A stretch of DNA of 64,000 nucleotides from a virus: IMG/VR virus record IMGVR_UViG_3300009093_000036, positions 62,001 through 126,000 of that record. One strand, given 5' to 3'. The notes beneath the pieces were generated by a model. That model saw nothing but the letters and a program-made list of their open reading frames with translations. It did not search any database and was not told the origin of the DNA. The position numbers and the translations under genes were made by a program. The first letter of the stretch is position 1. Every line of letters starts with the position of its first letter. Of the stretch, positions 1 through 64,000 are shown one piece after another.

Positions 1-427
1 TCGCAGCGCCGAGAACCTGACCCTGATCAGTGGCACTGGGAGGCACGGTCGCGCTGATCGCACCGAACCCAGTGCCGATGAACGTATCGAGGGCGGAGTA
101 GTAGATACGCCACTGCGTGTTGCTCGTGCCGCGCTGGATGAGGATCTGCCGCTTGTTCGCCGGACAGCGCAGAACGATCCATGCGTTGTTCCGATCGAAA
201 CCTCCTGTGCCCGTTCCCGTCCCCGTGATCTGGTTGTTCACGTTGCCAGGCGTCGTAGAGAACGTTCCGCCGGTACCTGTTCCCGAGGCGAAGTGAGTCC
301 AGCCCGCGGTGAGAAGCGTCTGGATGATGTTCCACAGGAACTCGACGACACCGGAGCCCGAAGGCTGCGGGTTCGGAAAGTTGATGGAGCTCGCACTGTC
401 GATGGAGCGTGTCGTGATCTTCGCCAC
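1..427 (-). CDS. Tail-fibre-like structural protein, 3' end outside window
   Basis: The frame is open from a GTG start at 427 to the left edge, so the C-terminus is missing. The start is chosen because an AGGAGG ribosome site lies five bases upstream and no ATG fits. The N-terminal half has the same layout as the next gene upstream (438-1430): a phrase like LLTAGWTHFASGTGTGG, then a Gly/Thr-rich stretch, then WxVLRxP...R-Q-I-L-I-Q-R and W-R-I-Y-Y-S. The two are tandem paralogues. The setting beside tailspike-like genes suggests a virion surface or fibre component. The function is inferred from context only. Confidence 0.7.
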   Translation of the reverse strand, partial: MAKITTRSIDSASSINFPNPQPSGSGVVEFLWNIIQTLLTAGWTHFASGTGTGGTFSTTPGNVNNQITGTGTGTGGFDRNNAWIVLRCPANKRQILIQRGTSNTQWRIYYSALDTFIGTGFGAISATVPPSATDQGQVLGAA

Positions 428-437
428 TTCGTCCTCC

Positions 438-1430
438 TCACGGGCTCGGCGTCGTGCCCTTGGGCCACGGGATGGCGAAACCGTTGTAGTAGACCCATGC
501 GAGGTCGCTCGACGGGTGCTGCACGACGTCCGGGTAGTTACGAGCGATGATCGTCTTCTCGGACAGGTGATGCGAGAGCCCGAAGAAGAGCCCCGGGTTG
601 CCGCTGCCCTGATTCAGGAAGCGCATGTACCTCACAGCGATGATGTCGTCACCACCGTCGTAGTCGTTCGCCCCCATACCTCCGGCGCTGATGCCGCTCG
701 CATCGCTGATCGTGTTGCCGGAGCCGTTGTTGGTCCCGAACCGAGCGCAGATGATGGGGATGAGCGTGCGAGTGCTCAGGGTGGGCGAGTAGAGAAGCTG
801 CATCGTGACCGAGAGCGAAGAGCTCGACCCCGCGGGAGAAGCCGTGCCCTGGAAGGCATGCCAGACGCACGGGTCGATCACACTCCCCAAGCTCGCGTAG
901 CGGCTCTCGTCGGTTCGTGAAGAGAGCGGATCGCAGCAGATGAAGTCAGCGCGAGTGCTCGTGCTCTGGATGGTCCGGATGAGCCAGAAGCCCCACACAC
1001 CGTTGATGGCGGTGTCTTCGACGACGGCATGCGTGTAGATCAACGCGCTGGTGTTGAAGTTGCCCGAGCTGATGATGGTGACCTCATCCGTTGCCGTCGG
1101 ACGAGCGGAGGCTCCTGGAGAGCCACCCGTGAAGCGAGCCGAGTAGCTGTAGTAGAGGCTCCAGACTGACGCCGAGCTCTCGCGCTTGATGATGATCTCG
1201 CGGTTCCCGCTCGGGTCACGTAGACGCACCCAGCGGTTCGTGCCGTCGAGTCCTCCGGTACCCGTGCCACCGGAAACCACAGGCCCAGCCGCGCTGTTCG
1301 AGAACGTTGTGCCGTCCCCTGAGCCCTGCTGCGTCCAGCCCACGGAGAGAAGCGCGGTGACGAGGGTGTACCAAGACACGCCCATGGTGGCCGCCACCTG
1401 ATTCACGAGCGAATGTGTCGAGACCGTCAT
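438..1430 (-). CDS. Putative tail-fibre or virion surface protein, paralogue of the gene at 1-427
   Basis: This 330-residue protein starts at ATG 1430, which overlaps the stop of the upstream gene as TGATG. It is rich in Gly, Ser and Thr and has no signal peptide or membrane segment. Its first 120 residues repeat the layout of the neighbouring downstream gene: LVTALLSVGWTQQGSG, a Gly/Thr run, then WVRLRDPSGNREIIIKRE and VWSLYYS. The C-terminal part includes GANDYDGGDD and RYMRFLN. It sits directly after tailspike-like genes, so a structural role is likely. No catalytic motif is visible. Confidence 0.75.
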   Translation of the reverse strand: MTVSTHSLVNQVAATMGVSWYTLVTALLSVGWTQQGSGDGTTFSNSAAGPVVSGGTGTGGLDGTNRWVRLRDPSGNREIIIKRESSASVWSLYYSYSARFTGGSPGASARPTATDEVTIISSGNFNTSALIYTHAVVEDTAINGVWGFWLIRTIQSTSTRADFICCDPLSSRTDESRYASLGSVIDPCVWHAFQGTASPAGSSSSLSVTMQLLYSPTLSTRTLIPIICARFGTNNGSGNTISDASGISAGGMGANDYDGGDDIIAVRYMRFLNQGSGNPGLFFGLSHHLSEKTIIARNYPDVVQHPSSDLAWVYYNGFAIPWPKGTTPSP

Positions 1431-2026
1431 CAGCTCACCTCGATGCCTGCCCAGTGGATCTTGACGAGATCACCGAGGGTGGCGGCATCCAAAATAGCAC
1501 GGAGCTCGTATACCCGAGCGGTGTTGAAGATGGTGTTGGTGTTGACACCCGGAGACGCCGTCTTGGTGAGACCCTGCTGACGGTCGAGGATGTTCGAGCC
1601 CGCCGAGAAGTTGATGGAGAGCGTCGACCGAAGGACCGGCGTGATGGCGGCTCCACCCACGGGCCCTGTGTCGTAGAGGCGAACACGAGCATCGCCCGAG
1701 GTCGCAGGACTGAAGCGGCCGAACATGTGGAAGACGCTCGTCTGCTTCGTACTGCCGTCGAAGATGAAGCCTCCGATGACGACCTCGACGTTGATGAGCG
1801 AGATGTCCTGATTCAGCGCCCCGACGAAGGTGCCCTTCGCTGCGGTGCCGACATCCGACCACGTCGCCGGGTACGTCGCGCTGTCGCACTTGCGGTAGAG
1901 CAAGCTCGTCGTGTTGTAGTAGATGTCGCCCTGTCGCAGAAGTGGTTCAGCCGCAGCCGTACCGTAGTCCGTGGTGGAGGGCGGCCAGAAGCGGTTCTGC
2001 TGGGCCGGGAGGGACTTGGCCGTCAT
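1430..2026 (-). CDS. Tail-fibre-associated structural protein
   Basis: This 198-residue protein starts at ATG 2026 and overlaps the upstream tailspike gene as ATGA. Residues 30-55 contain LRQGDIYYNTTSLLYRK and W-S-D-V-G, a phrase type (GDIYYNT..LLYR) common in phage fibre and appendage proteins, where a short beta segment describes a displayed tip. The rest is beta-rich, with FDGSTKQTSVFHMF and AITPVLRSTLSINFSAG. It lies between a beta-helix tailspike and two paralogous fibre genes in an apparent late structural operon. The exact position in the virion is unknown. Confidence 0.7.
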   Translation of the reverse strand: MTAKSLPAQQNRFWPPSTTDYGTAAAEPLLRQGDIYYNTTSLLYRKCDSATYPATWSDVGTAAKGTFVGALNQDISLINVEVVIGGFIFDGSTKQTSVFHMFGRFSPATSGDARVRLYDTGPVGGAAITPVLRSTLSINFSAGSNILDRQQGLTKTASPGVNTNTIFNTARVYELRAILDAATLGDLVKIHWAGIEVS

Positions 2027-3861
2027 GCTCCACCACCCGTGTCGTTGATGTTGTTGTCGAACACGGTGTTGGTATCCGTACCGTCTGTGTCGAAGGGGGT
2101 AGTGACACCCTTGAAGGTGCAGAACTGGATGTCGTTCGAGTCGATGGTGCCCAACCCACCGCTCGCAACTAGCACTGCCTTCGAGAAGTTCCTGATGCTC
2201 AGCCCGTGGATCTTGTTCCGATTCAGGTTGCCCCCGGAATCGGTGGCGAAGAGCACTGCCCCCGTGCCGAGCGAGGACATCCCGTCGACGTAGCCACCCC
2301 GCACGCTGCAATCGATGACTCGGTCGGAAGGGTCACCATCGCCGAAAGAGAAGGCAGCTCGACCGAAGGCATCAGTGGCCGTCCACACCACCGTCGGAGA
2401 GATGATCTGCACTCCCTGCGCCTGTCGGTAGAGGAGGAAGCCCGTCTCCAGTGCATCCGTCGGTGCACACTCCACGAAGTAGCCCGGGCCGTAGTCGGAA
2501 GAGAAGCCGATGTCTCCTCCGCGCGTGATGTCGAAGGTGCTGGTACGGCAGCGGATGACGTAGAACGGGTCGAATCCCGAAGTTCCTGTTCCGTAGAAGC
2601 AGGTGAGGACGCCGCTACCCGAAGTGATGAAGCTGGGCGGCCCGTAGATCACGACGTCTTCGAGAATCGCCCCTCCCGCGAACTGAACGACGCTGTGGAT
2701 GTTGCCGAAGTTCACCGAAGCTCCGGTCAGGATCGTCCCCATGTAGATGTCGATGTTCTTGATCCGGCTGACGCTGCTCACATCGACGAACGTGGTTTCA
2801 GAGCCTCCGTTCATGGAGCCTGGGGCGTCGATGAAGATCGTGAGGTTCTCGACGGACCCGCCCTGGATGTTGAAGATCGACATCGACTGGCCGACCCCCG
2901 GGGTCATCCGGGCAGTGAGGGTGCAGCTTGCCTTACTGGCGAAGATCAGGCGGGCATTGTTGATGACGAGCGGCGTGGAAGCACTGTCACTTGCGTTCAA
3001 CGTGTAGTTGCCTGGGCGAACGAAAACGTCACCACCCTGGCCACCGAGAGAAGCGAGTGCGGCGACGATGCCGAGGCAGTTCCCGTTGTCGAGGAAGTCG
3101 CAGTCAGCAGCCGTGTCTCCTTGACCCGAGCAGCCCACCACGACCTTGTTGTACTTCTTGCCGCTGACCTGGACGGGCTTGTAGTTGGTGCCGTCGTACT
3201 TCAGCACTGAGCCCGTCGCCGGCGACGCCGCTGAAGGGTCGATCGCGATGCCGTAGAGCTTGGCGACCCGCGGGTTCGGGTACGTCAGGGCGAGGTCACC
3301 ACCAGCCGGACCGGATGGAGGGCCCGAGGAGCCGATCGAGCTCTCGACAGCCTGCACGATCTCCCACGCCCACTCCGACCAGCCCGCCCAGTTCTGCTCG
3401 GAGACGCCGAGGCCTGAGCGGTTCGGGTAGAGAGCGTTGTCGGTGGCGAGGTCAGCATCGTGGACGCTGAGCTTGTTCGCCTCCGGAGCGGTCTCGACGT
3501 AGACCGGAACACGAAGTTGAGCGTTCAACGTGCGCACCGAGGCGATGCGACGAGACTTCGTGATGACGCCGTTGTCGTTGACGGTGAGCTCGATCAAGAA
3601 CGAGCTCGGGCGCACGATCAGCCCAGCGATGCCGATCGTGACCGTCTGCCCGGTGCTGCTCGACAGCACTGCGGAGGAGCCGCGCTTGTCGATGATCTCC
3701 CACGTGTACGTGACACCAGCTCCCGGAGCCGGACTCGTCGCGTTGAGCGTGATGATCTCGCCGGGGATGAGATCGTGGCGCGAGCGTCCCGCTACCCCTG
3801 CGCCGGGGGTGACCTGGTCGATGCGGAACTGTGCCGGCATGCCGGCAGGATAGCCCGACAC
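2023..3861 (-). CDS. Tailspike or long tail fibre with Ig-like and beta-helix domains
   Basis: This is a 612-residue protein. Residues 30-110 look like an Ig/PKD-type beta domain (GEIITLNATSPAPGAG..YTWEIID). Residues 175-225 hold a fibre linker of the kind GPAGGDLALTYPNPRVAKLYG followed by VLKYDGTNYKPV, typical of phage fibres. Residues 250-600 are Gly/Asp/Asn-rich with repeating I-F/V-I-D rungs and GGDVFVRPGNYTL, suggesting a right-handed beta-helix of the pectate-lyase fold used by depolymerase tailspikes. The first start is GTG 3861. An ATG at 3840 is also possible, and neither has a strong ribosome site. A terminator hairpin precedes it. Enzyme activity cannot be read from the sequence. 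Confidence 0.8.
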   Translation of the reverse strand: MSGYPAGMPAQFRIDQVTPGAGVAGRSRHDLIPGEIITLNATSPAPGAGVTYTWEIIDKRGSSAVLSSSTGQTVTIGIAGLIVRPSSFLIELTVNDNGVITKSRRIASVRTLNAQLRVPVYVETAPEANKLSVHDADLATDNALYPNRSGLGVSEQNWAGWSEWAWEIVQAVESSIGSSGPPSGPAGGDLALTYPNPRVAKLYGIAIDPSAASPATGSVLKYDGTNYKPVQVSGKKYNKVVVGCSGQGDTAADCDFLDNGNCLGIVAALASLGGQGGDVFVRPGNYTLNASDSASTPLVINNARLIFASKASCTLTARMTPGVGQSMSIFNIQGGSVENLTIFIDAPGSMNGGSETTFVDVSSVSRIKNIDIYMGTILTGASVNFGNIHSVVQFAGGAILEDVVIYGPPSFITSGSGVLTCFYGTGTSGFDPFYVIRCRTSTFDITRGGDIGFSSDYGPGYFVECAPTDALETGFLLYRQAQGVQIISPTVVWTATDAFGRAAFSFGDGDPSDRVIDCSVRGGYVDGMSSLGTGAVLFATDSGGNLNRNKIHGLSIRNFSKAVLVASGGLGTIDSNDIQFCTFKGVTTPFDTDGTDTNTVFDNNINDTGGGA

Positions 3862-3873
3862 ACCCCGAAAGAC

Positions 3874-3907
3874 GAAGCCCCCACGTCGCGCCTGACGTGA
3901 GGGCTTC
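3874..3907 (-). terminator. Rho-independent-like terminator
   Basis: An inverted repeat with arms GAAGCCC and GGGCTTC plus an inner CACGTC/GACGTG pair around a 6-base loop lies between the stop at 3945 and the tailspike start. Read on the minus strand it is followed by a weak T-rich tract (TCGTCTTTC). It would separate the tailspike and fibre genes from the upstream operon. Confidence 0.55.
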
Positions 3908-3944
3908 TACCCTAGCGAGCCAAGTGCTCCTGGGGCGTGAGGAT

Positions 3945-4406
3945 TCAGCGTACGCCGGGCAGCGAGCTCAGGTCCAGCGGGATCCGCTCGGTGGCGAAGG
4001 AGAGATCCTGGTTCCACTGCCGAGTCGTGCTGCCGACCAGCCCGTACCAGATCTCTCGAAGCTCGTCCTTCCAGTAGCTGTTGCGATAGAGCCCGAACAC
4101 CGCCGGCTTGGCGTCCTCGGCTCGAACGACACCACCATCGCGACGCCTGATGCTCGCGCCGTAGATCCAGCCGCCTCCGAGAGCGTCGCTCACACGTCGA
4201 AGGTCAGCGGTCACACGAAGACCGAAGCCGGCGTAGGGCAAGACGAACACGGGACCTGGCGAGCTAGGCCAGAGGTCTTCTCGAAGACCATCGAGCGGGA
4301 ACTTGACGGGCCCTTCTCGACGAACGATGCGTCCGCCCGTGAGGGCCGACCAGCCCGAGGGAAGAGCCCTCGGGCTGTACGCGAGCATCGCCTGCTCAGG
4401 GCTCAC
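3945..4406 (-). CDS. Protein of unknown function
   Basis: This 153-residue protein is read from GTG 4406, which overlaps the upstream stop as GTGA. An internal ATG seven codons on is an alternative. It holds a Trp/Tyr-rich segment (GWSALTGG, YAGFGLRV, GGGWIYGASIRRRDGG, FGLYRNSYW) that suggests a small beta-rich fold. No signal peptide or membrane span is seen. It is the last gene before the terminator that precedes the tailspike, so it closes the protease/membrane gene cluster rather than the fibre cluster. I do not recognise the family. Confidence 0.6.
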   Translation of the reverse strand: MSPEQAMLAYSPRALPSGWSALTGGRIVRREGPVKFPLDGLREDLWPSSPGPVFVLPYAGFGLRVTADLRRVSDALGGGWIYGASIRRRDGGVVRAEDAKPAVFGLYRNSYWKDELREIWYGLVGSTTRQWNQDLSFATERIPLDLSSLPGVR

Positions 4407-5113
4407 GTCCGCTCGACCTTGTCGGGCTCGATCACCTGCGCCGGGACGTTGCTGTCGTCGAAGGTGATCTGGACGCGGCCGTCCTCGGCGGTGCCCGTGA
4501 CCTTGCCTTCCTGGCCAGCGACCTTCACGCGCTCGCCGGGGCTGAAGGTCGGGGTGTTGTCGGCGTTCTTCTTCATCATGCGGGGCCTGCCTCTCCACTT
4601 CACGCCCTTGTCGTCTCGTTCGAGGATGACGCCGGCGTGGTCGTGCATCACCTTCGCGATCGCGGCGAAAGCTTCGTCGTCGATCCCTTCATCGTTCGTG
4701 TGAACGGTGTAGAACTTGATGAAGGGCTTGTAGCCCTTGCCCATGAGCGGGATCTGAACCCCGTTCTCGGTGCGCGACCCGTGCTTGAACTCCACGTCGG
4801 GCTTGAGCGTGATCTGCGTGTCGACGTAGATCTTGTGCGGGAAGCCGTACTTCATGTCGGCGAGCTCCATGTGGGGCTTGCCGGTCTTGAACTCGTACGA
4901 CTCGAAGGTGTCGCAGAACGGGATCGTCTTCGCGAGCTCGACGAGATCCTCCGGATGGATACTCCCGCAGTAGCTGCACGTCCTCCACGGGAAGATCCGC
5001 GGGTAGCCGTCCTGGCCGATCTCGTCGGTGGGCGGACGCCACACCACCTCCTCGCTGGGAAGCTTGAAGACGCTGTGCGTGTGATGTGCCGTCGGCTTGT
5101 CAGCCCACTTCAT
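4403..5113 (-). CDS. Unknown protein with C-terminal KOW/SH3-like domain
   Basis: This 236-residue protein starts at ATG 5113 behind GAAGGGGGC. Near residue 45 is a CxxC pair (CSYCG), which may hold a metal with other residues. Residues 190-230 carry FSPGERVKVAGQEGKVTGT, a KOW/SH3-like phrase found in many RNA- or protein-binding barrels. The middle is charged with Lys/Asp-rich strands (KIYVDTQITLKPD). No enzyme motif is visible. It overlaps the small YodC-like gene upstream by 14 bases. The role is unknown. Confidence 0.65.
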   Translation of the reverse strand: MKWADKPTAHHTHSVFKLPSEEVVWRPPTDEIGQDGYPRIFPWRTCSYCGSIHPEDLVELAKTIPFCDTFESYEFKTGKPHMELADMKYGFPHKIYVDTQITLKPDVEFKHGSRTENGVQIPLMGKGYKPFIKFYTVHTNDEGIDDEAFAAIAKVMHDHAGVILERDDKGVKWRGRPRMMKKNADNTPTFSPGERVKVAGQEGKVTGTAEDGRVQITFDDSNVPAQVIEPDKVERT

Positions 5114-5336
5114 GTTCGCCCCCTTCGGTCTTGGGCGGAATGGCGACCAGCATGGCGCTGTGGAAATCCGCACTGCGGAGCTCCCCGTACGCCGCGCCGA
5201 GCGTGAACATGTCCACGCCACCTGGCTTCGTCTCGAACCACGTGCAGGTGATCATGTCGGCCTCGACACGACGAACCGTCATCCGCGGCCCGCCGCTCTT
5301 GAGGATCGCCATGTCACCCTTCGTGAACGTGTTCAT
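5100..5336 (-). CDS. YodC-like (DUF2158) small protein
   Basis: This is a 78-residue protein. The opening F-x-K-G-D-x-x-x-L-K-S-G-G-P-x-M-T-V is the signature of the YodC/DUF2158 family, followed by ITCTWFETK, the usual V-C-x-W-F element. The family is widespread in bacteria and phages, but its biochemical role is not established. The start is ATG 5336, with the codons Met-Asn-Thr typical of starts in this genome. It lies two bases downstream of the papain-like protease stop, so the two are probably co-translated. Confidence 0.7.
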   Translation of the reverse strand: MNTFTKGDMAILKSGGPRMTVRRVEADMITCTWFETKPGGVDMFTLGAAYGELRSADFHSAMLVAIPPKTEGGEHEVG

Positions 5337-5338
5337 GT

Positions 5339-6100
5339 TCACTCCACGGTGCGGACGGTCCAGAAGTCGTCCGCGAGGTTCGGGTTGGTGAGATACCCGT
5401 ACGGGATCGTGAAGTAGCCGGCCTGGCCCCACGCCGAGCCCCACGAGTTGCGGACGATGAAGCGCTCGGTGCTGTCGTCGTAGCCGACACACAGGACGGC
5501 ATGACCGCCCAGCATCTGCTCGCCGACCGCCGGAAGGTTGAGCACGCCGGTCTTGGCGACCTCGGCGCTCTCGAAGCTCTCGTAGACGGAGAAGCCGAAG
5601 ACGAACGGGAAGCCCGCCGCGAGGCAGCTCTTCATCGCGCTGAGGCTGGTGCTGACGATGCGCTTGTATGAGAGCGCCTGATGGAGGGCGGCTTCCTTGT
5701 ACGCCTTCGCCGTGGGCTTCAGCTTGAACTTCGTGATGCGGTACGGCCACGTCGTCTCCGCGCACGCCCCGAGCTTCACGACGCTCTTGATGCCGTCCCG
5801 GATCTGAGCGCCAGCGTCGGAGGCGACCGTGCCCTCCATGCTGCGCTCGTTGTAGTAGATGAAGAGCCGCGACGGTGTGAAGAAGAGCCCGAGGTGCTCC
5901 TTGTGGTCGGCGAACGCGAGGGCCGCCGCGATCGCGTTGCCGGTGCAGCTTCCGAGCTGTCCCTGGTCGTAGACCGGCGGGCACTCGCTGCGGAGGTCGA
6001 CCGCCGGGGGCAGTGCGACCGCGCCGTCGATGAAGTACTGATCCCGGTGATCGGGGACGTCGGGGCGCCAGGTGTACTTGCGATGGATGCTCTTGCTCAC
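5339..6100 (-). CDS. Papain-like C1A cysteine protease
   Basis: This 253-residue protein has all papain-family landmarks. The oxyanion Gln and catalytic Cys lie in YDQGQLGSCTGNAIA (about residues 45-60), the His is in GGHAVLCVGYDD (about 205) and the Asn is in VRNSWGSAWG (about 222). The N-terminus PDHRDQYF followed by VDLRSECPPV matches stand-alone bacterial and phage members that lack a long pro-domain. There is no signal peptide, so it would act in the cytoplasm or in the virion. It is grouped with small membrane proteins near the tail-fibre genes, so virion maturation, lysis or host-protein cleavage are all possible. Confidence 0.9.
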   Translation of the reverse strand: MSKSIHRKYTWRPDVPDHRDQYFIDGAVALPPAVDLRSECPPVYDQGQLGSCTGNAIAAALAFADHKEHLGLFFTPSRLFIYYNERSMEGTVASDAGAQIRDGIKSVVKLGACAETTWPYRITKFKLKPTAKAYKEAALHQALSYKRIVSTSLSAMKSCLAAGFPFVFGFSVYESFESAEVAKTGVLNLPAVGEQMLGGHAVLCVGYDDSTERFIVRNSWGSAWGQAGYFTIPYGYLTNPNLADDFWTVRTVE

Positions 6101-6110
6101 GGGATCCTCC

Positions 6111-6491
6111 TTACAGCCAGCGAAGGGCTGCGTAGTTGATGGCGAGGTGTAGCGCGTTGTCGGCGATGATGAAAAGCCACGTGCTCATCCACGTCGGCTT
6201 CTCTTCATCGTACCCGGTCGCGTTCGTCTTCGCCCACACCGGCCACGCACTCGGAGGGGCCAGGAAGTTCTTCGCGAAGCAGACGTAGCGAGCCACCGCG
6301 AGATGGTCGATCAGAGCGTGCGTCTGCATGATGACGAACCATGCGACGAACGACGGGTGCAGCAGCACGAAGGGCAGCGAGTACGTGACGGCGTGGATGA
6401 ACGCGACCATGTACGACTTGCGTTTGTTCAGCGCCATCCAGTCGCTCTGGAGGATGTAGTCGCCGAACACGTGAGCGAGAAGCTGTTCCAT
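6111..6491 (-). CDS. DUF3307-like integral membrane protein
   Basis: This is a 126-residue protein. The start LLAHVFGDYILQSDWMALNK matches DUF3307 membrane proteins (L-L-A-H-x-x-G-D-x-x-L-Q-x-D-W-M-A-x-x-K), which are common in phages. At least three hydrophobic helices follow (about residues 28-60, 62-80 and 98-118). The start is ATG 6491, overlapping the upstream stop as TGATG. It is next to the papain-like protease, and a role in the host envelope or lysis is possible but unproven. Confidence 0.7.
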   Translation of the reverse strand: MEQLLAHVFGDYILQSDWMALNKRKSYMVAFIHAVTYSLPFVLLHPSFVAWFVIMQTHALIDHLAVARYVCFAKNFLAPPSAWPVWAKTNATGYDEEKPTWMSTWLFIIADNALHLAINYAALRWL

Positions 6492-6793
6492 CAGTCCTTC
6501 GTAGCCTCGTTCATCCGCGCCAGGAAGCTGTCGGCCATCTCGCGCCCGAGAGCACGAGCCTCCTCCACCGCCCCAGCCGGGTTCATCTTGGTGAGCGCCC
6601 CGACCGCAGCACTGGCCGCGACGCACCACGCACCTTCGACACGGACGCCGACGTCCTCGAACTTCGGCATCGGATGCCCGCTGACGGCCTTCCAGTCGAC
6701 GCTGTCGCCGTAGGCTTCATACATCGTCTTGGCGAGCTCACGCCACGACGCACGGAAGTCATCACTGAGCTGCTCTGCTTTCGTCATGTTCAT
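6491..6793 (-). CDS. Small protein of unknown function
   Basis: This 100-residue protein begins Met-Asn-Met-Thr behind AAGGAAC (ATG 6787 is a second choice). It is predicted helical, with a moderately hydrophobic Ala/Val stretch (WCVAASAAVGALTKM) that is too short and polar for a clear membrane span. It overlaps the DUF3307 gene as TGATG, suggesting coupled translation with the membrane protein. The family is not recognised. Confidence 0.6.
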   Translation of the reverse strand: MNMTKAEQLSDDFRASWRELAKTMYEAYGDSVDWKAVSGHPMPKFEDVGVRVEGAWCVAASAAVGALTKMNPAGAVEEARALGREMADSFLARMNEATKD

Positions 6794-6811
6794 GTTCCTT
6801 GGGGCAAAGAA

Positions 6812-7042
6812 TCAGCGAGCCACCGTGGTGGCCCCGAAGAAGGAGATCCCCTTGTCGGAGAGGTCCTTGATGGGCATGTCGATGTGCACGGTGTGCATGC
6901 TCTTGTCGACGTCGTGGATGCGGAACTCCTTCGCCCGCCCGATGACCGAGTAGAGCTTCTTCAGCCACTCGTTCCCCTTGGCGTGATCCTCGAAGACGAT
7001 GTCCTTGGTGACGCGAGGCGTCACGATGCGAAAGGTGATCAT
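6812..7042 (-). CDS. Small protein of unknown function
   Basis: This 76-residue protein is read from ATG 7042, overlapping the upstream membrane-protein stop as ATGA. It has alternating beta-like strands (MITFRIVTPRVTKDIVF, FRIHDV) and one Lys-rich helix. No motif is recognised. Confidence 0.55.
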   Translation of the reverse strand: MITFRIVTPRVTKDIVFEDHAKGNEWLKKLYSVIGRAKEFRIHDVDKSMHTVHIDMPIKDLSDKGISFFGATTVAR

Positions 7043-7341
7043 GAGTCCATGTCCTCTCCCGGGCCACGCCGGCGAGGCGGACCACCGAGAGGACCTCCCG
7101 GACCCATCATTGGGCTCGGGAGATTCCCCATCGTGCGCATGTGCTCGCGGCGCATCGTGATCATGTCCTTGTGTTGCTGCTCCGCGAAGTCGTGCTGCTT
7201 CCGCGCGAACTGAAGCCGCTCGAAGTTGAAGTCGACGGTCCTGCTCTTCACCCTGATGGCGGAGAGGCGCACGTGCATCCACGCACCGACGGCGGCGAGA
7301 AGCACGAGAGCTGAGAGGTAGGCGACGATGTTCAAGTCCAT
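7039..7341 (-). CDS. Single-span membrane protein with Pro/Gly-rich tail
   Basis: This is a 100-residue protein. Residues 3-25 form one hydrophobic helix (VAYLSALVLLAAVGAW). A charged coiled-coil-like region (FERLQFARKQHDFAEQQ) and a disordered Pro/Gly/Arg tail (PGGPLGGPPRRRG) follow. An N-in, single-span topology with a long soluble tail resembles inner-membrane spanins, but there is no partner to support that. It lies between a GroES-like gene and small unknown genes. Confidence 0.6.
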   Translation of the reverse strand: MDLNIVAYLSALVLLAAVGAWMHVRLSAIRVKSRTVDFNFERLQFARKQHDFAEQQHKDMITMRREHMRTMGNLPSPMMGPGGPLGGPPRRRGPGEDMDS

Positions 7342-7368
7342 GGCGGCTCCAGTCCTAGCGTAGCAGGG

Positions 7369-7761
7369 TCAGGCGCCCATCGAGCAGATGCCCGAGACGT
7401 CGTGCTCTTCGTTGCCCGGCCAGACGAAGGAGATGTCCTCCCACTTCAGGACGATGAGGCTCTGGCCGAGCCGCTCCTGGATCTGGAGGTTCGTGTGCCG
7501 CTCCGCGTAGAACCAGAGGAAGGCGCACTTCATCCCCGGCTCCAGACCGAAGAGGGGCATGCGCTGGGGACCATCGCCAGGCTTCACGACTGCGAGCGTA
7601 CCCACCGCCCGGATGATGCCGATCGCGGTGGCGTCCTCCTTCTGACGGTCGATGATGATCTTGGTGTTCTTGTAGGTCTCGGGGAGCTTGACCCGCTCGA
7701 CCAGGATGTTGTTGCCGATGACGCGCACCGTGCGGCCATCGTGGAGCTGGAACGTGTTCAT
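7369..7761 (-). CDS. GroES-like co-chaperonin
   Basis: This is a 130-residue protein. The order of elements fits the Cpn10 barrel: an N-terminal strand GNNILVERVKLPET where GroES has R-P-L-x-D-R-V-x-V, then IIIDRQ (mobile-loop region), A-x-x-G-I-I-R-A-V-G, LEPGMKCAFLWF in place of V-K-x-G-D-x-V-x-F, and a closing LIVLKWEDISFVW for the final I-L-x-E-x-D-I-L-A-I. Phages such as T4 carry a GroES substitute (gp31) that adapts host GroEL to capsid folding. The match is by pattern, so a different small barrel cannot be excluded. Confidence 0.6.
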   Translation of the reverse strand: MNTFQLHDGRTVRVIGNNILVERVKLPETYKNTKIIIDRQKEDATAIGIIRAVGTLAVVKPGDGPQRMPLFGLEPGMKCAFLWFYAERHTNLQIQERLGQSLIVLKWEDISFVWPGNEEHDVSGICSMGA

Positions 7762-7773
7762 GTTGTGTACCCG

Positions 7774-8427
7774 TCAGTGGTAGATGCTGAGCAGAAGGCT
7801 CCGGTCGGAGTCCGTGATGTGTGGAGGGAACCCGCCTCCCGTAGGATGCAGGTCCGGTGACATGATGCTGACGTCGTTGACGTCGGTCTCGTCCGCCAAG
7901 CCGAGGCAGTGCCCGAGCTCGTGCTGAAGAGCGAGGTCCAACATCTCTGTCGTCCCCGTGTTGGCGGTCTCGATGCAGCAGGAGTCGTGGCAGCGCCAGG
8001 CCCGTCCTCCCGGCTCGTGGCGCCAGCTCGGATCGAGAGGGACACCGACGATGATGTGGATCGAACACTGGTCGCCAGCACGCAGCACCTGACGGCCGAG
8101 GCGTTGGTTGATGGTGTTGACGGCATCCGCGACGGCCTGGGCATCCTCGTGCGTCGCGTTGGTCCAGGCGTTCTCGTCTTCCCCGATCCCGGCCACATGC
8201 TGAAGCACCTCGGCGATGTGTAGATCGGTCGTGTACGTGTTCGCGCAGACCCCAACCGGCACAGTGAGCCGACCAGCCGTCACGTCATCCGGAATCAGGT
8301 TGAAGTGCGGGTCGAGACCAGCCTCCGTGTGCGTCGTGACGCCGTAGACGATGAGACCGATCACGACGGCGGTGAAGATGCCGATGATGATGGCCATGAA
8401 CTTCCAGCTCTTGATGAAATCCCACAT
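7774..8427 (-). CDS. Membrane-anchored metzincin metalloprotease
   Basis: This is a 217-residue protein. Residues 8-32 are one transmembrane helix (FMAIIIGIFTAVVIGLIVYG). The remainder ends in a zinc site HELGHCLGLADE (HExxHxxGxxD) followed by a Met-turn, SIMS, about 15 residues on. This is the matrixin-like metzincin signature. Several cysteines (CHDSCC) could form disulfides, consistent with an exported catalytic domain. The likely substrate is an envelope or extracellular protein. A motif-type promoter lies just upstream (8441-8460), so this gene may begin a transcript that runs into the GroES-like gene. Confidence 0.85.
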   Translation of the reverse strand: MWDFIKSWKFMAIIIGIFTAVVIGLIVYGVTTHTEAGLDPHFNLIPDDVTAGRLTVPVGVCANTYTTDLHIAEVLQHVAGIGEDENAWTNATHEDAQAVADAVNTINQRLGRQVLRAGDQCSIHIIVGVPLDPSWRHEPGGRAWRCHDSCCIETANTGTTEMLDLALQHELGHCLGLADETDVNDVSIMSPDLHPTGGGFPPHITDSDRSLLLSIYH

Positions 8428-8440
8428 GATGTTGTCTCCT

Positions 8441-8460
8441 CGTCTTCCTGATAGGAGCTT
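8441..8460 (-). promoter_or_regulatory. Putative phage promoter, repeated motif site 1
   Basis: The minus strand reads AAGCTCCTATCAGGAAGACG, matching the repeated CCTATCAGnAAGAT element. It lies 14-33 bases upstream of the metzincin start and just after the stop of the Toprim gene. Confidence 0.55.
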
Positions 8461-8478
8461 CCACGACCCGCGTCGAGG

Positions 8479-9501
8479 TCACTTCTTCTTTTTGCCCTTG
8501 GGCTTCTCGGGCTCCGACTTCCGTTCGAGACTGAGGAGGGCCTCACGGAGGCGCTGCTTGTCAGCTTCTTCCTTCTCCTTGATCACCTCGACGAGATCCG
8601 GGTCGATGATCTCCCTCAGCTCGGTCTCGATGATCTCGCGAAGCACTCGCGGCGGGAGAGCATCCACCTCCCACGAGTTCTCGCCATGCATCGCGATGTA
8701 CTTCTCGGCACGGCTGTCTGTGATCTTCGCAGGGTTCGGCGGAGGGTCGTACTCCTCGACCTGCTCGGGAGTGAGAGCGACCTTCTTCACTTCGAGGCCG
8801 AGTATCGGCATGCGCTCGCGCTGAGCGACAGGCTCTTCGACCGTGACTTCTCCACCACGATACGGACGGCCAGCCGAGTACGTGATGTCCAGACCATGGT
8901 TCATGAACTGCGAGAGGCGATCGTCGATGTCTCGAACCATGTCCTCGCCCGAGGGGTCGAGGTCGCCGAGATAGAGGATGACCGCCTCTGTCGCACCGAT
9001 CTTGTCGCACTCGGAGCGAACACGAAGCCCGGACTCGCGCATCGCCGACGTCGAGCTGTACCCGCGGTTGACCATCAGCGTGACGTGGTACTCGTCCGCG
9101 ATCGGGGCGAGAACGCCGGCGAGGGCATCCTTCTCCACCCAGAGCTCGACGTAGCGCTCCTGCCCCATCAGCCGTGGCAGCCGGAAGCTGCTGAAGGCGG
9201 CATTCACGAGGCTGTCGAGCGACCTGAACTCGGGAGGCTTCTCGGGGACACGGATGCGGTCCTCGATCGACGACCAGTCCATCAGCCCACCGAGGCGAGC
9301 ACGCGACACCAGGTTGCCGATGCGGTCGTACTCCTCCTTCTTGTTGGCGATGAGGTCCTTCGAGACGAGCTGGTAGTAGAGCTGACGGAGCGTGAGCTTG
9401 AAGCCCTGGCGCTGGTAATCCAGGACGATCGTGATGATCGTGTCCAGCAGATTCCGCGCGTCGGGCTTGGGCTTGTACCCGTCGTAGTACGTGTAGTTCA
9501 T
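8479..9501 (-). CDS. Toprim-domain protein, TopoVI-A/Spo11-like
   Basis: This is a 340-residue protein. The N-terminal third (LTLRQLYYQLVSK ... DWSSIEDR) resembles the winged-helix part of TopoVI-A/Spo11-like proteins, with a Tyr-Tyr pair where the catalytic tyrosine would lie. Residues 120-205 form a Toprim domain: the Glu in ELWVEKDAL and the DxD in LYLGDLDPSGED. Free-standing homologues are common in phages and their role is not settled. The C-terminus ends in a Lys-rich tail. ATG 9501 is chosen for the AAGGAC site; an ATG-initiated longer form from 9528 is possible. A strong palindrome lies in its leader (9518-9547). Confidence 0.75.
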   Translation of the reverse strand: MNYTYYDGYKPKPDARNLLDTIITIVLDYQRQGFKLTLRQLYYQLVSKDLIANKKEEYDRIGNLVSRARLGGLMDWSSIEDRIRVPEKPPEFRSLDSLVNAAFSSFRLPRLMGQERYVELWVEKDALAGVLAPIADEYHVTLMVNRGYSSTSAMRESGLRVRSECDKIGATEAVILYLGDLDPSGEDMVRDIDDRLSQFMNHGLDITYSAGRPYRGGEVTVEEPVAQRERMPILGLEVKKVALTPEQVEEYDPPPNPAKITDSRAEKYIAMHGENSWEVDALPPRVLREIIETELREIIDPDLVEVIKEKEEADKQRLREALLSLERKSEPEKPKGKKKK

Positions 9502-9517
9502 GTTCGTGTCCTTGTTG

Positions 9518-9547
9518 AGGTCCCACACCTACGTAGGCATGGGACCT
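9518..9547. repeat. Near-perfect 30-bp palindrome in the Toprim gene leader
   Basis: The arms AGGTCCCA and TGGGACCT flank an inner CCTACGTAGG core, with only the two central-flanking base pairs mismatched. It sits between the stop at 9578 and the Toprim start at 9501, and a second small hairpin (GCACG/CGTGC) lies at 9557-9571. There is no T-run, so an operator or an mRNA hairpin is more likely than a classical terminator. Confidence 0.7.
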
Positions 9548-9577
9548 GGCGAAGTTGCACGAGGACCGTGCAGAAGC

Positions 9578-9991
9578 TCACCCCTTCTTGTCGGCCTTCT
9601 CCTCCTCACCGTCGAGCTTGAAGACGTCGCTGACGTCCGGAAGCTGCGGGAGAGCCGCCGGAGTCGATCCGGCGAGCTTGCCGTCGACGATGAGGCCCTT
9701 CTCCTCCATCGCCGCGATGATCGACTTCGCGTGATCGATCGGGGCGAGACGGAGCTGTGCGCCGAGCTGCTGCTCGTTGGCGAGGATGAAGATGCCGGGG
9801 AGCACCGGGCCTCCCTGCCCGCCCTTGCCGTAGTTGGCCTCACCGAAGGCCATGATCAACGCCATCGTCTCCTTCCCGTCCGGGTTGACGTAGCGGACCA
9901 TGACGTGCTGCGCGGGCGTGATGGAGATGATGCGGTTGGGCCGACCTTCGGGGTAGTGACCGACACGCGTGGGATCCTGAACCTGGGCCAT
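9578..9991 (-). CDS. Protein of unknown function
   Basis: This is a 137-residue protein. The first half is beta-rich (IISITPAQHVMVRYVN, ALIMAFGE). A Gly-rich loop (GKGGQGGPVLPG) and a helical C-terminal part with an acidic, Lys-rich tail (DGEEEKADKKG) follow. It starts at ATG 9991. It is followed downstream by a 77-base gap containing two hairpins. The family is not recognised; its position among assembly-type genes suggests a virion or assembly role, but this is inference. Confidence 0.6.
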   Translation of the reverse strand: MAQVQDPTRVGHYPEGRPNRIISITPAQHVMVRYVNPDGKETMALIMAFGEANYGKGGQGGPVLPGIFILANEQQLGAQLRLAPIDHAKSIIAAMEEKGLIVDGKLAGSTPAALPQLPDVSDVFKLDGEEEKADKKG

Positions 9992-10010
9992 GGGCTTCTC
10001 TCTTTCTTTG

Positions 10011-10361
10011 CTAGCCGAGCGTGAGACTGTCGGCGTCGAACGTACCGTTGATGATGTTGGCGACCACCGAGGGGTGGATCGGGATGTCCTTGATGTGGCC
10101 GGTCGAGTACTTCCCCGTCCGGATCACGACCGTCTTGGGCTTCACATCACGGATGACGCTGACGTGGTGCTTGACCATTTCGGCGCGATCGATGCGGTTC
10201 CAGACGTTGTAGGGCTCGTACTTCCCAGCCTCGACGCGTCGGTGGTAGCCCGCGATGTAGCCGTCGTCGTAGAGGTCGATCTCGATGATGAGATCGGCCT
10301 CCAGCTCCTTCGGGTCCGTGTCCTCCGGCTTCTTCCGGAGGTCGATCGTGATGTGGCGCAT
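10011..10361 (-). CDS. Protein of unknown function
   Basis: This 116-residue protein is mostly beta strands, beginning MRHITIDLRKKPED and containing LIIEIDLYDDGYIAGYH. It ends with a segment DIPIHPSVVANIINGT. It lies three bases downstream of an acidic Pro-rich protein gene and is probably co-transcribed with it. No known motif was found. Confidence 0.6.
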   Translation of the reverse strand: MRHITIDLRKKPEDTDPKELEADLIIEIDLYDDGYIAGYHRRVEAGKYEPYNVWNRIDRAEMVKHHVSVIRDVKPKTVVIRTGKYSTGHIKDIPIHPSVVANIINGTFDADSLTLG

Positions 10362-10363
10362 GT

Positions 10364-10927
10364 TCAGCCCGGCGGGAAGTCTTCGTCACCGAAGCCCGGG
10401 AGCTGCGGCATGTTGCTCTTCTGCTGAACCGGCGGAGGCTCCGCCGGCGAACCGTTGATGAGCGGGTTGCCAGCTTCATCTTGCGTGATGGTGCGCGTCG
10501 GACGGCTCCGAGCTCGAAGAGTGCGGACCTTCTCCTCCTCGTCGCCGAAGACTCCTTCGAGGCCTCCCGGTGTCGAGCCCTCGCTGTCCGGCGGAGCTTC
10601 GCTGAGCGACGCCATGACGGGGCCCGCAGAGCCGACGAGGCTGAAGGGCCGCTCCTCCGCCTCCTCCTGAGCTCCAAGCGACGGGGGCGCACCATCGAGA
10701 CCGACCCGAGCATCCTCGAAGGTGGTCGTGGCGGTGTGCAGAACCGGCTCGGTGGGGCCCGAGGTCTTCTCCCGCACCGCGCTGAGGGTGAGCTCCTCCA
10801 TCTGCTCCTCGGTGATCGGGATGCGCATGGTCTGCCCGAAGAGCTCGAAGACGAGCAGGCACGTCTGCTCCATCGTGTCGAAGTTGAGGGCCTGCTCGAC
10901 ACCGAGAACGTTCGCCGTGATCTTCAT
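10364..10927 (-). CDS. Protein of unknown function with disordered C-terminal half
   Basis: This is a 187-residue protein. Residues 1-60 look folded (MKITANVLGVEQ ... LLVFELFGQTMRIPITEEQ). The rest is rich in Pro, Glu, Ser and Gly with no hydrophobic core, indicating intrinsic disorder. It starts at ATG 10927, overlapping the upstream stop as ATGA. Such short folded heads with long flexible tails are common in phage scaffold and assembly factors, but nothing here proves that. Confidence 0.6.
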   Translation of the reverse strand: MKITANVLGVEQALNFDTMEQTCLLVFELFGQTMRIPITEEQMEELTLSAVREKTSGPTEPVLHTATTTFEDARVGLDGAPPSLGAQEEAEERPFSLVGSAGPVMASLSEAPPDSEGSTPGGLEGVFGDEEEKVRTLRARSRPTRTITQDEAGNPLINGSPAEPPPVQQKSNMPQLPGFGDEDFPPG

Positions 10928-11268
10928 GTTGGCTTCTTTCCTCCCCGGGGATCGGGGACCGGCGCCTTGCCGGCACTGACGCGAGTGGCGTCTGCTCTCT
11001 GCTTACGCAAAAGAGAGACGGCTGAGAGCACGCCGTCCATCTTCGCGCCGATGTCCAGCACCGAAGCGAGGATGAGACAACAGTCCGCACCCTCACCCGG
11101 CTTGGAGTCGATGTTGTAGGCCCGGCAGTCCGAAGCGCACATGCGCTCCTGGTTCATGAAGCAGGTCGTGCCGTCCGAGATCGGGAGCTCGTCCGGCTTG
11201 TGGAGATGCGGCGTGGGCTTGCCACGCAGTTCCTTTTCGAGCTGCTCCAGCTCTTGATCGCGGTCCAT
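10924..11268 (-). CDS. Cysteine-containing protein of unknown function
   Basis: This 114-residue protein has six or seven cysteines (TCFMNQERMCASDCRAYN, GADCCLIL) in a spacing that could bind a metal or an iron-sulfur cluster. A Lys/Arg-rich helix and a basic Pro/Gly tail follow. The start is ATG 11268, with a GTG at 11271 just ahead; the stop of the gene upstream overlaps as TGATG. No family is assigned. Confidence 0.6.
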   Translation of the reverse strand: MDRDQELEQLEKELRGKPTPHLHKPDELPISDGTTCFMNQERMCASDCRAYNIDSKPGEGADCCLILASVLDIGAKMDGVLSAVSLLRKQRADATRVSAGKAPVPDPRGGKKPT

Positions 11269-11546
11269 CACTCTGGCTCCAAGTCAGAGGTCGGAGGGCC
11301 CTTCCGCTGCCACGCCTCGTCATAGACGACGCGGATGACACCGTGGACCTCCTCGGTGTGAAATCCCATGAGGCCTCGCTCGTCCGGCTTCGTCTCGGGC
11401 ACGAGACGAGTGAGCGTCCCCAGCTTGGTGTCGAGCTTCGTGACGTAGCTCTGGAGCTTGCCATCGAGGTAGACCCGCACGCTGTCGGAGACGATGAACT
11501 TCATCTCCGACTTGGGGATTCCGTGGGACGTGGGCGGGAAGTCCAT
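11268..11546 (-). CDS. Small protein of unknown function
   Basis: This 92-residue protein has the beta-like strands MKFIVSDSVRVYLDGK and HGVIRVVYDEAW joined by a Thr/Lys-rich loop. It starts at ATG 11546, three bases after the previous gene. No motif is recognised. Confidence 0.55.
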   Translation of the reverse strand: MDFPPTSHGIPKSEMKFIVSDSVRVYLDGKLQSYVTKLDTKLGTLTRLVPETKPDERGLMGFHTEEVHGVIRVVYDEAWQRKGPPTSDLEPE

Positions 11547-11549
11547 GAG

Positions 11550-11747
11550 CTACTCCTTCCGGGCGTTCTTGTGGGGGCGCTTCGAGTAGAAGTCCGTGGT
11601 GAACTTCTGCATCGCTTCGAGGGCAGTCGTGTCCGCCGAGTTGGTGAACACGTACTTCTTGCCCGGCAAGGGCTCCTTGCCGAACTTGATCTCCGTGATC
11701 TCCTCGACCACGAAGCCGTTCTCGACTTCCTCGATGAGGAGCTTCAC
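11550..11747 (-). CDS. Small protein of unknown function
   Basis: This 65-residue protein is read from GTG 11747, overlapping the upstream stop as GTGA and preceded by AGGAG. It reads VKLLIEEVENGFVVEE with a basic C-terminus (YSKRPHKNARKE). The stretch upstream in the same frame is Arg-rich and looks non-coding, which supports this start. Confidence 0.55.
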   Translation of the reverse strand: MKLLIEEVENGFVVEEITEIKFGKEPLPGKKYVFTNSADTTALEAMQKFTTDFYSKRPHKNARKE

Positions 11748-12775
11748 GTCGAGCTCCTGGTGGCGATCCTGAAGTCTCCTCCGAGATCGATGATGATCTT
11801 GTGCCCGAGCATCGTGGCGTCCTCCCCGTACACCTCCGTCCACGTCCGGAAGATGAACTCGGGCACGAGGATGCCGGCGATCTCCTGTCCCTCGGTCTTC
11901 TCGGCCTCGAAGAAGCGAGGCAGGAGACGGGGAGCGATGTAGAACTCCCACAGCCGGTTCATCGCCCTCTTCGCGACCGGCACCTTCGCGTTCTCACGCT
12001 TCAGCCAGTCCGGGTCGTACTCGCCGGTGTAGATGTTGAAGAGCTCGGCGTTCTCCGCCGTCATCTCGGGCGGGAACGGAACGGTCTCCTTGCCGGCGTT
12101 CAGCCCATCGACGTCGATGCCCATGTCTCTCGCCGTGTCCTGGGCCATGAGGATCGGGCCGGTGATGGGGGCGTCGAGCAGCTTCATGAGCTGCTTGAGG
12201 TCCTTGGGAGGGATGTCGGGGAGATCGAGCGCAGCCCCCGAGTCGCGGTTCTTCACCTGCTCCTGGATGTCGGAGCGAGGGTCGTCACCACCGAGGATCT
12301 CCAGCTTGTGGATCGCGTTGGTGTTGATGATGCCCATCGACTCGCCGGCGACGACTTCCGAGCCCGGAGGAGCATCGATCTTGCCGACGGGCTTCTCCTC
12401 CCCGATGTTGCCCTTCTTCGCTGCGTGCTCGGCAGCCGCCATGAAGGCCTTCTCGATGATGCCCTCGGTGGCGGCACGCATCACGGAGTCGATGCCCTCC
12501 TGGTCGCCCTTCTCGATGAGGCCGATGAAGACGAGCGCCTGCGCGATCGGGCCGGCGGCGTGCTTCGTCGTCACGAACAGGAGGAGGTTCAGCACCGCCT
12601 TCACGTCGAAGATCTTCTCGGTGGTGAGGATGCCCGTCGTCTCCGACAGAGTGCCCTCCCACTTGCAGTTCGGGCAGCGGACCTTCTTCTGATCCGCGCT
12701 CACGATGATGCTCGACTTGGACATCTCCAGGTCGGGGCAGCCACACTTCGAGCAGATGTAGACCTGCTGATCCAT
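11744..12775 (-). CDS. Protein with N-terminal zinc ribbon, unknown function
   Basis: This is a 343-residue protein. Residues 8-42 form a zinc ribbon of two Cys pairs (CSKCGCPD and CPNCKWEG), of the kind used to bind nucleic acids or proteins. The long middle is helical (residues 55-130, Ala-rich), followed by a Pro/Asp-rich linker. The C-terminal part contains MNRLWEFYIAPRLLPRFFEAE and VPEFIFRTWTEVYGED. The start ATG 12775 overlaps the upstream stop as TGATG. It is one of the larger unknown genes in this section. No enzyme motif is seen. Confidence 0.65.
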   Translation of the reverse strand: MDQQVYICSKCGCPDLEMSKSSIIVSADQKKVRCPNCKWEGTLSETTGILTTEKIFDVKAVLNLLLFVTTKHAAGPIAQALVFIGLIEKGDQEGIDSVMRAATEGIIEKAFMAAAEHAAKKGNIGEEKPVGKIDAPPGSEVVAGESMGIINTNAIHKLEILGGDDPRSDIQEQVKNRDSGAALDLPDIPPKDLKQLMKLLDAPITGPILMAQDTARDMGIDVDGLNAGKETVPFPPEMTAENAELFNIYTGEYDPDWLKRENAKVPVAKRAMNRLWEFYIAPRLLPRFFEAEKTEGQEIAGILVPEFIFRTWTEVYGEDATMLGHKIIIDLGGDFRIATRSST

Positions 12776-13272
12776 CACACACCCCGCTTCTCGGCTTCGA
12801 GCCGTGCACGAAACGCCTTCCAGCGCGCATCGAGTTCTTCCTTCGTCGGGGCCGGCTGACCCAGACGCTGCCTTCGGCTGGCTTCGAGCAAGATGTCGGG
12901 GATCGAGTACTGGTACGTGGTGTCGAAGAAGCCGAGTCCGGCCATCTCCGCCGAAGAGATGTACATGTCCATCGCCACGGCGCTGTAGTACTCCTGGTCC
13001 TCCGCCGTCCACCCTGCATTGGTCGAGAGCTCCGGCGGAGAGTGCAGAGCCTCACCGAGAGCGAAGTGCTTGCCGTCGCTCGCCAAAACGAGAGGAACCA
13101 CCGGCACCGAGTCGGTGTTGGCGGCCTGCTTGTAGAGGTCGATGAGCTCGACGTCGTCGGCATCCTTGCCGTACTCCGCGAGCGTCGGCGACACGTAGTG
13201 GAGAGCAGCGCGCTTCTCACTGGTGGAGAGCTTCGCGAAGGCCTCGTGCGTGTAGAGCTGCTGGTTGTCCAT
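12775..13272 (-). CDS. Protein of unknown function
   Basis: This is a 165-residue, mainly helical protein that begins MDNQQLYTHEAFAKLS and contains WTAEDQEYYSAVAMDMYIS. The C-terminus is Arg/Glu-rich (ARWKAFRARLEAEKRGV). The start ATG 13272 has a GGGAGG site and is preceded by the GTGAAC sequence common in this genome. It probably forms a translational unit with the zinc-ribbon gene downstream. No family is recognised. Confidence 0.6.
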   Translation of the reverse strand: MDNQQLYTHEAFAKLSTSEKRAALHYVSPTLAEYGKDADDVELIDLYKQAANTDSVPVVPLVLASDGKHFALGEALHSPPELSTNAGWTAEDQEYYSAVAMDMYISSAEMAGLGFFDTTYQYSIPDILLEASRRQRLGQPAPTKEELDARWKAFRARLEAEKRGV

Positions 13273-13274
13273 GT

Positions 13275-13613
13275 TCACTGCCTCCCGTTGGTGCGCTCGA
13301 CGAGCTTGATGAACTCGTTCCACGCGATGAGACGGTCGTGAGACTCCGGCCCGCTGAAGGACTGGAACTGAGAGCCCCGCGCCTTCTTCGCCCGCACCTG
13401 GTACTTGCCGTTGAGCAAGACCACGATGCGGACCTGATCGGACTTCGAGACGGCCTTCGCCTGGAGTGCGAGCTTGTCGTACTCCTCCCAGTAGCCCGCG
13501 GGCCACTTGAACTCGAAGTCGATCGTCGGGATGAACTCCGGCTCGAAGGCCCTCTCGTAGAAGTCCTGGAAGCCGCCATCCATCCGGTCACCGTAGATGT
13601 TGATCTCGCGCAC
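13275..13613 (-). CDS. Protein of unknown function
   Basis: This 112-residue protein is read from GTG 13613, which has a GAGGAAAC site. It has a Phe/Tyr/Trp-rich acidic N-terminal part (FQDFYERAFEPEFIPTIDF) and a basic segment VLLNGKYQVRAKKARGS. It lies just after the frame-shifted pair at 13623-15070. The family is not recognised. Confidence 0.55.
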   Translation of the reverse strand: MREINIYGDRMDGGFQDFYERAFEPEFIPTIDFEFKWPAGYWEEYDKLALQAKAVSKSDQVRIVVLLNGKYQVRAKKARGSQFQSFSGPESHDRLIAWNEFIKLVERTNGRQ

Positions 13614-13622
13614 GTTGTTTCC

Positions 13623-14036
13623 TCAGAGGCCCGGCATGCGGGGCTGGAGCTTGAACTTGTCGGGTGGCTTCGATGCTCCCTTACGGAGCAGGGCAGCCTT
13701 CTTCTTGTAGAGCTCGGTCTTGTTGATCCGCGCCTTGATCTTCGTGAAGCGAAGCAGGGCTTCCTTCTCGGCCTGCTGATCGAGGTTCTGGGCGTTGGCC
13801 AAGAACGGGAGGGTCTTGTCGGCGTACTCCTGGAACGCCTTGACGATGGGTTCGACCTGCGACTCCGACGTGATGCCTGCGTGAACGAGAGCTCGGGTCG
13901 AGAGAAGTTCCGCTTCCATCCGCCGAAGAGCGATGAGCATGAAGAGCGACTCCTGTGGGGAGTTCGGCGGGGGAAGGCCCGGGTACTTGTCGTACATGAC
14001 GTTCCCGAGAGCCCACCCCACAGAAGTCGCTAGCCA
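13623..14036 (-). CDS. Frame-shifted extension (-1) of the upstream gene, possible tail-assembly chaperone
   Basis: The frame is open from the end of the 14030-15070 gene and encodes about 137 helical residues (LATSVGWALGNVMYDKY ... ALLRFTKIKARINKTELYKKK). It has no well-placed start: the first ATG, at 13997, has only a weak site. It is directly reached by a -1 shift on A-AAA-AAT at 14036-14042, two codons before the upstream stop. This matches the layout of phage tail-assembly chaperone G/GT pairs, which are usually made by -1 frameshifting. The identification rests on architecture, not on sequence similarity, and a free-standing gene from 13997 is the alternative. Confidence 0.55.
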   Translation of the reverse strand, partial: WLATSVGWALGNVMYDKYPGLPPPNSPQESLFMLIALRRMEAELLSTRALVHAGITSESQVEPIVKAFQEYADKTLPFLANAQNLDQQAEKEALLRFTKIKARINKTELYKKKAALLRKGASKPPDKFKLQPRMPGL

Positions 14037-15070
14037 TTTTTTAGCGAGGTCGAGCTGAAGAGCTTGCGCACCCGCAGGTCGAACCAGTACGCGTGGGTGG
14101 AGAGCGAGTGGATGAACGGGCTCGGGTAGCCCATGAAGAGCTGCACCTTCTTGGTGAACACGTCCCACTTGAAGACGCGCATGCCCTTCTCGACACCGAT
14201 GTGCTTCGGCATCTCCTGGCCGTTGATGGAGTGCACCGCCGCGACGGTCTGCATGAAGCCGTAGCGCTCGCTGAGCACCGAGGAGTTCGCGAGCTTCTCG
14301 TCTTCGAGCTGCTGCTCCAGCAGCTTCTGACGGATCTCCTCGTTCTCCAGCGGCGAGATCGAGCGGAACACGACCTCCAGCGCACCCGGCTTGATCGGAA
14401 CGTGCTGCCTGAACTCACCGCTGGCGAGACCGTCGGCGAGGTTCATCTCCTTCACACGACTCTCGACCGCCTTGCGCTCCTCCTCGTTGTTGAGGACGTC
14501 GTTGCGCAGACGCTGCATCATCAGGTCGAAGTCGATGTCCGACGTCTCCGTGAGACGCTGAGCTTCGTCGTCCGAGAGCTTGGTGACGCTCTTCTTCGCT
14601 TCGGCGGGCTTCGCCTCCGCTGCGGCGGTGTCCTGCGGCACCGGCTGTTGCGGAGGAGGCGGCGCAGGCGGCTTCTGCTGAGCGGCCGTCTGCTGGTGGA
14701 GGGCGGACAACCCCGCGATGGTCTCGGGGCTGAGGGAGGGCTTGCGGTCGTTCTCGTCCATGTTCCTGATGTTCTCCTGGGCTACGGCGATGCTCGACAG
14801 CGTCATCGGCCCGTCCTTCTCCGGACGGTACTCCGCATGAGCCGCCGCGAGGTTCGGGATCGGCACCTTCTGCTCTTGGCCGAGGCCCTTGGCGCGCTCC
14901 GCGAGACCCTTCGTGTAGTCCCGCACGTGCGGGTTCGTGGGTCGCGGCGGAACGTTCGGGCGAGAGCCCACGGCAGCAGCTAGGCGGCCAACAGGACCGG
15001 GGCTGGGAGTTCCAGGCCTTCGCGGAGGTGTCATGCGAAGGAGAATACAGAGAGCATACAGCCCGGTCAA
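14030..15070 (-). CDS. Possible tail-assembly chaperone (zero-frame product)
   Basis: This protein has 346 residues from TTG 15070, or 334 from ATG 15034. The first 150 residues are Pro/Ala/Gln-rich and probably disordered. The folded C-terminal part contains ALEVVFRSISPLENEEIRQ, SERYGFMQTVAAVHSINGQE and AYWFDLRVRKLF, a layout that fits chaperone-like proteins encoded before the tape measure. It ends at a TAG two codons beyond a slippery A-AAA-AAT. The start region TTGACC-17-TATTCT also resembles a host sigma-70 promoter, which would give a nearly leaderless mRNA from ATG 15034. Confidence 0.6.
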   Translation of the reverse strand: MTGLYALCILLRMTPPRRPGTPSPGPVGRLAAAVGSRPNVPPRPTNPHVRDYTKGLAERAKGLGQEQKVPIPNLAAAHAEYRPEKDGPMTLSSIAVAQENIRNMDENDRKPSLSPETIAGLSALHQQTAAQQKPPAPPPPQQPVPQDTAAAEAKPAEAKKSVTKLSDDEAQRLTETSDIDFDLMMQRLRNDVLNNEEERKAVESRVKEMNLADGLASGEFRQHVPIKPGALEVVFRSISPLENEEIRQKLLEQQLEDEKLANSSVLSERYGFMQTVAAVHSINGQEMPKHIGVEKGMRVFKWDVFTKKVQLFMGYPSPFIHSLSTHAYWFDLRVRKLFSSTSLKNG

Positions 15071-15084
15071 GGGCCTTCGTCAGC

Positions 15085-15468
15085 TCACCGCAACATGATG
15101 CTCAGGCCACGAACGGCGCGCTCGATGTTGAAGTTCTGTGTGCCCAGCACGAAGCCGCTCTTCGCGAGGTCGGGCATGCTCCGACGCCAGAGCTGCCAGG
15201 AACCGCCGACGAAGCCAGCTTCCTCTTCCCACTCCGCGGTCTTGAGCGTGCAGTCCTTGAAGATCTGCGAGAGCCCCGTCCCCGTGATGATGCGGAGAGA
15301 GGCTTGCTGCTCGACACGGAGCTGCGGGATCGCGACGAGACGCTGACCTTCGTGCTCCTGCACGAGCCACGTCGTCGCCTTCGCGATCTGACCGTGCTCA
15401 GGGCTCAGTACGACCAGGGCTCCGGGGCCTTGGGCGGAGGAGTCGGGGGAGCCGTTGTCACCACGCAT
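15085..15468 (-). CDS. Protein of unknown function
   Basis: This is a 127-residue protein. A flexible Gly/Ser N-terminus leads into beta strands (GALVVLSPEHGQ, TWLVQEHEGQRLVAIPQLRVEQ) and a Trp-rich end (GGSWQLWRRSMPDL). ATG 15468 is preferred over TTG 15486 because of the AAAGAG site. Its 5' end overlaps the Cys-rich gene upstream by about 64 bases, which is long for this genome, so the true start may be further in. Confidence 0.55.
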   Translation of the reverse strand: MRGDNGSPDSSAQGPGALVVLSPEHGQIAKATTWLVQEHEGQRLVAIPQLRVEQQASLRIITGTGLSQIFKDCTLKTAEWEEEAGFVGGSWQLWRRSMPDLAKSGFVLGTQNFNIERAVRGLSIMLR

Positions 15469-15683
15469 CGATCGCTCTTTCCGCAACGACGGCAGATGCC
15501 GAAGTCACTCGAACCAGGGGGCGCCTCGATCTTCATGCCGAGGGCAAAAGAAGAGGAGGTCGGCCAGATGTAGCCGTTGCGAGCTCCGCAGAACTCGCAC
15601 GTGAGCTGCAAACGGTAGTAGCCCGGCGGAGGATCGCCGAGCTTCCAACCGACTGTGGGGGCGCCTTCCCTGGTTTCAGCCAT
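15405..15683 (-). CDS. Small zinc-ribbon protein
   Basis: This 92-residue protein has two CxxC pairs, CEFCGARN near residue 29 and CRRCGKSDRC near residue 65, the pattern of a zinc ribbon. A Pro-rich tail (TAPPTPPPKAPEP) ends the protein. It is one of many small ribbon proteins in this window. The partner is unknown. Confidence 0.6.
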   Translation of the reverse strand: MAETREGAPTVGWKLGDPPPGYYRLQLTCEFCGARNGYIWPTSSSFALGMKIEAPPGSSDFGICRRCGKSDRCVVTTAPPTPPPKAPEPWSY

Positions 15684-15692
15684 GCATGGAGG

Positions 15693-15881
15693 CTACCACA
15701 GCCGCGGGTTCAGCACCGCGCTGTGCCCGGTGATGGCCGAGAGCAGCCACAACACGAGGAAGACGACAGCGATCACGTAGATGACCTTCTTGATGTTGGC
15801 GTCGATCCACGGGAGCATCGAGATCGCCCACAGAAGGACACCGAAGCCGAGAAGAATCGCGATGAGGGTGAGGAGGGTCAT
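15693..15881 (-). CDS. Thivi_2564-like small membrane protein
   Basis: This 62-residue protein has two hydrophobic helices. The N-terminus TLLTLIAILLGFGVLLWAIS followed by DANIKKVIYVIAVV matches the Thivi_2564 membrane protein family, common in bacteria and phages and of unknown function. ATG 15881 aligns best with the family start, although its GGGAGG site is very close. GTG 15917 would add 12 residues. A strong hairpin precedes the gene. Confidence 0.65.
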   Translation of the reverse strand: MTLLTLIAILLGFGVLLWAISMLPWIDANIKKVIYVIAVVFLVLWLLSAITGHSAVLNPRLW

Positions 15882-15926
15882 GCCTCCCGCAACGCACAGA
15901 GCGGGCCGGCGAATCACAGCGTTCCC

Positions 15927-15964
15927 GGGTCGCAGGCGTGACAGCCACGCCCCACCTGCGACCC
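15927..15964. repeat. Intergenic hairpin with 10-bp GC-rich stem
   Basis: The arms GGGTCGCAGG and CCTGCGACCC enclose a smaller CGTG/CACG stem. The hairpin lies between the stop at 15969 and the small membrane protein gene. No T-run follows on either strand, so it is a candidate terminator for a non-host polymerase, an mRNA-stabilising structure or an operator. Confidence 0.65.
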
Positions 15965-15968
15965 ACCG

Positions 15969-16265
15969 TCACGGAACGCCGAGGAACGACTTCAGGCCCG
16001 TCAGCGTCTCCTGCATCCGGGACGTGATGTCCCCGAGCACAGCGTTCCGCGTGTGTCCGCGGACCTTGATGTGGAGCTCGGGCTTGAAGTCGTAGTCGGG
16101 AAGCCGATTTCGGCCGAGAGCCATCGGGAGCTTCAACACCAAGTTCACGATGGCGTCATCCTCGAAGGTGACGACCTCGTACCGCAACTCCTGGTGTTGG
16201 AGCCGGCAGTGCTCGACGGCGGCATCGAGCATGTGCTTCAGCTTCTTGAGCTCCTCGTCATTCAT
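15969..16265 (-). CDS. Protein of unknown function
   Basis: This is a 98-residue protein. A helical start (NDEELKKLKHMLDAAVEHC) is followed by beta-like strands (YEVVTFEDDAIVNLVLKLP) and HIKVRGHTRNAV. The start ATG 16265 overlaps the upstream stop as ATGA. No motif is seen. Confidence 0.55.
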   Translation of the reverse strand: MNDEELKKLKHMLDAAVEHCRLQHQELRYEVVTFEDDAIVNLVLKLPMALGRNRLPDYDFKPELHIKVRGHTRNAVLGDITSRMQETLTGLKSFLGVP

Positions 16266-16759
16266 GACTTCGTGGCCTCCACCATGAACTTGTCCAGCGA
16301 CTGTCGGAACACCCGAACGATGGTCTTCTTGTCCGCCGAAGACAAGAACTCGCTGCCGAAGTGCAGCTTGTTCAGTCGTCGGAGCTCCTTGACGGTGAGG
16401 GCGGGAGCCTCCTCGTGCAAGCGCATCGCCTCGTTCTTGGTGAGGGTCTTGTTGGCCTTCTTCACGGAGTCCCTTTCCAGCTCGTACAGACGCTCGTACT
16501 CCTTGTTGACCGCCTTCTCGCCGACCGCCAGCACCTCGCAGCCGAAAGACCGCCACCGGGCTTCGGTGGGAGCACTCTGAGAAACGGCGAGGAACTTCAC
16601 GAGGTGATCCATTCGCGACCGTGGCCCACCACCCATCTGGGCGCGCTCCAGCTTCCGTGAGTCCTCCTCGGTCGCCGGGAAGCACATGTCGTAGCGCATC
16701 ATGTCGATCACGGAACTGATGGTTCCGATCTTGATGAGGAGCTTGATGGGCTGCTTCAC
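16262..16759 (-). CDS. Helical protein of unknown function
   Basis: This 165-residue protein is read from GTG 16759, overlapping the HicB-like gene as GTGA, with a GAGG site. Long charged helices dominate (YERLYELERDSVKKANKTLTK, KELRRLNKLHF). It is co-translated with the HicB-like antitoxin, but it has no resemblance to HicA, the small double-stranded-RNA-binding-fold toxin. It is probably an unrelated accessory gene. Confidence 0.55.
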   Translation of the reverse strand: MKQPIKLLIKIGTISSVIDMMRYDMCFPATEEDSRKLERAQMGGGPRSRMDHLVKFLAVSQSAPTEARWRSFGCEVLAVGEKAVNKEYERLYELERDSVKKANKTLTKNEAMRLHEEAPALTVKELRRLNKLHFGSEFLSSADKKTIVRVFRQSLDKFMVEATKS

Positions 16760-16980
16760 GTCCGCCTCGGGAGCATCTCCATCAGCCAGCGATCGACGCC
16801 CTCGGGCAGGGCTTCTCCGTTGTCCAGCCGATCGGCGAGCGTACGGAGAGCCACCGCCCGCGTGTGAACGACCGCCTGCTCCTGGCTGTCTCCGTAGGCC
16901 ATGGCACCGGGAAGGGCATCCACCTCCCCGATCCAGCGCCCATCTTCCTCTTGCTCGATCTCGATCTTCAAGTTGCTCAT
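16756..16980 (-). CDS. HicB-like antitoxin domain protein (solitary)
   Basis: This is a 74-residue protein. The segment IEIEQEEDGRWIGEVDALPG followed by A-x-G-D-S-x-E-x-A is the HicB partial RNase-H-fold domain (E-x-D-G-x-W-x-A-x-V-P-x-L-P-G). HicB proteins normally neutralise the HicA toxin and repress their own operon. Here there is no HicA-like gene on either side and no clear C-terminal DNA-binding part. It may be an orphan used to neutralise a host HicA, or a domain with another role. The ATG 16980 start follows the TGAAC spacer. Confidence 0.65.
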   Translation of the reverse strand: MSNLKIEIEQEEDGRWIGEVDALPGAMAYGDSQEQAVVHTRAVALRTLADRLDNGEALPEGVDRWLMEMLPRRT

Positions 16981-16982
16981 GT

Positions 16983-17228
16983 TCAATCCCTGTCTTCCAT
17001 CCGGCAGGTCCAGTCCTCGGTAGGCCGCCCCTGCTCATCCAGAACCTGCTCGACGTACCCACCATCCCGGACGCACTTCTGGCGTTCATGGTCGTCGTGG
17101 TAGCGGGCGTAGCCGATGAAGGCCATCGCCATGAGCAGGAACACGATGATGAGGTAGGCCTTCTCTTGGTCGTACTGCTCTTCGGTCACATCTACTCCGT
17201 CAACATCAAGTTGTTTGGGACGAGGCAC
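16983..17228 (-). CDS. Small membrane protein
   Basis: This 81-residue protein is read from GTG 17228, immediately after the upstream TAG. One hydrophobic helix occupies residues 25-42 (AYLIIVFLLMAMAFIGYA). A soluble charged C-terminus with two cysteines follows. The first 28 bases of the gene repeat, in another frame, inside the small gene at 28879-29010. Confidence 0.55.
   Translation of the reverse strand: MPRPKQLDVDGVDVTEEQYDQEKAYLIIVFLLMAMAFIGYARYHDDHERQKCVRDGGYVEQVLDEQGRPTEDWTCRMEDRD
17200..17227 (-). repeat. 28-base repeat, copy 1
   Basis: The sequence from TGCCTCGTCC through CAACTTGATGTTGA matches 26 of 28 bases of the segment at 28965-28992. The two copies are read in different frames, so protein homology does not explain the match. 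The part CAAC-TTGAT-GTTG is itself an inverted repeat. Confidence 0.7.
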
Positions 17229-17795
17229 CTACCCGCGGATCAACCGTCCGTTGATGGGGTCGGTCGTTGGGTTCTCCGAGCGGTACTCGGTTCGGATCTT
17301 CTGCATGAGCTCGGCGTGGTTGGCCTGAAGGACACTGAGCTCGGTGTCCATCCTTCTGAGCTCGGCGTTCTTCGAGACAGCCATGCCCTCGCCCTTGCGG
17401 ATCTTCTCGTTGCGCTCGACCAGCTTCTTGAGCTTCGGAAGATGCTTGAGGTAGACGTACGCCGATTTCCTGTACGTGCTGTCGTACTTCCCGCTCCCAC
17501 CGCTGGAGCTGTGGATCTCGAAGTCGGAGTAGCCGTGCCACCTCCCGAGCCGAGAGTTCCCCGGGAACTCGTAGTAGTGAGTCCCCGTCACCAGCTCCAG
17601 CCAGTCGATGTGCCGGTGCCGCTCCTTGCTGGAGATGTAGTCGGCATCGATGGTGAAGACCAAGCGATCGGTGTCCATCCAGACCTGGCTGACCTTCCAG
17701 TACCTGAACTTCTTGCCGCGGATCCTCTCGGCCTCCTTGCGAAGCATCGAGAGGAACTCGTCAGCCGTTGCTGCGCTCTTGAACGGGTTCTTCAT
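17229..17795 (-). CDS. Protein of unknown function
   Basis: This is a 188-residue protein. A helical N-terminus (ADEFLSMLRKEAERIRGKK) is followed by beta strands rich in aromatics (RYWKVSQVWMDTDRLVF, GTHYYEFPG, WHGYSDFEIHS). A coiled-coil-like C-terminal half with many Lys/Glu (KKLVERNEKIRKGEG, LRRMDTELSVLQANHAEL) ends the protein. It overlaps a small membrane-protein gene at its 5' end. No family is recognised. Confidence 0.6.
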   Translation of the reverse strand: MKNPFKSAATADEFLSMLRKEAERIRGKKFRYWKVSQVWMDTDRLVFTIDADYISSKERHRHIDWLELVTGTHYYEFPGNSRLGRWHGYSDFEIHSSSGGSGKYDSTYRKSAYVYLKHLPKLKKLVERNEKIRKGEGMAVSKNAELRRMDTELSVLQANHAELMQKIRTEYRSENPTTDPINGRLIRG

Positions 17796-17889
17796 GTCGT
17801 GGTTCCTGGTCGAAGTGGTGGAAGGCGGCGGCGAGCATCAGGATGAAGCCCAGGGTCACCAGCCCGCCGAAGACGAGACGTGCGGTCAT
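17761..17889 (-). CDS. Tiny single-span membrane protein
   Basis: This is a 42-residue protein. MTARLVFGGLVTLGFILM is an amphipathic-to-hydrophobic helix of about 20 residues, followed by AAAF and a charged tail. The start ATG 17889 has a good GAGAGGAAC site and overlaps the upstream stop as ATGA. It overlaps the downstream gene by 35 bases. The site and overlap favour a real gene, although the length is short. Confidence 0.5.
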   Translation of the reverse strand: MTARLVFGGLVTLGFILMLAAAFHHFDQEPRHEEPVQERSNG

Positions 17890-18323
17890 GATGTTCCTCT
17901 CGCACGAAGCGCCTCTTCAGCCTTGCTGGCACGCTCCTCCATCGCTTCGAGAGCATCGGCAGCCTGGGACCACGCCTGCGCCTCTCCGGCACTGATGTGG
18001 TCCAGGTCCGCCCTCTCCCGTAGATCGGCCACGCTGACGTAGCCGAAGCCATGTTGAGGCGTGGGGTGCTTCTTCGTCATCCGCGCATGGAACTCCCGCA
18101 ACTTCTTCAACTCCTTCAGAAGCTCGGGAACGTTGTTCCGCAGCGCCACGATGAGCTTGGCGTCCCGCTCGAAGCTGACATCGAACGAGTAGTGGTTGCT
18201 GGTGTAGACCCGCGTCCACGACTCAGTGCGGTGCCCGCTCTCGTGAATGTCGACGTGCTCCCAGGGCTCTTCCGTGGGCTGCTGCTCGAAGAGCTCTTCG
18301 AGCTCCTGAAGAGCATCAGCCAC
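17886..18323 (-). CDS. Helical protein of unknown function
   Basis: This 145-residue protein is read from GTG 18323. An acidic start (ALQELEELFEQQPTEEPW) and a beta-like middle (YSFDVSFERDAKLIVAL) precede coiled-coil segments (ELLKELKKLREFHARM, ALEAMEERASKAEEAL). It is probably oligomeric. It has no recognisable family. Confidence 0.55.
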   Translation of the reverse strand: MADALQELEELFEQQPTEEPWEHVDIHESGHRTESWTRVYTSNHYSFDVSFERDAKLIVALRNNVPELLKELKKLREFHARMTKKHPTPQHGFGYVSVADLRERADLDHISAGEAQAWSQAADALEAMEERASKAEEALRARGTS

Positions 18324-18624
18324 GGTAGTTCGCCTTCGTCAGGAGATTGAGGCGGTTGAAGATCCGTGGTGGGAGCGCCGCCTTGTCGAGGAAGGCGCGG
18401 AGCTTGGCCTTGCCGGCTTGCTCCGCCTCCTTGGTGAACGACCACACGTTGCCGCCAGGGGTCTGAACGATGGCGAGATACGTCCGGCCCTCGTCGTTGG
18501 TGGTGATCGACAGCGCCATCCCCAGCGGATGCAGGATCAGCTTGTTGATGGCGTAGACGATCCCGGTGTCGAGCAACTTCTTCTCGACCTGCTCCATCGT
18601 GAGCTCGATGACTTTCTCGGTCAT
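18316..18624 (-). CDS. Protein of unknown function
   Basis: This 102-residue protein has helical ends and a beta-like centre (ALSITTNDEGRTYLAIVQ). The start ATG 18624 overlaps the upstream stop as ATGA. The C-terminal segment PPRIFNRLNLLTKANYRG is basic. No family is identified. Confidence 0.55.
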   Translation of the reverse strand: MTEKVIELTMEQVEKKLLDTGIVYAINKLILHPLGMALSITTNDEGRTYLAIVQTPGGNVWSFTKEAEQAGKAKLRAFLDKAALPPRIFNRLNLLTKANYRG

Positions 18625-19178
18625 GCTGTCTCCTTCTTCTTCACGGGCTCACGGTAGGACTTGTCGTGCCAAGGCGGGAACTCCAAGTTCTCACCCATCA
18701 GGTCGAGCATCTCCTTTTCGATGGCGTCCTTGCCACCGAGCGCCTTCACCAGATCGCCCATGCTCGGAGGGACGAGCTTGCCCTTGTCGAGCAGCTCGGC
18801 GACGCGATCGGCGAAGATGGTGAGGCTCTGGACGTTCAGCCCGAGCAAGCCGGTGTCGATGTACGGCATGAGGGCCTTGATGCCGACGTATGTGTGCTGC
18901 ATCGCGATCGCTTCCACGGTGCTGTTCATCCGCAGCTTGGCCCGCATCGTCTCCCGCATCAGAAGCATGCCGGCGAGAACGTACTGATTCATCTCCTCGC
19001 GCTGGTCGCGCAACATCTCCTCGAAGCGCAGCTTGGCGGTGCCATGGTCAGCGATCATTGAGACCTTCTCGCGCTCCAGCTCCCGGATGCGCTCGTGCAG
19101 CGTGTTCCGCTCTGCCTTCGTTGCCTTCTCCAGCTCCTCGATCTTGATTTCGAGCTTGCTCTTCCTCGGCATGTTCAT
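18621..19178 (-). CDS. Coiled-coil protein of unknown function
   Basis: This is a 185-residue protein. Residues 4-45 form a highly charged coiled coil (KLEIKIEELEKATKAER, HERIRELEREK). A second helical part includes DQREEMNQYVLAGMLLMRETMR. The start ATG 19178 has GAAGG and overlaps the upstream stop as ATGA. It could be structural or a nucleic-acid-associated assembly factor. No motif decides. Confidence 0.6.
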   Translation of the reverse strand: MNMPRKSKLEIKIEELEKATKAERNTLHERIRELEREKVSMIADHGTAKLRFEEMLRDQREEMNQYVLAGMLLMRETMRAKLRMNSTVEAIAMQHTYVGIKALMPYIDTGLLGLNVQSLTIFADRVAELLDKGKLVPPSMGDLVKALGGKDAIEKEMLDLMGENLEFPPWHDKSYREPVKKKETA

Positions 19179-19372
19179 CCTACCTTCGGGGCGATGGAGC
19201 CATCGGCACGCATCCGGTCGAACACGGTGTCCGTATCGAAGTAGTCGGTGCTGTCCGCGTTCTTGTGGTTGGTGTGTTCGACTTCCTCGCCGCACCAGCG
19301 ACAGAGGCGGTCCTCGGGGCCGATGTGATCAGCCATCGTGGCACCGCCCTCGAACTCGTGAGGGATGGGCAT
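19175..19372 (-). CDS. Small zinc-binding protein
   Basis: This 65-residue protein carries CRWCG followed by HTNH about ten residues on. The spacing CxxC...HxxxH suggests a zinc finger. The acidic tail includes STDYFDTDTVFDRMR. It overlaps the HAD-like gene upstream as TGATG. Confidence 0.5.
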   Translation of the reverse strand: MPIPHEFEGGATMADHIGPEDRLCRWCGEEVEHTNHKNADSTDYFDTDTVFDRMRADGSIAPKVG

Positions 19373-20298
19373 CAGCCTGCCGCCGTCGAAGGACCGCACT
19401 TCGGGCACTCGGGATCCGGCCCCGTCTCTTCGGTGCATCCGATGCACTCGGGAGGCGGCCGCTTGTTCCACGGCTTGAACGAGAGCAGCCAGTCGACGTT
19501 CGGGAACTTGCCCTCGAAGCAGAAGGCACGATCGTCGATCATCATGTTGGAGGCGGGCTTCTGGGTCGGGAACTCCAGAGCGTCGATGACGAACTGAGAG
19601 GCCGGTGCAAGCTCCTCCAGGTCGAGTCCGCCGACTTCCTTCTCGTAGAAGACGATGAGGTGCTTGAGCAACCACGCCTTCATCGCCTCGATGCCGCCGG
19701 CGTCCTTGCTTCGGCTGCTGTAGACGCAGACCTGGAAGCGATCGTCGTGCGCCATCTGGGCGAGCCACGCCATCGCTCCCGGAACCGGGTCATCCACGAT
19801 GATGTGGGCGCCGCCCATCCAGCCCGACGTGTAGGAGTGCAGGACCCCATCGAAGTCGCAGCAGATGATGCTGACGCGCTTGCTCGGCAGAAGCTTGCCG
19901 GTGTTGGGCTCGTCCACTGGCACCTTCAGCCATCGCTCCGGCACCGCCTTCGAGATCGTGGACTGGTCGGCGTAGAGCTCGGCGAGGACCTTGTCGAGGA
20001 GGTTCGAGGCGCACTCCTTCCGCTGCTCCTTCGACATCTCGTACATGAACGTGTGCAGGTTCACGTAGTACTTCAGGATGACGTCGACGGGGATGTCCCG
20101 GATGTGCGTGGAACGCACGGGGTGCTCTCGGTCGAAGTAGTTGTTGGTGACGGCGCGGTGCAGCATCTCTGCGTACACCTCACGCAGGAGCATGCCCTGC
20201 GCGACTTCTTTGTTCGTGGGACCCATGGTTGCGTTCCTGTACCAGTTGGCGAGGTTGTTGACCCAGTCGGGCCAGACGTTGCTGATTCCGTAGCCCAT
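19372..20298 (-). CDS. HAD-like phosphatase with C-terminal zinc ribbon
   Basis: This is a 308-residue protein. The first 130 residues are helical and unrecognised. About residue 145 starts a HAD motif I, CDFDGVLHSYTSG (the DxDGxxH variant of phage and Pnkp-like phosphatases). VYSSRSKD is a possible motif II, and PTQKPASNMMIDDRAFCF supplies Lys and the acidic pair of motifs III and IV. The C-terminal 40 residues hold CIGCTEETGPDPECPKC, a zinc ribbon. The substrate is unknown; phage relatives act on nucleotides or on RNA and DNA ends. The start is ATG 20298. Confidence 0.75.
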   Translation of the reverse strand: MGYGISNVWPDWVNNLANWYRNATMGPTNKEVAQGMLLREVYAEMLHRAVTNNYFDREHPVRSTHIRDIPVDVILKYYVNLHTFMYEMSKEQRKECASNLLDKVLAELYADQSTISKAVPERWLKVPVDEPNTGKLLPSKRVSIICCDFDGVLHSYTSGWMGGAHIIVDDPVPGAMAWLAQMAHDDRFQVCVYSSRSKDAGGIEAMKAWLLKHLIVFYEKEVGGLDLEELAPASQFVIDALEFPTQKPASNMMIDDRAFCFEGKFPNVDWLLSFKPWNKRPPPECIGCTEETGPDPECPKCGPSTAAG

Positions 20299-20831
20299 CA
20301 CTTCTTCTTGTGGGATCGCTTGGGCTTCGCGGGCGCCGGGACCATCACCGCGATCTTCATCACCGCGATCTTCTCGCCGGCGTGCTTCTCACGCTGCTCG
20401 ACGTAGTCCATGTAGAGCTTGCTGCCCATTTCGTTGACGTCGACCGACACCAAGCGAAGAGCCTCCGCTTCGGGAAGAGCACCCTCGGTGAACTTGGCGA
20501 TCGCCTTGTTCAGGACGTACTGAGCAGCGCTGGTCCACCCTGACGCGATGCCAGCTTCGTGAATGAGGTCCTTCTGCGTCTCGTCGGCCTCGTTGAGGGT
20601 GGCCTTCTTCGCTGCACGGCGGAGACGCTCCACCATCTTGTTGTCGTCGAGCTCGTGGAACGGCGGGCTGACGTACTGCTTGCCCTGACTGATCGCCTCC
20701 TGGTGCTTGCGCTGCTCCTCGGGCGTCCAGGTGTACTCCTCGATGGCAGCGTGCAGCCGCATGATGCGGATCATGAGATCCGAGGTCTGGTAGCGCGGTT
20801 CCTTCGAGGCGGGCGTGATCTTCTTGGTCAT
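20298..20831 (-). CDS. Protein of unknown function
   Basis: This 177-residue, mostly helical protein contains LHAAIEEYTWTPEEQRKHQ and LRRAAKKATLNEADETQ. The C-terminus ends in a basic PKRSHKKK run. It starts at ATG 20831, with the GAAACGAACATG leader typical of this genome. It precedes the HAD-like gene and overlaps it as TGATG. Confidence 0.6.
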   Translation of the reverse strand: MTKKITPASKEPRYQTSDLMIRIMRLHAAIEEYTWTPEEQRKHQEAISQGKQYVSPPFHELDDNKMVERLRRAAKKATLNEADETQKDLIHEAGIASGWTSAAQYVLNKAIAKFTEGALPEAEALRLVSVDVNEMGSKLYMDYVEQREKHAGEKIAVMKIAVMVPAPAKPKRSHKKK

Positions 20832-21475
20832 GTTCGTTTCTTTCGTTTCGTTGTTGGAGCAGGAAGCGCGAGCAACGAGCCACCCGTGAGTAGCCCGGCG
20901 ATCGCTTTGTTGATGTTGTCTTGGGACAGCAGGTCCATCACGCGGGACGAGAGTGTCTCCATTCCCGCCTGGAGCTTCTTCAGCGCCTCACGCGCTTCTG
21001 GCGTGTCTCGAATGATCGCGACGCTGTAGTACTCGGTGCCTCCATGCATGCCGGAGTGCTGGCTGTACACCTTCCGCGACTTCGGCTCCTTCTTCCCCTT
21101 CATGAACTTCGTCGAGCCAGGGTGGCGGTAGTAGTGCTCACCGTTGCGAACCGCTGTCTCGAAGCGTTCGACCTCGATGGAGAGCTGCATCTTGTCGCCG
21201 TTCGCCAAGAACATGTCCTTCTCGTTCTTGAAGTCGTTGACTTGAACTTCCAGCCACGGCTCCCACTTGAAGGAGACCTTCTCGTCGATCGCCTTCAGCA
21301 TCTTGGTCCGAAGCTCACGGATGTCGGTGCTCGTGTGCTGGATCTCAAACTCGGGGCAGTAGGCGGTGAGGGTGTTTCCATCGAAGAAGATGGCGAAGGG
21401 GACCTGAGCCTCTCCTCCGCCAAACTCCTCCGCGATGTTGCGACCGTAGACCCCGTGCGGTCTCTTGATGGACAT
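20828..21475 (-). CDS. Protein of unknown function
   Basis: This is a 215-residue protein. The N-terminal part has the beta pattern VPFAIFFDGNTLTAYCPEF. The rest is charged (FKWEPWLEVQVNDFKNEKD, KGKKEPKSRKVYSQ) and ends in a basic tail KRKKRT. The start ATG 21475 overlaps the upstream gene. The segment AYCPEFEIQHTSTDIREL is vaguely reminiscent of the HicB half-RNase-H fold, but not convincingly. Confidence 0.6.
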   Translation of the reverse strand: MSIKRPHGVYGRNIAEEFGGGEAQVPFAIFFDGNTLTAYCPEFEIQHTSTDIRELRTKMLKAIDEKVSFKWEPWLEVQVNDFKNEKDMFLANGDKMQLSIEVERFETAVRNGEHYYRHPGSTKFMKGKKEPKSRKVYSQHSGMHGGTEYYSVAIIRDTPEAREALKKLQAGMETLSSRVMDLLSQDNINKAIAGLLTGGSLLALPAPTTKRKKRT

Positions 21476-21826
21476 CTACTTGTTCCCGAAGAAGGACAGC
21501 GCGTAGCCCAGGATGCGGTCCCGGGACTCCTTGCCGACATCGATGAGCATCCCCATCACGGACTTGAGGACCTGAAGCTCTCGCATGATCTTGTCTTCGT
21601 GAACCCCGACGCTGACAGTGCATCGCTGAACCCACACACCGTTGCCGACGTGGAGCTTCCCGATGACGTGGTTCGTCACTTCCTCGGTGAGCTTCTTCAT
21701 GAGCTCGTCGGTGTTGAAGGGCTTGTCCCCGTAGAACTCGATGTCGCTGATCCTGATGTAGAGCTCGGCCACTTTCGTGGGATCGCTCTTTCTGACCTCG
21801 AAGGAGGTCGGCGGCATGGAAGGCAT
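21476..21826 (-). CDS. Protein of unknown function
   Basis: This is a 116-residue protein. A two-strand beta pattern (AELYIRISDIEFYG, WVQRCTVSVGVHED) is followed by a hydrophobic helix (LKSVMGMLIDVG). It starts at ATG 21826, overlapping the upstream stop as TGATG. No motif is recognised. Confidence 0.55.
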   Translation of the reverse strand: MPSMPPTSFEVRKSDPTKVAELYIRISDIEFYGDKPFNTDELMKKLTEEVTNHVIGKLHVGNGVWVQRCTVSVGVHEDKIMRELQVLKSVMGMLIDVGKESRDRILGYALSFFGNK

Positions 21827-22269
21827 CACATCCCCTTTCTGGCACGCTCGACGAGGTCGAGGGCGTTGACTTCGACGTCGTAGGTGTCGTCCGGGAAAGA
21901 CTCCTTCACGGCGAGCCGAAGAGCAGCCAGAAGCTCCTCCTTCGACATGTCGTCGAGGGTTTTCTTCACCGGCGTTCGCTTCCGTGTTGTCCGCTTGGGT
22001 GGCGGCGTCAGCGGCTTCAGCTCGACCGAGGCCACACCGGCGGCATAGCCGGCGACGAACCCATCGCCATGGATCTCGGCGTGCGGGCCCTCGTAGGCGT
22101 GGATGCGACGCTTGTGGGCTCCATCCTCGATCTCGACATCACAGCGTTCCGTCGTTCCGTTGACGAAGGTGCGCACCCGCATGTTGAAGTTGTCGAGCCT
22201 CTTCACTCCCTTGACTGACCACGACTTCGGGTTGCCCCGAGGTGCGAGGCGTTCTCCGGGAAACGGCAT
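21826..22269 (-). CDS. Protein of unknown function with basic linker
   Basis: This is a 147-residue protein. The first 80 residues form beta strands (RVRTFVNGTTERCDVEIED). A Lys/Arg/Pro-rich linker (PPPKRTTRKRTPVKK) follows, then an acidic helix (MSKEELLAALRLAVKE). The start ATG 22269 has a strong GAGGAG site. Its two-part architecture may bind nucleic acid through the linker, but no family is known. Confidence 0.6.
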   Translation of the reverse strand: MPFPGERLAPRGNPKSWSVKGVKRLDNFNMRVRTFVNGTTERCDVEIEDGAHKRRIHAYEGPHAEIHGDGFVAGYAAGVASVELKPLTPPPKRTTRKRTPVKKTLDDMSKEELLAALRLAVKESFPDDTYDVEVNALDLVERARKGM

Positions 22270-22271
22270 AC

Positions 22272-22652
22272 TTACTCCTCTACGCTTTCGTGTTTTCGGG
22301 CGTACTTCAGCCTGCCGCGAACACGGTGAACAAGAACATCGGGCCGTAGCTCGGGCGTGAGCTCGCAGCCCTTGAACGTACACGGCCTGTTGTAGGGGTG
22401 GTCACGACACATGTCCGGCCGCTGCTCGTAGATCGTGCAGTCGCGAGTCTCTCTGTCGAAGTACCGGCACGTGTAGTGGTGGGCTTCTGGCTCGCCAGGG
22501 AAGTTGGAGTTTGGCGCACGGTACTTGCCCTTGTACAACACCATCCTCGCGATGAGGGCGTCATCCTTGTGGCTCGTCAGCGTGTGAAGCTCTGAAGGTG
22601 AGTACATCAAGATGAAGTCCTCGCAGCAGTGCCCGGTGCACCGCTCAGCCAT
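22272..22652 (-). CDS. YkgJ-like cysteine-cluster protein
   Basis: This is a 126-residue protein. The cysteine pattern CTGHCCEDF, then CRYFDRETRDCTIYEQRP, then MCRDHP, resembles the YkgJ/UPF0153 family, whose cysteines bind zinc or an iron-sulfur cluster and whose members are often linked to Fe-S or tRNA modification functions. The match is strong in the final Y-x-x-R-P-x-x-C-R element. The start ATG 22652 overlaps the tiny membrane gene as TGATG. The role in the phage is unknown. Confidence 0.75.
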   Translation of the reverse strand: MAERCTGHCCEDFILMYSPSELHTLTSHKDDALIARMVLYKGKYRAPNSNFPGEPEAHHYTCRYFDRETRDCTIYEQRPDMCRDHPYNRPCTFKGCELTPELRPDVLVHRVRGRLKYARKHESVEE

Positions 22653-22762
22653 CAGTGCACCACGCCGATGGCGAGCAGGATCTGCATGGTGTAGCTGCCG
22701 ACGAGCATACCGGCGATGAAGGAGCCCGCGATGAGGGCGAGCAAGTCGCTGTCGTTGCCCAT
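22652..22762 (-). CDS. Tiny membrane protein
   Basis: This 36-residue protein has two short hydrophobic stretches: LLALIAGSFIAGMLVG and MQILLAIGVV. The start ATG 22762 has a GGAGG site at a good distance, and both ends interlock with neighbours (TGATG and two-base gap). The product is probably membrane-bound, and the function is unknown. Confidence 0.55.
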   Translation of the reverse strand: MGNDSDLLALIAGSFIAGMLVGSYTMQILLAIGVVH

Positions 22763-22763
22763 C

Positions 22764-23360
22764 TCAGACCTCCAACTTCGGATTCTTCGTGAAGTACGGC
22801 TCACGACCATGAACGCCCGCACCCACGATGCGCAGGAACTGGCGGTCGAAGCTCGTCTTCACCGGCAGGCTCTCGTGCGGCGTGAAGATGCCGATGTTGT
22901 GGACGTCGCCGGCGCGCATCAGCGTTGCCGCATCGTACGGGTACTGCTCGGCGAGATGGCCGATGTCGCCATCCTCTGAGGTGTCGAAGTGTTCGGCGTC
23001 CCAGAGCGCACAGCTCTTGTCCAAGTTGTTGGCGAGCAGGATGCGAACGTCGCGTTCGAGCGTGACATGGTGTCGACGGCCCCAACCCGGAGGTGACCCC
23101 CAACCAGCAGTGCCCGGGATGATGCCAGCTTCGGTATGCAGAGCACGGCCGTGCTTGGCGCGAGCTCCGCGGTGTGCTGCACCAGCTTCCACCCGCGACT
23201 CGTCGATGGTGAGATAGCCAACGGAGTCGCGACTCACGAACACCATCGAGATGATGTCGCGGTAGGCGCCGTATTCGTCCGGCACGGAATCGGGGTTGCC
23301 CTGGATGTAGGGCATCATCAGGCAGCGCAGTCCAGAGAACTGCGGGAACTCGATGTTCAT
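22764..23360 (-). CDS. Conserved-looking phage protein of unknown function
   Basis: This 198-residue protein has several strongly patterned blocks: GLRCLMMPYIQGNPDSVP, VGYLTIDES, HRGARAKHGRALHTEAG, RILLANNLDKSCALWDAEH, DTSEDGDIGHLAEQYPY, GIFTPHESLPV and DRQFLRIVGAGVHGREPYFT. Runs of His, Arg, Asp and Gly like these suggest a catalytic or ligand-binding fold, and I have the impression of a widely shared phage protein, although I cannot name it. The start ATG 23360 overlaps the upstream stop as ATGA. Confidence 0.7.
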   Translation of the reverse strand: MNIEFPQFSGLRCLMMPYIQGNPDSVPDEYGAYRDIISMVFVSRDSVGYLTIDESRVEAGAAHRGARAKHGRALHTEAGIIPGTAGWGSPPGWGRRHHVTLERDVRILLANNLDKSCALWDAEHFDTSEDGDIGHLAEQYPYDAATLMRAGDVHNIGIFTPHESLPVKTSFDRQFLRIVGAGVHGREPYFTKNPKLEV

Positions 23361-24064
23361 CCTTCGTCTTCTTCCTCTGCGTCCTCGCAAGGGTGATCGT
23401 CCACCGCGATGCAACAGGGACCGAGGTCCTCCATGCCGCACGTCATGCAGGTGAGGGTCTTGCCCTCCACCAGCGCCAAGCAGTTCGCACACTGCGTGGT
23501 CTCGGCCTTCTCTTCCACCGGCTTTTTCGTGACCATCACTTCCTCCATCAGCTTGTCGAGGTCCTTGATCACAGCTCCCAAGATGAGCTTGTCTGCTGCG
23601 TCTTCTCTCGCCTTCGTCCAGGCATCCCAGGCTCCGTCGTTGAAGTCAGCCAGCTCATCCTCGATGATGTAGTCGATCTTCCGACCACGGATGAGGTCGT
23701 CGACAAGGCTCTCTCCTACCTCTCTGATAGTCGATTTCGCGCGGACATGTGCGATCTGTAGGTGTGCCCGCGAGAATGACATCAAGATGTTCTTCAACCC
23801 GTAGCGAGCCAGCACTGCATCGAAGCTCTCGACCTCCTTGTTCTGGAAGCGAGTGATCTCCTCGATGAGCTTGCCCTCTTCGTTGATGCCAGTGACGACG
23901 ATGGAGCCATCTACTCCGATCATGAGGCCGGTGAGGCTCTTGTAGAGACCGTTCAGCTCCATCGCAACAGGAACTTGGTCGTACGGCCTCCATCCCGAGT
24001 TCCATCTCTTCTTCAACATGCGCCGGCGTTGGTTGTTCGCCCTGCGCTTGACGTATCCGCTCAC
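23357..24064 (-). CDS. Unknown protein with C-terminal zinc-finger region
   Basis: This is a 235-residue protein. The start is Arg/Lys-rich (KRRANNQRRRMLKKRW). The middle is mixed alpha/beta (LYKSLTGLMIGVDGSIVVTG, ESFDAVLARYGLKNILMSF). The last 45 residues hold eight cysteines (CANCLALVEGKTLTCMTCG, GPCCIAVDDHPCED), probably a double zinc site. It is read from GTG 24064 in a GTGA overlap. A nucleic-acid-binding role is likely but not shown. Confidence 0.6.
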   Translation of the reverse strand: MSGYVKRRANNQRRRMLKKRWNSGWRPYDQVPVAMELNGLYKSLTGLMIGVDGSIVVTGINEEGKLIEEITRFQNKEVESFDAVLARYGLKNILMSFSRAHLQIAHVRAKSTIREVGESLVDDLIRGRKIDYIIEDELADFNDGAWDAWTKAREDAADKLILGAVIKDLDKLMEEVMVTKKPVEEKAETTQCANCLALVEGKTLTCMTCGMEDLGPCCIAVDDHPCEDAEEEDEG

Positions 24065-24297
24065 CCCGTACCTTCGACGTCGTGGGACATGAGGAACTCC
24101 TGGATCAAGTTGTCGAGCTTTTCCTTGGGCATCGTGTGGATCATCATCGCGATGACCTGGCCGCGCGACATGACGTCGTCCCCACCATCATCGAAGATGC
24201 CCTCGACCATCGTGCCGTTCTCGTCGACGATGATCGCTGCATAGCCCGCGGGCAGCTTCGTCACGTACTGGCTGAGGGCCTCGTCTTCGTCAGACAT
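24061..24297 (-). CDS. Small acidic protein of unknown function
   Basis: This is a 78-residue protein. It starts at ATG 24297 with an acidic helix (SDEDEALSQYVTKLP), then a beta pair (YAAIIVDENGTMVEGIF) and a helical end. The start overlaps the upstream stop as TGATG. No motif is recognised. Confidence 0.5.
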   Translation of the reverse strand: MSDEDEALSQYVTKLPAGYAAIIVDENGTMVEGIFDDGGDDVMSRGQVIAMMIHTMPKEKLDNLIQEFLMSHDVEGTG

Positions 24298-24848
24298 CAC
24301 AGCAATGCGCCGTGCAGAAGCTCTTGGTAGGAGAACTCCTTCCCCAAGCAGTCCTCAACACCAACCTTCGGCAGTGCTGGACGTCCCACGATCTCGCCGT
24401 TGTAGAACACGAGGTACTTGGGCAACGAGACCTTCCTCTCGATGAAGAGTTTGCCCTTCGCTGTGAGGCAGTACATACCCATGGCGTTCTCATCCGCCGT
24501 CCGCACGTTCTTCACGCGAGTGAGACCATGTCCGAGCGTCAGTTTGGAGAAGTCGCCGCCCGCGTTGGAGTGAAGGTCGTTCTGCACATGGAAGTAGATC
24601 CCGGGACGGCCCTTGCTGAGACGGTAGAGACGAATCAACGCCTTCACAACCGACACGTACATGGTTCGCGGCCACGGCGCAGCCCCTTGTTGACAACACG
24701 GACATGAGACTGTGTCTCCATCCTCTACGGCACGAAGCACTTCTTCACGTGCATCCGCCACGAGCATGGTGTCGTACTCGGGGAACTTGCCACGCGGGAT
24801 CTTGACGACTCCCTTCAGCAGCTCCTTACGCGACTTCTTTCGTGCCAC
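24297..24848 (-). CDS. Protein of unknown function with Cys cluster
   Basis: This 183-residue protein is read from GTG 24848, chosen because GGAGG lies six bases upstream. A basic N-terminal part (VARKKSRKELLKGVV) is followed by CPCCQQG near residue 50, one half of a possible metal site, and then ALIRLYRLSKGRPGIYFHVQND, which is helical. The C-terminal half is beta-rich (MGMYCLTAKGKLFIERKVSLP). It overlaps the upstream ribbon gene. It may be a winged-helix-type regulator; the evidence is weak. Confidence 0.55.
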   Translation of the reverse strand: MARKKSRKELLKGVVKIPRGKFPEYDTMLVADAREEVLRAVEDGDTVSCPCCQQGAAPWPRTMYVSVVKALIRLYRLSKGRPGIYFHVQNDLHSNAGGDFSKLTLGHGLTRVKNVRTADENAMGMYCLTAKGKLFIERKVSLPKYLVFYNGEIVGRPALPKVGVEDCLGKEFSYQELLHGALL

Positions 24849-25212
24849 CGGCAACCTCCTTCACCCCGACCGTTGCCGTCTCCTTGGGACGCCACTTCGT
24901 GCCGCATCCTTCACAGAGGTGGGTCTTGTGGGCCTTGGTCGCCCACTCGCCCTTGTCGATGTGCTGGAGACCGCACTTCGGGCAGTTCGTGATGATGGGC
25001 TCGATCTCACCGATAGTCGTCCGCATCAGCCCGCCCTTCAGGATGTGCTGCTGGAACGTGTTCTTCGCCAACACCAAGGCGCGAGCCGTCTCCAGCTCCA
25101 GCTCCTTGATCCCCTTCTCCGCCATCGCGGCGCACCCAGGGCAAAGAGCGATCGACAACACCAACTTGGCATCTGTCGATCGCACCTCATTCTGACAGCT
25201 CAGGCAGCGCAT
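24826..25212 (-). CDS. Double zinc-ribbon protein
   Basis: This is a 128-residue protein. One Cys pair set is at the N-terminus (CLSCQNE ... CPGCAAM) and a second lies around residues 78-108 (CPKCGLQH ... CEGCGTKW). Between them is a helix (KGIKELELETARALVLAK). Each ribbon fits a CxxC-x(15-25)-CxxC site. It ends in a Lys/Val/Gly-rich tail. Such proteins often bind DNA or RNA polymerase, but no target is evident. Confidence 0.6.
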   Translation of the reverse strand: MRCLSCQNEVRSTDAKLVLSIALCPGCAAMAEKGIKELELETARALVLAKNTFQQHILKGGLMRTTIGEIEPIITNCPKCGLQHIDKGEWATKAHKTHLCEGCGTKWRPKETATVGVKEVAGGTKEVA

Positions 25213-25580
25213 CAGTAGTCCCGGATCTCGGTCCGCACCGAGAAGCCCGCCGCCTCCAACGCCGGGATCGCGGCGCTGTTGAAGCAGTCGTAGCAGCAGT
25301 CGATGATCTTGTGCTCGACGTGGCCGCCATCGCCCCCGTAGGAGTCGCCCTCCTTGCCGGAGATCTTGATGCGATGGGCGTGGTGGAGGCTCAAGACGAC
25401 GCCTTCTCCCGCCACGAGCTTGGCACGGTGCGTCGGCGAGAGAACGATCTCCGCTTCCTTCACCTGGTAGGCGCCATCGAGCTCTTCGTCGTCTCCGCAC
25501 GGCTTGCCGCACAGGCTGCACGTCGTCTTCTCGACGGTGCGCTCACCTGCCGGAACCTGCACTGTCGTCGTGGTCTTCAT
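25212..25580 (-). CDS. Zinc-binding protein of unknown function
   Basis: This is a 122-residue protein. A Thr/Val-rich N-terminus leads into CSLCGKPCG and, near the C-terminus, CCYDC, together enough for a zinc site, with a His-rich stretch between (LSLHHAHRIKISG). The start ATG 25580 has a GGAGG site. It overlaps the upstream stop as ATGA. The family is not recognised. Confidence 0.6.
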   Translation of the reverse strand: MKTTTTVQVPAGERTVEKTTCSLCGKPCGDDEELDGAYQVKEAEIVLSPTHRAKLVAGEGVVLSLHHAHRIKISGKEGDSYGGDGGHVEHKIIDCCYDCFNSAAIPALEAAGFSVRTEIRDY

Positions 25581-25837
25581 ACGGCCTCCAGGGTCTGAAG
25601 AGTGGTCTTCAAGGTGGACTCGTAGTACGCGATGTTCTTGATGTCGAGCCTTTCCTCGGGGATCACCGTCACGGCTTCGTGCCCCGAGAGTGTGGAGATG
25701 CCGAACGTCCACCAGGCGAGGTCTTGGATGCGCTTCACGGTGAAGACGAAGCGATCGTCCTTCTTCGCTGCCCCGATGTTGTTCTCGATGACAGTGGCGT
25801 AGCCGGCTTCACGAAGAGCCTGCAACACCTGCTGCAT
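25577..25837 (-). CDS. Small protein of unknown function
   Basis: This 86-residue protein has alternating helix and strand (QQVLQALREAGYATVIENN, RFVFTVKRIQDLAWWTF, HEAVTVIPEERLD). ATG 25837 is used. GTG 25843 would fit the GTGA overlap with the gene upstream. No motif is seen. Confidence 0.5.
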   Translation of the reverse strand: MQQVLQALREAGYATVIENNIGAAKKDDRFVFTVKRIQDLAWWTFGISTLSGHEAVTVIPEERLDIKNIAYYESTLKTTLQTLEAV

Positions 25838-25839
25838 CT

Positions 25840-26190
25840 TCACTTGTTCACCGTGCTGCGCTTCTTGTAGCGCGGATCCACGTGAAGCCGTATGCCGACC
25901 GGCATCGTGCCGCCGAACGACTTCATGATGCGAAGCAGGACGTCCATCTGCTCGTTGCACATCTCGACTCGCGTCACGTACACCGACAGCTCGTTGGCGT
26001 AGCGCGCGATGCTGTTGGCGTGGTCGGGGAGCGGGTACTGCGTGAAGTCCCGCAGCCGATCCGTCATCCGCTTGTAGGACGTCTCGGCCTTGTCGACCCA
26101 CATCTTGCGCGTCGACTGGAGGATCTCCATGTCGCGGCGGACACGCTCCTTCGGGCTCATCTCATTCTTGTCGTCAGATGCAACCTTCAT
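25840..26190 (-). CDS. Helical protein of unknown function
   Basis: This 116-residue protein is read from ATG 26190, chosen for the GGAG site six bases upstream; ATG 26202 lies inside the promoter-like motif. It has charged helices (SPKERVRRDMEILQSTRKMW, SYKRMTDRLRDF) and a basic C-terminus (YKKRSTVNK). It is the first gene after motif site 2, so it may lead a small operon. Confidence 0.55.
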   Translation of the reverse strand: MKVASDDKNEMSPKERVRRDMEILQSTRKMWVDKAETSYKRMTDRLRDFTQYPLPDHANSIARYANELSVYVTRVEMCNEQMDVLLRIMKSFGGTMPVGIRLHVDPRYKKRSTVNK

Positions 26191-26200
26191 GTTGTTCTCC

Positions 26201-26220
26201 ATCTTCCTTATAGGGCTAAA
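26201..26220 (-). promoter_or_regulatory. Putative phage promoter, repeated motif site 2
   Basis: The minus strand reads TTTAGCCCTATAAGGAAGAT, with CTATAA in place of CTATCA. The stop codon of the upstream gene (26216) lies within the motif, and the downstream gene starts 11 bases on. Confidence 0.55.
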
Positions 26221-26755
26221 CGCGCTCAGGAACGTGAGTCACCACGCGCAGCAAGGCGTCCTTGGCGTTCGAGTAGTCGAGGATGATCTTGGTGAGGCGC
26301 CTGACTTCATCTGCGAACTGCTTCGACCTCTCCTGCTCGTCCTTGCGGTCCTGGATCAAGAACTTGAGAGCGACCACCGCGTCCTTGTCGGGGACCTCCA
26401 GGCCCAAGATGGCCCTGAGACCTACCTCCAGCGAGTTGTCGGGCAGGTACTCGCCCATCACAGACGTGTAATGAGTCAGCAACCCATGGTCAGACATCGC
26501 CTGCGGATCGAATCGCCGGGCGTGGTTGATGAGGCCCATCAGCCACTTGTACTTGTCCGTATCCTTGGTGACATCGACCCCACTAACAGGTGGAGGGCCG
26601 ATCTCTTTGATGGCGTCCTCCACCATCACGGGCATCGGAACCCCACTCACCATCAACTCCCGCATCATGCGAGAACCCACCCTGCGGATGAGCTTGTCAC
26701 CCCACTCGACGAGCACCATCGGAGGGAAGTACTGAGCCTTGGTCTTGTCGTTCAT
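26216..26755 (-). CDS. Protein of unknown function
   Basis: This is a 179-residue, mostly helical protein. Segments include MMRELMVSGVPMPVMVEDA, YKWLMGLINHARRFDP and DEVRRLTKIILDYSNAKD. ATG 26755 is preceded by GTGAAC as in many genes here. It may bind itself or a partner through the C-terminal helix. No family is recognised. Confidence 0.55.
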   Translation of the reverse strand: MNDKTKAQYFPPMVLVEWGDKLIRRVGSRMMRELMVSGVPMPVMVEDAIKEIGPPPVSGVDVTKDTDKYKWLMGLINHARRFDPQAMSDHGLLTHYTSVMGEYLPDNSLEVGLRAILGLEVPDKDAVVALKFLIQDRKDEQERSKQFADEVRRLTKIILDYSNAKDALLRVVTHVPERV

Positions 26756-26757
26756 GT

Positions 26758-27105
26758 TCACACCAACAGCAAGTTGTCTCGCAGCGCTTGGATGATCTCC
26801 TGCGCCGCCTTCTCATCTACATCCTGTTGAACCACCAGCGTGATGCTGGTGTGCGTCGCCAGGACCTGGAGCATCTCGACGGGGTACTCCGGCTGCAATG
26901 CAGCTTCTTCGCTTCGATACACGAAGAGGGTGCACGGGAGCGCCCACAGATCCGTCAGTTCGTTCAGCTTCCACGGCCCCGACATCGGGCAGTCGTCGTA
27001 GACGATGCCGTCCGGCCACAGCCGCATCAGCCGCAGGCGCACGATGATGAGGGCTTCCGGGAAGAGAGCACCCTCACCAACGACCTCAGTCCCCTCGATC
27101 TTCAT
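26758..27105 (-). CDS. Protein of unknown function
   Basis: This is a 115-residue protein. It reads KIEGTEVVGEGALFPEALIIV at the start and has an aromatic-rich middle (GIVYDDCPMSGPWKLNELT). The C-terminal segment is beta then helix (HTSITLVVQQDVDEKAAQEI). The start ATG 27105 overlaps the small Cys-rich gene upstream as ATGA. Confidence 0.55.
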   Translation of the reverse strand: MKIEGTEVVGEGALFPEALIIVRLRLMRLWPDGIVYDDCPMSGPWKLNELTDLWALPCTLFVYRSEEAALQPEYPVEMLQVLATHTSITLVVQQDVDEKAAQEIIQALRDNLLLV

Positions 27106-27281
27106 ACCCGGATCGTGAGGTTGATGTACTTGATCTCGACGGGCTGGTAGACGAGCATCTGGATGCGGCCGCACTTCTTGCACGTCGCGCACCTGTACGA
27201 GCACTTCGTCTCGTCGCACGTCCGTTGTTCTCCGAACACCAAGTCATCAGCATCCATACAGTCGATGTTCGAGCACTTCAT
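27102..27281 (-). CDS. Small eight-cysteine zinc-finger-like protein
   Basis: This 59-residue protein has the cysteines spaced CSNIDC, then CDETKCSYRC and CKKC, with a beta-like C-terminus (QMLVYQPVEIKYINL). Start ATG 27281 has a GGAAGG site. It overlaps the HNH gene upstream by 35 bases and the gene downstream as ATGA. A metal-binding role is likely; the target is unknown. Confidence 0.6.
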   Translation of the reverse strand: MKCSNIDCMDADDLVFGEQRTCDETKCSYRCATCKKCGRIQMLVYQPVEIKYINLTIRV

Positions 27282-27612
27282 GTAGGTCCTTCCAAGCCGA
27301 GATCCACTTCCTCAGCTTCTTCACCGAGGCATTCCTCGCCGGTCCAAACAGGACCCAGATCCGACCTTCCTCTGACTCAAGCCACGCCCTGAACACCGCC
27401 TCGGGCTGTGCACCCTTCATCTTGTTGCAAGGTTCGCAGGCTAACACGCGGTTCCTCCGAGCATTGCGCCCACCATTCGCACGAGCCTTCACATGATCGG
27501 TCGTCAGCAGTTGTTGTGGAAACCGATCACGGCAGTACGCGCAAGAGGCGAGCCCATCCTCTCCTTGCTCTACCTTGAACAGTCGCGCCAGAGGCGACTC
27601 CGACTTGGTCAT
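27247..27612 (-). CDS. HNH endonuclease
   Basis: This 121-residue protein has the full HNH layout: CAYCRDRFP (first Cys pair), TTDHVKARANGG (the DH with the general-base His), then RNRVLACEPCNKMKGA (Asn and second Cys pair, with K-G). It should be a metal-dependent DNA nuclease, probably free-standing. Phage HNH proteins act in DNA packaging or as homing nucleases; nothing here decides which. The start ATG 27612 overlaps the upstream stop as ATGA. Confidence 0.85.
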   Translation of the reverse strand: MTKSESPLARLFKVEQGEDGLASCAYCRDRFPQQLLTTDHVKARANGGRNARRNRVLACEPCNKMKGAQPEAVFRAWLESEEGRIWVLFGPARNASVKKLRKWISAWKDLHEVLEHRLYGC

Positions 27613-28115
27613 CCAACTTCCAGCTCCCGCAGCAGCTTCGCGAACTCGTTCGCCATGAGCTCGGAGGTGCTGGTGTGCACGATCGTGTCGGAGATCCCAG
27701 GCTTGTTCTTGACGTAGACGTGCCAGTAGTCGGTGCCCCAGCCCCAGCCATCGTCCCCGTTCGGGATGCGCTGCTTCACGAAGACGCGGGTGTTGATCTT
27801 CTTCGCATCGGCGAGGTTCTTGATGATGCCTCGCAGCGATTGGTCGCACCGCTTAACAGCAAGTTCGAGACCGACGTACTTGTTCTCGTCGTCGAGGGTG
27901 TCGAAGTCATCGACCTGGCGGTGAGCAGTCTCGATGCCCCACTGCCAGTACCCATAGTGCACCGCCGGCTTGCCGGGGGCTGCCATGCGGTTGAAGTAGA
28001 CGCGGCCGAGCGGCGTCTCGCAGAACGCCATGCTCTCGAAGTCGCCATCGTTGGTGGTGATGGGGATGTCCAGCACTTTCAAGTTGGGATGAACGATGTC
28101 TTCGGGGTGCTTCAT
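27609..28115 (-). CDS. Protein of unknown function
   Basis: This is a 168-residue protein. It is aromatic-rich (VHYGYWQWGIETAHRQ, DDGWGWGTDYWHVYVKNKPG). The first part carries DIPITTNDGDFESMAFCET. There are no transmembrane helices and no recognised enzyme motif. The start ATG 28115 overlaps the upstream stop as ATGA. It may be a small beta-barrel or ligand-binding protein (inference). Confidence 0.55.
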   Translation of the reverse strand: MKHPEDIVHPNLKVLDIPITTNDGDFESMAFCETPLGRVYFNRMAAPGKPAVHYGYWQWGIETAHRQVDDFDTLDDENKYVGLELAVKRCDQSLRGIIKNLADAKKINTRVFVKQRIPNGDDGWGWGTDYWHVYVKNKPGISDTIVHTSTSELMANEFAKLLRELEVG

Positions 28116-28609
28116 GTTGTGCTCCGTGGAGTTCGAGCCGTGACGGCGGTTCCGACCGGCCAGCCGTTGACGTTCAGGACGATGGGCTGACCAGGGTCCA
28201 GATCCGACTCATCGGAATCACTACCCGGGCCACCCTTCCAGTACAGCTCGTCGGTGTCCTCATTCTTGGTGAGGATGTAGTGCTCTTCGAGAGCACCCAG
28301 CATCGACTTGATGCTGGCAGCCACCGCGATCGAAATCGAGGAGGCTTCGTCGGTCGTGGGTGTCACCCGGTACTTCTCCGGGATCATCAGGAGTGTCGCT
28401 GTGTCCGCGGCCTTCTTGCCGCGAACGAAGTCTTCGTTGCTCATGTTCTTCTCATCGGCGCGACGTTGCGCACCCTCGAATGTTCTGAATGTGATGGGCC
28501 GGCCTCGCTTGTCGCAGATCTGGAAGAGGTAGCCCTTCTTGTTGTGGCGACACACCCTCCAGCCGCTGCCGCAGTCGGCGGGCCTGGAGAAGTAGACCGG
28601 CTCGCTCAT
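28112..28609 (-). CDS. Protein of unknown function
   Basis: This 165-residue protein contains CGSGWRVCRHNKKGYLFQIC, with cysteines that might pair, and a basic stretch DKRGRPITFRTFEGAQRRA. The C-terminal part is acidic (NEDTDELYWKGGPGSDSDE). ATG 28609 has an AGGAAC site. It overlaps the upstream stop as ATGA. No family is recognised. Confidence 0.55.
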   Translation of the reverse strand: MSEPVYFSRPADCGSGWRVCRHNKKGYLFQICDKRGRPITFRTFEGAQRRADEKNMSNEDFVRGKKAADTATLLMIPEKYRVTPTTDEASSISIAVAASIKSMLGALEEHYILTKNEDTDELYWKGGPGSDSDESDLDPGQPIVLNVNGWPVGTAVTARTPRSTT

Positions 28610-28830
28610 GATGTTCCTGTTGGTGGCTTCCACCCCATCATCCGGGCGTGAGCGACATGCGCCCGGCGTTCACTTGGATCGTCCCATTCAGGATCCTCCG
28701 GAGGGCTATGGGTGCCGTACTCGACGTCCAGCCACGCCAGAGCGCTGAGGAAGTCGGGTTCCCGTGTCTTGTCGTCCATGTGTTGCTCCGTTCCAGCTCC
28801 CTCACGGGCGCGAGAGGCAGGGGAAGGCAT
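28606..28830 (-). CDS. Small acidic protein of unknown function
   Basis: This is a 74-residue protein. It reads SALAWLDVEYGTHSPPEDPE and ends RRAHVAHARMMGWKPPTG. ATG 28830 has GGAGG seven bases upstream. It is the first gene after motif site 3. Confidence 0.55.
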   Translation of the reverse strand: MPSPASRAREGAGTEQHMDDKTREPDFLSALAWLDVEYGTHSPPEDPEWDDPSERRAHVAHARMMGWKPPTGTS

Positions 28831-28860
28831 GGCATGTCCTCCAGCTCCCCCTGCCCACGT

Positions 28861-28880
28861 ACGTCCCCTTATAGAGCCTC
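28861..28880 (-). promoter_or_regulatory. Putative phage promoter, repeated motif site 3
   Basis: The minus strand reads GAGGCTCTATAAGGGGACGT. It overlaps the stop of the small exported-protein gene and lies about 30 bases upstream of the next start. The CTATAAGG core matches sites 2 and 6. Confidence 0.5.
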
Positions 28881-29010
28881 ACCGGTCCCAGCACATACTG
28901 CCGTCATTACGGCAGATACAGGCGGGTGTATCCACACAGCGGTGCCGGGGTTCACACTCAGCAATCAACATCAAGTTGATTAGGACGAGGCAGATGAAGG
29001 CATACTTCAT
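28879..29010 (-). CDS. Small secreted, cysteine-rich peptide
   Basis: This is a 43-residue protein. MKYAFICLVLINLMLIA is a plausible signal peptide or lipoprotein-type leader (Lys then a hydrophobic core, with a Cys at residue 19). The remaining 26 residues contain five cysteines (ECEPRHRCVDTPACICR ... MCW) and look like a small disulfide-rich exported peptide. The start ATG 29010 overlaps the upstream stop as ATGA. Its codons 8-16 contain copy 2 of the 28-base repeat. Confidence 0.6.
   Translation of the reverse strand: MKYAFICLVLINLMLIAECEPRHRCVDTPACICRNDGSMCWDR
28965..28992 (-). repeat. 28-base repeat, copy 2
   Basis: This segment matches 26 of 28 bases of 17200-17227. It falls inside the signal-peptide region of the small exported protein, in a different reading frame from copy 1, so it is not a protein-level relation. 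Confidence 0.7.
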
Positions 29011-29354
29011 GTTCGACGTACCGTGATGTGCCCCTGGCTCTTGTGGAGGGTGAGGGCAAAGAGTTTGGTGGGGGCCAACACAACGATCTCGCCTCCCTCC
29101 TGGACCAATGCGATCAGCACCTCCCGCATCGCCTGGTTCTCATGCTCCAGATGCTGGAGGCGGGCTTCCATGTTCTCGCGGACCACAGAGCCGAGGACAT
29201 GATCGACCCCACCCCGGATCAAGCGATCGATGCCGCTGATCGCCTTCACCGCCTTCCCGCCGACACGCAGGAAGTGCTGCACATCTTCCTCAATCTCCGA
29301 GTACGTCTTCCCCATCCTTCGGGGCTTCGAGGACGCCTTCTTCTTTTTCTTCAT
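29007..29354 (-). CDS. Basic helical protein of unknown function
   Basis: This 115-residue protein starts with a Lys-rich run (KKKKKASSKPRRMGK), followed by a helical part (DVQHFLRVGGKAVKAISG) and a coiled-coil-like segment (ENMEARLQHLEHENQAMREV). ATG 29354 has a GGAGGG site. It overlaps the upstream nuclease-like gene by about 65 bases, longer than usual. It may bind nucleic acid through its N-terminus. Confidence 0.55.
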   Translation of the reverse strand: MKKKKKASSKPRRMGKTYSEIEEDVQHFLRVGGKAVKAISGIDRLIRGGVDHVLGSVVRENMEARLQHLEHENQAMREVLIALVQEGGEIVVLAPTKLFALTLHKSQGHITVRRT

Positions 29355-30144
29355 GTCCCTCCAGTTGCTTGCGAAGGTCTGGGTGTCGTCTATCTGGGCG
29401 CTCGTTGCTGTCGGGGTTGAGGATGTAGATCTGTGCCCTCCCCGATTTTTCGTTCTTCTCGACCACCCAGCCCGCATCCCGCCACGTCTTGAGCGTCATG
29501 CGGGCCTTGGCGAAATCCTTGTAGGTCATGCCGCCCGCACGATCGAGCGCGATGCAGAACTTGACCGCATTGATCTTCCAGGTGCTCACCGAGCTCGGCG
29601 ATGCGATGCCAGGTTCCACCCAGAAGTGGACCTCCGGCAGCTTCAGTTGCTTCTTGAACTTGGTCCGCTCCCCGAAGCCGAGCATGTGATCGAGGTTGTT
29701 GCGCTTCTTGTTCCACTGCGCGTCATGCCCATCAAAGTGGTCGTAGATGTAGAAGAAGCCGTACCCCAGCTTCTTGATCATCTCCTCCAGCGTCCGTTCA
29801 CTATCCGTACGCGACTTCCCCGGCACCAGCGCGACGACGTAGTCGGGGCCGGGGTAGTGGGTGTGGCGTGTGGACTGCAAGAGCTGACCACACACCTCGA
29901 CGTTCAGCTTCATCTTGGCCTGAACCCCGATCTGGGTACCGGAGGCCACCCCCGAGGTCGAGCACCCCTCCTCAGCGACGAGCAGCATGTCGAAACGCGA
30001 GTTTGGGTACTCCGGGATCACCTTCCACCCCGCGGCGATCGCTTGCTCGATGAACTCGTAGCAGAGGGCCTGCTCCGGAGCGCAGTGAGCAAGCTCCGGA
30101 GGAGGGGGTTGATAGAAGTCAGGACGCTTCTTCGGCTTCGACAT
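29290..30144 (-). CDS. Possible PD-(D/E)XK nuclease with winged-helix-like tail
   Basis: This is a 284-residue protein. At residues 38-80 is GWKVIPEYPNSRFDMLLV followed by IGVQAKMKLN. The spacing of the Asp and the Q-A-K matches the D...(E/Q)xK core of the PD-(D/E)XK nuclease fold. A helical middle precedes AVKFCIALDRAGGMTYKDF and TLKTWRDAGWVVEKNE, which resembles a small winged helix. No Walker or HNH motif is present. The call is tentative, and it could be an anti-restriction or repair nuclease. The start ATG 30144 overlaps an HExxH gene. Confidence 0.5.
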   Translation of the reverse strand: MSKPKKRPDFYQPPPPELAHCAPEQALCYEFIEQAIAAGWKVIPEYPNSRFDMLLVAEEGCSTSGVASGTQIGVQAKMKLNVEVCGQLLQSTRHTHYPGPDYVVALVPGKSRTDSERTLEEMIKKLGYGFFYIYDHFDGHDAQWNKKRNNLDHMLGFGERTKFKKQLKLPEVHFWVEPGIASPSSVSTWKINAVKFCIALDRAGGMTYKDFAKARMTLKTWRDAGWVVEKNEKSGRAQIYILNPDSNERPDRRHPDLRKQLEGHEEKEEGVLEAPKDGEDVLGD

Positions 30145-30694
30145 ACTTCATCTTGAGCAGACGGCATGCGATCTGTCGAGCGATTCGTTGCACCATCTGG
30201 TCTCCTCTCCACATCTTGACGGCCAGATAGACAACCCTGGCCGTGATGTACTCACGACGAAGATTCTGTGAGGTGCTCAAGATCAGCTTGAAGACGTCGT
30301 AGTGAAGACCGAGGTACTCCAACACCAACATCGTGACGGCCGCGGCTTGGTGCTCCTGGGTGTTCGAGACGACCGTCCCCAGCTTCTTCGTCTTGACGCT
30401 GATGACGGTAGCCAGGTACTTGGTTTCCCACGGCACACCTAGCAGGCTGGCGTGTGCAAGCTCGTGGCTGATCATCTCCGTGTAGTACGGATAGTCCGAT
30501 CCCGCAGTCTGCGAGCCCTGGAGCTTCCCGCACCTCAAATACTTCAGCAGCCTCTTCGAGCGCAGCTCCAACTTCTTGACACTCAGCCCTGGAAGCAGAC
30601 GACCTTGGGTCAGAAGAACAAGGTCTAGCCGCCCTACTCCATCATCAACGTGAGGAAGTACTGCCGGCAAGACCAGCGCCGAGTTGAAGTCCAT
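30119..30694 (-). CDS. HExxH zinc-metallopeptidase-like protein (family member 1)
   Basis: This is a 191-residue protein. About residue 77 is SHELAHASL, with a zinc-binding HExxH, and downstream TQEHQAAAVTMLVLEYLG supplies a Glu that could be the third ligand (E-x-x-A). The rest is helical with no signal peptide or membrane span. At least three other proteins here share this two-part pattern. It may be a gluzincin-type peptidase or a degenerate metal-binding relative; activity cannot be inferred. Its 5' end overlaps a downstream unknown gene, and its 3' end overlaps the nuclease-like gene by 26 bases. Confidence 0.55.
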   Translation of the reverse strand: MDFNSALVLPAVLPHVDDGVGRLDLVLLTQGRLLPGLSVKKLELRSKRLLKYLRCGKLQGSQTAGSDYPYYTEMISHELAHASLLGVPWETKYLATVISVKTKKLGTVVSNTQEHQAAAVTMLVLEYLGLHYDVFKLILSTSQNLRREYITARVVYLAVKMWRGDQMVQRIARQIACRLLKMKYVEAEEAS

Positions 30695-31013
30695 CGACGA
30701 TTCCTTGGGCGAAGCCTTCCGCCTTTTCGAGCGGACCGCTGTAGACGACCTGGCTCTGGTTGTCGGCGAGCTTCATGAAGAGCTCTTCTTCGTTCTCGTC
30801 ACCCGTGATCTGGTTCGCTTCGGTGATCAGCGTGACCTCGACCAGCCCGAGCTCGCCCATGAGGTTGGAGCCGTTGCGGTGGAGCGACACCACCATGTAC
30901 GGCGTCTTGTCCCCGGTGCGGATGGACTGGTAGTTCATCTCCTTGTGGAAGAAGAAGTCCTTGAAGGAGGTGTCCCAGGTCACCTTGCCGCGAGTCCAGA
31001 TGCTTTCCGTCAT
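30645..31013 (-). CDS. Protein of unknown function
   Basis: This is a 122-residue protein. The first half is aromatic-rich (WDTSFKDFFFHKEMNYQSI). The middle reads ELGLVEVTLITEANQITG, and the end is Gly/Leu-rich (GFAQGIVDGLQLGAGLAG). The start ATG 31013 overlaps the upstream stop as ATGA. It overlaps the following HExxH gene by 50 bases. It has no recognised family. Confidence 0.5.
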   Translation of the reverse strand: MTESIWTRGKVTWDTSFKDFFFHKEMNYQSIRTGDKTPYMVVSLHRNGSNLMGELGLVEVTLITEANQITGDENEEELFMKLADNQSQVVYSGPLEKAEGFAQGIVDGLQLGAGLAGSTSSR

Positions 31014-31231
31014 GCGCTCGCCCTCCACTCCGTGGGGTCTTCCCCGTTGCGCCACGCCTTGCGCTCGTTGCGAAAGTGCCTGGCGTATCCGCGCATCCCG
31101 TGATGGGTACGGTGGATGATGTTGGTGTTGGCACCGAGACCGATGCCCCGCGTCGGAGGCTCTTCGATCGCAGCGGCGTACGCCCACTCGCTCCAGGTCA
31201 GCCCTTCCTTGTTCATTTGCTCGGAGTTCAT
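31010..31231 (-). CDS. Small basic protein of unknown function
   Basis: This 73-residue protein has the segments WSEWAYAAAIEEPPTRG and HHGMRGYARHFRNERKAWR. The second is Arg-rich and could bind nucleic acid. The start is ATG 31231, overlapping the upstream stop as ATGA. Confidence 0.5.
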   Translation of the reverse strand: MNSEQMNKEGLTWSEWAYAAAIEEPPTRGIGLGANTNIIHRTHHGMRGYARHFRNERKAWRNGEDPTEWRASA

Positions 31232-31620
31232 GTTGCCTCCACGAACGCTTCGTTGACCTCAACGAGGGCGCTCTGTCCTTCCGACCACTTGTTGCGGCAC
31301 CACACTTCCTTCATGCCGCGTGGTGTCTCCTCTTGCGGGCTGCCCTGCAAGAACCACGGCAAGAACATGTCGAGGCCCCACAGCAAGAAGGGACCATCCT
31401 TCACCTTGTAGGAGTAGCGACCCTTCTGGATGATGCGCATGTGGCACACCTCGCCGCCCTTGATGCCGATCTCAAGGACAGTGAAGTCGTCATCACCAAG
31501 TACATCATCAGAGAACCTGATGCGTAGCGTCTTCATGTTGCTCCACGAACCCCCGGTACGAAGCCGGGCTGCATCGATGCCGGCCCACGTACTGGGATCC
31601 ATCGCTCCAAGTTCATCCAC
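31228..31620 (-). CDS. Protein of unknown function
   Basis: This 130-residue protein is read from GTG 31620, three bases after the upstream TAG and behind GAAGG. It begins VDELGAMDPSTWAGIDAARL. A later ATG at 31536 with a GGAG site would give a 102-residue form beginning KTLRIRFSDD. The C-terminal half carries aromatic segments (FLLWGLDMFLPWFLQG). No motif is identified. Confidence 0.5.
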   Translation of the reverse strand: MDELGAMDPSTWAGIDAARLRTGGSWSNMKTLRIRFSDDVLGDDDFTVLEIGIKGGEVCHMRIIQKGRYSYKVKDGPFLLWGLDMFLPWFLQGSPQEETPRGMKEVWCRNKWSEGQSALVEVNEAFVEAT

Positions 31621-31622
31621 GA

Positions 31623-31805
31623 CTAGCCTTCGGTGCTCCACGAGCACTTCTGTTGGAGGACCTGGGCGCGCTGGTCACCACCCTCGGGCTCGAAGCCGCC
31701 CTTGTTCCTCCACGCCCAGTAGTCGACGTACGCCTCCTGCGCTTCGTCCTCATCCCCTGCCTCGATTGCAGACTCCATGCGGTCCAGGCATGCCTTCGGA
31801 TCCAT
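31623..31805 (-). CDS. Small acidic protein of unknown function
   Basis: This 60-residue protein has an acidic helix (ACLDRMESAIEAGDEDEAQE) and YVDYWAWRNKGGFE. The start ATG 31805 has an AGGAG site. It lies four bases downstream of the previous stop. Nothing is recognised. Confidence 0.5.
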   Translation of the reverse strand: MDPKACLDRMESAIEAGDEDEAQEAYVDYWAWRNKGGFEPEGGDQRAQVLQQKCSWSTEG

Positions 31806-31809
31806 CTCT

Positions 31810-32025
31810 CTACTCCTGGAGCAGGTATCGCCGCCCCTTGTCGTCTTCCCCGATGATCGCCGTGGGTGGCCAGTCCTTGCTCGTCGCAAGAACTACTTGA
31901 ATGCCAGCGCCTGCATAGAAAGCGAGGTCTTCGGAGAACTCCACTTCGCCATCAGGCAGCTCCTTGGCGAAGCGTCCCCAGATCCCGCCGCCTACAAGGA
32001 GCTTGACCAGCCTCGGCAAGTTCAT
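31810..32025 (-). CDS. Small protein of unknown function
   Basis: This 71-residue protein has a Gly/Leu-rich N-terminus (NLPRLVKLLVGGGIWG), then SEDLAFYAGAGIQVVLATS, and ends in a DDKGRRYLLQ strand. Start ATG 32025 overlaps the upstream stop as TGATG. The function is unknown. Confidence 0.5.
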   Translation of the reverse strand: MNLPRLVKLLVGGGIWGRFAKELPDGEVEFSEDLAFYAGAGIQVVLATSKDWPPTAIIGEDDKGRRYLLQE

Positions 32026-32588
32026 CACGCCTCCGCGATCTTGATGTCGGCCATCGGCTCGAAGCCATTGATGTCGACGGTGATGGTGTCGGGGAAGTGG
32101 CTCATCACGAACTCGATGGTGTCCGCCCGAGCCGCCTGCACCATGTCGTCGGTGATGTTCCTGAAGTTGTGCGGGTTCGTGTAGGGCTTCGGCTCGAACT
32201 TGCCAGCCTTCACGAACTCCTCCTGCCTGAGCTCGCAGCTCCCCTCGAAGAACACCGACAGAGCAGCAACGGGCCATCCATCATTCAGAAGAGCGAGCGC
32301 CATCCCGACGAGCTGCTCTTCCTTCGGCCCCTCATCCTCCTCATCAAAGAAGTCGGGAGTGCTGTAGGTGCCCGCGGTGGCCGTCTTCGCGACCTCGCAG
32401 ACGATGTTGGCGAAAGAACGATCGCTGTCCTCGGACAGCACAGTCGCAAGGACACAGCCCACGGCGCATCGGGGACAAGTCTCGGGGTTGGAGCTGATGG
32501 GCGTCATCCACTCACCCGGCCTCAACCGGAAGAGAGGTTCCTTCGCCAACGCCTCGGCGACTTGCTGCTTCGTGATGATGACCTTCAT
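32025..32588 (-). CDS. Protein of unknown function with Cys pair
   Basis: This is a 187-residue protein. It begins KVIITKQQVAEALAKEPLFR. Near residue 38 is CPRCAVGC, a possible metal site. An acidic segment (DEEDEGPKEEQLVG) is followed by VAALSVFFEGSCELRQEEF. The start ATG 32588 overlaps the methyltransferase gene as ATGA, so it is co-expressed with it. A role in DNA modification is only a guess. Confidence 0.5.
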   Translation of the reverse strand: MKVIITKQQVAEALAKEPLFRLRPGEWMTPISSNPETCPRCAVGCVLATVLSEDSDRSFANIVCEVAKTATAGTYSTPDFFDEEDEGPKEEQLVGMALALLNDGWPVAALSVFFEGSCELRQEEFVKAGKFEPKPYTNPHNFRNITDDMVQAARADTIEFVMSHFPDTITVDINGFEPMADIKIAEA

Positions 32589-33253
32589 GCTGCCTCGACT
32601 TCGTTGCCCCAGCTCGTCCAGCCGGGAAGCTCTCGACGTGCGAACATCTCCAAGTACGGGCCTTTCGACCGCGCCTCGATGAGCTCGTACGTCGCATCTG
32701 GTTTTCGGGAATGGATCCGCTTGTTGTTCGCATCCCTCGGCACTGGTGCGAAGAACACCGAGGGGATGTCGCGCCTGCCACTGTAGACGCTGGGATCGAG
32801 GCCCTTGCCTCGAACACCGAACAGCATCATCTCGTGGGCACCACGTGCGTACTGGCCGATGCCGTAGCGCAGCTCGATGTCAGCTCCGCAGTCGCAGGCC
32901 AGGTTCACCTTGCTCGCACAGTGCGGAGGATGCTCCAGCTCCACTGCGAGGCCGGTCTCGAAGTCCAACTTCTTGGGCTTCCCCTTCACCTTCGTCCACT
33001 GGAAGGTGCGGATGAACTCGAAGCCCAAGTTCTCCATCAACCAGAAGCCCTGCTTCATGAAGTTGTCGGTGACCCACATGAACATGTGGGCGTTGTCCTC
33101 GAACTGGAAGTAGGGGCACTCGCTCACCACCTCCAAGATCTTGGGGGTCGGCAAAAGAGGATAGTGGCGCTGGGCACCACGCACGCTCTTCCCGCCACCT
33201 CGCTCCATCCATGGCGGATCGAGCTGCACGGTTCTGAACTTCTCATTTCTCAC
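32585..33253 (-). CDS. MT-A70-family N6-adenine methyltransferase
   Basis: This 222-residue protein contains the catalytic DPPW motif (VQLDPPWMERGGG, residues 9-21) and the family phrase RHYPLLPTPKI. It also has MWVTDNFMKQGFWLMEN and later YARGAHEMMLFGVRGKG, the expected order for MT-A70 enzymes. CASKVNLACDC near the middle is an unusual Cys set. It is read from GTG 33253 with a GGAAG site and overlaps the upstream stop. It probably methylates adenine in phage DNA, which can block restriction or mark expression. Confidence 0.85.
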   Translation of the reverse strand: MRNEKFRTVQLDPPWMERGGGKSVRGAQRHYPLLPTPKILEVVSECPYFQFEDNAHMFMWVTDNFMKQGFWLMENLGFEFIRTFQWTKVKGKPKKLDFETGLAVELEHPPHCASKVNLACDCGADIELRYGIGQYARGAHEMMLFGVRGKGLDPSVYSGRRDIPSVFFAPVPRDANNKRIHSRKPDATYELIEARSKGPYLEMFARRELPGWTSWGNEVEAA

Positions 33254-33410
33254 GTTCGACCCACTTCCGGAAGGTTCGATCGTTGTGGCTCTTCCGGGCC
33301 GCACGATCGATCCGCTCCCTACGCTGTCTGTCTGCTTCGTTCTTGGGAGGGGTCTTGCGCTCCCTCGTCTTAGGAGGATCGAGTTCGTGATCGTTGTGTC
33401 CCATGATCAT
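33243..33410 (-). CDS. Small, highly charged basic protein
   Basis: This 55-residue protein is Lys/Arg/Asp-rich (NDHELDPPKTRERKTPP, DRQRRERIDRAARKSH). The start ATG 33410 has a GAGGAAAC site and overlaps the upstream stop as ATGA. Such composition fits a small nucleic-acid-associated factor, although no family is known. Confidence 0.5.
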   Translation of the reverse strand: MIMGHNDHELDPPKTRERKTPPKNEADRQRRERIDRAARKSHNDRTFRKWVEREK

Positions 33411-33700
33411 GTTTCCTCTGGAACGCACTTGCAGTCCTCGGGGTGCTTGCCGCACCCGCGGCAGGACACGCGAGCGACGCATGTACCACAGATGTAGTGG
33501 CCATCACTCTCACAGCCGTGAGGCCCACCGTTCGGCTTTCCGTTGATGTAGTACTCGCAGGGGAACTGCGGGTCGCGGATGCCATCGACGTAGTAGCCCT
33601 CGCCGCTGATGGTGGCGAGGCGGAGCTTCTTCTTGCTGAGCTCAGCCTCGCCTTCAGCGATCTCTTTCTTCAGCTTCTCTATTTCGGTGGGGTCAGCCAT
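33407..33700 (-). CDS. Zinc-binding protein of unknown function
   Basis: This 97-residue protein begins with a coiled-coil-like helix (TEIEKLKKEIAEGEAELSKK). The C-terminal part carries six to eight cysteines (YICGTCVARVSCRGCGKHPE, CKC) and a His, probably two zinc sites. The start is ATG 33700. It is the second of two small charged genes upstream of the methyltransferase. Confidence 0.55.
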   Translation of the reverse strand: MADPTEIEKLKKEIAEGEAELSKKKLRLATISGEGYYVDGIRDPQFPCEYYINGKPNGGPHGCESDGHYICGTCVARVSCRGCGKHPEDCKCVPEET

Positions 33701-34230
33701 CCCGGCAACCTCTGGTCGTGCTTGCCGAGCTCGGCCACCATCTCTTCGATGTCGTTCAAGCTCAGGCTCAGCGCTCTGAGCCAACTACGAAAGTAGCCCT
33801 CCAAGACATCCTGCTCGCTTCGCGAGATGTGCTGATAGAGGTGGAGCTTGGCGTCTCGGAAGTTCTGGACCTTGTCGACACCCAACATCAGGTTCACCTC
33901 GGGCACCGGGCTCAAGATGGGATGCCGGTCGATGTACATGGCGTCCTTCGTGAGGTACGAGTTCGCCGAGGCCCTGTACTCCATGGCCAGTGCGACCACC
34001 ATGAAGTTGACGCCATGAAGGAGAGATGCTCCGTGCCCCTTCATCAGGGGAAGGAACTGCTCATCCAACTGGAAGAGAGGATGCAAGCACCACGCCCCCT
34101 GGACCACAGGGCTTGCCTTCAGATGCCGAAGCAGGTGCAGGCCCTGGTCGATGTGGCGGATGTAGGGGAGACCTGTACGCTTCGCCTTCTTGTACCTGAA
34201 CACGGACTCGATGATGTCGTACTCGATCAT
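33679..34230 (-). CDS. HD-like domain protein, unknown function
   Basis: This is a 183-residue protein. RTGLPYIRHIDQGLHLLRHL followed by AWCLHPLFQLDEQF has the H-x(2)-D... LH-x pattern of a degenerate HD phosphohydrolase fold, although the second His-Asp pair is replaced (LHPLF). The C-terminal half is helical (RSEQDVLEGYFRSWLRALS). The start is ATG 34230. If degenerate, it would bind nucleotides without hydrolysing them. It is uncertain. Confidence 0.45.
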   Translation of the reverse strand: MIEYDIIESVFRYKKAKRTGLPYIRHIDQGLHLLRHLKASPVVQGAWCLHPLFQLDEQFLPLMKGHGASLLHGVNFMVVALAMEYRASANSYLTKDAMYIDRHPILSPVPEVNLMLGVDKVQNFRDAKLHLYQHISRSEQDVLEGYFRSWLRALSLSLNDIEEMVAELGKHDQRLPGWLTPPK

Positions 34231-34550
34231 GGGTAGCCTGCCCTCACGTTGAAGTCCTTCAACAACTCCTCCACCTTGCGACGCACCTCACGGAGCTCCT
34301 TGCCAGGCCTCCCCTCGAACCACAGGTCATGAACTTGATTCCAGTACCGCTTGGAGGCGTAGAACCTGACCGCCGGCGATGAGGCGAGGATACCTCGTGC
34401 CGCGTTCAACGCAGCTTCGAGTTGCTTCTCTTTCTCGGAGTTCTGCGCAGGATAGCTCGGGTTGTCGTAGAGCAACCCGACGTGGATGATCCTCGTGTTG
34501 CGGCCCGTACCTTCGAGCTTGCCATCGCCATAGTAGGGCCAGGACTTCAT
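34227..34550 (-). CDS. Protein of unknown function
   Basis: This 107-residue protein reads MKSWPYYGDGKLEGTG, then a strand IIHVGLLYDNPS and a helical C-terminal half with Lys/Arg-rich segments (KELREVRRKVEELLKDF). The start is ATG 34550. The stop overlaps the next start as ATGA. No family is recognised. Confidence 0.5.
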   Translation of the reverse strand: MKSWPYYGDGKLEGTGRNTRIIHVGLLYDNPSYPAQNSEKEKQLEAALNAARGILASSPAVRFYASKRYWNQVHDLWFEGRPGKELREVRRKVEELLKDFNVRAGYP

Positions 34551-34984
34551 CTTGCGAGTTCCTCTCTTCGAGCGTACGCCAGCATGAGGTCCACCGCTGA
34601 CTTGGCACGCTTCGACTCGATGAACTTGAGGGCGTACTTCTTCGTCTTCTCGAACGAAACGACAGGAACACCGAAGTGCTCTGCCTCTTCGATCGAGAGA
34701 AGGAGCGCTCGGTCGAAGCTCAGTAGCTGGTGGATGGTACCGAGACGTTCACACATCAGGCGCTCTACAGCGCGTGCCTCCACCTCGTTCCACCATCGGT
34801 CCAGGCCCGTGAAGCGCTCCTCGATGACGTCGTTCAGGTTCTCTCGCTGAAGCATGCCTCCACCCGGCAGATAGATCCCGCACGTGAGGGCGTGGTAGAG
34901 CTCGTGAGCAGCGTCCTGATCGTTGCGAACCTGGTACCCGCTCCTCCGTATCGTCTCTGCGAACGAAGGGAAGAAGCTGGTCAC
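34547..34984 (-). CDS. HExxH zinc-metallopeptidase-like protein (family member 2)
   Basis: This 145-residue protein is read from GTG 34984 in a GTGA overlap. Residues 27-33 hold AHELYHAL (HExxH). Downstream, RWWNEVEARAVERLMCERLG supplies a possible third-ligand Glu with the E-x-x-A pattern shared by related proteins here. The rest is helical, ending in basic residues (YARREELAR). No membrane span is seen. It is probably cytoplasmic and may be a peptidase or a catalytically silent relative. Confidence 0.55.
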   Translation of the reverse strand: MTSFFPSFAETIRRSGYQVRNDQDAAHELYHALTCGIYLPGGGMLQRENLNDVIEERFTGLDRWWNEVEARAVERLMCERLGTIHQLLSFDRALLLSIEEAEHFGVPVVSFEKTKKYALKFIESKRAKSAVDLMLAYARREELAR

Positions 34985-35544
34985 AGGTCTTCTGCAAGCG
35001 AGAGGAGCAACGCCTCGAACGACGGACTGGAGTTCCCGAAGGCGTCACCGGGGTACTCCGCCGACCATCTGCTGTTGGGGTTCCCGGTCTCGCTCTTGTG
35101 CAACGAGAGGTACTTCTTCTTGCTGTCGATCTTCTTCACCGCCTCCATCAGCAAGGACATCCGCTCCAGCTCCTTCACCTTCTTCTCGAAGAGGGCATCA
35201 TCCATCGAGTCGTCGCAGCGAAGACAGCCGATGCGTCCTGGGCCGGGACGTGTGAGTGGGGTCCGGCAGAGCCAGCAACACCCGAGGTCCTCTTCATCGG
35301 CGAGCTCCAGGAAGGCTTTCCCGAGCTTCTTCAGCTCCCCCTTGTTGAGAACGACGAAGCCGCACTCGGCGCGCAGCTCGAAACACTCCGGCTCCTCGGA
35401 GCTTTCCTTCAGCAAGATGTCGGGAGAGACCGGACCCTCTTCGACCTTGCGGTCCTCGAACTGTTCGAGGTTGATCATGACTTGCGTGATGGGTGCGTTT
35501 GCCCGCTGAACCCACACGTTCGAGAGACCTCTGTCAGTGCCCAT
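34981..35544 (-). CDS. Unknown protein with zinc-finger-like centre
   Basis: This is a 187-residue protein. Its middle (about residues 88-112) holds CCWLCRTPLTRPGPGRIGCLRC, a CxxC-x(15)-CxxC zinc site. Flanking helices are acidic, with KVKELERMSLLMEAVKK. It overlaps the 259-residue gene upstream by 11 bases. It probably binds a partner or nucleic acid. No specific family is assigned. Confidence 0.55.
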   Translation of the reverse strand: MGTDRGLSNVWVQRANAPITQVMINLEQFEDRKVEEGPVSPDILLKESSEEPECFELRAECGFVVLNKGELKKLGKAFLELADEEDLGCCWLCRTPLTRPGPGRIGCLRCDDSMDDALFEKKVKELERMSLLMEAVKKIDSKKKYLSLHKSETGNPNSRWSAEYPGDAFGNSSPSFEALLLSLAEDL

Positions 35545-36313
35545 AGTTGAACCCCAAGTGGTACTGCCCGTCGGACAGCGTGACGATGAAATCGTGGCTG
35601 CCGCAGCAGCCGTGCTTCTTCTGTCTCATGTAGCGATGATGGTGCTGACGATCGCCCACCCTCGCCACCCTCATGTTGTCGACGCACGTAGCGCCCATGT
35701 CGCTGATCTCGTGCTCGAAGGCGCGTTCGATCTGGCCCAGCACGTGAGCATAGGTCCTGCGCCAATCGAGGCGGTTCTGCTCCTGGTGAACGGCGAACCT
35801 CTCCTCGCTGATCTTCTGCATCATCTCGTGCATCACGAAGCCGGGGACCTCCTTGCGCATCTCTGCGTAGTAGGCCTTGTAATCGAACCCGCGCTCGTGC
35901 TTGAGATGCCGCACCCACTGGCTCAGCACCTTCCCCGGCCGCAGTTCATGACGCGAGTGCATCACGTTGATGCGGAACGGGGTCCGGTGCTTGTAGTCGA
36001 GCTTCAGAAGGGTGCCGCGCTTCAGCCCCATGTTGTTCTCGATGACCTTGAAGTCAGCCTCCGGCATCCCCACCGACCTCGTCTGAAGCCAGATCCCCGA
36101 GGGCATCAGGATCCTCGCCATGCAGTTCTGGGGCTCGTGCGTCTTGACGTCAGCGAAGACGAGGATGTTCCTTGTATGCTCGTCCCAGAGCCACCGCATG
36201 GTGTGATGCGTACTGGGCGTCTGCCCGTAGTGCGCGATGTGCCACGACAAGTGGTCCCAGCGATCGATCCGTTCTTGCAGCTCTGCCGAGACGTAGGTGA
36301 CGACCGGCAGCAT
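35534..36313 (-). CDS. His-rich protein of unknown function
   Basis: This is a 259-residue protein. It contains WDHLSWHIAHYGQTPSTHHT and MRWLWDEHTRNILVFADVKT. The C-terminal part has a His run (DRQHHHRYMRQKKHGCCGSH), which could bind metal. The middle includes LKLDYKHRTPFRINVMHSRHE. The start is ATG 36313, overlapping the upstream stop as TGATG. It is a fairly large unknown gene; the His content suggests a metal-dependent role, but no motif is complete. Confidence 0.55.
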   Translation of the reverse strand: MLPVVTYVSAELQERIDRWDHLSWHIAHYGQTPSTHHTMRWLWDEHTRNILVFADVKTHEPQNCMARILMPSGIWLQTRSVGMPEADFKVIENNMGLKRGTLLKLDYKHRTPFRINVMHSRHELRPGKVLSQWVRHLKHERGFDYKAYYAEMRKEVPGFVMHEMMQKISEERFAVHQEQNRLDWRRTYAHVLGQIERAFEHEISDMGATCVDNMRVARVGDRQHHHRYMRQKKHGCCGSHDFIVTLSDGQYHLGFNYGH

Positions 36314-36501
36314 CAGCCGAACTTCTTGATGAGTCTGGCGAGGGTCTTCACCATCTTCATGTCACCGACGCCGTGGTACTCGATGCGAGCACCCTTGCCC
36401 TTCGAGGAGGGGCGGGTGTCGAAGACGATCGCGATCAAGGGCTTCTTCTCCTTCTTCGCGCGCTCGACATCATCTTTGTGGAAGCGGAAGCGGTTCTTCA
36501 T
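36313..36501 (-). CDS. Small basic protein of unknown function
   Basis: This 62-residue protein begins MKNRFRFHKDDVERAKKEKK and has a strand PLIAIVFDTRP. The start ATG 36501 overlaps the upstream stop as ATGA, with a GGAG site. The Lys-rich ends suggest nucleic-acid contact. Confidence 0.5.
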   Translation of the reverse strand: MKNRFRFHKDDVERAKKEKKPLIAIVFDTRPSSKGKGARIEYHGVGDMKMVKTLARLIKKFG

Positions 36502-36692
36502 TTCTCCAGGCCTTCCATGCGAAACCGCAAGTCTTCGAGTTCGCTGATGATCGCTTCGAGCTCGTCTCCGGGTAAGCACGTCGTGCCACCGCCCTGGAGT
36601 TGAGCCTCCTTCTTCAGCACGGCGAGGCGGACCTTGGAGAGCTTCTTCACTGGAAGGGGCATCTCCTTGGTCTCGTCATCCTCTCTAGCCAC
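36498..36692 (-). CDS. Small helical protein of unknown function
   Basis: This 64-residue protein is read from GTG 36692, which overlaps the TAG of the exonuclease fragment. It reads KKLSKVRLAVLKKEAQLQG, with an acidic end (ELEAIISELEDLRFRM). If one G were absent from the G-run just upstream, it would continue the exonuclease-like reading frame, so it may be the displaced 3' part of that gene. A separate gene is equally possible. Confidence 0.5.
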   Translation of the reverse strand: MAREDDETKEMPLPVKKLSKVRLAVLKKEAQLQGGGTTCLPGDELEAIISELEDLRFRMEGLEK

Positions 36693-36783
36693 GGCGACCA
36701 CCCCCAATGCTGAGCATCGAGGAAAGCCCTGGAGCACGACCATCCGCTTCCATGTCGACGCTGAAGTACATCTCTCTGATCAT
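36685..36783 (-). pseudogene. N-terminal fragment of a DnaQ-like 3'-5' exonuclease
   Basis: The 32-residue frame from ATG 36783 reads MYFSVDMEADGRAPG and SSMLSIG, matching the first DEDD exonuclease motif and following strand (x-F-x-x-D-x-E-x-D-G). It then stops at a TAG after a run of five G residues. In the +1 frame the text continues VVAVAREDDE, the usual next strand, which suggests a one-base insertion. Even then, the protein would be only about 95 residues, far short of the usual 180-200. A GGAG site and a motif-type promoter lie upstream. Confidence 0.55.
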
Positions 36784-36810
36784 GTTCATCTCCAGGGCGA
36801 AACGACGCCC

Positions 36811-36832
36811 TTCTAGTTGATGATAGGGGTTT
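36811..36832 (-). promoter_or_regulatory. Putative phage promoter, repeated motif site 4
   Basis: The minus strand contains ACCCCTATCATCAACTAGAA. It lies just after the TAG of the gene at 36838 and about 28 bases upstream of the exonuclease fragment. It keeps the CCCCTATCA core, with a divergent 3' half. Confidence 0.5.
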
Positions 36833-36837
36833 CTGCC

Positions 36838-37044
36838 CTATGCGGGCTCCCCGGCCTCCAACCACTCCACGTACTTGGCGATGAGGGCGTTCATCGCCTC
36901 CGGGGAGTCCCCGAGCTGCTCGCCACCCTTGAGGCCCAGGTTGCCATCCACGTTCTTGTTCGCCCACTCCGTCCCCATGAACTTCATGAAGCGGTGCAGG
37001 TGCGTCTTGACGTCGCTGTCGAGCTCAACCTTGATCAGTCCCAT
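36838..37044 (-). CDS. Small protein of unknown function
   Basis: This 68-residue protein begins MGLIKVELDSDVKTHLHR and ends ALIAKYVEWLEAGEPA. ATG 37044 follows a strong GGAGG site. It lies downstream of the Thg1-like gene in the same transcript. No motif is recognised. Confidence 0.5.
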   Translation of the reverse strand: MGLIKVELDSDVKTHLHRFMKFMGTEWANKNVDGNLGLKGGEQLGDSPEAMNALIAKYVEWLEAGEPA

Positions 37045-37074
37045 GACCATCCTCCTTCTTCGCGATTCTCGGCA

Positions 37075-37821
37075 TCAGACACCCTCTTCCACGACAGCGA
37101 GGTACTTCTCGATGTAGTTGCGGTCCGCCGAGAAGATCGGCGGGTTGTTGTCGACCACCCAGCGCGAACGCTGAGCCAGCCCGACCTCGTACGTCTCCTT
37201 GATGATGCAGCGACCCCGCTTCAGATGCGTGGGGAGGTCGTTCCAGTTCTCACCGGCTTGGTGAATCATCTCCTGGAGCTCGGAGTTGTTCTTCTTGTGG
37301 GTCTGCTTCTGCGAGTAGTGCTGCCTCGCCATCATCTGAACGGAGTTGCGCGTCCAGTCCTGCTGACGCCACAGGAAGTAGTTGACGACCTCGACCTCCG
37401 GCACCACCCACACACGGCTGTCGAAGTACGCGGGCTTGTAGATGCCCGGACCCCACAGCGTTGGGGACAGGAGCGTGAAGGTCGCGGCTGCGATGGAGGC
37501 CGACACGCTCACCATCTTCTGGATGGAGTTGTCGAACCACGCCTGCGTCCCGTACTTCTTGTAGGGATGCAGGAGCAACGAGATCTCGTCGCTCTGGACG
37601 AACGCGAACTGAACGGTCTGGAGCTCCTTGCAGAGCGTGATGGCGGTCTGGTTCATCGCCTCCAGGAGGTTGGGATCGAAGGAGGGCAGCCCACGCGTGT
37701 AACTGTGGAAGGCCTTGCCATCGATACGAACGAGGGTCGGCATCCGCGGCACCAGCGAGGAGCGGGGCTGACCCTCGTACATCTTCATGCGATCGCCGAG
37801 TGCGTCACCGGAAGACATCAT
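37075..37821 (-). CDS. thg1: tRNA-His guanylyltransferase (Thg1-family)
   Basis: This 248-residue protein has the Thg1 signature: RIDGKAFHSYTRG (about residues 28-40), with the metal-binding Asp, and FVQSDEISLLLHPY, with the second acidic pair. Thg1 enzymes add a G at position -1 of tRNA-His and, in Thg1-like proteins, repair tRNA 5' ends by 3'-5' polymerisation. No tRNA gene lies in this window. Bacteria encode G-1 in the tRNA gene, so a phage copy more likely repairs cleaved host tRNAs. The start is ATG 37821 behind GGAG. It is the immediate downstream neighbour of the ACP-like gene. Confidence 0.9.
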   Translation of the reverse strand: MMSSGDALGDRMKMYEGQPRSSLVPRMPTLVRIDGKAFHSYTRGLPSFDPNLLEAMNQTAITLCKELQTVQFAFVQSDEISLLLHPYKKYGTQAWFDNSIQKMVSVSASIAAATFTLLSPTLWGPGIYKPAYFDSRVWVVPEVEVVNYFLWRQQDWTRNSVQMMARQHYSQKQTHKKNNSELQEMIHQAGENWNDLPTHLKRGRCIIKETYEVGLAQRSRWVVDNNPPIFSADRNYIEKYLAVVEEGV

Positions 37822-38112
37822 CTACTCCGTGAACTCGACCCGCGTGAGCAGGTAGTTGATGACGTCCTGCATCGTCTCCTGGGTCGTCTCGCCCGCAGAG
37901 AAGAGCTCGGCATCAGGGATGTCCATCTCGAACTGCTCCTCGAAGTCGAGGATGATCTCGATCAAGGCAAGGTCGTCTGCCCCGAGGTCATCGACGATCT
38001 TCGATGCGGCCGTGACCTTCTCGCGCTCGACATCGAGCTGACGGCAGACGACCTCGTAAATCTTCTCGATGTACGCGGCCTGAGTGCCACCCATCTTCTT
38101 CGTGTTCACCAT
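37822..38112 (-). CDS. Acyl-carrier-protein-like protein lacking the prosthetic-group serine
   Basis: This 96-residue protein has the ACP fold sequence: IYEVVCRQLDVEREKV, then ASKIVDDLGADDLALIE (residues 43-59) and FEEQFEMDIPDAEL. In normal ACPs the D-S-L motif carries the 4'-phosphopantetheine on Ser, but here the codon is GAC and the motif reads D-D-L. It is therefore unlikely to be acylated and may act as a mimic or a regulatory protein. The start is ATG 38112, with a GGAAGG site. It is 1 base from the Thg1-like gene, so co-expression is likely. Confidence 0.8.
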   Translation of the reverse strand: MVNTKKMGGTQAAYIEKIYEVVCRQLDVEREKVTAASKIVDDLGADDLALIEIILDFEEQFEMDIPDAELFSAGETTQETMQDVINYLLTRVEFTE

Positions 38113-38537
38113 GTTGGTCCATCCTTCCTGATCCAGCCCGTGGGCTCGAAGTCGAGGGTCTTGTTCGCCATGTACTGGCGGAAGTCTTCGAGGGTGAAGG
38201 GGTCATGCCCTCGCTCGTTGCAGAGGGTGCGAGCCGACCACCAGAAGATGCTTCGGTATGAGCCCTGTGGGTACTCCCACGAGAGCTCCATGCACTTGAT
38301 TGCCCAGCGAGAGCTGTTGCGGTCGTGAAACAGCAACATGAAGACCAGCGTCCACTCGCAAGCGATTTTCACTTCCTCTTCGCTGTACTCGCGCTCGTCG
38401 ATGACCTTCCGACTGCCTCCTGTGGCCATCATGCCGCTCGGCCCCGTGAAGCAGATGGTCTGCCCCTCCTCACGTTCGAGCGGCTTGAGTGTCCAGGTGT
38501 TGTTCTCACGCCTCTTCTTGGCGCCTAGCTTCGTCAT
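38106..38537 (-). CDS. Protein of unknown function
   Basis: This is a 143-residue protein. It starts with a basic patch (KLGAKKRRENNTW) and has RKVIDEREYSEEEVKIACEW and an aromatic segment (LSWEYPQGSYRSIFWWSA). It overlaps the ligase gene as TGATG and the ACP-like gene by seven bases. No family is assigned. The position between ligase and ACP does not explain its role. Confidence 0.55.
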   Translation of the reverse strand: MTKLGAKKRRENNTWTLKPLEREEGQTICFTGPSGMMATGGSRKVIDEREYSEEEVKIACEWTLVFMLLFHDRNSSRWAIKCMELSWEYPQGSYRSIFWWSARTLCNERGHDPFTLEDFRQYMANKTLDFEPTGWIRKDGPTW

Positions 38538-39730
38538 CACCACCTCTTCGTCAGATGCGCAACCTTCAGCTTCGGGAACCGGGGCTTGCCATCGGGGGTG
38601 TAGTTCTGGAACTCGATGGTGGCCTCCTTGCCCTCATACTTCGAGGCGTGCTTCAGATACTCCCGGCACTCCTCGCGAGTTCCACAGATGTCGGCCTTGA
38701 AGGCATCCCTCTTGCCGTCGATGATGATCTCCATGTGAGCGATCTTCGCCATCCCCGAGGCGTTGCCGACACCCTCCTCGAAGGCGATGATCTTGAACTC
38801 GGCGTCCAGCTTCTCCTTGCGCTTCAGCAGGGCCTGGGTCCGCTTGTTCTCGTACGGGACGTTCCTCCGAACCATGCCACCTTCGTAGCCCTCTTCGAGG
38901 AAGACCTCATAGAAGCCATCGACCTCTTCGCGAAAGAACGCCGGGTACGTCACCACCCTCACGAACGCCTTCCTGCTGCGGGTGCCCGTCACCACGTTCT
39001 CCATCAGGATGAGCTGCTCGTAGCGCTTCATGAAGTTGGCCTGCCGATCCTCGATCAAGCAGTCGTACACCCAGTACTGCACCATCTCCGCTGAGAGCTT
39101 GAGGTCCTCGACAGTCGGCTTCTGCTTCTTGACGAGCGACACGATCTTGTTGAAGTCGTACTTCAGCTCGTGGTTGTAGAGCTCGCCGTCGAGGATGATG
39201 CTCGGCCTCGCCTTGAAGATGTGCTTGATGCTCTCGAAGACGTGCGGAACAGCGAGGATGGGGTTCCCCTCCCTCGACCACAGGCCATCTTTGTTCGCGA
39301 TGCAGCGGATGCCGTCCAGCTTCGGCTGCAAGTAGAGGGCGTCCCCGATCACTCTGCCGTCGGGGGTGAAGATCTTGGCCATCCTCTTCGCGTACGAAGC
39401 ATCCGGCTCCTTGGCCTTCTGGTTGTAGTGCTCGGCCAGCATGCACTGGAAGCGCTCCGACTCCTTCGCCTCGGTCGGCGTGGCGCGATAGCCCTTCTTC
39501 ACCTTCAGCTCGTACTCGGAGTCGATCTCCGCGGAAGCTTGCTGCTCGCCGGTGGTGGCGTTCGAGCGCCCCACGTTCTTCGGCTGAGCGATCGTCCATT
39601 CAGACGTCGTGATCTTCCCTTCGATCTGACCGCTATGGGAGCGATACTTCGCCCCATCCTGCTCCATCCACCACTTCTGGATTGCTCCAGTGCTGGTCTC
39701 TTTGTAGAGCGGTGCCCGGGTATACTTCAT
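38537..39730 (-). CDS. ATP-dependent DNA ligase
   Basis: This 397-residue protein has the nucleotidyltransferase motif I, QPKLDGIRCI, with the adenylated Lys. Other ligase motifs are ILDGELYNH (motif III), YEGGMVRRN (motif IV) and LLKRKEKLDAEFKI (motif V). It would seal nicks using ATP in phage replication or repair. The N-terminal 110 residues are a divergent, charged extension. The start is ATG 39730 with a GGAG site. It is the first gene after motif site 5 and a terminator, and may lead an operon through the ACP-like and Thg1 genes. Confidence 0.9.
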   Translation of the reverse strand: MKYTRAPLYKETSTGAIQKWWMEQDGAKYRSHSGQIEGKITTSEWTIAQPKNVGRSNATTGEQQASAEIDSEYELKVKKGYRATPTEAKESERFQCMLAEHYNQKAKEPDASYAKRMAKIFTPDGRVIGDALYLQPKLDGIRCIANKDGLWSREGNPILAVPHVFESIKHIFKARPSIILDGELYNHELKYDFNKIVSLVKKQKPTVEDLKLSAEMVQYWVYDCLIEDRQANFMKRYEQLILMENVVTGTRSRKAFVRVVTYPAFFREEVDGFYEVFLEEGYEGGMVRRNVPYENKRTQALLKRKEKLDAEFKIIAFEEGVGNASGMAKIAHMEIIIDGKRDAFKADICGTREECREYLKHASKYEGKEATIEFQNYTPDGKPRFPKLKVAHLTKRW

Positions 39731-39754
39731 CTTGTTCTCCACTGGAAGTTCATG

Positions 39755-39776
39755 TCTTCATCCTACTGATAGGGGC
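39755..39776 (-). promoter_or_regulatory. Putative phage promoter, repeated motif site 5
   Basis: The minus strand reads GCCCCTATCAGTAGGATGAA. It directly follows the terminator T-run and lies 25 bases upstream of the DNA ligase start. Confidence 0.65.
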
Positions 39777-39803
39777 AAAGAGAAGGGTGGTTGCCCACCC
39801 CTC
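39776..39803 (-). terminator. Rho-independent terminator upstream of the ligase promoter
   Basis: On the minus strand a GGGTGG/CCACCC hairpin with a GCAA loop is followed by TTCTCTTTG. It ends the transcript of the small membrane/zinc gene at 39807 and abuts motif site 5. Confidence 0.65.
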
Positions 39804-39806
39804 CCC

Positions 39807-40043
39807 TCACTTCCTGTACATCTTCCGTGTCTGCTCGGCGCGGTCTTGAGCTTCGTGCTCCGCGCACTCGCAGACCCACCCCGTCTCGATGTCTCGAACC
39901 GGATGCCAGGTTCTTGCTGGGCATCGACGGTGGTGTGAGGACGCCTCCAGACGCCGCTTCAGCCGCAACCAGTGGGTCTTGATGATCACCCATCCCGCCC
40001 CGAGGAAGGGGAGGCTGTAGACGAACATCAAGACCTCATCCAT
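39807..40043 (-). CDS. Small membrane-associated protein with Cys pair
   Basis: This 78-residue protein starts at ATG 40043 with VLMFVYSLPFLGAGWVIIKTH, one hydrophobic helix. A basic stretch (WLRLKRRLEASSHHRR) and two possible metal ligands (CPART, CECAEHE) follow. It shares its reading frame with the DUF2135-like gene at 40506-42611, which lacks an in-frame stop. No strong ribosome site is seen. Confidence 0.5.
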   Translation of the reverse strand: MDEVLMFVYSLPFLGAGWVIIKTHWLRLKRRLEASSHHRRCPARTWHPVRDIETGWVCECAEHEAQDRAEQTRKMYRK

Positions 40044-40059
40044 CAGATGTGCGGCATGC

Positions 40060-40473
40060 TCAGTCGTCGAGCGCTTCGAGCTCGGCGAGGAGCTGCTTCT
40101 CCGACATTTTCGTGAGCTTGACCTCCTGCTTGTCGGCGAGGGCCGCGATGATCTTCTCCCGCTTGGCCTTGGTCTCCGCGCGCTTCTTCGCCTCGGCCTG
40201 CTCGTTGAGCTTGACCTCGATGATGCGCTTGATGACGTTGAGCTTCGCCTCGATGGCTCCATGGGACGGGCTCCGCTCCGTCGCCACGAAGCTCTCCTCG
40301 GTCGCCGCCTTGAGGTCCTTGTTGACGGTCTTCGCGATGGCGTCGAGGTTGAGGCCATCGGACGAGAGCAGCGGGAGCTCCCAAAGCTGCTCGACGGTGA
40401 GCTCGCCACGCGGGGACGTGAAGCGGAACTTCTTGCGGGTGGCGGACTCGAAGAGGCTGATGTTTTCGGACAT
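40060..40473 (-). CDS. Charged helical protein of unknown function
   Basis: This 137-residue protein starts at ATG 40473 with MSENISLFESATRKKFRF and continues with a segment VTNKDLK-type helices, then VIKRIIEVKLNEQAEAKKRA and RAETKAKREKIIAALADK, long charged helices of the kind found in nucleoid or scaffold proteins. It is read in a frame different from the gene upstream (40506-42611), whose own frame runs through it without a stop. A separate gene is supported by its regular codon pattern and the leader AAAGAGAACAAGAACATG. Confidence 0.65.
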   Translation of the reverse strand: MSENISLFESATRKKFRFTSPRGELTVEQLWELPLLSSDGLNLDAIAKTVNKDLKAATEESFVATERSPSHGAIEAKLNVIKRIIEVKLNEQAEAKKRAETKAKREKIIAALADKQEVKLTKMSEKQLLAELEALDD

Positions 40474-40505
40474 GTTCTTGTTCTCTTTCTTGTTGTGGTT
40501 GTGGA

Positions 40506-42611
40506 ACAGACACCGATGTAGATGTTGAAGATGCGCTGCTTCTTGCCCTGCTGGACGCGGACGAGGACTTCATCCGGCTTCGTGGAGGAGAAGCCCAGAC
40601 CGGCCAGGTGCCCTTCCGTGGGGCGGCACTTGGTCTTGTCCCCGATGACCTCGAACACCTTCCGGTGCTCTTCGAGACGCGAGTGGAGGAACTCGTTGTA
40701 GAACCCGCGCATGTCCTCGTCGCTCTTCGCCCCCTCCAAGACGAAGAACGTGTGCTTGTTCCCCACGGCGTTGTCGCCCCAGTAGTTCGGGCTGAGCATC
40801 ACCGTGTTGACCTTGACGTAGCGCTCCGTGGTGAGTCCCCACTTCTCCTGCGAGATGTTGGTCGAGGTGATGCCGGGATCTCCTGCCTCGACGCGCTCGA
40901 TGGCGCCGTTCTTCATGTGCAGCGTCGCCACGACGATGTCCTGCTGGTTCCGGACCTGCTTGTTGTACGAGTAGTGCGAGATCTTGCCCTCACACTCCGT
41001 CTCGATGACGAACCCAGGGTTGCTGGTCTCGCGCTGGGCGAAGTTGTTCACGATGATCTGGTACGGGCCGTCCGGCGGCTTGACGGACCACACCACGTTC
41101 TCGACAGCCTCACGCGTCGCACCGTGCCCGGCGTTCATGTCGACGTCGAGGGTGCCTCCGGTCCAGCCGACCTTGTTGCGGAAGTGGATGTGCTGTCCCG
41201 GCAGACCGAGAGATCCACGAGCTCGTCCGGAGCCCTTGGGCTCGTGAACATGAAGATCGAGATCGTCGTAGTTGAACCACGACAGCGAGATGCGGAGGAC
41301 ACCGTTGATCTTGCCGCCCGCCTTCTTCACGCGCTCCTTGATGGAGTCCGCGACGTTGCCGCCGTAGGACCACGCGAAGTCGTTGTTCCACTTGAAGAGC
41401 TGCTTCGGCTCCGGATGCACCGGCGCCGTCAGAGCCATCAGGTTCCCGAGATGCTTCCCCGAGAAGAACATCTCCATGGCCTGCGCCTTGGGGACGATCT
41501 CCGTCATGAAGTCGTCGAGCGAGATGGCTTCGGCACGGTCCTCGTCCTTCGCCGAAGATCGAGTCGAGGCCGCAGCATGCTGCATGAGGACGTCACCGAT
41601 CCCGCCCTTCATGAGCGAGCGTGCAGCACCGTCGACCCACTTCACGTCGTTCACCGACACGTCGGCCATGACGGCGAACCGACGTTCGAGAGCCGGTTCG
41701 AGTCCCAAGGACTCGATGGTCTCCATCGCCTTCTTCACCATGCCGGGCGTGATGAGGGCGGTCGTCCGCTTGTAGTTCTGCGGAGCCACCTTCGACTCGA
41801 AGCTCTTCACCGCACGTTCGAGCTCCTGACCTTCGGAGAGGTCCTGGACGAGCGTACCGATGACGGTGTTGCGGAATCGGGCCGCAGGGCTGTTGGCGTT
41901 CGCCCACACGAAGAGGGAGCGCTCGGTGTTGAAAGGCCACGTCGCCTTCTTCCCGAGGTACTCGCCCTGCATCTTCTTGAACTCGATGACGGCACGCTTG
42001 TGCTCGTCACCGCGGTACAAGCTCTTCGCCTCGATCAAGGACAAGACGGTATCGACCGCATCGGGAGTCAGCTCGACAAGCCCACGCTCGAAGACCTGGA
42101 CCGTCGTGCGGTAGTTGCCACGATCAGCGTCCGGGGTCGCCGAGCGAAGGCCACGCGGAATCTCCCCGGTGTGGAAGTGGTTCCAGACCAGAACCTTCTC
42201 CGTTGCCTTGTCGAGCTGACGCGTCTGCATCGCACCGAACTGCGTCTCGCTCTTTCCGACACGGAAGAGGTCGCGGATGCCCACGCCGCGCAGAGCCTTC
42301 TGAAGTGCTGCTGCGACGATGCCATACGGCTCCGCCGACGCCTGCTCGACAGCCTTGTCCCAGACGGTGGTCACCCTCCCGTCCGAGATGATGACCGCGC
42401 ATCCTGCGCGGCGGATGAACTGCTTGCAGCACGAGCAGTCGTGCTCGGTGCGCGTCTTGAAGATGGGATCGGTGCCCGGAGGGAAGGAGGCCAGGTACAG
42501 CGCCCAGAGGGCGTCACCGTCCATGTCGGCGACGAAGATGTTGGTGTTGTCCTTCACCATCTTCTGGAAGGACTCGGCGACCGTGCGATAGAAAGAGAGA
42601 AAGAGGGTCAT
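40506..42611 (-). CDS. Large DUF2135-like protein without its stop codon
   Basis: The recognisable protein, about 700 residues from ATG 42611 (AAAAGG site), ends near 40506. An N-terminal Cys cluster (CSCCKQFIRRAGC) is followed by FERGLVELTPDAVDTV and a central domain. The C-terminal part has LRISLSWFNYDDLDLHVHE, GGTLDVDMNAGHG and GPYQIIVNNF, the order of strands in DUF2135/YfaP-like beta domains. The frame stays open beyond this, past the next start, to 39807, where the last codons match the gene there. A missing stop is most likely a sequence or assembly error, but read-through is possible. Confidence 0.65.
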
Positions 42612-42636
42612 GTTGATTTCCTTTTCATGTTGAGGC

Positions 42637-42676
42637 GTGCGGCAGTCCGATACCCGAAGGCACCGAACTGCCGCAC
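42637..42676. repeat. 40-base intergenic hairpin with a UUCG loop
   Basis: GTGCGGCAGT pairs with ACTGCCGCAC, and an inner GGTGCC/GGTATC pair (with wobbles) closes on a TTCG tetraloop. It lies between the gene ending at 42686 and the start at 42611. No T-run follows. It may stabilise the mRNA or signal a non-host polymerase. Confidence 0.7.
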
Positions 42677-42685
42677 ACATCGATG

Positions 42686-43888
42686 TCAGAGCTGCGTCGA
42701 ACGCTCGATGACCGGGGCTTCCCCACGTGCCCGCCGCTTGGCGTTGCACGCCTTGCAGCCACAGTCAGGCGTCGGCTCACCCTTCGCCACAGCAGCGTCG
42801 ACGACCTTCTGCCGCTCCGCCGCCTTGAGCTCGCCCTCGGCACGCTCGGGGTGCTTCGCGAGGACGGTCGCGATCGCCTCGTCGACCGTCTTGTAGCGCT
42901 GCACGAGGTCTGCGTGGATGAGGTTGACGATCACCACCAGCATCTCCGCGAGCTCGCCGTCGTACCCGAACACCTCGCGGTAGCGGGCATCCAGGTCCTT
43001 CATGTCCTTGAACAGCCGGAGCGGGAGCTTCCGAACGCCGTCCATGTCGACAGCATCGGTACGAGGACGGTTCCGGCGCAGGAAGTCCTCGACGCTCGTG
43101 ATCAGCCCGAACGTCTGGTTCTCCTCACGCCAGAGGTCGCCCACCGTGATCGAGCCATCGGGCTCGCTCGCCGCAGACTTCCTTCCCTCGGCGCTGCTCA
43201 GCAGGTCATCGAAGTCGATCCCGGGACCATCGCCGAACAGGTCGTCGAGGCTCATGACGCGAACGCCACGACCACCGAGAGAAGCACCCCCGGCACCGAG
43301 CAGAGACATCAGCACCGAGACGATGCTGCTGCCTCGGGCGCCACCACTTCGACGACTGGCCTGCTGCTCGATCGAGGTCGGGCCCTGAAGGCTCGGATCC
43401 AGACCCACCTTGAACAGCCGCAGCATCTCCAGCTTCGAGACCTTCTTCTCCCGAAGCTCCTGGAAGAGCTCCTGGACGGCGACGCCGGCCTTGACCGAGA
43501 CATGCTGCTCGATGTCGTCGAACACTTCACGAATCACGTGCTGGGGGACCCGGAACGCGAGGGCGGTGAGCAGCATGTCGTGCTCGTCCACTGCGTCCAT
43601 GGAGGTGAGCTTGTCCCCCTCGCGGTGTGCCGTGATGACATTCCCGATGAGGCGCATGCCATGCCCACCACGCTCGTGCTCACCCTCGCTGAGAATCGCG
43701 AGCTGCTCGTGCGTCAGCTCCATCAGCTCCGAGAGAGCAGTGACCACCGGCTGCTCGGGATTGAGGCCGGTCAGGGCGTACTCGACGATCTGCTCGACCT
43801 TCTTGGAGCCGATCTCCGCCATGAGGGCGCTGAAGATGATGTCGAGCAGGGTCGACCGCTTGAGGAGCTTGTTCTTGTCGATGTTCAT
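42686..43888 (-). CDS. 400-residue protein of unknown function with C-terminal Cys cluster
   Basis: It begins with MNIDKNKLLKRSTL at ATG 43888. Residues 20-140 are helical (KKVEQIVEYALTGLNPEQP, SELMELTHEQLAILSEGEH). A Gly/Arg-rich centre (SLLGAGGASLGGRGVR) precedes a helical domain (VIVNLIHADLVQRYKTVDE). The C-terminus carries CGCKACNAKRRARGE, a possible zinc site. Motif site 6 lies about 35 bases upstream, so it heads its own transcript. I do not recognise the family. Confidence 0.65.
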   Translation of the reverse strand: MNIDKNKLLKRSTLLDIIFSALMAEIGSKKVEQIVEYALTGLNPEQPVVTALSELMELTHEQLAILSEGEHERGGHGMRLIGNVITAHREGDKLTSMDAVDEHDMLLTALAFRVPQHVIREVFDDIEQHVSVKAGVAVQELFQELREKKVSKLEMLRLFKVGLDPSLQGPTSIEQQASRRSGGARGSSIVSVLMSLLGAGGASLGGRGVRVMSLDDLFGDGPGIDFDDLLSSAEGRKSAASEPDGSITVGDLWREENQTFGLITSVEDFLRRNRPRTDAVDMDGVRKLPLRLFKDMKDLDARYREVFGYDGELAEMLVVIVNLIHADLVQRYKTVDEAIATVLAKHPERAEGELKAAERQKVVDAAVAKGEPTPDCGCKACNAKRRARGEAPVIERSTQL

Positions 43889-43922
43889 GTTCGTGTTCTC
43901 CGGTTGAAGGGGCGGAGTGCCT

Positions 43923-43943
43923 CTTTCATCTTCCTTATAGGAG
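43923..43943 (-). promoter_or_regulatory. Putative phage promoter, repeated motif site 6
   Basis: The minus strand reads CTCCTATAAGGAAGATGAAA, with the same CTATAAGGAAGAT core as site 2. It is in a 70-base gap upstream of the 400-residue protein. Confidence 0.6.
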
Positions 43944-43957
43944 GAATACGCGACTTT

Positions 43958-44158
43958 TCAGTCGTCCTCGGACTCGTTCTCGAACGACCACTCACCACAC
44001 GAGTTGCCGTTGTCGTCGATGATCTTCCCCTCTTCGTTCGTCGCACCCGGATCCATCTCATCGAACTTGAGAGCCAGCTCTCGAAGTGCGGCCGCAACGT
44101 TGGCGGGGGTACGCATCTCGTCGTCACCCAACTCGATCTCCAGCATGAACTTTCCCAT
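43958..44158 (-). CDS. Small acidic protein of unknown function
   Basis: This 66-residue protein reads MGKFMLEIELGDDEMRTP and ends in an acidic ENESEDD tail. ATG 44158 has GGAGG five bases upstream. It follows a strong terminator, so it is likely expressed from another promoter or by read-through. Confidence 0.5.
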   Translation of the reverse strand: MGKFMLEIELGDDEMRTPANVAAALRELALKFDEMDPGATNEEGKIIDDNGNSCGEWSFENESEDD

Positions 44159-44167
44159 TTTCGCCTC

Positions 44168-44196
44168 CAAAAAGAAGAGGGGCCCGTAGGCCCCTC
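44168..44196 (-). terminator. Rho-independent terminator after the secreted protein gene
   Basis: On the minus strand GAGGGGCC pairs with GGCCCCTC around a TACG loop, followed by TTCTTTTTGG. It lies between the stop at 44199 and the small acidic gene. Confidence 0.8.
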
Positions 44197-44198
44197 AG

Positions 44199-45206
44199 TC
44201 ACTCCATCACGACTTCGACTTGCGGGATGATCTCCTGCGGAGGTGGGTCGCACCCATCCTCTCCCGGACGACACCAGAACCTGTTCGCAGGATGACGACC
44301 GCCTGATACTTCCAGCCCGCAATGCTCGTACGGGACGAGGCCTCGGTCTTCAGCATGATGATCATCGCAGGCACCGCCTTCATCGTCACACCGACCACCC
44401 CACGCGATGATGGGGGCATCAGCACATGGACCGAGGTGTTCGCCATCGAGGAGCTCCGACACGAACTGCTGCATCGCCATCCACCGCGGACGGTAATCGC
44501 GATCCCAGTTCAGAGGACGGCCCCCAGAGTCCGTGGCCTGGAAGTGAGGAGGACGTGTGCCCTCCGCGTTGAGCTCGACGAGCCACTGAGTCCGCGGGGA
44601 GTGGGGCTCCCACTGCTCCGTGACGTAGTGGACATGCCTGCGCATCGTGCCGATCAAGGTCTCCCCACGAGCGCGGGTTCGACGCAGGACACGGTAGATG
44701 GCCGGGCAGTCGAGCTCGGCGTGGTTCACGTCATCGTTCGGATCCTTGATGTCGTCGTGCAGCCAGTTCGCCTCCGACACGCAGATGCGCGAAAGCACCA
44801 AGACGGTGACGGCACGCAGCTCTTCCCAATCCTCGCCGATCAACCGGATGAGCCGATCCTCCTCGAACCCTCTGTTGAAGGAGCTCAGGAAGCGTCGGCG
44901 GACACCAGGCAGCAGAGACGTCGCGTCCGGGTACATGTGCGGAGCCAGAGACACAGGCGTCGCCACGTGGATGTAGGAGTGGATCTCGTGCGGCATGTAC
45001 TGCGTGCTGTCGACGACGAGGTGCTCCTCGACCACAGGGTCAGCCACAGGAACAGGAACTTCGATCGGAGCAGGAGCAGGAACCACGGGCTGAGGGGCCA
45101 CTGCGAGGGGCTGAGGCTCATCGTCGACGATGACCCCTGCGTCGCGAGCCATCGAGCCCGTGCAGGAGAGCATCACCACCGCGAAGAGGACCATTCGCTT
45201 CTTCAT
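44199..45206 (-). CDS. Secreted or lipid-anchored protein, possible lysozyme-like domain
   Basis: This 335-residue protein begins KKRMVLFAVVMLSCTG, a signal peptide with a Cys in a lipobox-like position. A Pro/Val/Ala linker (PAPIEVPVPVADPVVEEH) follows. The middle reads RICVSEANWLHDDIKDP and ELDCPAIYRVLRRTRARG, a pattern of EA-W ... DC-A-I-V-L-R seen in some phage cell-wall-hydrolase proteins. The C-terminal part has CADAPIIAWGGRCDDEGG-type Cys/Asp-rich stretches. The call is tentative. It may act in the periplasm or on the surface. Confidence 0.6.
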   Translation of the reverse strand: MKKRMVLFAVVMLSCTGSMARDAGVIVDDEPQPLAVAPQPVVPAPAPIEVPVPVADPVVEEHLVVDSTQYMPHEIHSYIHVATPVSLAPHMYPDATSLLPGVRRRFLSSFNRGFEEDRLIRLIGEDWEELRAVTVLVLSRICVSEANWLHDDIKDPNDDVNHAELDCPAIYRVLRRTRARGETLIGTMRRHVHYVTEQWEPHSPRTQWLVELNAEGTRPPHFQATDSGGRPLNWDRDYRPRWMAMQQFVSELLDGEHLGPCADAPIIAWGGRCDDEGGACDDHHAEDRGLVPYEHCGLEVSGGRHPANRFWCRPGEDGCDPPPQEIIPQVEVVME

Positions 45207-45227
45207 CATGTACCTCCAGGAACGACA

Positions 45228-45262
45228 ACGCCCTCCCCACTGAGCATCAGCGAGGAGGGCGT
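45228..45262 (-). terminator. GC-rich hairpin, possible terminator
   Basis: ACGCCCTCC pairs with GGAGGGCGT around a 17-base loop, between the histone-like gene and the secreted protein gene. No T-run follows, so this is weaker than the other terminators. Confidence 0.4.
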
Positions 45263-45300
45263 AGTCACGAGCGCGAATCAGCCGAAGCTGACCGCAGCGA

Positions 45301-45609
45301 TCAGGCGAAGACCTTCTTCAGCGCCGCGGCGCCTTCGAGGACCTTGCGGAGACGAACGACGTGCGGGTTGTCGAGACCGGCGTTCTCGGCGCGGAGAACG
45401 GCGTTCGCCGCCTGCGTCTCGATGCTGGCGACCTTCTCCTTCAGGCGCGTCACGACCGACTTCGGGTCCTTCGCGTAGCGCTCGACGGCGACGGTGCCGC
45501 CGCGGGCCGCGCTGCGGGCCTCGCCGTTGCCGGTCGAGGAGCCGAGCTTCGCCTTCGCCTTGGCGGGGGTCTTCTTCGCGGGCGTCTTCGTGTTCTTTTT
45601 CGTGGCCAT
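45301..45609 (-). CDS. Histone-H1-like basic protein
   Basis: This 102-residue protein starts ATKKNTKTPAKKTPAKAKAK, the Lys/Ala/Pro repeat of histone H1 C-terminal tails and of bacterial H1-like proteins. A charged helical part (SVVTRLKEKVASIETQA) and VRLRKVLEGAAALKKVF follow. It should bind DNA non-specifically, perhaps to condense the genome or the host nucleoid. ATG 45609 is followed at once by the repeats. No globular winged helix is evident. Confidence 0.7.
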   Translation of the reverse strand: MATKKNTKTPAKKTPAKAKAKLGSSTGNGEARSAARGGTVAVERYAKDPKSVVTRLKEKVASIETQAANAVLRAENAGLDNPHVVRLRKVLEGAAALKKVFA

Positions 45610-45618
45610 GGGACTCTC

Positions 45619-46317
45619 CTATTTCTTCTTCTTGTTCAGGTCTCGAACCAGGGGTCTGTGAACGTGCGGGATGGGTCCGTACTTCTTGATCGCACCTGCG
45701 TGCTCGTCCGTGCCGTAACCCGCGGACGTCTTCAAGTAGTACCTCGGGAACTTCTTGTCAAGCAAGTTCATCTCGACGTCCCGGTTGAACTTGGCGAAGA
45801 TCGAGGCCGCTCCAACATGAGGAACGAACTCGTCCGCCTTCGGGACGTACAAGATGTTGATGCACGCGAAGGTCATGAGCATGTCGTGGACCTTCGCAGA
45901 CCGCACACCGTCGACGATGATCGCGAGGTTCTTCGGCAACACCTTGCAGTGCTGCATCAGAGACTTCATCGCGATGTGCATCGCTCGAACGTACGCTCCC
46001 GCATGCGTGTGCTTCTCGATGTCGTCGGGCGTTGCTGCCCCTTCGGCATGGAAGACGTCCGTGCTGTCGTCGATCAGCTCGATCATCCGTTCTCTGTGCT
46101 CTGGTGTCGTCTTCTTCGAGTCCTTCACTCCTTCCAGGTCCCATCTCCGCGGAGCCAGCACCGCGCTGAGATAGAAGGGCCCTGCCCATGCACCTGTGCC
46201 GCTCTCGTCGATGCCGACCAGGTGCGTGATGTTGCCGCTGTTGTCGATGATGTCGTTGAGGGCCCGACGCCATCGGTCCAGCTCGTTGAGTTTCTCTACG
46301 TTCACTTTTCTGGGCAC
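45619..46317 (-). CDS. rnhB: Ribonuclease HII
   Basis: This 232-residue protein has the RNase HII active-site phrase GIDESGTGAWAGPFYL (bacterial enzymes read (V/I)DE(A/V)G(R)GPLAGPV), with the catalytic D-E pair, and the family phrases VKDSKKTTPEHRE, IIVDGVRSAK and VGAASIFAK. It ends with HVHRPLVRDLNKKKK. It would remove ribonucleotides or RNA primers from DNA. GTG 46317 is the start, behind GAGG. It is located beside a histone-like gene. Confidence 0.9.
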   Translation of the reverse strand: MPRKVNVEKLNELDRWRRALNDIIDNSGNITHLVGIDESGTGAWAGPFYLSAVLAPRRWDLEGVKDSKKTTPEHRERMIELIDDSTDVFHAEGAATPDDIEKHTHAGAYVRAMHIAMKSLMQHCKVLPKNLAIIVDGVRSAKVHDMLMTFACINILYVPKADEFVPHVGAASIFAKFNRDVEMNLLDKKFPRYYLKTSAGYGTDEHAGAIKKYGPIPHVHRPLVRDLNKKKK

Positions 46318-46319
46318 TG

Positions 46320-46844
46320 CTACCTCGTGTCTCGGATCTTCTTTGCCAGCTCCCGCCCCATGTCAATGATCATGGAGTTGGTCAGGAGCTCCGAGACTAC
46401 TCGATTCGCCGCGTTCAAGCTGAAGTAGCTCATGTTCTCGATGGCTCCCTTGACTGAGTCCTTCTTGCTGAACGGGTGCCCGAGCCACCACGCCGCATGA
46501 AGCTCGACAGCGATCGAGTCCAGCTCGTTCCCATCTGCGGCGACCGGCGACATGTCGCTGAGCACTGCGCTCAGGGACCTGGTCCTCTTGTCAAAGACGG
46601 TCTTGCCCTCCAAGCAGACGTGGTGCGCAAGTTCGTGAAGAACCTCCTCGAACCGAATGTGCATGTAGTTCTTCGTGACGTACTGGTCGTTGGTGGTCGT
46701 GACGGTGATGGTCTCAACGTTCACCTTCGCCAGCAGTCTCTCCGTGGATCGCATGACCGACTCGATGGGGCGTCTCCGGCCCATGACGCGGTCTCGGTCC
46801 TTCGCGGTCAGCGGCGTGATGCCGTACATGCCGCGCGAGTACAT
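46320..46844 (-). CDS. HExxH zinc-metallopeptidase-like protein (family member 3)
   Basis: This is a 174-residue protein. About residue 70 is VLHELAHHVC (HExxHH), and downstream ADGNELDSIAVELHAAWWLG offers a Glu with a nearby A-V pattern. The N-terminus reads TPLTAKDRDRVMGRRRP. The start ATG 46844 overlaps the upstream stop as TGATG. Its layout matches the proteins at 30119 and 34547. It may be a zinc peptidase or metal-binding relative. No signal peptide is seen. Confidence 0.55.
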   Translation of the reverse strand: MYSRGMYGITPLTAKDRDRVMGRRRPIESVMRSTERLLAKVNVETITVTTTNDQYVTKNYMHIRFEEVLHELAHHVCLEGKTVFDKRTRSLSAVLSDMSPVAADGNELDSIAVELHAAWWLGHPFSKKDSVKGAIENMSYFSLNAANRVVSELLTNSMIIDMGRELAKKIRDTR

Positions 46845-47662
46845 CAGGGAATCACCCCGAAGAGTGTGTCGTAGATCGGCAACTTCTTCTTCGCCTTCGT
46901 TCCGCTCCGACCGTGGACTGCGAATGCGATACCGAGCTTCTCCTTGTAGAGGCGATCGGTGTCGAAGCAGAGCCGGCACTGGGTGCAGGTCACCTTGTTC
47001 GTCTCCGCAGGGCACGGGATGAACTTGATGTCGCAGTCCGGGATCGTGAACGCCTTCTTTGAAGGAAACTCACGAACAACGAGTGCGGGGACGTACCCCT
47101 TCATGTAGCGAGCTCGGTGGGCTTCCTTCGCCGTCTCCACCGAAGCCAGGACCTGGATGGGTCCCCACAGCGATCGGACGATCCGCCTCCACGAGTGCGT
47201 GTACGTCCACACGATGCCGCCGCCACGACCTCGATAGCGGATGGCAGCGCTCGACAGCGCCATCGCCGCGATGTCGTTCTGGGCATCACCGCTGACGTGA
47301 AGGCGCAGGTCTCGACCTGCGTTGCCGTACTTGCCTCCGTCCTTCGGCACGCCGTTCACGAACAAGTTGTCGATCGCTGCTGCCTCGATGACACCGATGT
47401 TCTCCTTGTTCTTCTTCACCTCATCATCGAGGCGGTGAACCATCAGTCCGGTGTAGCCGGCGTCAGCGAAGCAGCCGGCGTCCTTGAACTTGCACACGTC
47501 GTCGCACGTCCCGCGAATCGTGACGTAGGTCGAGGCCACGAACGGACCCTTCGGCACAAGCCGCGGGCGTTTCAGCGTCGGACCACGCACGATGTCGACA
47601 GGGCCGAGCTTCCGGTTGGCACTCTTCGGCTTGATGAGCACCCCAGGGAATCGTTCGGTCAT
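46844..47662 (-). CDS. Cysteine-rich phage protein of unknown function
   Basis: This 272-residue protein has CDDVCKFKDAGC near residue 50 and, near the C-terminus, CPAETNKVTCTQCRLC, so it could hold two metal or Fe-S sites. Between them are GIVWTYTHSWRRIVRS, a conserved-looking segment, and SKKAFTIPDCDIKFIP. The start ATG 47662 has a GGAGG site. A terminator hairpin separates it from the next gene upstream. I have the impression of a phage family with a radical-SAM-like Cys set, but the standard CxxxCxxC is absent. Confidence 0.6.
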   Translation of the reverse strand: MTERFPGVLIKPKSANRKLGPVDIVRGPTLKRPRLVPKGPFVASTYVTIRGTCDDVCKFKDAGCFADAGYTGLMVHRLDDEVKKNKENIGVIEAAAIDNLFVNGVPKDGGKYGNAGRDLRLHVSGDAQNDIAAMALSSAAIRYRGRGGGIVWTYTHSWRRIVRSLWGPIQVLASVETAKEAHRARYMKGYVPALVVREFPSKKAFTIPDCDIKFIPCPAETNKVTCTQCRLCFDTDRLYKEKLGIAFAVHGRSGTKAKKKLPIYDTLFGVIP

Positions 47663-47671
47663 CTCGTCCTC

Positions 47672-47706
47672 CAAAAAGAAAGAGCCCCGCTACGCGCGGA
47701 GCCCTC
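47672..47706 (-). terminator. Rho-independent terminator overlapping a gene end
   Basis: On the minus strand GAGGGCTCCGC pairs (with wobbles) with GCGGGGCTC, followed by TTTCTTTTTGG. The hairpin contains the stop codon of the gene at 47690-48286. Confidence 0.75.
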
Positions 47707-48286
47707 TCAGTTCTTCTCTCGTCTTGAACGGCAGGGAGACGTCATTGTCCACCGCCCACTCGAAGTACATGTCGACAGGATCACGAGGCCACGTCGGGTA
47801 CTTGAAGGTGGGGAGCCCTTCCGAGCTCAGTAGCCCCACGCTCTTCGCACGTGCGTAGCCATCCTTCCAGATGTCGTTGAGAAGCCAGTACTTCCTCGGG
47901 CTACGGCTGTAGTAGAGGTCCTCGGCATCGCTGACGTGGGTTCCCTGCTGCCACCCCACCACTCGCTTGAAGTCCCGTGGACGCAGCATCGTGCGTGCCA
48001 CCTCACGCTCCACCTGCATGAGCAGCCAGTTCTCGCGAACGCTGTCGATCAAGCAGCCGGTGGGGTGCGTGATGATGTGCATCATCTCGTGAAGATGCGA
48101 CTCGATGTTGTTGCCTCCGTAGAGATAGACCTCACGCCTCTCGATGTGAAGCCCGTTCCCGAACCCGGTCTCGATGTCCTTGGGGACGCTCTTGAGCGTG
48201 ACGGGCTCAACCAAGTACTCGGGGATGATGTGGATGGTGATTTCGTAGCGCTCAGCGATCTCTTGGATCTCAGGGCTGACGGGCAT
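47690..48286 (-). CDS. HExxH zinc-metallopeptidase-like protein (family member 4)
   Basis: This is a 198-residue protein. SHLHEMMHIITHP holds an HExxH, and downstream VEREVARTMLR has a Glu followed by A, the same E-x-x-A pattern as the other members. The N-terminal part has IQEIAERYEITIHIIPEYL. Its stop lies inside a terminator. Start ATG 48286 overlaps the upstream stop. It probably binds zinc; whether it cleaves proteins is unknown. Confidence 0.55.
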   Translation of the reverse strand: MPVSPEIQEIAERYEITIHIIPEYLVEPVTLKSVPKDIETGFGNGLHIERREVYLYGGNNIESHLHEMMHIITHPTGCLIDSVRENWLLMQVEREVARTMLRPRDFKRVVGWQQGTHVSDAEDLYYSRSPRKYWLLNDIWKDGYARAKSVGLLSSEGLPTFKYPTWPRDPVDMYFEWAVDNDVSLPFKTREELRGLRA

Positions 48287-48750
48287 CAGATCTCCAGAAT
48301 GTCGTAGTTCTCAGACTCGGGCGTGAACAGCAGAACAGGAACTTGAAGGTCCTGCGCCACCGTGATGACCTCGTAGTCGAGAAGAGTGCTGCTGGGGTCG
48401 AGCTGAGAGGTGAGTGCCCATACCCACAGAGCGTGAGCTCCGAGCAGGCAGGTGACATCTCGCTCGTGATCGTCGCTCTTGTTCAGGCGTCGAACACGAT
48501 CTGCGGGTTCATCAGGCCCAGGGCCGTACACCTCAACGCGATGACCATGTTCAGGAGCGAGCCTCTCTATGAACTCCTCCGGGCCCGTGATCATCCCGCT
48601 GACCCTGAAGGTGACGGGGCGACCAAGGACCCGGAGGTCGTAGAGGAAGTACTCCAAGACGTCGTAGTCGCGTCCCGTGTTCCGCATGCGCGGCGCCATC
48701 AGGACCACGACCGGCTCAGGGTGCGGAAGAAGGAGTTCTACGTGTCTCAT
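48286..48750 (-). CDS. SLOG-like or unknown Rossmann-type protein
   Basis: This 154-residue protein reads PEPVVVLMAPRMRNTGRDYD, LGRPVTFRVSGMITG, then PEHGHRVEVYGPGPDEPADR, a nucleotide-binding-like alternation of strands and Gly turns. ALWVWALTSQLDPSSTLLDYE follows. Glycine turns after strands recall SLOG-type domains, but no core signature is certain. The start ATG 48750 lies within a few bases of motif site 7. Confidence 0.5.
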   Translation of the reverse strand: MRHVELLLPHPEPVVVLMAPRMRNTGRDYDVLEYFLYDLRVLGRPVTFRVSGMITGPEEFIERLAPEHGHRVEVYGPGPDEPADRVRRLNKSDDHERDVTCLLGAHALWVWALTSQLDPSSTLLDYEVITVAQDLQVPVLLFTPESENYDILEI

Positions 48751-48767
48751 CGTAGCTCTGATAGCGG
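48750..48767 (-). promoter_or_regulatory. Putative phage promoter, repeated motif site 7
   Basis: The minus strand reads TCCGCTATCAGAGCTACG. The CTATCAG core is kept, but the flanks differ. It ends at the start codon of the downstream gene, so if it is used the mRNA would have almost no leader. Confidence 0.4.
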
Positions 48768-48769
48768 AA

Positions 48770-49162
48770 TCACGCCTTGTGCGTGAGGTATTCCTTCGCG
48801 TACGCCAGCACCTGTTCGAGGTTGTTCTCCTCGCCCTTGATGTACTTGGCGCCCTCGATGACGGTCCGCTGAAGCATGGCTCGCGGGTCATCGACCGGAA
48901 AGATGTCCAGCTTCTTCGCATCGAGCTGCTGACGCCGCTCGCGAATCCACTCCTTCAAGTAACGCATCTCCATGGTCATGAAGATACGAGACGACTTCGC
49001 TGACTCTCTCCACCGCTCATCGGCACGTCGGGGGTCACCCAACTGCTTCTCGACGTTCAGTACGCCCATCGTTGCGTCATCGAGGCGGCTCTTCGCTTCG
49101 GCCATGGTCTGCGGGACCTTGAAGGTGTACTTGTCGCGATTCTTCTGTTCGTGTTTGGGCAT
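48770..49162 (-). CDS. Charged helical protein of unknown function
   Basis: This is a 130-residue protein. It begins MPKHEQKNRDKYTFKVP. Charged helices follow (MAEAKSRLDDATMGVLNVEK, WIRERRQQLDAKKLDIF). The start ATG 49162 overlaps the upstream stop as TGATG. It may act as a nucleic-acid-associated or scaffold protein; no motif decides. Confidence 0.55.
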   Translation of the reverse strand: MPKHEQKNRDKYTFKVPQTMAEAKSRLDDATMGVLNVEKQLGDPRRADERWRESAKSSRIFMTMEMRYLKEWIRERRQQLDAKKLDIFPVDDPRAMLQRTVIEGAKYIKGEENNLEQVLAYAKEYLTHKA

Positions 49163-49551
49163 CACAGTCCTCTGTACGTCGCCGTCGGCATGGACGGCGT
49201 CGGATCTGCACGTCGTACGTGTACCAGAAGACCAGCCGCTCGCGCAGCCGAGATCATGTGTTGGGTGCCAGGGCTCTTGCCGTCCCAGATCGCAACGAGG
49301 GCTTGCGCCTTCTTCGCCATCTCCAGGTTCCGCTTGATACCGGCACCGTTTCCATGCTTCGCCCAGTCAGCCGGGAAGGGATCGATGGGGATGCCCATGC
49401 GACGAGCGAACTCTTCGCCGAGCTTGTCGACACCCTCCGCCTGTCCCGACACGACGGTGGTGAACCAGTAGCCGGAGCTCAGGCAAGCGTTCTCGACCAT
49501 GGAGTAGTCCAAGTACGTGAACGACCTGCTGCCGGCGATGATGACCCTCAT
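49162..49551 (-). CDS. DUF2493 (SLOG-type) protein
   Basis: This 129-residue protein starts MRVIIAGSRSFTYLDYS, the opening of DUF2493/YspA proteins (x-x-I-I-A-G-S-R-x-F/x-D-Y). It continues with VVSGQAEGVDKLGEEFA and FPADWAKHGNGAGIKRN, the typical G-x-A-x-G-x-D and W-x-x-x-G-x-x-A-G-x-x-R-N elements of the nucleotide-binding SLOG fold. Members are common in phages and may bind or cleave a nucleotide signal. Start ATG 49551 overlaps the upstream stop as ATGA. Confidence 0.85.
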   Translation of the reverse strand: MRVIIAGSRSFTYLDYSMVENACLSSGYWFTTVVSGQAEGVDKLGEEFARRMGIPIDPFPADWAKHGNGAGIKRNLEMAKKAQALVAIWDGKSPGTQHMISAARAAGLLVHVRRADPTPSMPTATYRGL

Positions 49552-49745
49552 CCTTGGTCGAGGTCGCGGGGCTTGGGGTATGCCGCGAACTCGAAGTGGG
49601 AGCGTGGAAGGCGGATCTCGTTGCCGTTGAGCTGCCGGATGGTGAGGATCGTGACGAGGCCCGTCTTCTGGACCTTCTCGACCTTGCCTTCCGCACCATC
49701 GAGATAGCGTCCGTTCTTCACGCGGACCCAGTCGTCCTTCAGCAT
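49548..49745 (-). CDS. Small KOW-like protein
   Basis: This 65-residue protein has the segment DDWVRVKNGRYLDGAEGKV, a KOW-like opening (V-x-x-G-x-x-x-G-x-x-G-x-V), then VTILTIRQLNGNEIRLP. The start is ATG 49745 behind AGAAGG. It may bind RNA or a protein through an SH3-like barrel. Confidence 0.5.
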   Translation of the reverse strand: MLKDDWVRVKNGRYLDGAEGKVEKVQKTGLVTILTIRQLNGNEIRLPRSHFEFAAYPKPRDLDQG

Positions 49746-49754
49746 GACGACCTT

Positions 49755-49904
49755 CTACTTCTCCTGCGACTTCTGTCCCCTGCTCGTGATGAGCGGGTTC
49801 GGACCTCCGGTCAGGTTGATGGAGGCCATCGCCTTCGCGAACAGCGTCACCGACGCCTCTGCGAGCTTCTCTTGCTTCGACTTCTTTTTCGTGTTCGTGT
49901 TCAT
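49755..49904 (-). CDS. Small basic protein
   Basis: This 49-residue protein begins MNTNTKKKSKQEKLAEAS and ends SRGQKSQEK. ATG 49904 has a GAGGAAC site. The Lys-rich start and end suggest nucleic-acid or protein contact. No family is known. Confidence 0.5.
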   Translation of the reverse strand: MNTNTKKKSKQEKLAEASVTLFAKAMASINLTGGPNPLITSRGQKSQEK

Positions 49905-49912
49905 GTTGTTCC

Positions 49913-50494
49913 TCAGCCCTTGAGAATGGGACCAACGGGTCGTCGCTTCGTCGCTACGTGTGGATGTGGCTTGTCGACGAAGTCCTTGTTGAAACGATCG
50001 TTCTCGATCGACGCAATCGCCGAGGCTCCACTCTCTTCGAGCTTCTTCAGCTCCATGAACAGCGCCAAGCGGTTCTTGGGAGAGAGGAGGATCCGCCAGT
50101 CCATGATGGTGTGGATGCGATACATCTCACGGGACACGTACTCGGTGTTGGCGAGATGTCCGTGAAAGACCTCGCTCTTGGCGTTCTCCACCATGTCCAT
50201 GAAGGACCCGACATCGATAGCCGGGATCTTCATCTTCAGATCATCGACGACGAAGTTGTACTCGTGCCGCCCCGTCCACATGATGCCGCCCATGTCGAGA
50301 AGAATCCCGTCGGCGTCTTCCTCGATCATCTTCGCGAGCTTGACCCCGGGCTTGTTCTTCAGCCCCTCCACGGACGCCGCGACCTCCCACGACTGATGAA
50401 GCAGCGGGATGATCTCGGCATCACAGACCACCTTCGGGGGAGCGTGCGTGAACTCGATGGAGTAGTCCGGCCGAAGCCTCTTCCAGACCGTCAT
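49913..50494 (-). CDS. Protein of unknown function
   Basis: This is a 193-residue protein. It contains LHQSWEVAASVEGLKNKPG, GILLDMGGIMWTGRHEYNF and YRIHTIMDWRILLSPKNR. The start ATG 50494 overlaps the NDK gene as TGATG. The combination of strands and helices suggests a compact alpha/beta fold, but no motif is recognised. Confidence 0.55.
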   Translation of the reverse strand: MTVWKRLRPDYSIEFTHAPPKVVCDAEIIPLLHQSWEVAASVEGLKNKPGVKLAKMIEEDADGILLDMGGIMWTGRHEYNFVVDDLKMKIPAIDVGSFMDMVENAKSEVFHGHLANTEYVSREMYRIHTIMDWRILLSPKNRLALFMELKKLEESGASAIASIENDRFNKDFVDKPHPHVATKRRPVGPILKG

Positions 50495-51186
50495 CAGACA
50501 GCCCGAAGCCCTTCGGCGGTCCACTTCTGGTTCTTGTACTTCTCGATGAGGCGATAGGCCTCCTCGCCGAAGCGCGGGGCTACGCGCAACGTGCTGCGAA
50601 CGAAGTTGACTTCGCGGCGCGCACTCTCGTCACTGTCGCTGCCGTGCACAGCGTTGTGCATCATGACGCCGTCCTTGGCGGCGAACAGTCCTCGGATGGT
50701 CCCGGACGACGCCTTCATCGGGTCCGTGGGGCCCATCAGGCTTCGCCACTTGTTGACGGCATCCGGGGCGACCATGGTGAGGGCGATCATCCGTTCACTG
50801 GACATGAACTTGACGAGGTCCCAGTAGAAGGCCTTCCCAGCATGCTCTCCGTAGAACTCGGAAACGTCCGCTGGATCCCAACGCGAGCAGAGCATGTCAC
50901 CGATCAAGAAGTTGTCCTCGATCTGATGGATGATCGCTCCAGCCTTGCGGGCCTGGATGGCGTCCGGCTTGATGAGGGCGAAGGTGTACTCCAGCCTTCC
51001 GCCCGTCAGGAAGTCCAGCTTGGGACCTTCCGCCTTCACAGGAGCGGGCGTGGGTGGGGACGGCAGGTGACGGCTCGGGACGTCATGGCAGTCGGCGGTC
51101 TTCTCGCAGATCTCACACCTTCCGTAGCTCTTGATGATCGCCTCGGGGTACTTGTTCTCGACTCGACACTTTTCGCAGTAGAACAT
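50494..51186 (-). CDS. ndk: Nucleoside diphosphate kinase with N-terminal zinc ribbon
   Basis: This is a 230-residue protein. The N-terminal 40 residues carry CEKCRVENKYPEAI followed by CEICEK, a zinc ribbon not found in typical NDKs. A linker leads to the NDK domain: YTFALIKPDAIQARKAG (Lys-12 region), FYWDLVKFMSSER, and DGVMMHNAVHGSDSDESA, with the catalytic His in the N-A-V-H-G-S-D motif. The domain has about 150 residues, as usual. It would make NTPs and dNTPs. The start ATG 51186 follows GGAGGAG. Confidence 0.9.
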   Translation of the reverse strand: MFYCEKCRVENKYPEAIIKSYGRCEICEKTADCHDVPSRHLPSPPTPAPVKAEGPKLDFLTGGRLEYTFALIKPDAIQARKAGAIIHQIEDNFLIGDMLCSRWDPADVSEFYGEHAGKAFYWDLVKFMSSERMIALTMVAPDAVNKWRSLMGPTDPMKASSGTIRGLFAAKDGVMMHNAVHGSDSDESARREVNFVRSTLRVAPRFGEEAYRLIEKYKNQKWTAEGLRAV

Positions 51187-51368
51187 CAGGGCTCCTCCTT
51201 CATCTTCACGCGGAACTTCTTGCCCGAAGGCATGTGAAGCACGACGAACTCGTCGCGCTTCATCTCCAAGACCTTCCAAGGACGGTCCTGGCCGTACTTG
51301 GCTGAGTTGATGTTCGCGAGGTCGAACCCCGCAAGCACCGAGGACATCATGTCGCTCAAGTTGAACAT
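51186..51368 (-). CDS. Small protein of unknown function
   Basis: This 60-residue protein begins MFNLSDMMSSVLAGFDLANI and has the strand WKVLEMKRDEFVVLHMPSG. The start ATG 51368 follows GGAGAA. It lies just downstream of a possible terminator hairpin, and its stop overlaps the NDK start as TGATG. Confidence 0.5.
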   Translation of the reverse strand: MFNLSDMMSSVLAGFDLANINSAKYGQDRPWKVLEMKRDEFVVLHMPSGKKFRVKMKEEP

Positions 51369-51379
51369 CTACTTCTCCA

Positions 51380-51429
51380 ACAAGAAGGGCGCGGCAGACC
51401 CAGCACCAAGTGCCAGACCTACCGCGCCC
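51380..51429 (-). terminator. Possible rho-independent terminator
   Basis: On the minus strand GGGCGCGG pairs with CCGCGCCC around a longer inner stem-loop, followed by TTCTTGTT. It separates the gene at 51447-52166 from the NDK cluster. Confidence 0.55.
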
Positions 51430-51446
51430 ACCTCACGTCTATGGTG

Positions 51447-52166
51447 TCAGCCGTTCAGAGAGATGACGGCATCGGAGACCGTCCCGAGGACCTTCGGAAG
51501 CGAGAGGGGCTCCGTCTCGTACGACATCCCATCCGCGTGCTTCGCGAGGGACTCGAAGCAGAACATGAACTGCTCTTCGGGACGGATCCACGTGAGCGGA
51601 ACTCCACGCTTCACCTGGTAGGGGCCGCCCATCGTGAGGGTGAGCCGATCGAGCTCACTGCGCTGTGCTCCGCCTACGAGCATGTTCCAGAAGTCGATCT
51701 CCTTCATCTTCTGGGGGAGGAGATCGGTGTCGGCCATGCTCTGGTACCACTGCGGGAAGCTGATGACCGCAGGCTCGTCGTCGTCGAGAGCTTCCGCGAC
51801 GCTGCCTCCGGTGAGGCGGTTCACCGCCGCCCCATCGAGCATGTCACGAAGGCTTTCACCACCATCGATGAGCCGGAAGCTCTCGTGCGGGTTGATGAAC
51901 ATGCAGTAGCCAGACCCGATGGAGAGGCTGTGCGCACCGGGGAGCACCCACGAAGCACCGTCGGGCGTGTCGTAGGGGTCCTCGCGCTCGGCGAGCGCCT
52001 TCACGACCCCCAACGCGATGTTGGAGAGCGAACGCAGGTTGTCGAAGAGCCCGCCCTTCAGGGTGCCCTTGTAGAACGAGATCACTCCGTAGAGGTCCTC
52101 GCTGGATCCAGCGACGATCTCACGAGCCGGGAGCAGGAGCAGGGAGCTGGGGATGTTGTTGGTCAT
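51447..52166 (-). CDS. Protein of unknown function
   Basis: This is a 239-residue protein. It begins NNIPSSLLLLPAREIVAG. Segments include SFYKGTLKGGLFDNLRSLS, ALDDDEPAVISFPQWYQS and FMFCFESLAKHADG. No signal peptide or membrane span is seen. The start ATG 52166 has a GGAGGG site. It is the first gene after motif site 8, so it may lead a separate transcript ending at the hairpin at 51380. Confidence 0.6.
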   Translation of the reverse strand: MTNNIPSSLLLLPAREIVAGSSEDLYGVISFYKGTLKGGLFDNLRSLSNIALGVVKALAEREDPYDTPDGASWVLPGAHSLSIGSGYCMFINPHESFRLIDGGESLRDMLDGAAVNRLTGGSVAEALDDDEPAVISFPQWYQSMADTDLLPQKMKEIDFWNMLVGGAQRSELDRLTLTMGGPYQVKRGVPLTWIRPEEQFMFCFESLAKHADGMSYETEPLSLPKVLGTVSDAVISLNG

Positions 52167-52173
52167 GTGACCC

Positions 52174-52197
52174 TCCTTCTATCTTGTTGATAGGGGT
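52174..52197 (-). promoter_or_regulatory. Putative phage promoter, repeated motif site 8
   Basis: The minus strand contains CCCCTATCAACAAGATAGAA, matching the core with an A in place of G after TATCA. It lies about 10 bases upstream of the ribosome site of the downstream gene. Confidence 0.6.
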
Positions 52198-52216
52198 TTC
52201 CGGCGTTGATTCGAGC

Positions 52217-52549
52217 TTACTCCACGGCCTCGATGTCGCGAAGGAGGTCACGAGCATTCCTCATCGGAGGCCGGTAGCGAACCTCCATGGGACGTCCGAA
52301 CTCATTGTCCTTCGCCAGCTCTCCCGCATTCAGCTCGATGAACGCGAGAGCTTGGGTCAGAACCGTGGGCTCCAGGGTCTTGGACCAGCGGCTGTTCCAC
52401 TTCTCGAACTTGCCGTTCAAGAGGCGAAGGTCCACCCAGCGAGAAGCACCCATGCGACCAGTGACCTTGGTTCGGCACACGTGCACGAGGTATCCGCCGC
52501 GCTTGTCGACGGCCCTCTTCACTGACTCGATGCTGATGGTCTCGGACAT
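52217..52549 (-). CDS. Protein of unknown function
   Basis: This 110-residue protein has two beta-like parts (GGYLVHVCRTKVTGRMGAS, EVRYRPPMRNARDLL) around a helical middle. ATG 52549 has a GGAG site six bases upstream, and GTG 52561 is another in-frame start. No family is assigned. Confidence 0.5.
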   Translation of the reverse strand: MSETISIESVKRAVDKRGGYLVHVCRTKVTGRMGASRWVDLRLLNGKFEKWNSRWSKTLEPTVLTQALAFIELNAGELAKDNEFGRPMEVRYRPPMRNARDLLRDIEAVE

Positions 52550-52773
52550 CAACGTCTCCACTTCTTCGCGAACTCGATGAGCTCCGTCAGGAGCTCACTG
52601 CGAGCGATGCTTCGGTTGATGTGGTCGGTGCTGGTGACGACATCCCCGTTCTCGACCCGGCTGACACCACGAGTCATGAGCAGGCTCGTCTTGATGTTCT
52701 CCAAGTACTCGCCGGCGCCATCCCGGTAGTCGTCGTCGAGGACAACCACCAGGGTCCGGACACGATCCGTCAC
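52549..52773 (-). CDS. Small protein of unknown function
   Basis: This 74-residue protein is read from GTG 52773 in a GTGA overlap. It begins VRTLVVVLDDDYRDGAGEYL and ends in a basic AKKWRR. The regular alternation of strand and helix suggests a small ferredoxin-like domain. No motif is found. Confidence 0.5.
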   Translation of the reverse strand: MTDRVRTLVVVLDDDYRDGAGEYLENIKTSLLMTRGVSRVENGDVVTSTDHINRSIARSELLTELIEFAKKWRR

Positions 52774-53024
52774 TCTTCCCTCTCCGAACGATGGACGGTC
52801 TTCCAGGTCGCATCGAGAGTCGTACCCTCGTCGATGAGGATGTCGGCGCCGAACTTGTCGCAGACACCATCGACCTTGAACGTCGCATCATCAGGGATCT
52901 CGTACCCGGCGTGGCGGATGAGCTCGACGAGCAGCTTGTTGGTGAGCTTCAGCTCCGAATCGAAGGTGGAGGTCGTGACCGTCTTGACCTTGACCTTCTC
53001 CTTGAGGAGCGGGATCGAGCTCAC
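52770..53024 (-). CDS. Small protein of unknown function
   Basis: This 84-residue protein is read from GTG 53024 in a GTGA overlap. It begins SSIPLLKEKVKVKTVTTSTF and has FKVDGVCDKFGADILIDEG. No motif is recognised. Confidence 0.5.
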   Translation of the reverse strand: MSSIPLLKEKVKVKTVTTSTFDSELKLTNKLLVELIRHAGYEIPDDATFKVDGVCDKFGADILIDEGTTLDATWKTVHRSEREE

Positions 53025-53614
53025 TGCGAGATCCTGTTGGCGAGAACGGCGCGCTCGACCTCAGTGAGGTCCCACTGCGCCAGCACGACGTACAAGGTGC
53101 CGCCCAGGTGCTTCAGAAGCAGCGGGTCGGTCGGAGGCACCGGCTGCCACTCCGCCTCCCACATGATGTGGTAGTTGCGGAGATGATGCTTCGGGCGGAA
53201 CTGCGGAGGGACGCTCGGCAGCAGTGCACGTGCACGCGGCCAGCTTCCCGCCGGCTTCGCAAGAACTCCCTCGGGCAGCTTCACCGAGTTGTAGCCGTGC
53301 GCCTTCAGGTTGCCCCCGAAGGTGGTGGTGTCATTCGTTCCGATGAAGGTGCCTCTTGCAGTATCCACGAAGCTGAACCAGCACCACTTGAAGTCGGCGC
53401 GACACACCGCGATCCTGGGCATCCCCTTCGCATCCAGCCCCGTGGCTCGGAAGGCGCTACGAAGATCGAGGAGAGCGGAGCCTTCGGCGAGGGCCTTGTA
53501 GCCCTTCATGATGGCGACGTCCTCGTCGTTGTGGCGGGCCTCGACTGCATGCTTGTAGTCGAGGAAGGCCCTGCGAGCTTCATCCTGCGGCATCGTGATC
53601 TTGTCGATGTTCAT
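53021..53614 (-). CDS. Conserved-looking protein of unknown function
   Basis: This 197-residue protein has DVAIMKGYKALAEGSALLDL, then RADFKWCWFSFVDTARG and GGNLKAHGYNSVKLPEG. The C-terminal part reads HIMWEAEWQPVPPTDPLLLK. The combination of aromatic strands and Pro-rich turns suggests a folded alpha/beta domain. The start ATG 53614 has an AAGGAC site. The family is not recognised. Confidence 0.55.
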   Translation of the reverse strand: MNIDKITMPQDEARRAFLDYKHAVEARHNDEDVAIMKGYKALAEGSALLDLRSAFRATGLDAKGMPRIAVCRADFKWCWFSFVDTARGTFIGTNDTTTFGGNLKAHGYNSVKLPEGVLAKPAGSWPRARALLPSVPPQFRPKHHLRNYHIMWEAEWQPVPPTDPLLLKHLGGTLYVVLAQWDLTEVERAVLANRISQ

Positions 53615-54042
53615 GTTCCAGTCCTTGGATTGCTGACGCACACGGAGTGCGCCTTGGCCTTGGTCCCATCGTGGTAGCCCTGAAGAGGCGTGATGGGCTG
53701 CTTGCAGAGAACGCAGTTCTGGGAGAGGAGGCGCTTGGCCACCTTCACAGGACGAGCACCCAGCTTCTTCTTGATGGCGTCGATCCGGAAGGCTTCCTCT
53801 TGAGCCTTGTACTCGGCCTGCTTCTTCTCGACCTGGGCCTTGAGCTCGTCGGTGATCGTGAAGCCGTACTTCGGAGCGACCTCCATCAAGGCCAACTGAT
53901 AGACGCCACCAGCCTTGAGGATTTTCTCCTCGGCCTCCTCTTGCGAGTTCGTGTACTGCATCGACATCTGCGCCATCACCAGGTTCGCAGCGTTGCCGTA
54001 GTACGTGGTGGTTCGACCGTCGCTGACGACCCCCTCCTTCAC
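53611..54042 (-). CDS. Helical protein with C-terminal Cys set
   Basis: This 143-residue protein is read from GTG 54042 in a GTGA overlap and behind GGAGG. It contains TYYGNAANLVMAQMSMQY, a coiled-coil-like region (KAQVEKKQAEYKAQEEAF) and, near the end, CVLCKQPITPLQGYH, with a possible further Cys. The same frame is open further upstream through the CT-repeat region, because of the frameshift in the gene at 54039-54453. Confidence 0.55.
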   Translation of the reverse strand: MKEGVVSDGRTTTYYGNAANLVMAQMSMQYTNSQEEAEEKILKAGGVYQLALMEVAPKYGFTITDELKAQVEKKQAEYKAQEEAFRIDAIKKKLGARPVKVAKRLLSQNCVLCKQPITPLQGYHDGTKAKAHSVCVSNPRTGT

Positions 54043-54453
54043 TTGGGAGCCTCCGTCACAGACGTGACCGTGAAGAGCTTCTCTGCGAAGGACTCCTGGC
54101 TGAGTCGATCCTTGATGTAGCCGCCCATCATCTTGGCGGCGCGGTCCATCCGAAGACGGAACGGGATGACTGCGTCGTAGTAGCGGACGTACGCCTTGTG
54201 CAAGAGCCGGCGGGTCTGGGCCCGCAGGTGCTTGACCTGCGCCACCTTGGAGGCAACCTGGATCGGCGGGAGAGAGAGGCAGCACCGTGGTGGTGTTGAG
54301 CCAGGTCTTCCATGTCGCGTTCGCGTTGCGCCGGGCGATCGTGCACTCCTGCATGTGCAGCTTCGCCTGCTCGATCTCGACCTTCTCTTCTTCGGTGTAC
54401 GTGAAGTTCTCGTCTGCCTTCGGCAGCTCCATCTTCCTGTTCCAGATCCTCAT
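54039..54453 (-). pseudogene. Frame-shifted coiled-coil protein (two overlapping halves)
   Basis: The first half, from ATG 54453, reads MRIWNRKMELPKADENF, EEEKVEIEQAKLHMQEC and TWKTWLNTTTVLPL. The second half, in another frame, continues PPIQVASKVAQVKHLRAQ, ARTRRLLHKAYVRYYDAV-type residues and ends VTSVTEAPK at 54039. The switch lies at a CT repeat (54270-54278). Adding one CT unit would join them into one protein of about 138 residues with no internal stop. It is listed as broken; the intact gene was likely a helical accessory protein. Confidence 0.55.
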
Positions 54454-54818
54454 ACCGACATTCCTCCATCCGTGATCAACTTGCCGAACACAATCTTGCC
54501 GAGGTCTCTACGCTCGAACTTGTAGATGTCCTCGCCACTGAACTCCATCTCGTCAGGCTCGGTGGTGAGAACCTCCATCGTCTGGATGTCCACCCACACC
54601 GTCTGCATCTTCTCTTGCGCCCATTCGGTGAGCTGATCGGTCGCCGTGACGTAGCCAGGCCAGTCTTCCAGCTCTGCGGAGTCTCTGTAGTACTCGGCGT
54701 TGTGCGGACCGAAGTGCAGGTCGTAGTTGGCGCAGTTGCGCAGCTTGAGCGTGCGCTCGTCCATCTGATCGAGGAAGTACTTCTTGACGACCTTCTCGAC
54801 CTCTTCCCTCATTCCCAT
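54450..54818 (-). CDS. Protein of unknown function
   Basis: This 122-residue protein begins GMREEVEKVVKKYFLDQMD and has YDLHFGPHNAEYYRDSAEL, then VWVDIQTMEVLTTEPDEM. The start ATG 54818 has a GGAG site. Two strands and several aromatics suggest a compact fold. The family is unknown. Confidence 0.55.
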   Translation of the reverse strand: MGMREEVEKVVKKYFLDQMDERTLKLRNCANYDLHFGPHNAEYYRDSAELEDWPGYVTATDQLTEWAQEKMQTVWVDIQTMEVLTTEPDEMEFSGEDIYKFERRDLGKIVFGKLITDGGMSV

Positions 54819-55006
54819 TTCATCTCCTGTAGAGCTCGGGTCTCCGGGTCGGGGTGAAGCTCGGGAGCCTGTGGGGCTGGAGACAGCAGCATCCACACGA
54901 TCATCTCGCCGAACCAGAAGAAGAGGACGAGGAGCATGTACTCCCGACCCCTGCGGGCCCAGCGCGGAGGCTCAGGCTCGATGGCGGTCGTGTAGTTGGG
55001 GCTCAT
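54809..55006 (-). CDS. Single-span membrane protein
   Basis: This 65-residue protein has a basic region (PPRWARRGREYM), then LLVLFFWFGEMIVWMLLSP, one transmembrane helix, then a Pro-rich C-terminus. It is likely N-in. The start ATG 55006 overlaps the downstream neighbour. The function is unknown. Confidence 0.55.
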   Translation of the reverse strand: MSPNYTTAIEPEPPRWARRGREYMLLVLFFWFGEMIVWMLLSPAPQAPELHPDPETRALQEMKWE

Positions 55007-55320
55007 GTCCGCACAACCTGAGCGCTTGGATAGCGCTCCTTCACCTTCTTCTCAGCTTCCTCGATGCTGAGTGCCCTCAGCATGAAGTCGATCTCTCCGT
55101 CGACGGTCGCCGCCCAGTAAAGAGGGGGCCCGATGCCGAAGTATGTGCCGAGGGAATCGTAGCCACCCTCATCGAGCTCGGACTCCTTCAAGAAGATGTC
55201 GCCCGAGAAGGTGGGCGGTGCGAGATGGATCGAGGGTCTGCCCAAGGCCGCTCCGCGCTTGGGGTCGCCGCACCACCCCTTGGGGTCGGCCCTCTTGTAG
55301 TCCGGCAAGTTCATGTCCAT
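55003..55320 (-). CDS. Protein of unknown function
   Basis: This 105-residue protein starts at ATG 55320. It begins MDMNLPDYKRADPKGWCGDP, then HLAPPTFSGDIFLKESELDE and ALSIEEAEKKVKERYPSAQ. The gene follows motif site 9. No motif is recognised. Confidence 0.5.
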   Translation of the reverse strand: MDMNLPDYKRADPKGWCGDPKRGAALGRPSIHLAPPTFSGDIFLKESELDEGGYDSLGTYFGIGPPLYWAATVDGEIDFMLRALSIEEAEKKVKERYPSAQVVRT

Positions 55321-55332
55321 GTGAAACCCGTC

Positions 55333-55353
55333 CTTCATCTATCTGATAGGGCA
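55333..55353 (-). promoter_or_regulatory. Putative phage promoter, repeated motif site 9
   Basis: The minus strand reads GCCCTATCAGATAGATGAAG. It follows the T-run of a terminator without a gap and lies about 15 bases from the start of the next gene. Confidence 0.7.
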
Positions 55354-55378
55354 AAGAAGCAGGGACGAGCCCTGCTTC
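55350..55378 (-). terminator. Rho-independent terminator
   Basis: On the minus strand GAAGCAGGG pairs with CCCTGCTTC around a 5-base loop, followed by TTTG. It ends the gene at 55382-55990 and abuts motif site 9. Confidence 0.75.
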
Positions 55379-55381
55379 AGA

Positions 55382-55990
55382 TCACGCACGTGCCGGAAGG
55401 CCTGTGCGAACCGCGGAGTAGGGTGCAGGTTCGTGCTCCAGAGGCAGCATCTTCATCTGCTCGACCACTGCACCGCTGTCGAAGAGCGGCTTCCCGAGGT
55501 CCTTCACCATGTTGTACGGCTTGCGCTCGTCCTCGTCGTCCGGGTCTTGAACCTGCCAGGGGTTCGCGTTGACCGAGGTCCCGTACCACGCCAGCCAGCG
55601 CACCTGCTTCTCGCTCACGAGCTGCTCGATGCGACCAGCAGCCGCCAGCAGGTGGCAGATCTGCTCGCGGTTCTCGTGGACCGCAGTGAACTTCCGCAGC
55701 GACTGTGCGTAGAGGAGCATGTCCTCGGCACCCTCGATGTAGTTGCCCTCGTCTGCCATCGCGTAGACGTTGAGCTCGAAGGGCTCCATCTTGCTGGACG
55801 GCAAGTAGACCCACTTCATGAGCTTCCCCCAGTCCTCGAAGCTGAACCCAGTCGCTCCGAACTCCTTGCCGTACTTCTTCACCAGAGCATCCCAGATCAT
55901 CGGCTGGTTGCCCCACGCGTTACGAAGCTCCAGGAACGCCCCCATCTCGGGGTCTGCATCCGTTGCCCCCATCAAGTATGACCTGCTCAT
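55382..55990 (-). CDS. Protein of unknown function
   Basis: This is a 202-residue protein. It includes LRNAWGNQPMIWDALVKKYG, FSFEDWGKLMKWVYLPSS and LLYAQSLRKFTAVHENREQ. It is helical with no membrane span. The start ATG 55990 has GGAGGTAA upstream. The gene lies between motif site 10 and the terminator at 55350, so it may form a one-gene transcript. Confidence 0.6.
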   Translation of the reverse strand: MSRSYLMGATDADPEMGAFLELRNAWGNQPMIWDALVKKYGKEFGATGFSFEDWGKLMKWVYLPSSKMEPFELNVYAMADEGNYIEGAEDMLLYAQSLRKFTAVHENREQICHLLAAAGRIEQLVSEKQVRWLAWYGTSVNANPWQVQDPDDEDERKPYNMVKDLGKPLFDSGAVVEQMKMLPLEHEPAPYSAVRTGLPARA

Positions 55991-56020
55991 CTTACCTCCA
56001 GTTCATGTTCGAGCGAGTGC

Positions 56021-56042
56021 TCGTACATGACTCTGATAGGCA
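56021..56042 (-). promoter_or_regulatory. Putative phage promoter, repeated motif site 10
   Basis: The minus strand contains GCCTATCAGAGTCATGTACG. It follows the T-run of a strong terminator at once. The half after TATCAG is divergent from the other sites. Confidence 0.5.
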
Positions 56043-56076
56043 AAAAGAGCAGGAAACCCGGAGGTTCCCTGCTCTT
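56042..56076 (-). terminator. Rho-independent terminator after the RCC1 lipoprotein gene
   Basis: On the minus strand AGAGCAGG-type arms pair across GGAACC-TCCG-GGTTTCC and end in TTTTTG. It lies between the stop at 56080 and motif site 10. Confidence 0.85.
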
Positions 56077-56079
56077 TGC

Positions 56080-57336
56080 TCACCACACCATGGGCGTAGG
56101 AGTCGATGTTGATGTGGTCGTCCCGTTACCGAGCTGACCCTGCGAGTTGTCGCCCCAGCACATGACCACCCCGCTCTGCATGATGCAGGCGTGGTTCGTC
56201 CCAAGCTGAAGGCTGGTGCCGACGATGTTGGTGTAGGTACCTACCGCATCCGAAGCCGGCAGCGCGTTGAAGGTGGCCGGACCCGTGAAGGTCGACGGCG
56301 TCGAGGACGAACAGTAGATGCCGGCTGCACGAGTCGATGTTCCAGTTGGGATCATCACGCACGCACGGCCACCATCGAGGTCGACCTCAGTGGCACCAGT
56401 CCACGTCGGCGTCAGCACCGGATGACCTGACGTCGAGCACGACACACTCGGGCCCGTCTCCGAGCTCGGCATCGTGCCCGTCCACGTGAAGCATGCGACG
56501 AGGTCGTTCGCATTGAAGGTGCCGGTCCGTGCGACATCCGTTGCGTCGTAGGTCGCCGCACCATCCACCGCCGTCCAGAAGTTCGCGTAGTCGGTCGTCA
56601 CCGGATGACCCGGAAGCGACGTGACAACACGATCCCAGCAGCGCAGGCCGCCGTTGATGTCGATGGCACAGTTCAGCGCCGGCATGCTGTCGACCGCCGT
56701 CGCCGGCGAGTAGGTGGGCGACATCAGGTTGAACGGGTGGACGAGACCATCCGTACGGCCGACGTACGCCTGGACACCCAGCACGGAGACGTCCGAACCG
56801 TAAGGTGTCGACCCCACGGCGTACGTGACACCACCGGCTGCGGTCCAGCACAGCACACGGCCATCGAGGCCGATGCCGCAGTTCCCTTCGAGATCGACGG
56901 CATCCGCAACGTGTGCGGGCGTCGAAGAGCCACCACCCCAGCACCACATCTGGTTCGTGCTCGTGAGCACACACGACGTGTTGCCATTCACGCCGAGCTC
57001 GACGATGGACCCAGGCCCCGAGGGACCCGCATCCGTCATCGCTGCGTCGACACCGGCGTCTGCGGTCGAAGTTCCGCTATCCGGAGTCCCGGTGGAAGCA
57101 TCAACCCCGCCGTCGTCAGTGACCATCGGGCCACTGTCGGAGGTCGCACTGTCGACCCCTGCGTCCGAGCCACTGTCTGCTTGTGCGTCGACTCCAGCAT
57201 CCGCCACCACCTCCATCTGAGCGTCGCCCATAGGCTGAGCATCCGCGGCCGGCACACCGCTGTCGGTGTACGCGACCGGCATGCCTTCCCCGCAGCCGAC
57301 GACCAGAACCATCATCAGCACGATGTTCAGCTTCAT
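56080..57336 (-). CDS. Lipoprotein with RCC1-type repeats
   Basis: This is a 418-residue protein. MKLNIVLMMVLVVGCGEG is a signal peptide with a lipobox ending VVGC. Residues 25-105 form a low-complexity linker of Asp, Ala, Ser, Gly (DAGVDAQADSGSDAGVDSA). The rest carries repeats of the RCC1 beta-propeller type, best seen as SCVLTSTNQMWCWGGG, GLDGRVLCW and ACIMQSGVVMCWGDNSQGQL. The linker/RCC1 style is common in myxobacterial surface proteins, so the gene may have come from the host. A phage copy at the cell surface could block other phages or change adhesion. Motif site 11 is just upstream. Confidence 0.85.
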   Translation of the reverse strand: MKLNIVLMMVLVVGCGEGMPVAYTDSGVPAADAQPMGDAQMEVVADAGVDAQADSGSDAGVDSATSDSGPMVTDDGGVDASTGTPDSGTSTADAGVDAAMTDAGPSGPGSIVELGVNGNTSCVLTSTNQMWCWGGGSSTPAHVADAVDLEGNCGIGLDGRVLCWTAAGGVTYAVGSTPYGSDVSVLGVQAYVGRTDGLVHPFNLMSPTYSPATAVDSMPALNCAIDINGGLRCWDRVVTSLPGHPVTTDYANFWTAVDGAATYDATDVARTGTFNANDLVACFTWTGTMPSSETGPSVSCSTSGHPVLTPTWTGATEVDLDGGRACVMIPTGTSTRAAGIYCSSSTPSTFTGPATFNALPASDAVGTYTNIVGTSLQLGTNHACIMQSGVVMCWGDNSQGQLGNGTTTSTSTPTPMVW

Positions 57337-57342
57337 ATTCGT

Positions 57343-57366
57343 TCTCCTTCTATCTTACTGATAGGG
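57343..57366 (-). promoter_or_regulatory. Putative phage promoter, repeated motif site 11
   Basis: The minus strand reads CCCCTATCAGTAAGATAGAA, the longest match to the consensus. It lies about 25 bases upstream of the lipoprotein start and downstream of a terminator. Confidence 0.7.
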
Positions 57367-57384
57367 GATTCTGGGGCAAAAATG

Positions 57385-57410
57385 GCAAAAAGAAGGGCCC
57401 GAAGGCCCCT
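57385..57410 (-). terminator. Rho-independent terminator
   Basis: On the minus strand GGGCC pairs with GGCCC around a TTCG tetraloop, followed by TTCTTTTTG and a second T-run. It ends the gene at 57413-57640. Confidence 0.85.
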
Positions 57411-57412
57411 CC

Positions 57413-57640
57413 TCATCCAACAGGTTCGAGCTCTTCGGACTCCTCGTCCAGTTCATCGAGGTAGTCGATCTGCACCCCTTCCCTGCGCATGCGCTGGTTG
57501 AGTTCCTCGACTGCCAGCATGGTCTCGTGCGCCTTCATCCAGAAGGAGAGCTGGCTGAGGCTCTGATCCACCTCCGCCAGCTTCACACGCGCCGACCTCA
57601 CCACACGAAGAGCGGCCCTCAACAGCGTCTTACGAACCAT
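57413..57640 (-). CDS. Small helical protein of unknown function
   Basis: This 75-residue protein begins with a basic helix (VRKTLLRAALRVVRSARVK) and ends with an acidic one (YLDELDEESEELEPVG). The start ATG 57640 has an AGGAG site. It overlaps the following gene by 11 bases. Nothing is recognised. Confidence 0.55.
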   Translation of the reverse strand: MVRKTLLRAALRVVRSARVKLAEVDQSLSQLSFWMKAHETMLAVEELNQRMRREGVQIDYLDELDEESEELEPVG

Positions 57641-57908
57641 TCGCCTTCTCCTGTGCGTCTTCGAGGATTGCTCGACGTTCATCTTCGAGCTTCTTCGCAT
57701 CGATGCCGAGGTAGCGCAGCAACATCGCTTCCTGCGGCTCTCGGGTCACCTCGAAGAGCCCGCCCCACTGCGCGAACTTCTTGGGGTCGTGCGTGCAGAG
57801 CGAGAGCCCCTGCTCCTGCAACCATTCGAGGAACTGGAGCATCTTCAACATCTCGGGCCGTGCCACCCGGAGCTTCTCGCACTCCGGGTACTTCGCCTCA
57901 CTCGACAC
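57630..57908 (-). CDS. Protein of unknown function
   Basis: This 92-residue protein is read from GTG 57908. It contains EMLKMLQFLEWLQEQGLSL, FEVTREPQEAMLLRYLG and an acidic helical end (KLEDERRAILEDAQEK). It overlaps the upstream stop by 11 bases. The middle shows the spacing of a phage DNA-metabolism helix-turn-helix, but it is too weak to name. Confidence 0.5.
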   Translation of the reverse strand: MSSEAKYPECEKLRVARPEMLKMLQFLEWLQEQGLSLCTHDPKKFAQWGGLFEVTREPQEAMLLRYLGIDAKKLEDERRAILEDAQEKANGS

Positions 57909-58332
57909 CGATGATCTCCTCCAGCTTCGGGTACGCATACCCGCCGCCGTCCAGCTTCACCACCGGCCTCTTGGGCAGAAGTCCTTGATGGGGCTTCGAG
58001 GCAGGGTAGTCGTATCTCTCGACGATCCCTGCACCGAACCCGTCGATGATGACGTGCCTGCCCGGCTTCAGCAGAACCTTCGCCGCCACCTCCGGCTCCT
58101 TCGGCATGGGCAACGGAGGGTCCTCCGATCCCGCAGCGACGTGCACCAACGACGCCCAGTGCGCGATCGTGTAGCGCTCCTCCGGGGTGAGCTCGGAGAT
58201 CAAGTCGTCGATGACGTACTCCTCCGTGACGAGCGAGAGGAGATCGTGGAAGGCGGAGTCCTTCGTCAGCGTGTGTGGGTTGGGGACGACGTTCTTGGAG
58301 AGCTTCTCCAAGATCTTCTCTCCCCGACTCAC
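57898..58332 (-). CDS. Protein of unknown function
   Basis: This 144-residue protein is read from GTG 58332 in a GTGA overlap; ATG 58341 is another option. It contains FHDLLSLVTEEYVIDDL, EERYTIAHWASLVHVAAG and HVIIDGFGAGIVERYDY. The C-terminus carries VVKLDGGGYAYPKLEE. It is co-expressed with the (p)ppGpp hydrolase. The family is unknown. Confidence 0.55.
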   Translation of the reverse strand: MSRGEKILEKLSKNVVPNPHTLTKDSAFHDLLSLVTEEYVIDDLISELTPEERYTIAHWASLVHVAAGSEDPPLPMPKEPEVAAKVLLKPGRHVIIDGFGAGIVERYDYPASKPHQGLLPKRPVVKLDGGGYAYPKLEEIIGVE

Positions 58333-58907
58333 GGTGCCCATCCGTAGTGCTTCGCCGCCTTCTGGTAGGCTTCGTAGAAGCGGATGATGAGGGTTTGGAG
58401 GCTGCGCTCCTGCTCCTCGGTGAGACGAAGACGCTGGCGTGCATCCTTCCCCGCATCGACGACTGCCTCCGCCGAGTCGCAGTAGCCACGAACGGCACGC
58501 AACCCCCACTTCGGAGGGTTGTCGACCATGTCGTTCACGTTCGAGGTCTTGTCCGCGATCTTGATGAGGACACCCCCGATGTCCATCATCTTCATCATCA
58601 TGACCTGGTGAGCCGTCTTCTTCTCGTGGTTGCCATCTCGGCAGTCGAGAGGAAGCGTCAGGTCACGAGCGAGGTCGGCCGAGTAGCCGAACTTCTCGTG
58701 GAGCTCCTCGTACGTCGTCTCCGTGTCCTCCAGGGTGTCGTGGAGGATGGCCCCAACGAGAGTGAAAGGGTCGTCGACACCAGCAGCGACGAGACGCTGC
58801 GCGACGTCGAAGCAGTGTGTGACGTAGGGCTCGTTCTTCGGCCCCCGACCCGCCTGCTTGGCATGGCGACTGGCCGCGAACTTCGCGGCCTCGAAGATCT
58901 TGTTCAT
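58329..58907 (-). CDS. MESH1-like (p)ppGpp hydrolase (HD domain)
   Basis: This 192-residue protein is shaped like stand-alone RelA/SpoT hydrolase domains: NEPYVTHCFDVAQRLV, GAILHDTLEDTETTYEEL with the HD-E-D metal ligands, and GVLIKIADKTSNVNDM for the last helix. No synthetase domain follows, so it would only degrade (p)ppGpp and related alarmones. A phage enzyme of this kind could blunt the host starvation or toxin response. The start ATG 58907 overlaps the polymerase-like gene. Confidence 0.85.
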   Translation of the reverse strand: MNKIFEAAKFAASRHAKQAGRGPKNEPYVTHCFDVAQRLVAAGVDDPFTLVGAILHDTLEDTETTYEELHEKFGYSADLARDLTLPLDCRDGNHEKKTAHQVMMMKMMDIGGVLIKIADKTSNVNDMVDNPPKWGLRAVRGYCDSAEAVVDAGKDARQRLRLTEEQERSLQTLIIRFYEAYQKAAKHYGWAP

Positions 58908-58909
58908 GT

Positions 58910-60604
58910 TCACTCCTTCTTGTCGTGCGGCCCACGCATCATCGCGAACATCGCCATCTCCGCCTCGGAGGGCGTGCGAACTGGGCGATTCATGTCGAGG
59001 TCCTTGTGGACCTCACTGAGGATGGCGGGGCAGTGGATGTTGGCGATGTTCATCTTGCTTTCCGCATCGAGGCGCAGGAAGCGGATGGTGAGGCCCCAAG
59101 CTGTACGATCCAGCACGACCCCTCGTTCGTTCTGAGGACCCGGACCCTTGGAGATGGTGAAGCGGAAGCGCCCAGTGGTCGGGTACTCGATGGAGACGTA
59201 CTCGTAGACCGCCGTCAGGCCGTTGAAGCGCTTCGGAACATCGACGAGGGACATGACTCCAAGCAGCTTCACCCCCAAGCTGTTCTTCGAGATCCCAGGC
59301 TTCCGATCGGTGACACGCAGCGTCTGCGCCCAGCGAAGGCGGTGGACCTTGTACATCTGCGGGGAGGAGTAGAAAGCCTCCAGGGATTCCGAGTCCCTCT
59401 TCCACCACTTCAGCAAGGCCGCCTTGGTGCCTTCGAGCAACGAGCCCGCACAGTGCTCGCACTCCTTCGCATCTCTGCGAGACAGGATGGCAGGCTCGCT
59501 TCGATACCCTCCGTCGACACCCACACGAGTGACGTACGCCTTGCATCCGCAGTCCCGTCGGTTGGTGAGGCATTCACCGTGCCGGAGGGGGATCTCCTTT
59601 TCCAAGCCAGCGATGCGAGCTTCCGCGAGCCGCTGAGCCGAGAAGAGACCTTGAGTGACCTCTGCATCTGCCTTCGCATAGTTCGCCAGTCCTGCATCGA
59701 GGCCGCTGATGATCCTCAGACCTCCGTAGAGGGCAGAGAGCTCCGTCGACTTCGCAGCATCGCGCTGTTCTTTCGTGATCTGCGACGGAGGGACCTTGAA
59801 GATCTGTGACGCGATCTGCGTGTGGAAGTCGCGCTCTTCCGCCCATGTCCTGCTGTAGGGGAGGTCAGAAGAAACCACGGGCAGAGACCACACCTGCCGA
59901 AGCTCTTCGAGCTGCCTCGGGGAGAGACGGCGTTGTCTTACGGACCTCGGGTCCTGCCGCTTCCTCATCCACGGCTCGATCATGCTGGGGTCGATGCCCT
60001 TGGCCTTGGCGATGTTGATCGACTCCTCGCTGATGAGATCGAGCAAGATGAGGAGCTGCATCACATCCGTGGGCATCTTGCCAGCCACAGCAAGGCGCTC
60101 CAGATGCTGTTCGACCTGCTCCATGTGCGAGGCCCTCACCTTGTGGGGCTCCTTCCCCAGCATGTGGGACGTGAGCTCCCTGGAGTGTCCGTGCTGTCCG
60201 TAGTGCTGAAGAGCGACCTGAGCGATCACCCTCCACTCCAGCTCCGCGTAGTCCATCTTGAGGATGGGCTCCTGGGACTGACCCATCACCTCACGGCGAA
60301 ATGGGTCCGCGAACGGTATCGGGCTCCTCGGGTAGAGGGAGGCCATGAAGGAGGGGCGCTTGGCACTTTCTCGCCCCTCCTTCACCGGGTCCGGCTTCGG
60401 GGTGTTCGAGACGTGCGGCTCCTTCGAGGAAAGCCGCTCTGTCTTCACGTTCGCTTTGAACGCCGCCTCTTCCTGCTTCGCTTCCTCTTTCGGAGGTGCA
60501 GGTGGCGCAGCGTACGCCCGGCATGCCGGGTTCGTGCAGCCTTCGCTCGTGAATGCGAGCGTGATCTCGCACGGTGACGTGCAGAACATACACTTATGCT
60601 TCAT
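58910..60604 (-). CDS. Divergent family A DNA polymerase-like protein lacking motif C
   Basis: This 564-residue protein has a Cys-rich N-terminus (CMFCTSPC, CTNPAC). Motif A appears as KMDYAELEWRVIA (D118; normal DYSQIELR), and the fingers helix as QRDAAKSTELSALYGG (R281, K285, L289 in place of Phe, Y293-G294). The O1-type helix GSLLEGTKAALLKWW then follows. At the site of motif C (HDE) it reads MYKVHRLRW, so the catalytic Asp is absent. A Cys set (CLTNRRDCGC, CEHC) is inserted before it. No 3'-5' exonuclease domain exists. It may be inactive or a different nucleotide-binding protein. The start is ATG 60604. Confidence 0.7.
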   Translation of the reverse strand: MKHKCMFCTSPCEITLAFTSEGCTNPACRAYAAPPAPPKEEAKQEEAAFKANVKTERLSSKEPHVSNTPKPDPVKEGRESAKRPSFMASLYPRSPIPFADPFRREVMGQSQEPILKMDYAELEWRVIAQVALQHYGQHGHSRELTSHMLGKEPHKVRASHMEQVEQHLERLAVAGKMPTDVMQLLILLDLISEESINIAKAKGIDPSMIEPWMRKRQDPRSVRQRRLSPRQLEELRQVWSLPVVSSDLPYSRTWAEERDFHTQIASQIFKVPPSQITKEQRDAAKSTELSALYGGLRIISGLDAGLANYAKADAEVTQGLFSAQRLAEARIAGLEKEIPLRHGECLTNRRDCGCKAYVTRVGVDGGYRSEPAILSRRDAKECEHCAGSLLEGTKAALLKWWKRDSESLEAFYSSPQMYKVHRLRWAQTLRVTDRKPGISKNSLGVKLLGVMSLVDVPKRFNGLTAVYEYVSIEYPTTGRFRFTISKGPGPQNERGVVLDRTAWGLTIRFLRLDAESKMNIANIHCPAILSEVHKDLDMNRPVRTPSEAEMAMFAMMRGPHDKKE

Positions 60605-61071
60605 GTTCGTTTCCTTCGGTTCGGTGTAGTGAAGGCGATGCGTCTCGCCTCTTCCAACGTGTAGCGCTTCGTCAGCATCAACCTGGAGATTCTGCGGCGC
60701 AGAGCGCCATCATGAAGCCCCAGCTCCTCCGCCTTCTCATAGATGGTGAAGCGTTTTCCATCTAGCTCATAGATGAATCCGGACTTGTTTGAGTTCTGAA
60801 CCGACTTCGTCGACCAGCGACAGTTGCCTGGTTCGTACCCCTTGTCTGGATCGATGCGATCGAGCGAGTACTTCTTCGAGGGACGCTTGCCGACGTCATT
60901 CAAGAACGAAGCGAAGCCGCCCGGCCCCACCCAGTCGAAGTAGACGAGGATCCCGCGACCGCCGTAGTCCGGGTAGCTCTTGTGCTTCGGGTTCGTGCAC
61001 CGCTGAATCATCATCCTCCACGACGTGTACGTCGGGGAGGACTTCCTCTTGCGTCGATGCCCGTGCGTCAT
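60601..61071 (-). CDS. HNH endonuclease of phage type
   Basis: This is a 156-residue protein. TYTSWRMMIQRCTNPKHKS, SYPDYGGRGILVYFDW, then SLDRIDPDKGYEPGNCRWST is the HNH layout of phage homing-type proteins (Y-x-S-W-x-x-M, G-G-R-G-I, S-L-D-R-I-D, N-C-R-W). The C-terminal 50 residues (KRFTIYEKAEELGLHDGALR) form a helix-turn-helix-like region. It is probably a DNA nuclease, and its place beside replication genes would fit homing. The start ATG 61071 overlaps the upstream stop as ATGA. Confidence 0.85.
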   Translation of the reverse strand: MTHGHRRKRKSSPTYTSWRMMIQRCTNPKHKSYPDYGGRGILVYFDWVGPGGFASFLNDVGKRPSKKYSLDRIDPDKGYEPGNCRWSTKSVQNSNKSGFIYELDGKRFTIYEKAEELGLHDGALRRRISRLMLTKRYTLEEARRIAFTTPNRRKRT

Positions 61072-61280
61072 CGAAGGATGTCGAGGAGCTTGCCCCACAA
61101 GATCTTCCCCAGACCGCCCCACGGCTGATGACAGCCAGGGGCATGGTGATCGAGTGGGATGAGCCGCTGACATCCTCCGCAGGTTTCCAGGGGCTCCCCC
61201 TGCGGGGTCTCACCCCAGCGATAGCAGAAGTCGATGTAGCGCTGGCCGTCTTCAGGCGTGAGCAGTCCGCGGTCGTCCAT
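61068..61280 (-). CDS. Small zinc-binding protein
   Basis: This 70-residue protein has CGGCQRLIPLDHHAPGCH, a Cys/His set for one zinc. It begins MDDRGLLTPEDGQRYID and ends GGLGKILWGKLLDIL. It overlaps the helicase gene upstream by 29 bases. The partner is unknown. Confidence 0.55.
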   Translation of the reverse strand: MDDRGLLTPEDGQRYIDFCYRWGETPQGEPLETCGGCQRLIPLDHHAPGCHQPWGGLGKILWGKLLDILR

Positions 61281-62493
61281 CTTCGCGTTCCTTCTTCATG
61301 TCGATGATCCGGTTGGGAAGAGTCGTGAAGCGTTCACGAGGCTTGTTCTGTGCGAGTGCGACTCCGATCCCTTCCTCGTTGCCGATGAGAGTGACACCAC
61401 GCTTGGCACGCGTCACCGCCGTGTAGAGGAGCTGCCGCGACCACATGCGGATGTGCATGCCGTGACAGATGACACCGACGCTCTCCCACTCCGAGCCCTG
61501 CGCCTTGTGCACAGTCAACGCATACGCAAGTCGAAGCTGATGCATCGCGACGAGCTGTGGGTACTCCACGAACTTCCCCGGGTACTTCACGACGACCTTG
61601 CCATCCGCGATCTTGTCGATGATGCCGAGCTCTCCGTTGAAGACATTCAGGACGTAGTTGTTCTGGACGTGGATGACCTTGTCTCCCACACCTGCGAACT
61701 GCTGCATCGAAGCACGCGGCACTGCAAGCTCGATGTGCTCGCCGTCGAGTCGGTTCGGGTTCAGCTCGGAAGCGATCTCGTGGTTCAGCACCTCCGTGCC
61801 CAAGTCCCCGACGTTCATCGGAGTCAAGAGCTGGAAGCGTCCCAGGAAGAAGTTGATCTTCTGGTGGACCAACAACTGCTTCGCGAGGTCGATGACGTCG
61901 TACGCCGAGTCCATCTCGAACGCCTCGAAGTCGTCCCTCTTCGTCGTGTCGAACATCTGACCGGCGAGAATCTTCGGAGCATTCGCACAGATCCACGACT
62001 CCGCCGCGCTGCGGTGAAGCGTCTTCAGGCGTACGACGGGGACCTCACCCGAGTCGATGAGGTCTCGAAGTACGCTGCCGGCGCCGACGCTTGGGAGCTG
62101 ATCGGCGTCGCCGATGAGACGGATGCGAGCCCCCTTCTTCATGACGACCAGGAGGTGGTAGAGCATCTGCGCATCCACCATCGAGGCCTCATCCGCGATG
62201 TAGACGTCGTGCGGCAACTGGTCGGTGCCGTACTGGTCTCCGTTAAAGCCGGTGAGACGGTGGATCGTGGACGCATCCATGCCCACCACCTCCGTCATTC
62301 GCTTCGCTGCCTTGCCGGTCGGAGCGACCAAGACGACGTCCAGTCCCATCAGGCGCGTGTCGCGCAGTGCCTTCTTCAACGTCGTCGTCTTGCCGGTGCC
62401 AGGACCGCCGGTGATGATGCCGATCGGCTCCTTCGAGCAGATCAGGTCGATCGCGCGTTCCTGGTCTTCGTCACGATCCTGCTGCTGTTCCAT
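61252..62493 (-). CDS. RecD2-like helicase, C-terminal (motor) half
   Basis: This is a 413-residue protein. It holds SF1 helicase motifs in order: Walker A GGPGTGKTT (about residues 29-37), YIADEASM (motif II), LIGDADQLPSVGAG (motif III), LTVHKAQGSEW (motif V) and LLYTAVTRAKRG (motif VI). They match RecD2/TraA-type 5'-3' helicases. RecD2 normally has OB and HhH domains at the N-terminus; here those lie in the separate gene upstream (62471-63502), overlapping by 23 bases. The start ATG 62493 has GAGG. It probably acts in DNA repair or replication. Confidence 0.9.
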   Translation of the reverse strand: MEQQQDRDEDQERAIDLICSKEPIGIITGGPGTGKTTTLKKALRDTRLMGLDVVLVAPTGKAAKRMTEVVGMDASTIHRLTGFNGDQYGTDQLPHDVYIADEASMVDAQMLYHLLVVMKKGARIRLIGDADQLPSVGAGSVLRDLIDSGEVPVVRLKTLHRSAAESWICANAPKILAGQMFDTTKRDDFEAFEMDSAYDVIDLAKQLLVHQKINFFLGRFQLLTPMNVGDLGTEVLNHEIASELNPNRLDGEHIELAVPRASMQQFAGVGDKVIHVQNNYVLNVFNGELGIIDKIADGKVVVKYPGKFVEYPQLVAMHQLRLAYALTVHKAQGSEWESVGVICHGMHIRMWSRQLLYTAVTRAKRGVTLIGNEEGIGVALAQNKPRERFTTLPNRIIDMKKEREDGRPRTAHA

Positions 62494-63502
62494 CGTCGTC
62501 CTCGATGTCTTCGAGCTCGGGCGGCAGCGTCTGCACGCGACCAGTCACCACGAACTCCGAGATGCCTGCTTCGTAGCGGGCGTAAGGGGTGAGCTGCACC
62601 ATCGTCGGCGAACCGTAGAGGGTGACGAACTCGGGGATGAGGGCATCGAAGTTGCTCATCAACTTCGTCGCACTGAACTCGGGGTACGTCTCCTCCACCA
62701 AGTCGATGAAGTCGGAGTAGTACATCGCCGTGTGCCCCTCCTCCGTGCACAGGCGTAGTTCGTGGAGGCAGACCGCCTTGACGCGTCGGTCGTCCACCTT
62801 CTTGTTCTCGGGCTGCGCGAGGTAGACCTTGTCGATCTTCGTGAAGGGGACGTTGTCGAGGTAGTAGAACACGACGTACGGGTCGGTTCGCAGCTCCTCC
62901 ACTGCACGAGCGCCTCGGGCCACGAAGAGGGCGTGAGCCTCCTTCGTGTCGAGACCCATCTTCATCAGGCTGTCCACCGAGTTCTTGCGCTGGACGAAGA
63001 TCCGGATGTCGATGAACTCAGCGCTCAGCCCATGCTTGGCGAACACCTGCTGGGCGCCGGCTTGATCCGAGACGATCAAGTTCCACAACCTGATCAACTC
63101 GAAGTCACCAGGGCCTGTGAGAGGAGCAAGGGTACCTGCCCCCTTCATCTGTCCGAGCGTTGCGAAGTTCTCGTACCAGTCGTCGACCAGCGCGTTCGCG
63201 TTCTTCCACGGCGCCTGGAAGTGTCGCTGCATCCATTCGAGGAAAGCCTTCCGTGTCGCCGGGAACGTTGTAACAACACGCGATGCCCGCACCTGCATGC
63301 CGTGCGTCGGATGTTCTTGCTCGTAGCCAGAGACCTCGATGTAGTCGCCGGCACGGATGCCTTCGCACACACCGACGACCTTCTGACGGGCGCCATCCTT
63401 GTCCATGAGGGTGATGACGCCCATGCCCTCAGCGCTGCCGCGGAACCGCAGTACGTCGCGGACGACGCCGTAGAGCTCGACCTCAGTCCTTGCCGACTTC
63501 AT
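62471..63502 (-). CDS. RecD2-like helicase, N-terminal (OB/HhH) half
   Basis: This 343-residue protein begins RTEVELYGVVRDVLRFRGS, then VVGVCEGIRAGDYIEVSG and YEQEHPTHGMQVRASRV, the same order as the RecD2 N-terminal OB domain (where the usual phrase ends W-x-x-H-P-K-Y-G-x-Q-F). LSAEFIDIRIF and MGLDTKEAHALFVARG follow where HhH-type repeats lie. The last 60 residues include TPYARYEAGISEFVVTG. It must pair with the motor half downstream. The start ATG 63502 has GAGGAC. Confidence 0.75.
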   Translation of the reverse strand: MKSARTEVELYGVVRDVLRFRGSAEGMGVITLMDKDGARQKVVGVCEGIRAGDYIEVSGYEQEHPTHGMQVRASRVVTTFPATRKAFLEWMQRHFQAPWKNANALVDDWYENFATLGQMKGAGTLAPLTGPGDFELIRLWNLIVSDQAGAQQVFAKHGLSAEFIDIRIFVQRKNSVDSLMKMGLDTKEAHALFVARGARAVEELRTDPYVVFYYLDNVPFTKIDKVYLAQPENKKVDDRRVKAVCLHELRLCTEEGHTAMYYSDFIDLVEETYPEFSATKLMSNFDALIPEFVTLYGSPTMVQLTPYARYEAGISEFVVTGRVQTLPPELEDIEDDDGTAAGS

Positions 63503-63503
63503 G

Positions 63504-63743
63504 TCAGTCCTCTTCTTCTTCGCAGAGCCCGCGCTTGGCGCCGATCCACTTCGAGATGATGAGCTTGCCCTTGTCACCGCGCTTCCAGACCTCCGAGTCC
63601 GCATGGATCTGCGACTGCGGGATCCAGTGCTCCGCCCCATCGATGACGACGAGGATGGCTTGGGTCGTCGAACGAATGCACTCCGCCACCGGGACCACGA
63701 TGTTCTTGTCGTCGTAGTCCCGGTACTGCTTCTTCGGAGGCAT
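63504..63743 (-). CDS. Small protein of unknown function
   Basis: This 79-residue protein begins PPKKQYRDYDDKNIVV and has TQAILVVIDGAEHWIPQSQI, then KLIISKWIGAKRGLCEEEED. The last part is acidic. The start is ATG 63743, overlapping the upstream stop as TGATG. It directly precedes the RecD2 halves. Confidence 0.5.
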   Translation of the reverse strand: MPPKKQYRDYDDKNIVVPVAECIRSTTQAILVVIDGAEHWIPQSQIHADSEVWKRGDKGKLIISKWIGAKRGLCEEEED

Positions 63744-63997
63744 CAGACGAGGTTCTCCGGCATCAGGTAGGCGAGGAGGGCGGGGTCCCAGCGATGCGAC
63801 GCAGCACACGCGAGACGAACGTGGTCGTAGCGGCTGCTGTTGTCGGTGGTGTCGTGCCAGCGAGCGTAGTTCCGAAGCCCGAGACCACGGATGAGGGTCT
63901 GGGCGAACTGCTCGACGCTCTTCATCGCCATCGCTTTCGAGAGCTCGGTCGCCGCCGGCGCGGGCGCGTTGACGGTGAAGGCGTGATAGACGGCCAT
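63743..63997 (-). CDS. Protein of unknown function
   Basis: This 84-residue protein begins AVYHAFTVNAPAPAATEL and has KSVEQFAQTLIRGLGLRNY, then SSRYDHVRLACAASHRWDP. ATG 63997 is three bases from the right edge, so an upstream start may lie outside the window. It has no recognised family. Confidence 0.5.
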   Translation of the reverse strand: MAVYHAFTVNAPAPAATELSKAMAMKSVEQFAQTLIRGLGLRNYARWHDTTDNSSRYDHVRLACAASHRWDPALLAYLMPENLV

Positions 63998-64000
63998 CGC

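Follow-up and report, generated by a model that had tools for sequence, protein, structure and literature searches.

Tail assembly chaperones made by -1 ribosomal frameshifting are well known in phages and are common, though not universal, in the family; their genes typically lie between those for the tail tube and the tape-measure protein, an order that is typical rather than defining. The lambda proteins bind the tape measure through their G part and the tail-tube protein through their T part (PMC5009743), and the G/GT genes have a chaperone-type open reading frame, a -1 heptamer at its 3' end before the stop, and an overlapping -1 extension. Bacillus phage G (NC_023719) has an annotated tail assembly chaperone pair, gp181 and gp182, of which the longer is joined (frameshifted); the slip site is TTA AAA AAC TAG (A AAA AAC TAG), and the chaperone and tape-measure genes form one uninterrupted block with those for the sheath and other structural proteins.

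We describe here a cassette of similar design in a 64,000-nucleotide stretch of phage DNA (the window), which corresponds to bases 62001–126000 of the 195,355-base virus record IMGVR_UViG_3300009093_000036; positions are those of the window unless given as record positions. It shares all three of the lambda features listed above, but has no detectable sequence similarity to lambda G/GT, and it departs from it in two further respects: the slip sites of this lineage are A_AAA_AAT or G_GGA_AAT and are accompanied by a conserved long-range stem, and the tape-measure-like gene is 6–64 kb off rather than adjacent. The phage G tail sheath is similar to that of the window phage, and gp181/gp182 are among the best fold matches of the zero-frame product (ORF0). 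The departures from phage G are that its chaperones are contiguous with the structural genes and that its -1 part is longer, and a profile comparison of the cassette with the phage G chaperones found no similarity. The predicted fold of the ORF0 domain is like those of the HK97 tail assembly chaperone (2ob9) and XkdN-like/YqbN (3klu, phrog_389), from which ORF0 differs in having an extra, poorly conserved N-terminal segment of ~145 residues.

The phage and its overlapping frames

Most of the window genes are on the minus strand. Among the genes of the record are those for a terminase, the major head protein, a tail sheath and a baseplate-like protein. A 2065-aa protein (record 175833–182030, outside the window) is kin to phage RNA polymerase beta-subunit families and is apparently one large polypeptide; each of the 17 related genomes that were searched has a homologue. 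The record is thus that of a large contractile-tailed phage. There are several other genes of note. In the window and on the minus strand are those for a Peptidase_C1 (papain-family) cysteine protease (5339–6100, E 1.8e-16), a nucleoside diphosphate kinase domain (50494–51186, E 7.6e-37), a domain of ATP-dependent DNA ligase (38537–39742), and a putative secreted lipoprotein with RCC1 repeats and an Asp/Ala-rich linker (56080–57336), whose style is reminiscent of Myxococcota proteins and may be a hint of the host. Outside the window, a two-component-like cluster (record 58400–61046) with a PAS-HisKA-HATPase histidine kinase and two response-regulator proteins is near tail-fibre-like genes, and a NADAR-domain protein (record 42044–43123) is encoded on the plus strand of a tail region that is otherwise mostly minus.

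ORF0 is at 14030–15034 on the minus strand, giving a putative G-like product of 334 aa from an ATG at 15034 (or 346 aa from a TTG at 15070), in which the weakly conserved N-terminal region is followed by a conserved, predicted chaperone domain. Its zero-frame end is CTA AAA AAT GGC TAG, which places A_AAA_AAT (14036–14042, minus strand) in the canonical X_XXY_YYZ phase, with GGC as the only codon separating it from the TAG stop (14030–14032). The sequence CTAAAAAATGGCTAG occurs once, at 14030–14044 on the minus strand. The first-pass annotation had proposed a -1 slippery heptamer at this position, and both the heptamer (reading 14042 to 14036, one codon ahead of the TAG) and the position are correct; the strand had been left unstated. 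The -1 frame reads AAA AAA TGG CTA GCG (K-W-L-A-T-S…) and runs on through 137 residues before it stops at 13623, in agreement with the roughly 137 codons claimed. This extension (13623–14042, minus strand), a putative T-like domain beginning (KK)WLATSVGW…, is supported by the open frame and by 60 relatives. The fusion is expected to be ~470 aa from the ATG, with a predicted spanning peptide of …STSLK/KWLATS…, …STSLKKWLATSVGW.

The base composition of the site is unusual. Across ~172 kb of called genes there is no other A6 run on the sense strand, and this one is remarkable because the genome is 60–64% G+C and uses AAG 51 times per 1000 codons as against 1.9 for AAA (AAT 2.1 and CTA 0.7, with AAC at 32). 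The record has further X_XXY_YYZ heptamers that are in frame and lead into long -1 extensions, at record positions 156286–156765 and 83826–84206; these are probably ordinary overlapping genes.

Conservation of the site and a downstream stem

Direct searches of IMG/VR, GTDB genomes and isolate phages found one near relative, with a heptamer identical to that in the window, and nothing more. Further relatives were reached by a search with the major capsid protein, which gave 23 phage contigs, and then by profiles. When 17 records were searched with profiles of both reading frames, with the slip codons not used for selection, seven proved to have the cassette; it was not found in the ten others, mostly fragments in which absence is uninformative. 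The junctions of the seven have A_AAA_AAT in five, G_GGA_AAT in one and A_AAA_ACT in one (6/8, 1/8 and 1/8 when the window phage is included). With a profile built from the eight -1 domains, 60 loci were then recovered (53 distinct, there being a few near-duplicates); the retrieval pattern, [KG][KN]W in the -1 frame, pre-selects amino acids but leaves codons, phase and stop free. The arrangement is the same in all 60: an upstream zero-frame reading frame has its stop at the identical place, the third codon past the XXY codon. ORF0 itself is matched by tblastn in 53 of 59 related loci.

A canonical heptamer is present in 59 of the 60 loci, being G_GGA_AAT in 33 and A_AAA_AAT in 26. The one departure is IMGVR_UViG_3300005527_000040, with A_AAA_ACT, which would permit re-pairing by the P-site tRNA only; this is a variant of the slip site or else an error in the sequence. 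Lysine is encoded in the cassette genes by AAG 1646 times and by AAA 231 times, and the slip-site lysine is always AAA. The exchange of A_AAA_AAT for G_GGA_AAT is hard to explain except through selection for tandem slippage. We also considered whether the DNA around the site is exceptionally identical in the window phage and its closest relative, and dropped the idea, as other 25-nt blocks are equally identical. The cassette gave no match in Salmonella phage Arash, which has TerL and sheath similarity, and among 50,697 isolate phage records there is no match to the chaperone proteins of the lineage, including those of two of the relatives.

The first-pass annotation overlooked a putative stimulatory stem downstream of the heptamer. 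A 4-nt spacer, GGCT (14032–14035, minus strand; its final base is the T of the TAG), separates the heptamer from a 5' arm, AGCGACTTCTGTGGGG (14016–14031, minus strand), that can pair over 16 bp, including one G-U, with a 3' arm, CCCCACAGGAGTCGCT (13945–13960, minus strand), leaving a 55-nt loop (13961–14015). A 16-bp stem at this spacing occurs at none of 6000 control positions in minus-strand genes, where the longest is 14 bp. The folding energy of the segment ranks 54th among 3000 windows of the same genome, with a z of -4.3 against its own shuffles. Both sides have changed in seven of the 16 pairs in a set of eight phages, and the covariation score was reached by none of 500 shuffles. A larger set of 54 phages has 92 double-changed cells as against 42.6 ± 5.1 in shuffles that leave kinship uncorrected (0/500), and 71.6% of cells are paired as against at most 49.3% with slid partners, a control that retains kinship. 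When folded individually, 49 of 53 phages have an outer helix of at least 8 bp starting at most 13 nt from the heptamer. RNAalifold recovers the stem from eight rows, and does not predict it from the 54-row alignment. Both arms are protein-coding, and sequence conservation in them is thus partly shared with the coding function.

We infer that ORF0 and the -1 frame form one programmed -1 frameshift gene for a chaperone pair, in the manner of lambda G/GT. The majority of ribosomes would terminate at the TAG and yield the 334-aa G-like chaperone, while the 16-bp stem would pause the ribosome at A_AAA_AAT, where a fraction may slip back one base and translate 137 more codons to produce the ~470-aa GT-like fusion. 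Because the A-site tRNA-Asn re-pairs imperfectly when it moves from AAT to AAA, the efficiency may be low. By analogy with lambda, the G-like part would coat the tape-measure protein and the T-like extension would recruit tail-tube subunits.

Predicted folds and gene order

An AlphaFold2 model of the last 188 residues of ORF0 has a mean pLDDT of 86. A Foldseek search of the PDB with this model gave no significant match, and the PDB chaperone matches surfaced in a second look with VIA-align. The best are the HK97 tail assembly chaperone 2ob9 (Z 6.9 over 100 residues, a value in the range that common arrangements can give) and YqbN 3klu (Z 6.7 over 91 residues), both at 9–12% identity, with the next aligned chain at Z 4.2. 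A viral structure library adds the tail assembly chaperone of Rhodococcus phage Finch (E 4e-4) and phage G gp181/gp182 (E 0.013), with more chaperones further down. Sequence-based matches are weak: the XkdN-like phrog_389 is matched at E 0.038 by the window protein and at best at 0.0016 among its relatives, with HMMER the window protein has no significant hit in any named chaperone family and none in Pfam, and a PDB sequence search gave nothing useful. The first-pass annotation had read the product as a tail assembly chaperone, and the fold match to the HK97 chaperone and YqbN, the annotated viral chaperones including phage G gp181/182, and the weak XkdN-like match give that interpretation good support. 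The -1 domain is helical in its predicted model, for which a structure search found no clear match.

The annotation also expected a tape-measure gene just downstream, and none adjoins the cassette. The best candidate is a 1227-aa Ala/Gly-rich protein (record 45941–49624), co-oriented with the cassette and 26 kb downstream of it. A homologue of ~1150–1300 aa is present in 17 of 17 genomes tested, co-oriented in each and about 6–64 kb downstream of the cassette (with two records treated as circular). These candidates have no PHROG or other profile match, and their identity is therefore suggested by size, composition and conserved co-occurrence. The cassette is not located between tail tube and tape-measure genes; a candidate for the tail-tube gene is at record 144642–145352, and the sheath gene is about 70 kb away.

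This gene order is one reason to consider that the frameshifting is real but that the products are some other virion or assembly protein, such as a baseplate or head component. HMMER-level membership in a named chaperone family is likewise missing, the -1 domain is without a known fold, and one of its members has a weak PHROG match to 'virion structural protein' (E 0.007). However, the fold matches that stand out for ORF0 are to tail assembly chaperones, the PHROG matches are XkdN-like, and a chaperone-fold domain with a slip site at its 3' end and a helical extension is the architecture of G/GT. We regard a different function as improbable, though it is the best of the alternatives; if the cassette proteins do something other than G/GT, they would represent a new frameshift-encoded virion or assembly system.

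Selection on the -1 frame and its implications

Comparison of the window phage with its nearest relative shows purifying selection on the -1 frame: its dN/dS is 0.06–0.10 (0.06 over the first 120 codons), whereas both other frames give values of about 9. The first-pass annotation also noted the lack of a good start in this frame; among the relatives, no start codon is conserved in the open -1 frame. A separate, ordinary gene initiating soon after the slip site and coupled to the ORF0 stop would be consistent with the window phage itself, which has a GTG seven codons and an ATG 15 codons past the slip site, but the positions of such starts are not conserved, and in six phages the open frame lacks a -1 start codon both upstream and over the 30 codons that follow. 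A Shine-Dalgarno-like motif precedes a -1 frame start in only two of 53 phages, and the strongly conserved W-L-x-T-P-x-G-W motif is upstream of most candidate starts. A separate gene also leaves the conserved heptamer codons and the stem unexplained, and we consider it very improbable. An assembly error in the A6 run (a true A7 and one continuous reading frame), or slippage by the phage RNA polymerase to give A7 transcripts, is scarcely credible: A7 would join the frames directly and the phage does have its own large RNA polymerase-like protein, but neither homopolymer error nor transcript slippage can be a general explanation when canonical heptamers replace each other, with 33 relatives having G_GGA_AAT and no long homopolymer and A6 being common to 26 loci, while the identical stop position in 60 of 60 loci also argues against both and neither has need of a covarying stem.

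Programmed -1 frameshifting at this site is thus very likely as judged from the sequence comparisons, and the same arrangement in 60 of 60 loci, the heptamer swap, the covarying stem and the purifying selection on the -1 frame all support the frameshift proposed in the first-pass annotation. That the outcome is a G/GT-like chaperone pair is also likely, if somewhat less so. A more specific proposal is that this lineage of 100–210 kb, RNA-polymerase-encoding phages has an unlinked G/GT pair with a new T-like domain (helical, and carrying W-L-x-T-P-x-G-W), the ratio of the two products being set by the covarying long-range stem; we offer this tentatively, and think it rather unlikely to hold in full.

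A large uncultivated lineage thus probably joins the phages that tune their tail chaperone ratio by frameshifting. It was previously without an annotated frameshifted chaperone, and the location of the gene is unusual. The ~60 natural variants, in which the heptamer takes two alternative forms and the stem covaries, provide a test set for the control of frameshift efficiency, and the distance between the chaperone and the tape-measure candidate shows how the usual gene-order rule can miss tail chaperones.

Follow-up and report, generated by a model that had tools for sequence, protein, structure and literature searches.

P0001, a 564-residue protein encoded in a phage genome, may be a non-catalytic, nucleotide- or nucleic-acid-binding accessory protein built from segments of family A DNA polymerase (PolA), a reading that we put forward tentatively and whose functional side we infer. 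Of PolA it retains, in order, a TGRLSS-like segment, motif A and the hairpin formed by the N and O helices of the fingers. The gene lies in the 64,000-nucleotide window that we analysed, which corresponds to bases 62001-126000 of virus record G000 (195,355 bases, phage). A first-pass annotation of this DNA had described a PolA-like protein without a motif C aspartate; the TGRLSS-like segment (residues 53-72), the N-terminal Cys cluster of P0001 and the canonical PolA found elsewhere in the record were not part of it.

P0001 is encoded by a single open frame in an operon-like setting

The gene overlaps both of its neighbours, its start with the stop of the upstream gene and its stop with the next start:

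58910..60604, (-): P0001, an open reading frame of 564 codons (564 amino acids) starting MKHKC
60601..61173, (-): upstream neighbour, HNH/AP2-homing-endonuclease-like by eye, without a Pfam match; its stop overlaps the P0001 start
61252..62493, (-): RecD2-like helicase core (ATPase core), upstream in the operon; AAA_30, UvrD_C_2 and SH3_13
62471-63640: RecD2-like helicase part with OB and HHH domains, upstream
58329..58913, (-): HD-domain protein, downstream in the operon; HD_4, E=1.5e-12

RecD2 seems to be split over two overlapping genes, the OB/HHH part at 62471-63640 and the helicase core at 61252-62493. At 56080-57336 of the window, adjoining the PolA-motif locus, a gene conserved across the lineage encodes a lipoprotein-like product whose repeats are rich in Asp, Ala and Gly and whose C terminus is RCC1-like.

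The high GC content makes long spurious frames common in the window, and P0001 might on that account have been an artefact, produced from a normal polA by a frameshift or by misassembly. In each of the seven 80-codon blocks, codon log-odds nevertheless favoured the P0001 frame, with margins of +15 to +34 bits and the other frames near or below zero, and GC3 stayed between 0.64 and 0.88 along the full length. Read in its other frames, the C-terminal half gave no PolA match. With one coding frame by codon usage and no polymerase match in the others, a frameshift, which the first-pass annotation had named as a possible cause of an altered C terminus, is excluded as far as sequence allows, and the annotated open frame is confirmed as real. 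An independent syntenic homologue in another metagenome contig also speaks against an artefact, to which we attach a negligible probability.

Three segments resemble family A polymerase

The Pfam family DNA_pol_A (PF00476) matched P0001 above its cut-off (E=2.7e-10), with the best stretch at residues 244-295. A profile built from 18 complete PolA proteins, run as a 6-sequence search, gave two domains, one at residues 53-161, which takes in KTERLSSKEPHVSN and motif A (ILKMDYAELEWRVIA), and one at residues 258-295, the fingers hairpin. The corresponding features are:

60389..60448, (-): TGRLSS..PNLQN-like PolA segment, residues 53-72 (VKTERLSSKEPHVSNTPKPD); PolA profile domain 1, i-E 2.2e-6 (6-sequence search); 0 matches of its regular expression in simulations
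60230..60253, (-): motif A, D118-Y-A-E-L-E-W-R125, by PolA profile; Asp replaced by Thr in the homologue P0002
59855..60217, (-): insert of about 114 residues from motif A to the fingers hairpin, without a family match
59720..59845, (-): fingers N/O-helix hairpin, residues 254-295, by Pfam, AF2 and Foldseek

Motif A is therefore present as first annotated, and so is the fingers helix, which reads R281-x3-K285-x3-L289-x3-Y293-G294 and keeps the Arg, Lys and Tyr-Gly of the O helix with Leu in place of Phe. The insert, first put at about 120 residues, comes to about 114 because D118 and R281 are 163 residues apart as against 49 in Taq. By position, and with the numbering checked, H261, R281, K285 and Y293 of P0001 equal Taq H639, R659, K663 and Y671. 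In Taq, His639, Arg659 and Lys663 contact the phosphates of the incoming nucleotide.

Structure prediction, proposed earlier as a check, succeeded for the hairpin and failed for the whole protein. AF2 run on a 64-residue hairpin piece alone (single sequence) gave two helices with pLDDT 83-90, and the best PDB matches of this model in Foldseek were all fingers of Pol I, Taq or Bst, mostly with an rmsd of 0.7-1.1 A over about 36 residues and a probability of about 1.0; their E-values were weak (0.2 and up) because the piece is short. The whole-protein model from a two-row alignment had a mean pLDDT of 34, was usable only for residues 261-285 and was too poor to judge the fold. A MAFFT alignment of P0001 with canonical PolA misplaced the motifs and was left unused.

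Motif C is undetectable and the termini are new

Outside the TGR segment, motif A and the hairpin, profiles gave no match in P0001 to the exonuclease, the thumb, motif C or the second half of the palm, which bears out the earlier statement that an exonuclease domain is absent. Residues 296-564 had no Pfam match, and motif C was not detectable in any frame of the P0001 region. Three features describe the remaining parts:

60521..60592, (-): N-terminal zinc-ribbon-like Cys cluster C5-x2-C8...C23-x4-C28, by direct reading; C8, C23 and C28 align to Cys in P0002
59165..59362, (-): novel C-terminal domain, residues 415-480, containing VHR; conserved with P0002 at 30% identity, no Pfam match
59000..59014, (-): E531-V-H-K-D535 (V532-H-K-D-L), where motif C is placed best, although without significance; profile domain E=0.75, no acid there in P0002

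The Cys cluster is a putative metal binder. The first-pass annotation had placed VHR at the position expected for HDE; this tripeptide (residues 420-422) lies within the new C-terminal domain and aligns to S-N-A in P0002, and we rejected it as a remnant of motif C. The motif C Asp (HDE) of active family A polymerases was likewise not found, the best placement reading HKD.

The locus varies among related phages

G002 (polA 76%), another metagenome contig, holds the syntenic homologue P0002 (652 residues), which retains the hairpin (EEQRRAAKTESFAKIYG) including its His, Arg, Lys and Tyr. Its motif A reads RTFSSLELRVL, so that the metal-binding Asp, D118 in P0001, is Thr; the C-terminal domains of the two proteins align with 30% identity. 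The C-terminal end of P0002 (L153 / L020:2434-4392) is a DnaJ-like Cys cluster (PF00684, E=1e-4, short of the cut-off) with a weak PADLOC match to PDC-M01B. Residues 305-323 of P0002 (PDYAAADAQFVMHVAKKRI) resemble an out-of-order PolA exonuclease motif III, but the score is insignificant (E=0.05 among six sequences) and we claim no such motif.

In G001, whose canonical polA is 96% identical at the protein level, the P0001 gene has shrunk to a 44-residue open reading frame. Exactly 1,560 bp (520 codons, in frame) are missing between two 5-bp GCACG repeats:

60533..60537, (-): left GCACG copy bounding the G001 deletion
58973..58977, (-): right GCACG copy bounding the G001 deletion

A target-site duplication could look like this, but deletion is the likelier direction because the zinc-ribbon-like cluster is complete in the long form only. 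Since a close relative lost this much of it, the P0001 gene appears dispensable. Further relatives were collected through canonical PolA; a search of these with profile A1 found no further member of the P0001/P0002 family, a pattern search of genome contigs found no relative, and the family has two known full-length members, P0001 and P0002.

We also read nine genomes of the lineage piecewise (1.46 Mb) and compared strict patterns with 12 simulated sets. The full N/O hairpin pattern matched twice, in P0001 and P0002; the TGR-segment pattern matched 12 times and the motif A pattern 13 times, 8 of each in canonical PolA, and none of the three matched in the simulated sets. Beyond canonical PolA, the matches include P0001, P0003 of G002 (TGRLQSKEPNLSNTPKPD), a 275-residue open reading frame of G013 (Pfam 48.6 bits), others of G008 and G006, a mini-ORF of about 87 residues in G004 and the tail of an acyl-carrier-protein-like frame in G008. 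The open reading frames of G006, G008 and G013 have the RecD2-like helicase on one side and the lipoprotein gene on the other, as P0001 does, and encode proteins that look unrelated, yet carry PolA motif A.

The lineage encodes several other small proteins of note. A 120-residue acyl carrier protein frame at about 85965-86328 of G008:C1 (L069:2966-3328; PP-binding E=1.1e-8) has a PolA-like tail, HGVVTGRMSSSGPNYNNMPREDKH, and G010 matches the same PolA segment. Proteins of a second family (family II) have a SAP-like N terminus (G000:C1:51180-51932, G001:C1:15061-15795 and G002:C1:181552-182487), with a PolA segment in the middle region in G002, G006 and G013 and none in G000 and G001. Two small open reading frames, at G001:C1:168220-168462 and G008:C1:16771-17130, the latter directly downstream of the G008 PolA-motif frame, show a weak similarity, not seen with Pfam, to part of the helicase core (helix, strand, T-T-x-Q) of the phage's own DnaB-like protein (G000:C1:3029-4561).

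Similar hairpins occur as mini-proteins in unrelated phages

In a 60-residue protein of the Pectobacterium phages PPWS2 and CX5, a motif A-like start is fused to the hairpin; about 20 Acinetobacter phage records, mostly Saclayvirus, encode hairpin proteins of 55-69 residues; and the Maribacter phages Molly and Colly encode a 103-residue protein made of the hairpin and a Cys cluster. The hairpin is roughly the whole of these mini-proteins, to which Molly gp187 adds the Cys cluster, whereas P0001 has 564 residues. An alignment of the hairpin modules shows invariant D, A, F, T, Q, R, K and Y, and His is present in all but Molly. P0001 matches the mini-protein pattern D-x-H..A..[MI]F..[VI]T..QR...K.......Y, which had 0 matches in simulations. 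The Saclayvirus copies are under purifying selection, with dN/dS of about 0.07-0.15 for the closer, unsaturated pairs.

A pattern scan of stretches fetched around the mini-proteins found no motif C and no other PolA part of a split gene. Two further candidates were discarded, a match in Kosakonia Kc259 that lies in a full-length gene and one in phage BvP that has no stand-alone coding sequence. Among PHROG families, phrog_38792 (62 residues, unknown function), phrog_30466 (122 residues) and phrog_6982 match the N/O hairpin of P0001, P0002 or the mini-proteins; phrog_30466 and phrog_6982 may be parts of split polymerases. A literature search, thin on subscription papers and so weak evidence of novelty, found no description of the hairpin mini-proteins.

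P0001 is unlikely to be the polymerase of this phage

A search of the rest of the genome for a second polymerase, suggested in the first-pass annotation, was positive: G000 also encodes a complete family A polymerase of 666 residues (P0004) with an intact motif C, VHDEL. P0004 and its relatives share a superfamily and a genome with P0001 but are complete enzymes, with exonuclease, VHDEL and an N/O linker unlike that of P0001. The PolA segments of P0001 are closer to bacterial Pol I than to the phage's own PolA, and the canonical PolA of the lineage is, judged on this comparison, no recent source of them.

P0001 resembles Pol I (family A, PF00476) in the TGR segment, motif A (DY.xLExR), the O helix (RxxxKxxxLxxxYG) and the N/O hairpin fold; it differs in having no exonuclease, thumb or motif C, in the change of Phe to Leu, in the 114-residue insert, in its Cys clusters and in an unrelated C-terminal domain. 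The nearest published cases are divPolA1 and divPolA2 of Caudoviricetes, second divergent PolAs beside the regular DNA polymerase, which have a lost or inactive exonuclease and a truncated or replaced thumb, keep the catalytic residues of the palm and are described as probably active (PMC11348598). P0001 is like them an additional PolA-type protein beside a regular DNA polymerase, and unlike them it has an undetectable motif C and a homologue, P0002, that has lost motif A. Because motif C is undetectable and P0002 also lacks the motif A Asp, polymerization by P0001 is very unlikely. Neither the thumb nor half of the palm can be detected, so that binding by way of the fingers hairpin would be likelier than a Pol-I-like hold on a primer-template.

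Alternative explanations

Of the two readings offered in the first-pass annotation, a pseudo-polymerase is supported by the retained PolA segments, the undetectable motif C, the loss of the motif A Asp in P0002 and the separate intact PolA. The other, an unrecognized branch with a relocated catalytic acid, gained no support: the C-terminal half lacks a conserved acid, and even motif A varies within the family. An active family A polymerase whose motif C acid is relocated or substituted, perhaps a primase or terminal transferase, could point to the motif A Asp, the O-helix Arg, Lys and Tyr and the TGR segment of P0001, and to VHKD (532-535), where an Asp stands one position on. That placement is insignificant, however, and P0002 has neither an acid there nor the motif A Asp; with no detectable thumb, only half a palm at most and a normal PolA in the phage, we regard activity of this kind as highly improbable.

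P0001 might instead be what is left of a second polA gene, of bacterial type, that no longer functions and is decaying and being lost from these genomes. The deletion between short repeats in G001, the missing motif A Asp in P0002, the affinity of the segments to bacterial Pol I and the different PolA subsets retained by family II proteins at the same locus all favour decay, but 564 codons are still open with a codon bias like that of neighbouring genes, the conserved C-terminal domain is unrelated to PolA, and the hairpin mini-proteins elsewhere are under purifying selection; we consider decay unlikely, though not strongly so. Slightly less probable to us is mimicry, in which P0001 would either serve as a decoy, drawing off a defence system that recognizes phage PolA, or antagonize host Pol I. 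PolA pieces do recur in differing small phage proteins (family II, the acyl-carrier-protein tail, the 87-residue frame), the stand-alone hairpins sit among small hypothetical genes, and PPWS2 ORF5 is similar to bacterial Pol I. Against it, the residues conserved in the hairpin belong, in Pol I, to the face that binds the nucleotide within the cleft and not to an outer surface, and no defence partner is known; PADLOC gave no match to P0001.

Under the accessory-protein reading that we prefer, P0001 is a protein assembled from PolA segments that has gained a Cys-rich N terminus and a new C-terminal domain; its gene belongs to the RecD2-like helicase operon, and the phage replicates with its separate intact PolA. 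The hairpin would be the binding module, its His/Arg/Lys face gripping the phosphates of a nucleotide or nucleic acid, and P0001 would thereby be an accessory or regulatory nucleotide- or DNA-binding factor, not a polymerase. That a hairpin survives repeatedly together with the Arg and Lys that contact phosphates, and in every case but one with the His too, while catalytic acids are lost argues for binding without catalysis. Against this reading count the small family, with its two known full-length members, and the loss of the gene in G001. The 40-residue hairpin alone may bind nucleotides weakly. In P0001 itself the hairpin residues could persist as remnants, the dN/dS values coming from Saclayvirus relatives only.

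Implications

P0001 is very probably inactive, unlike the second phage PolAs described as probably active (PMC11348598). It is tied to a set of tiny hairpin proteins without an assigned role, whose presence in unrelated phages suggests that phages reuse polymerase pieces for another job. Should the hairpin on its own bind nucleotides or DNA, it would be a smaller reuse of a polymerase part than any other known to us. It is possible, although we hold this broader view with considerable doubt, that phages have time and again cut short modules (TGR segment, motif A, fingers hairpin) out of family A polymerase for use as small non-catalytic mimics, alone or joined to unrelated domains, that would serve as nucleotide-binding regulators or decoys, with P0001 a large composite member. 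Were P0001 a decoy, this would imply a host system that reads polymerase structure.
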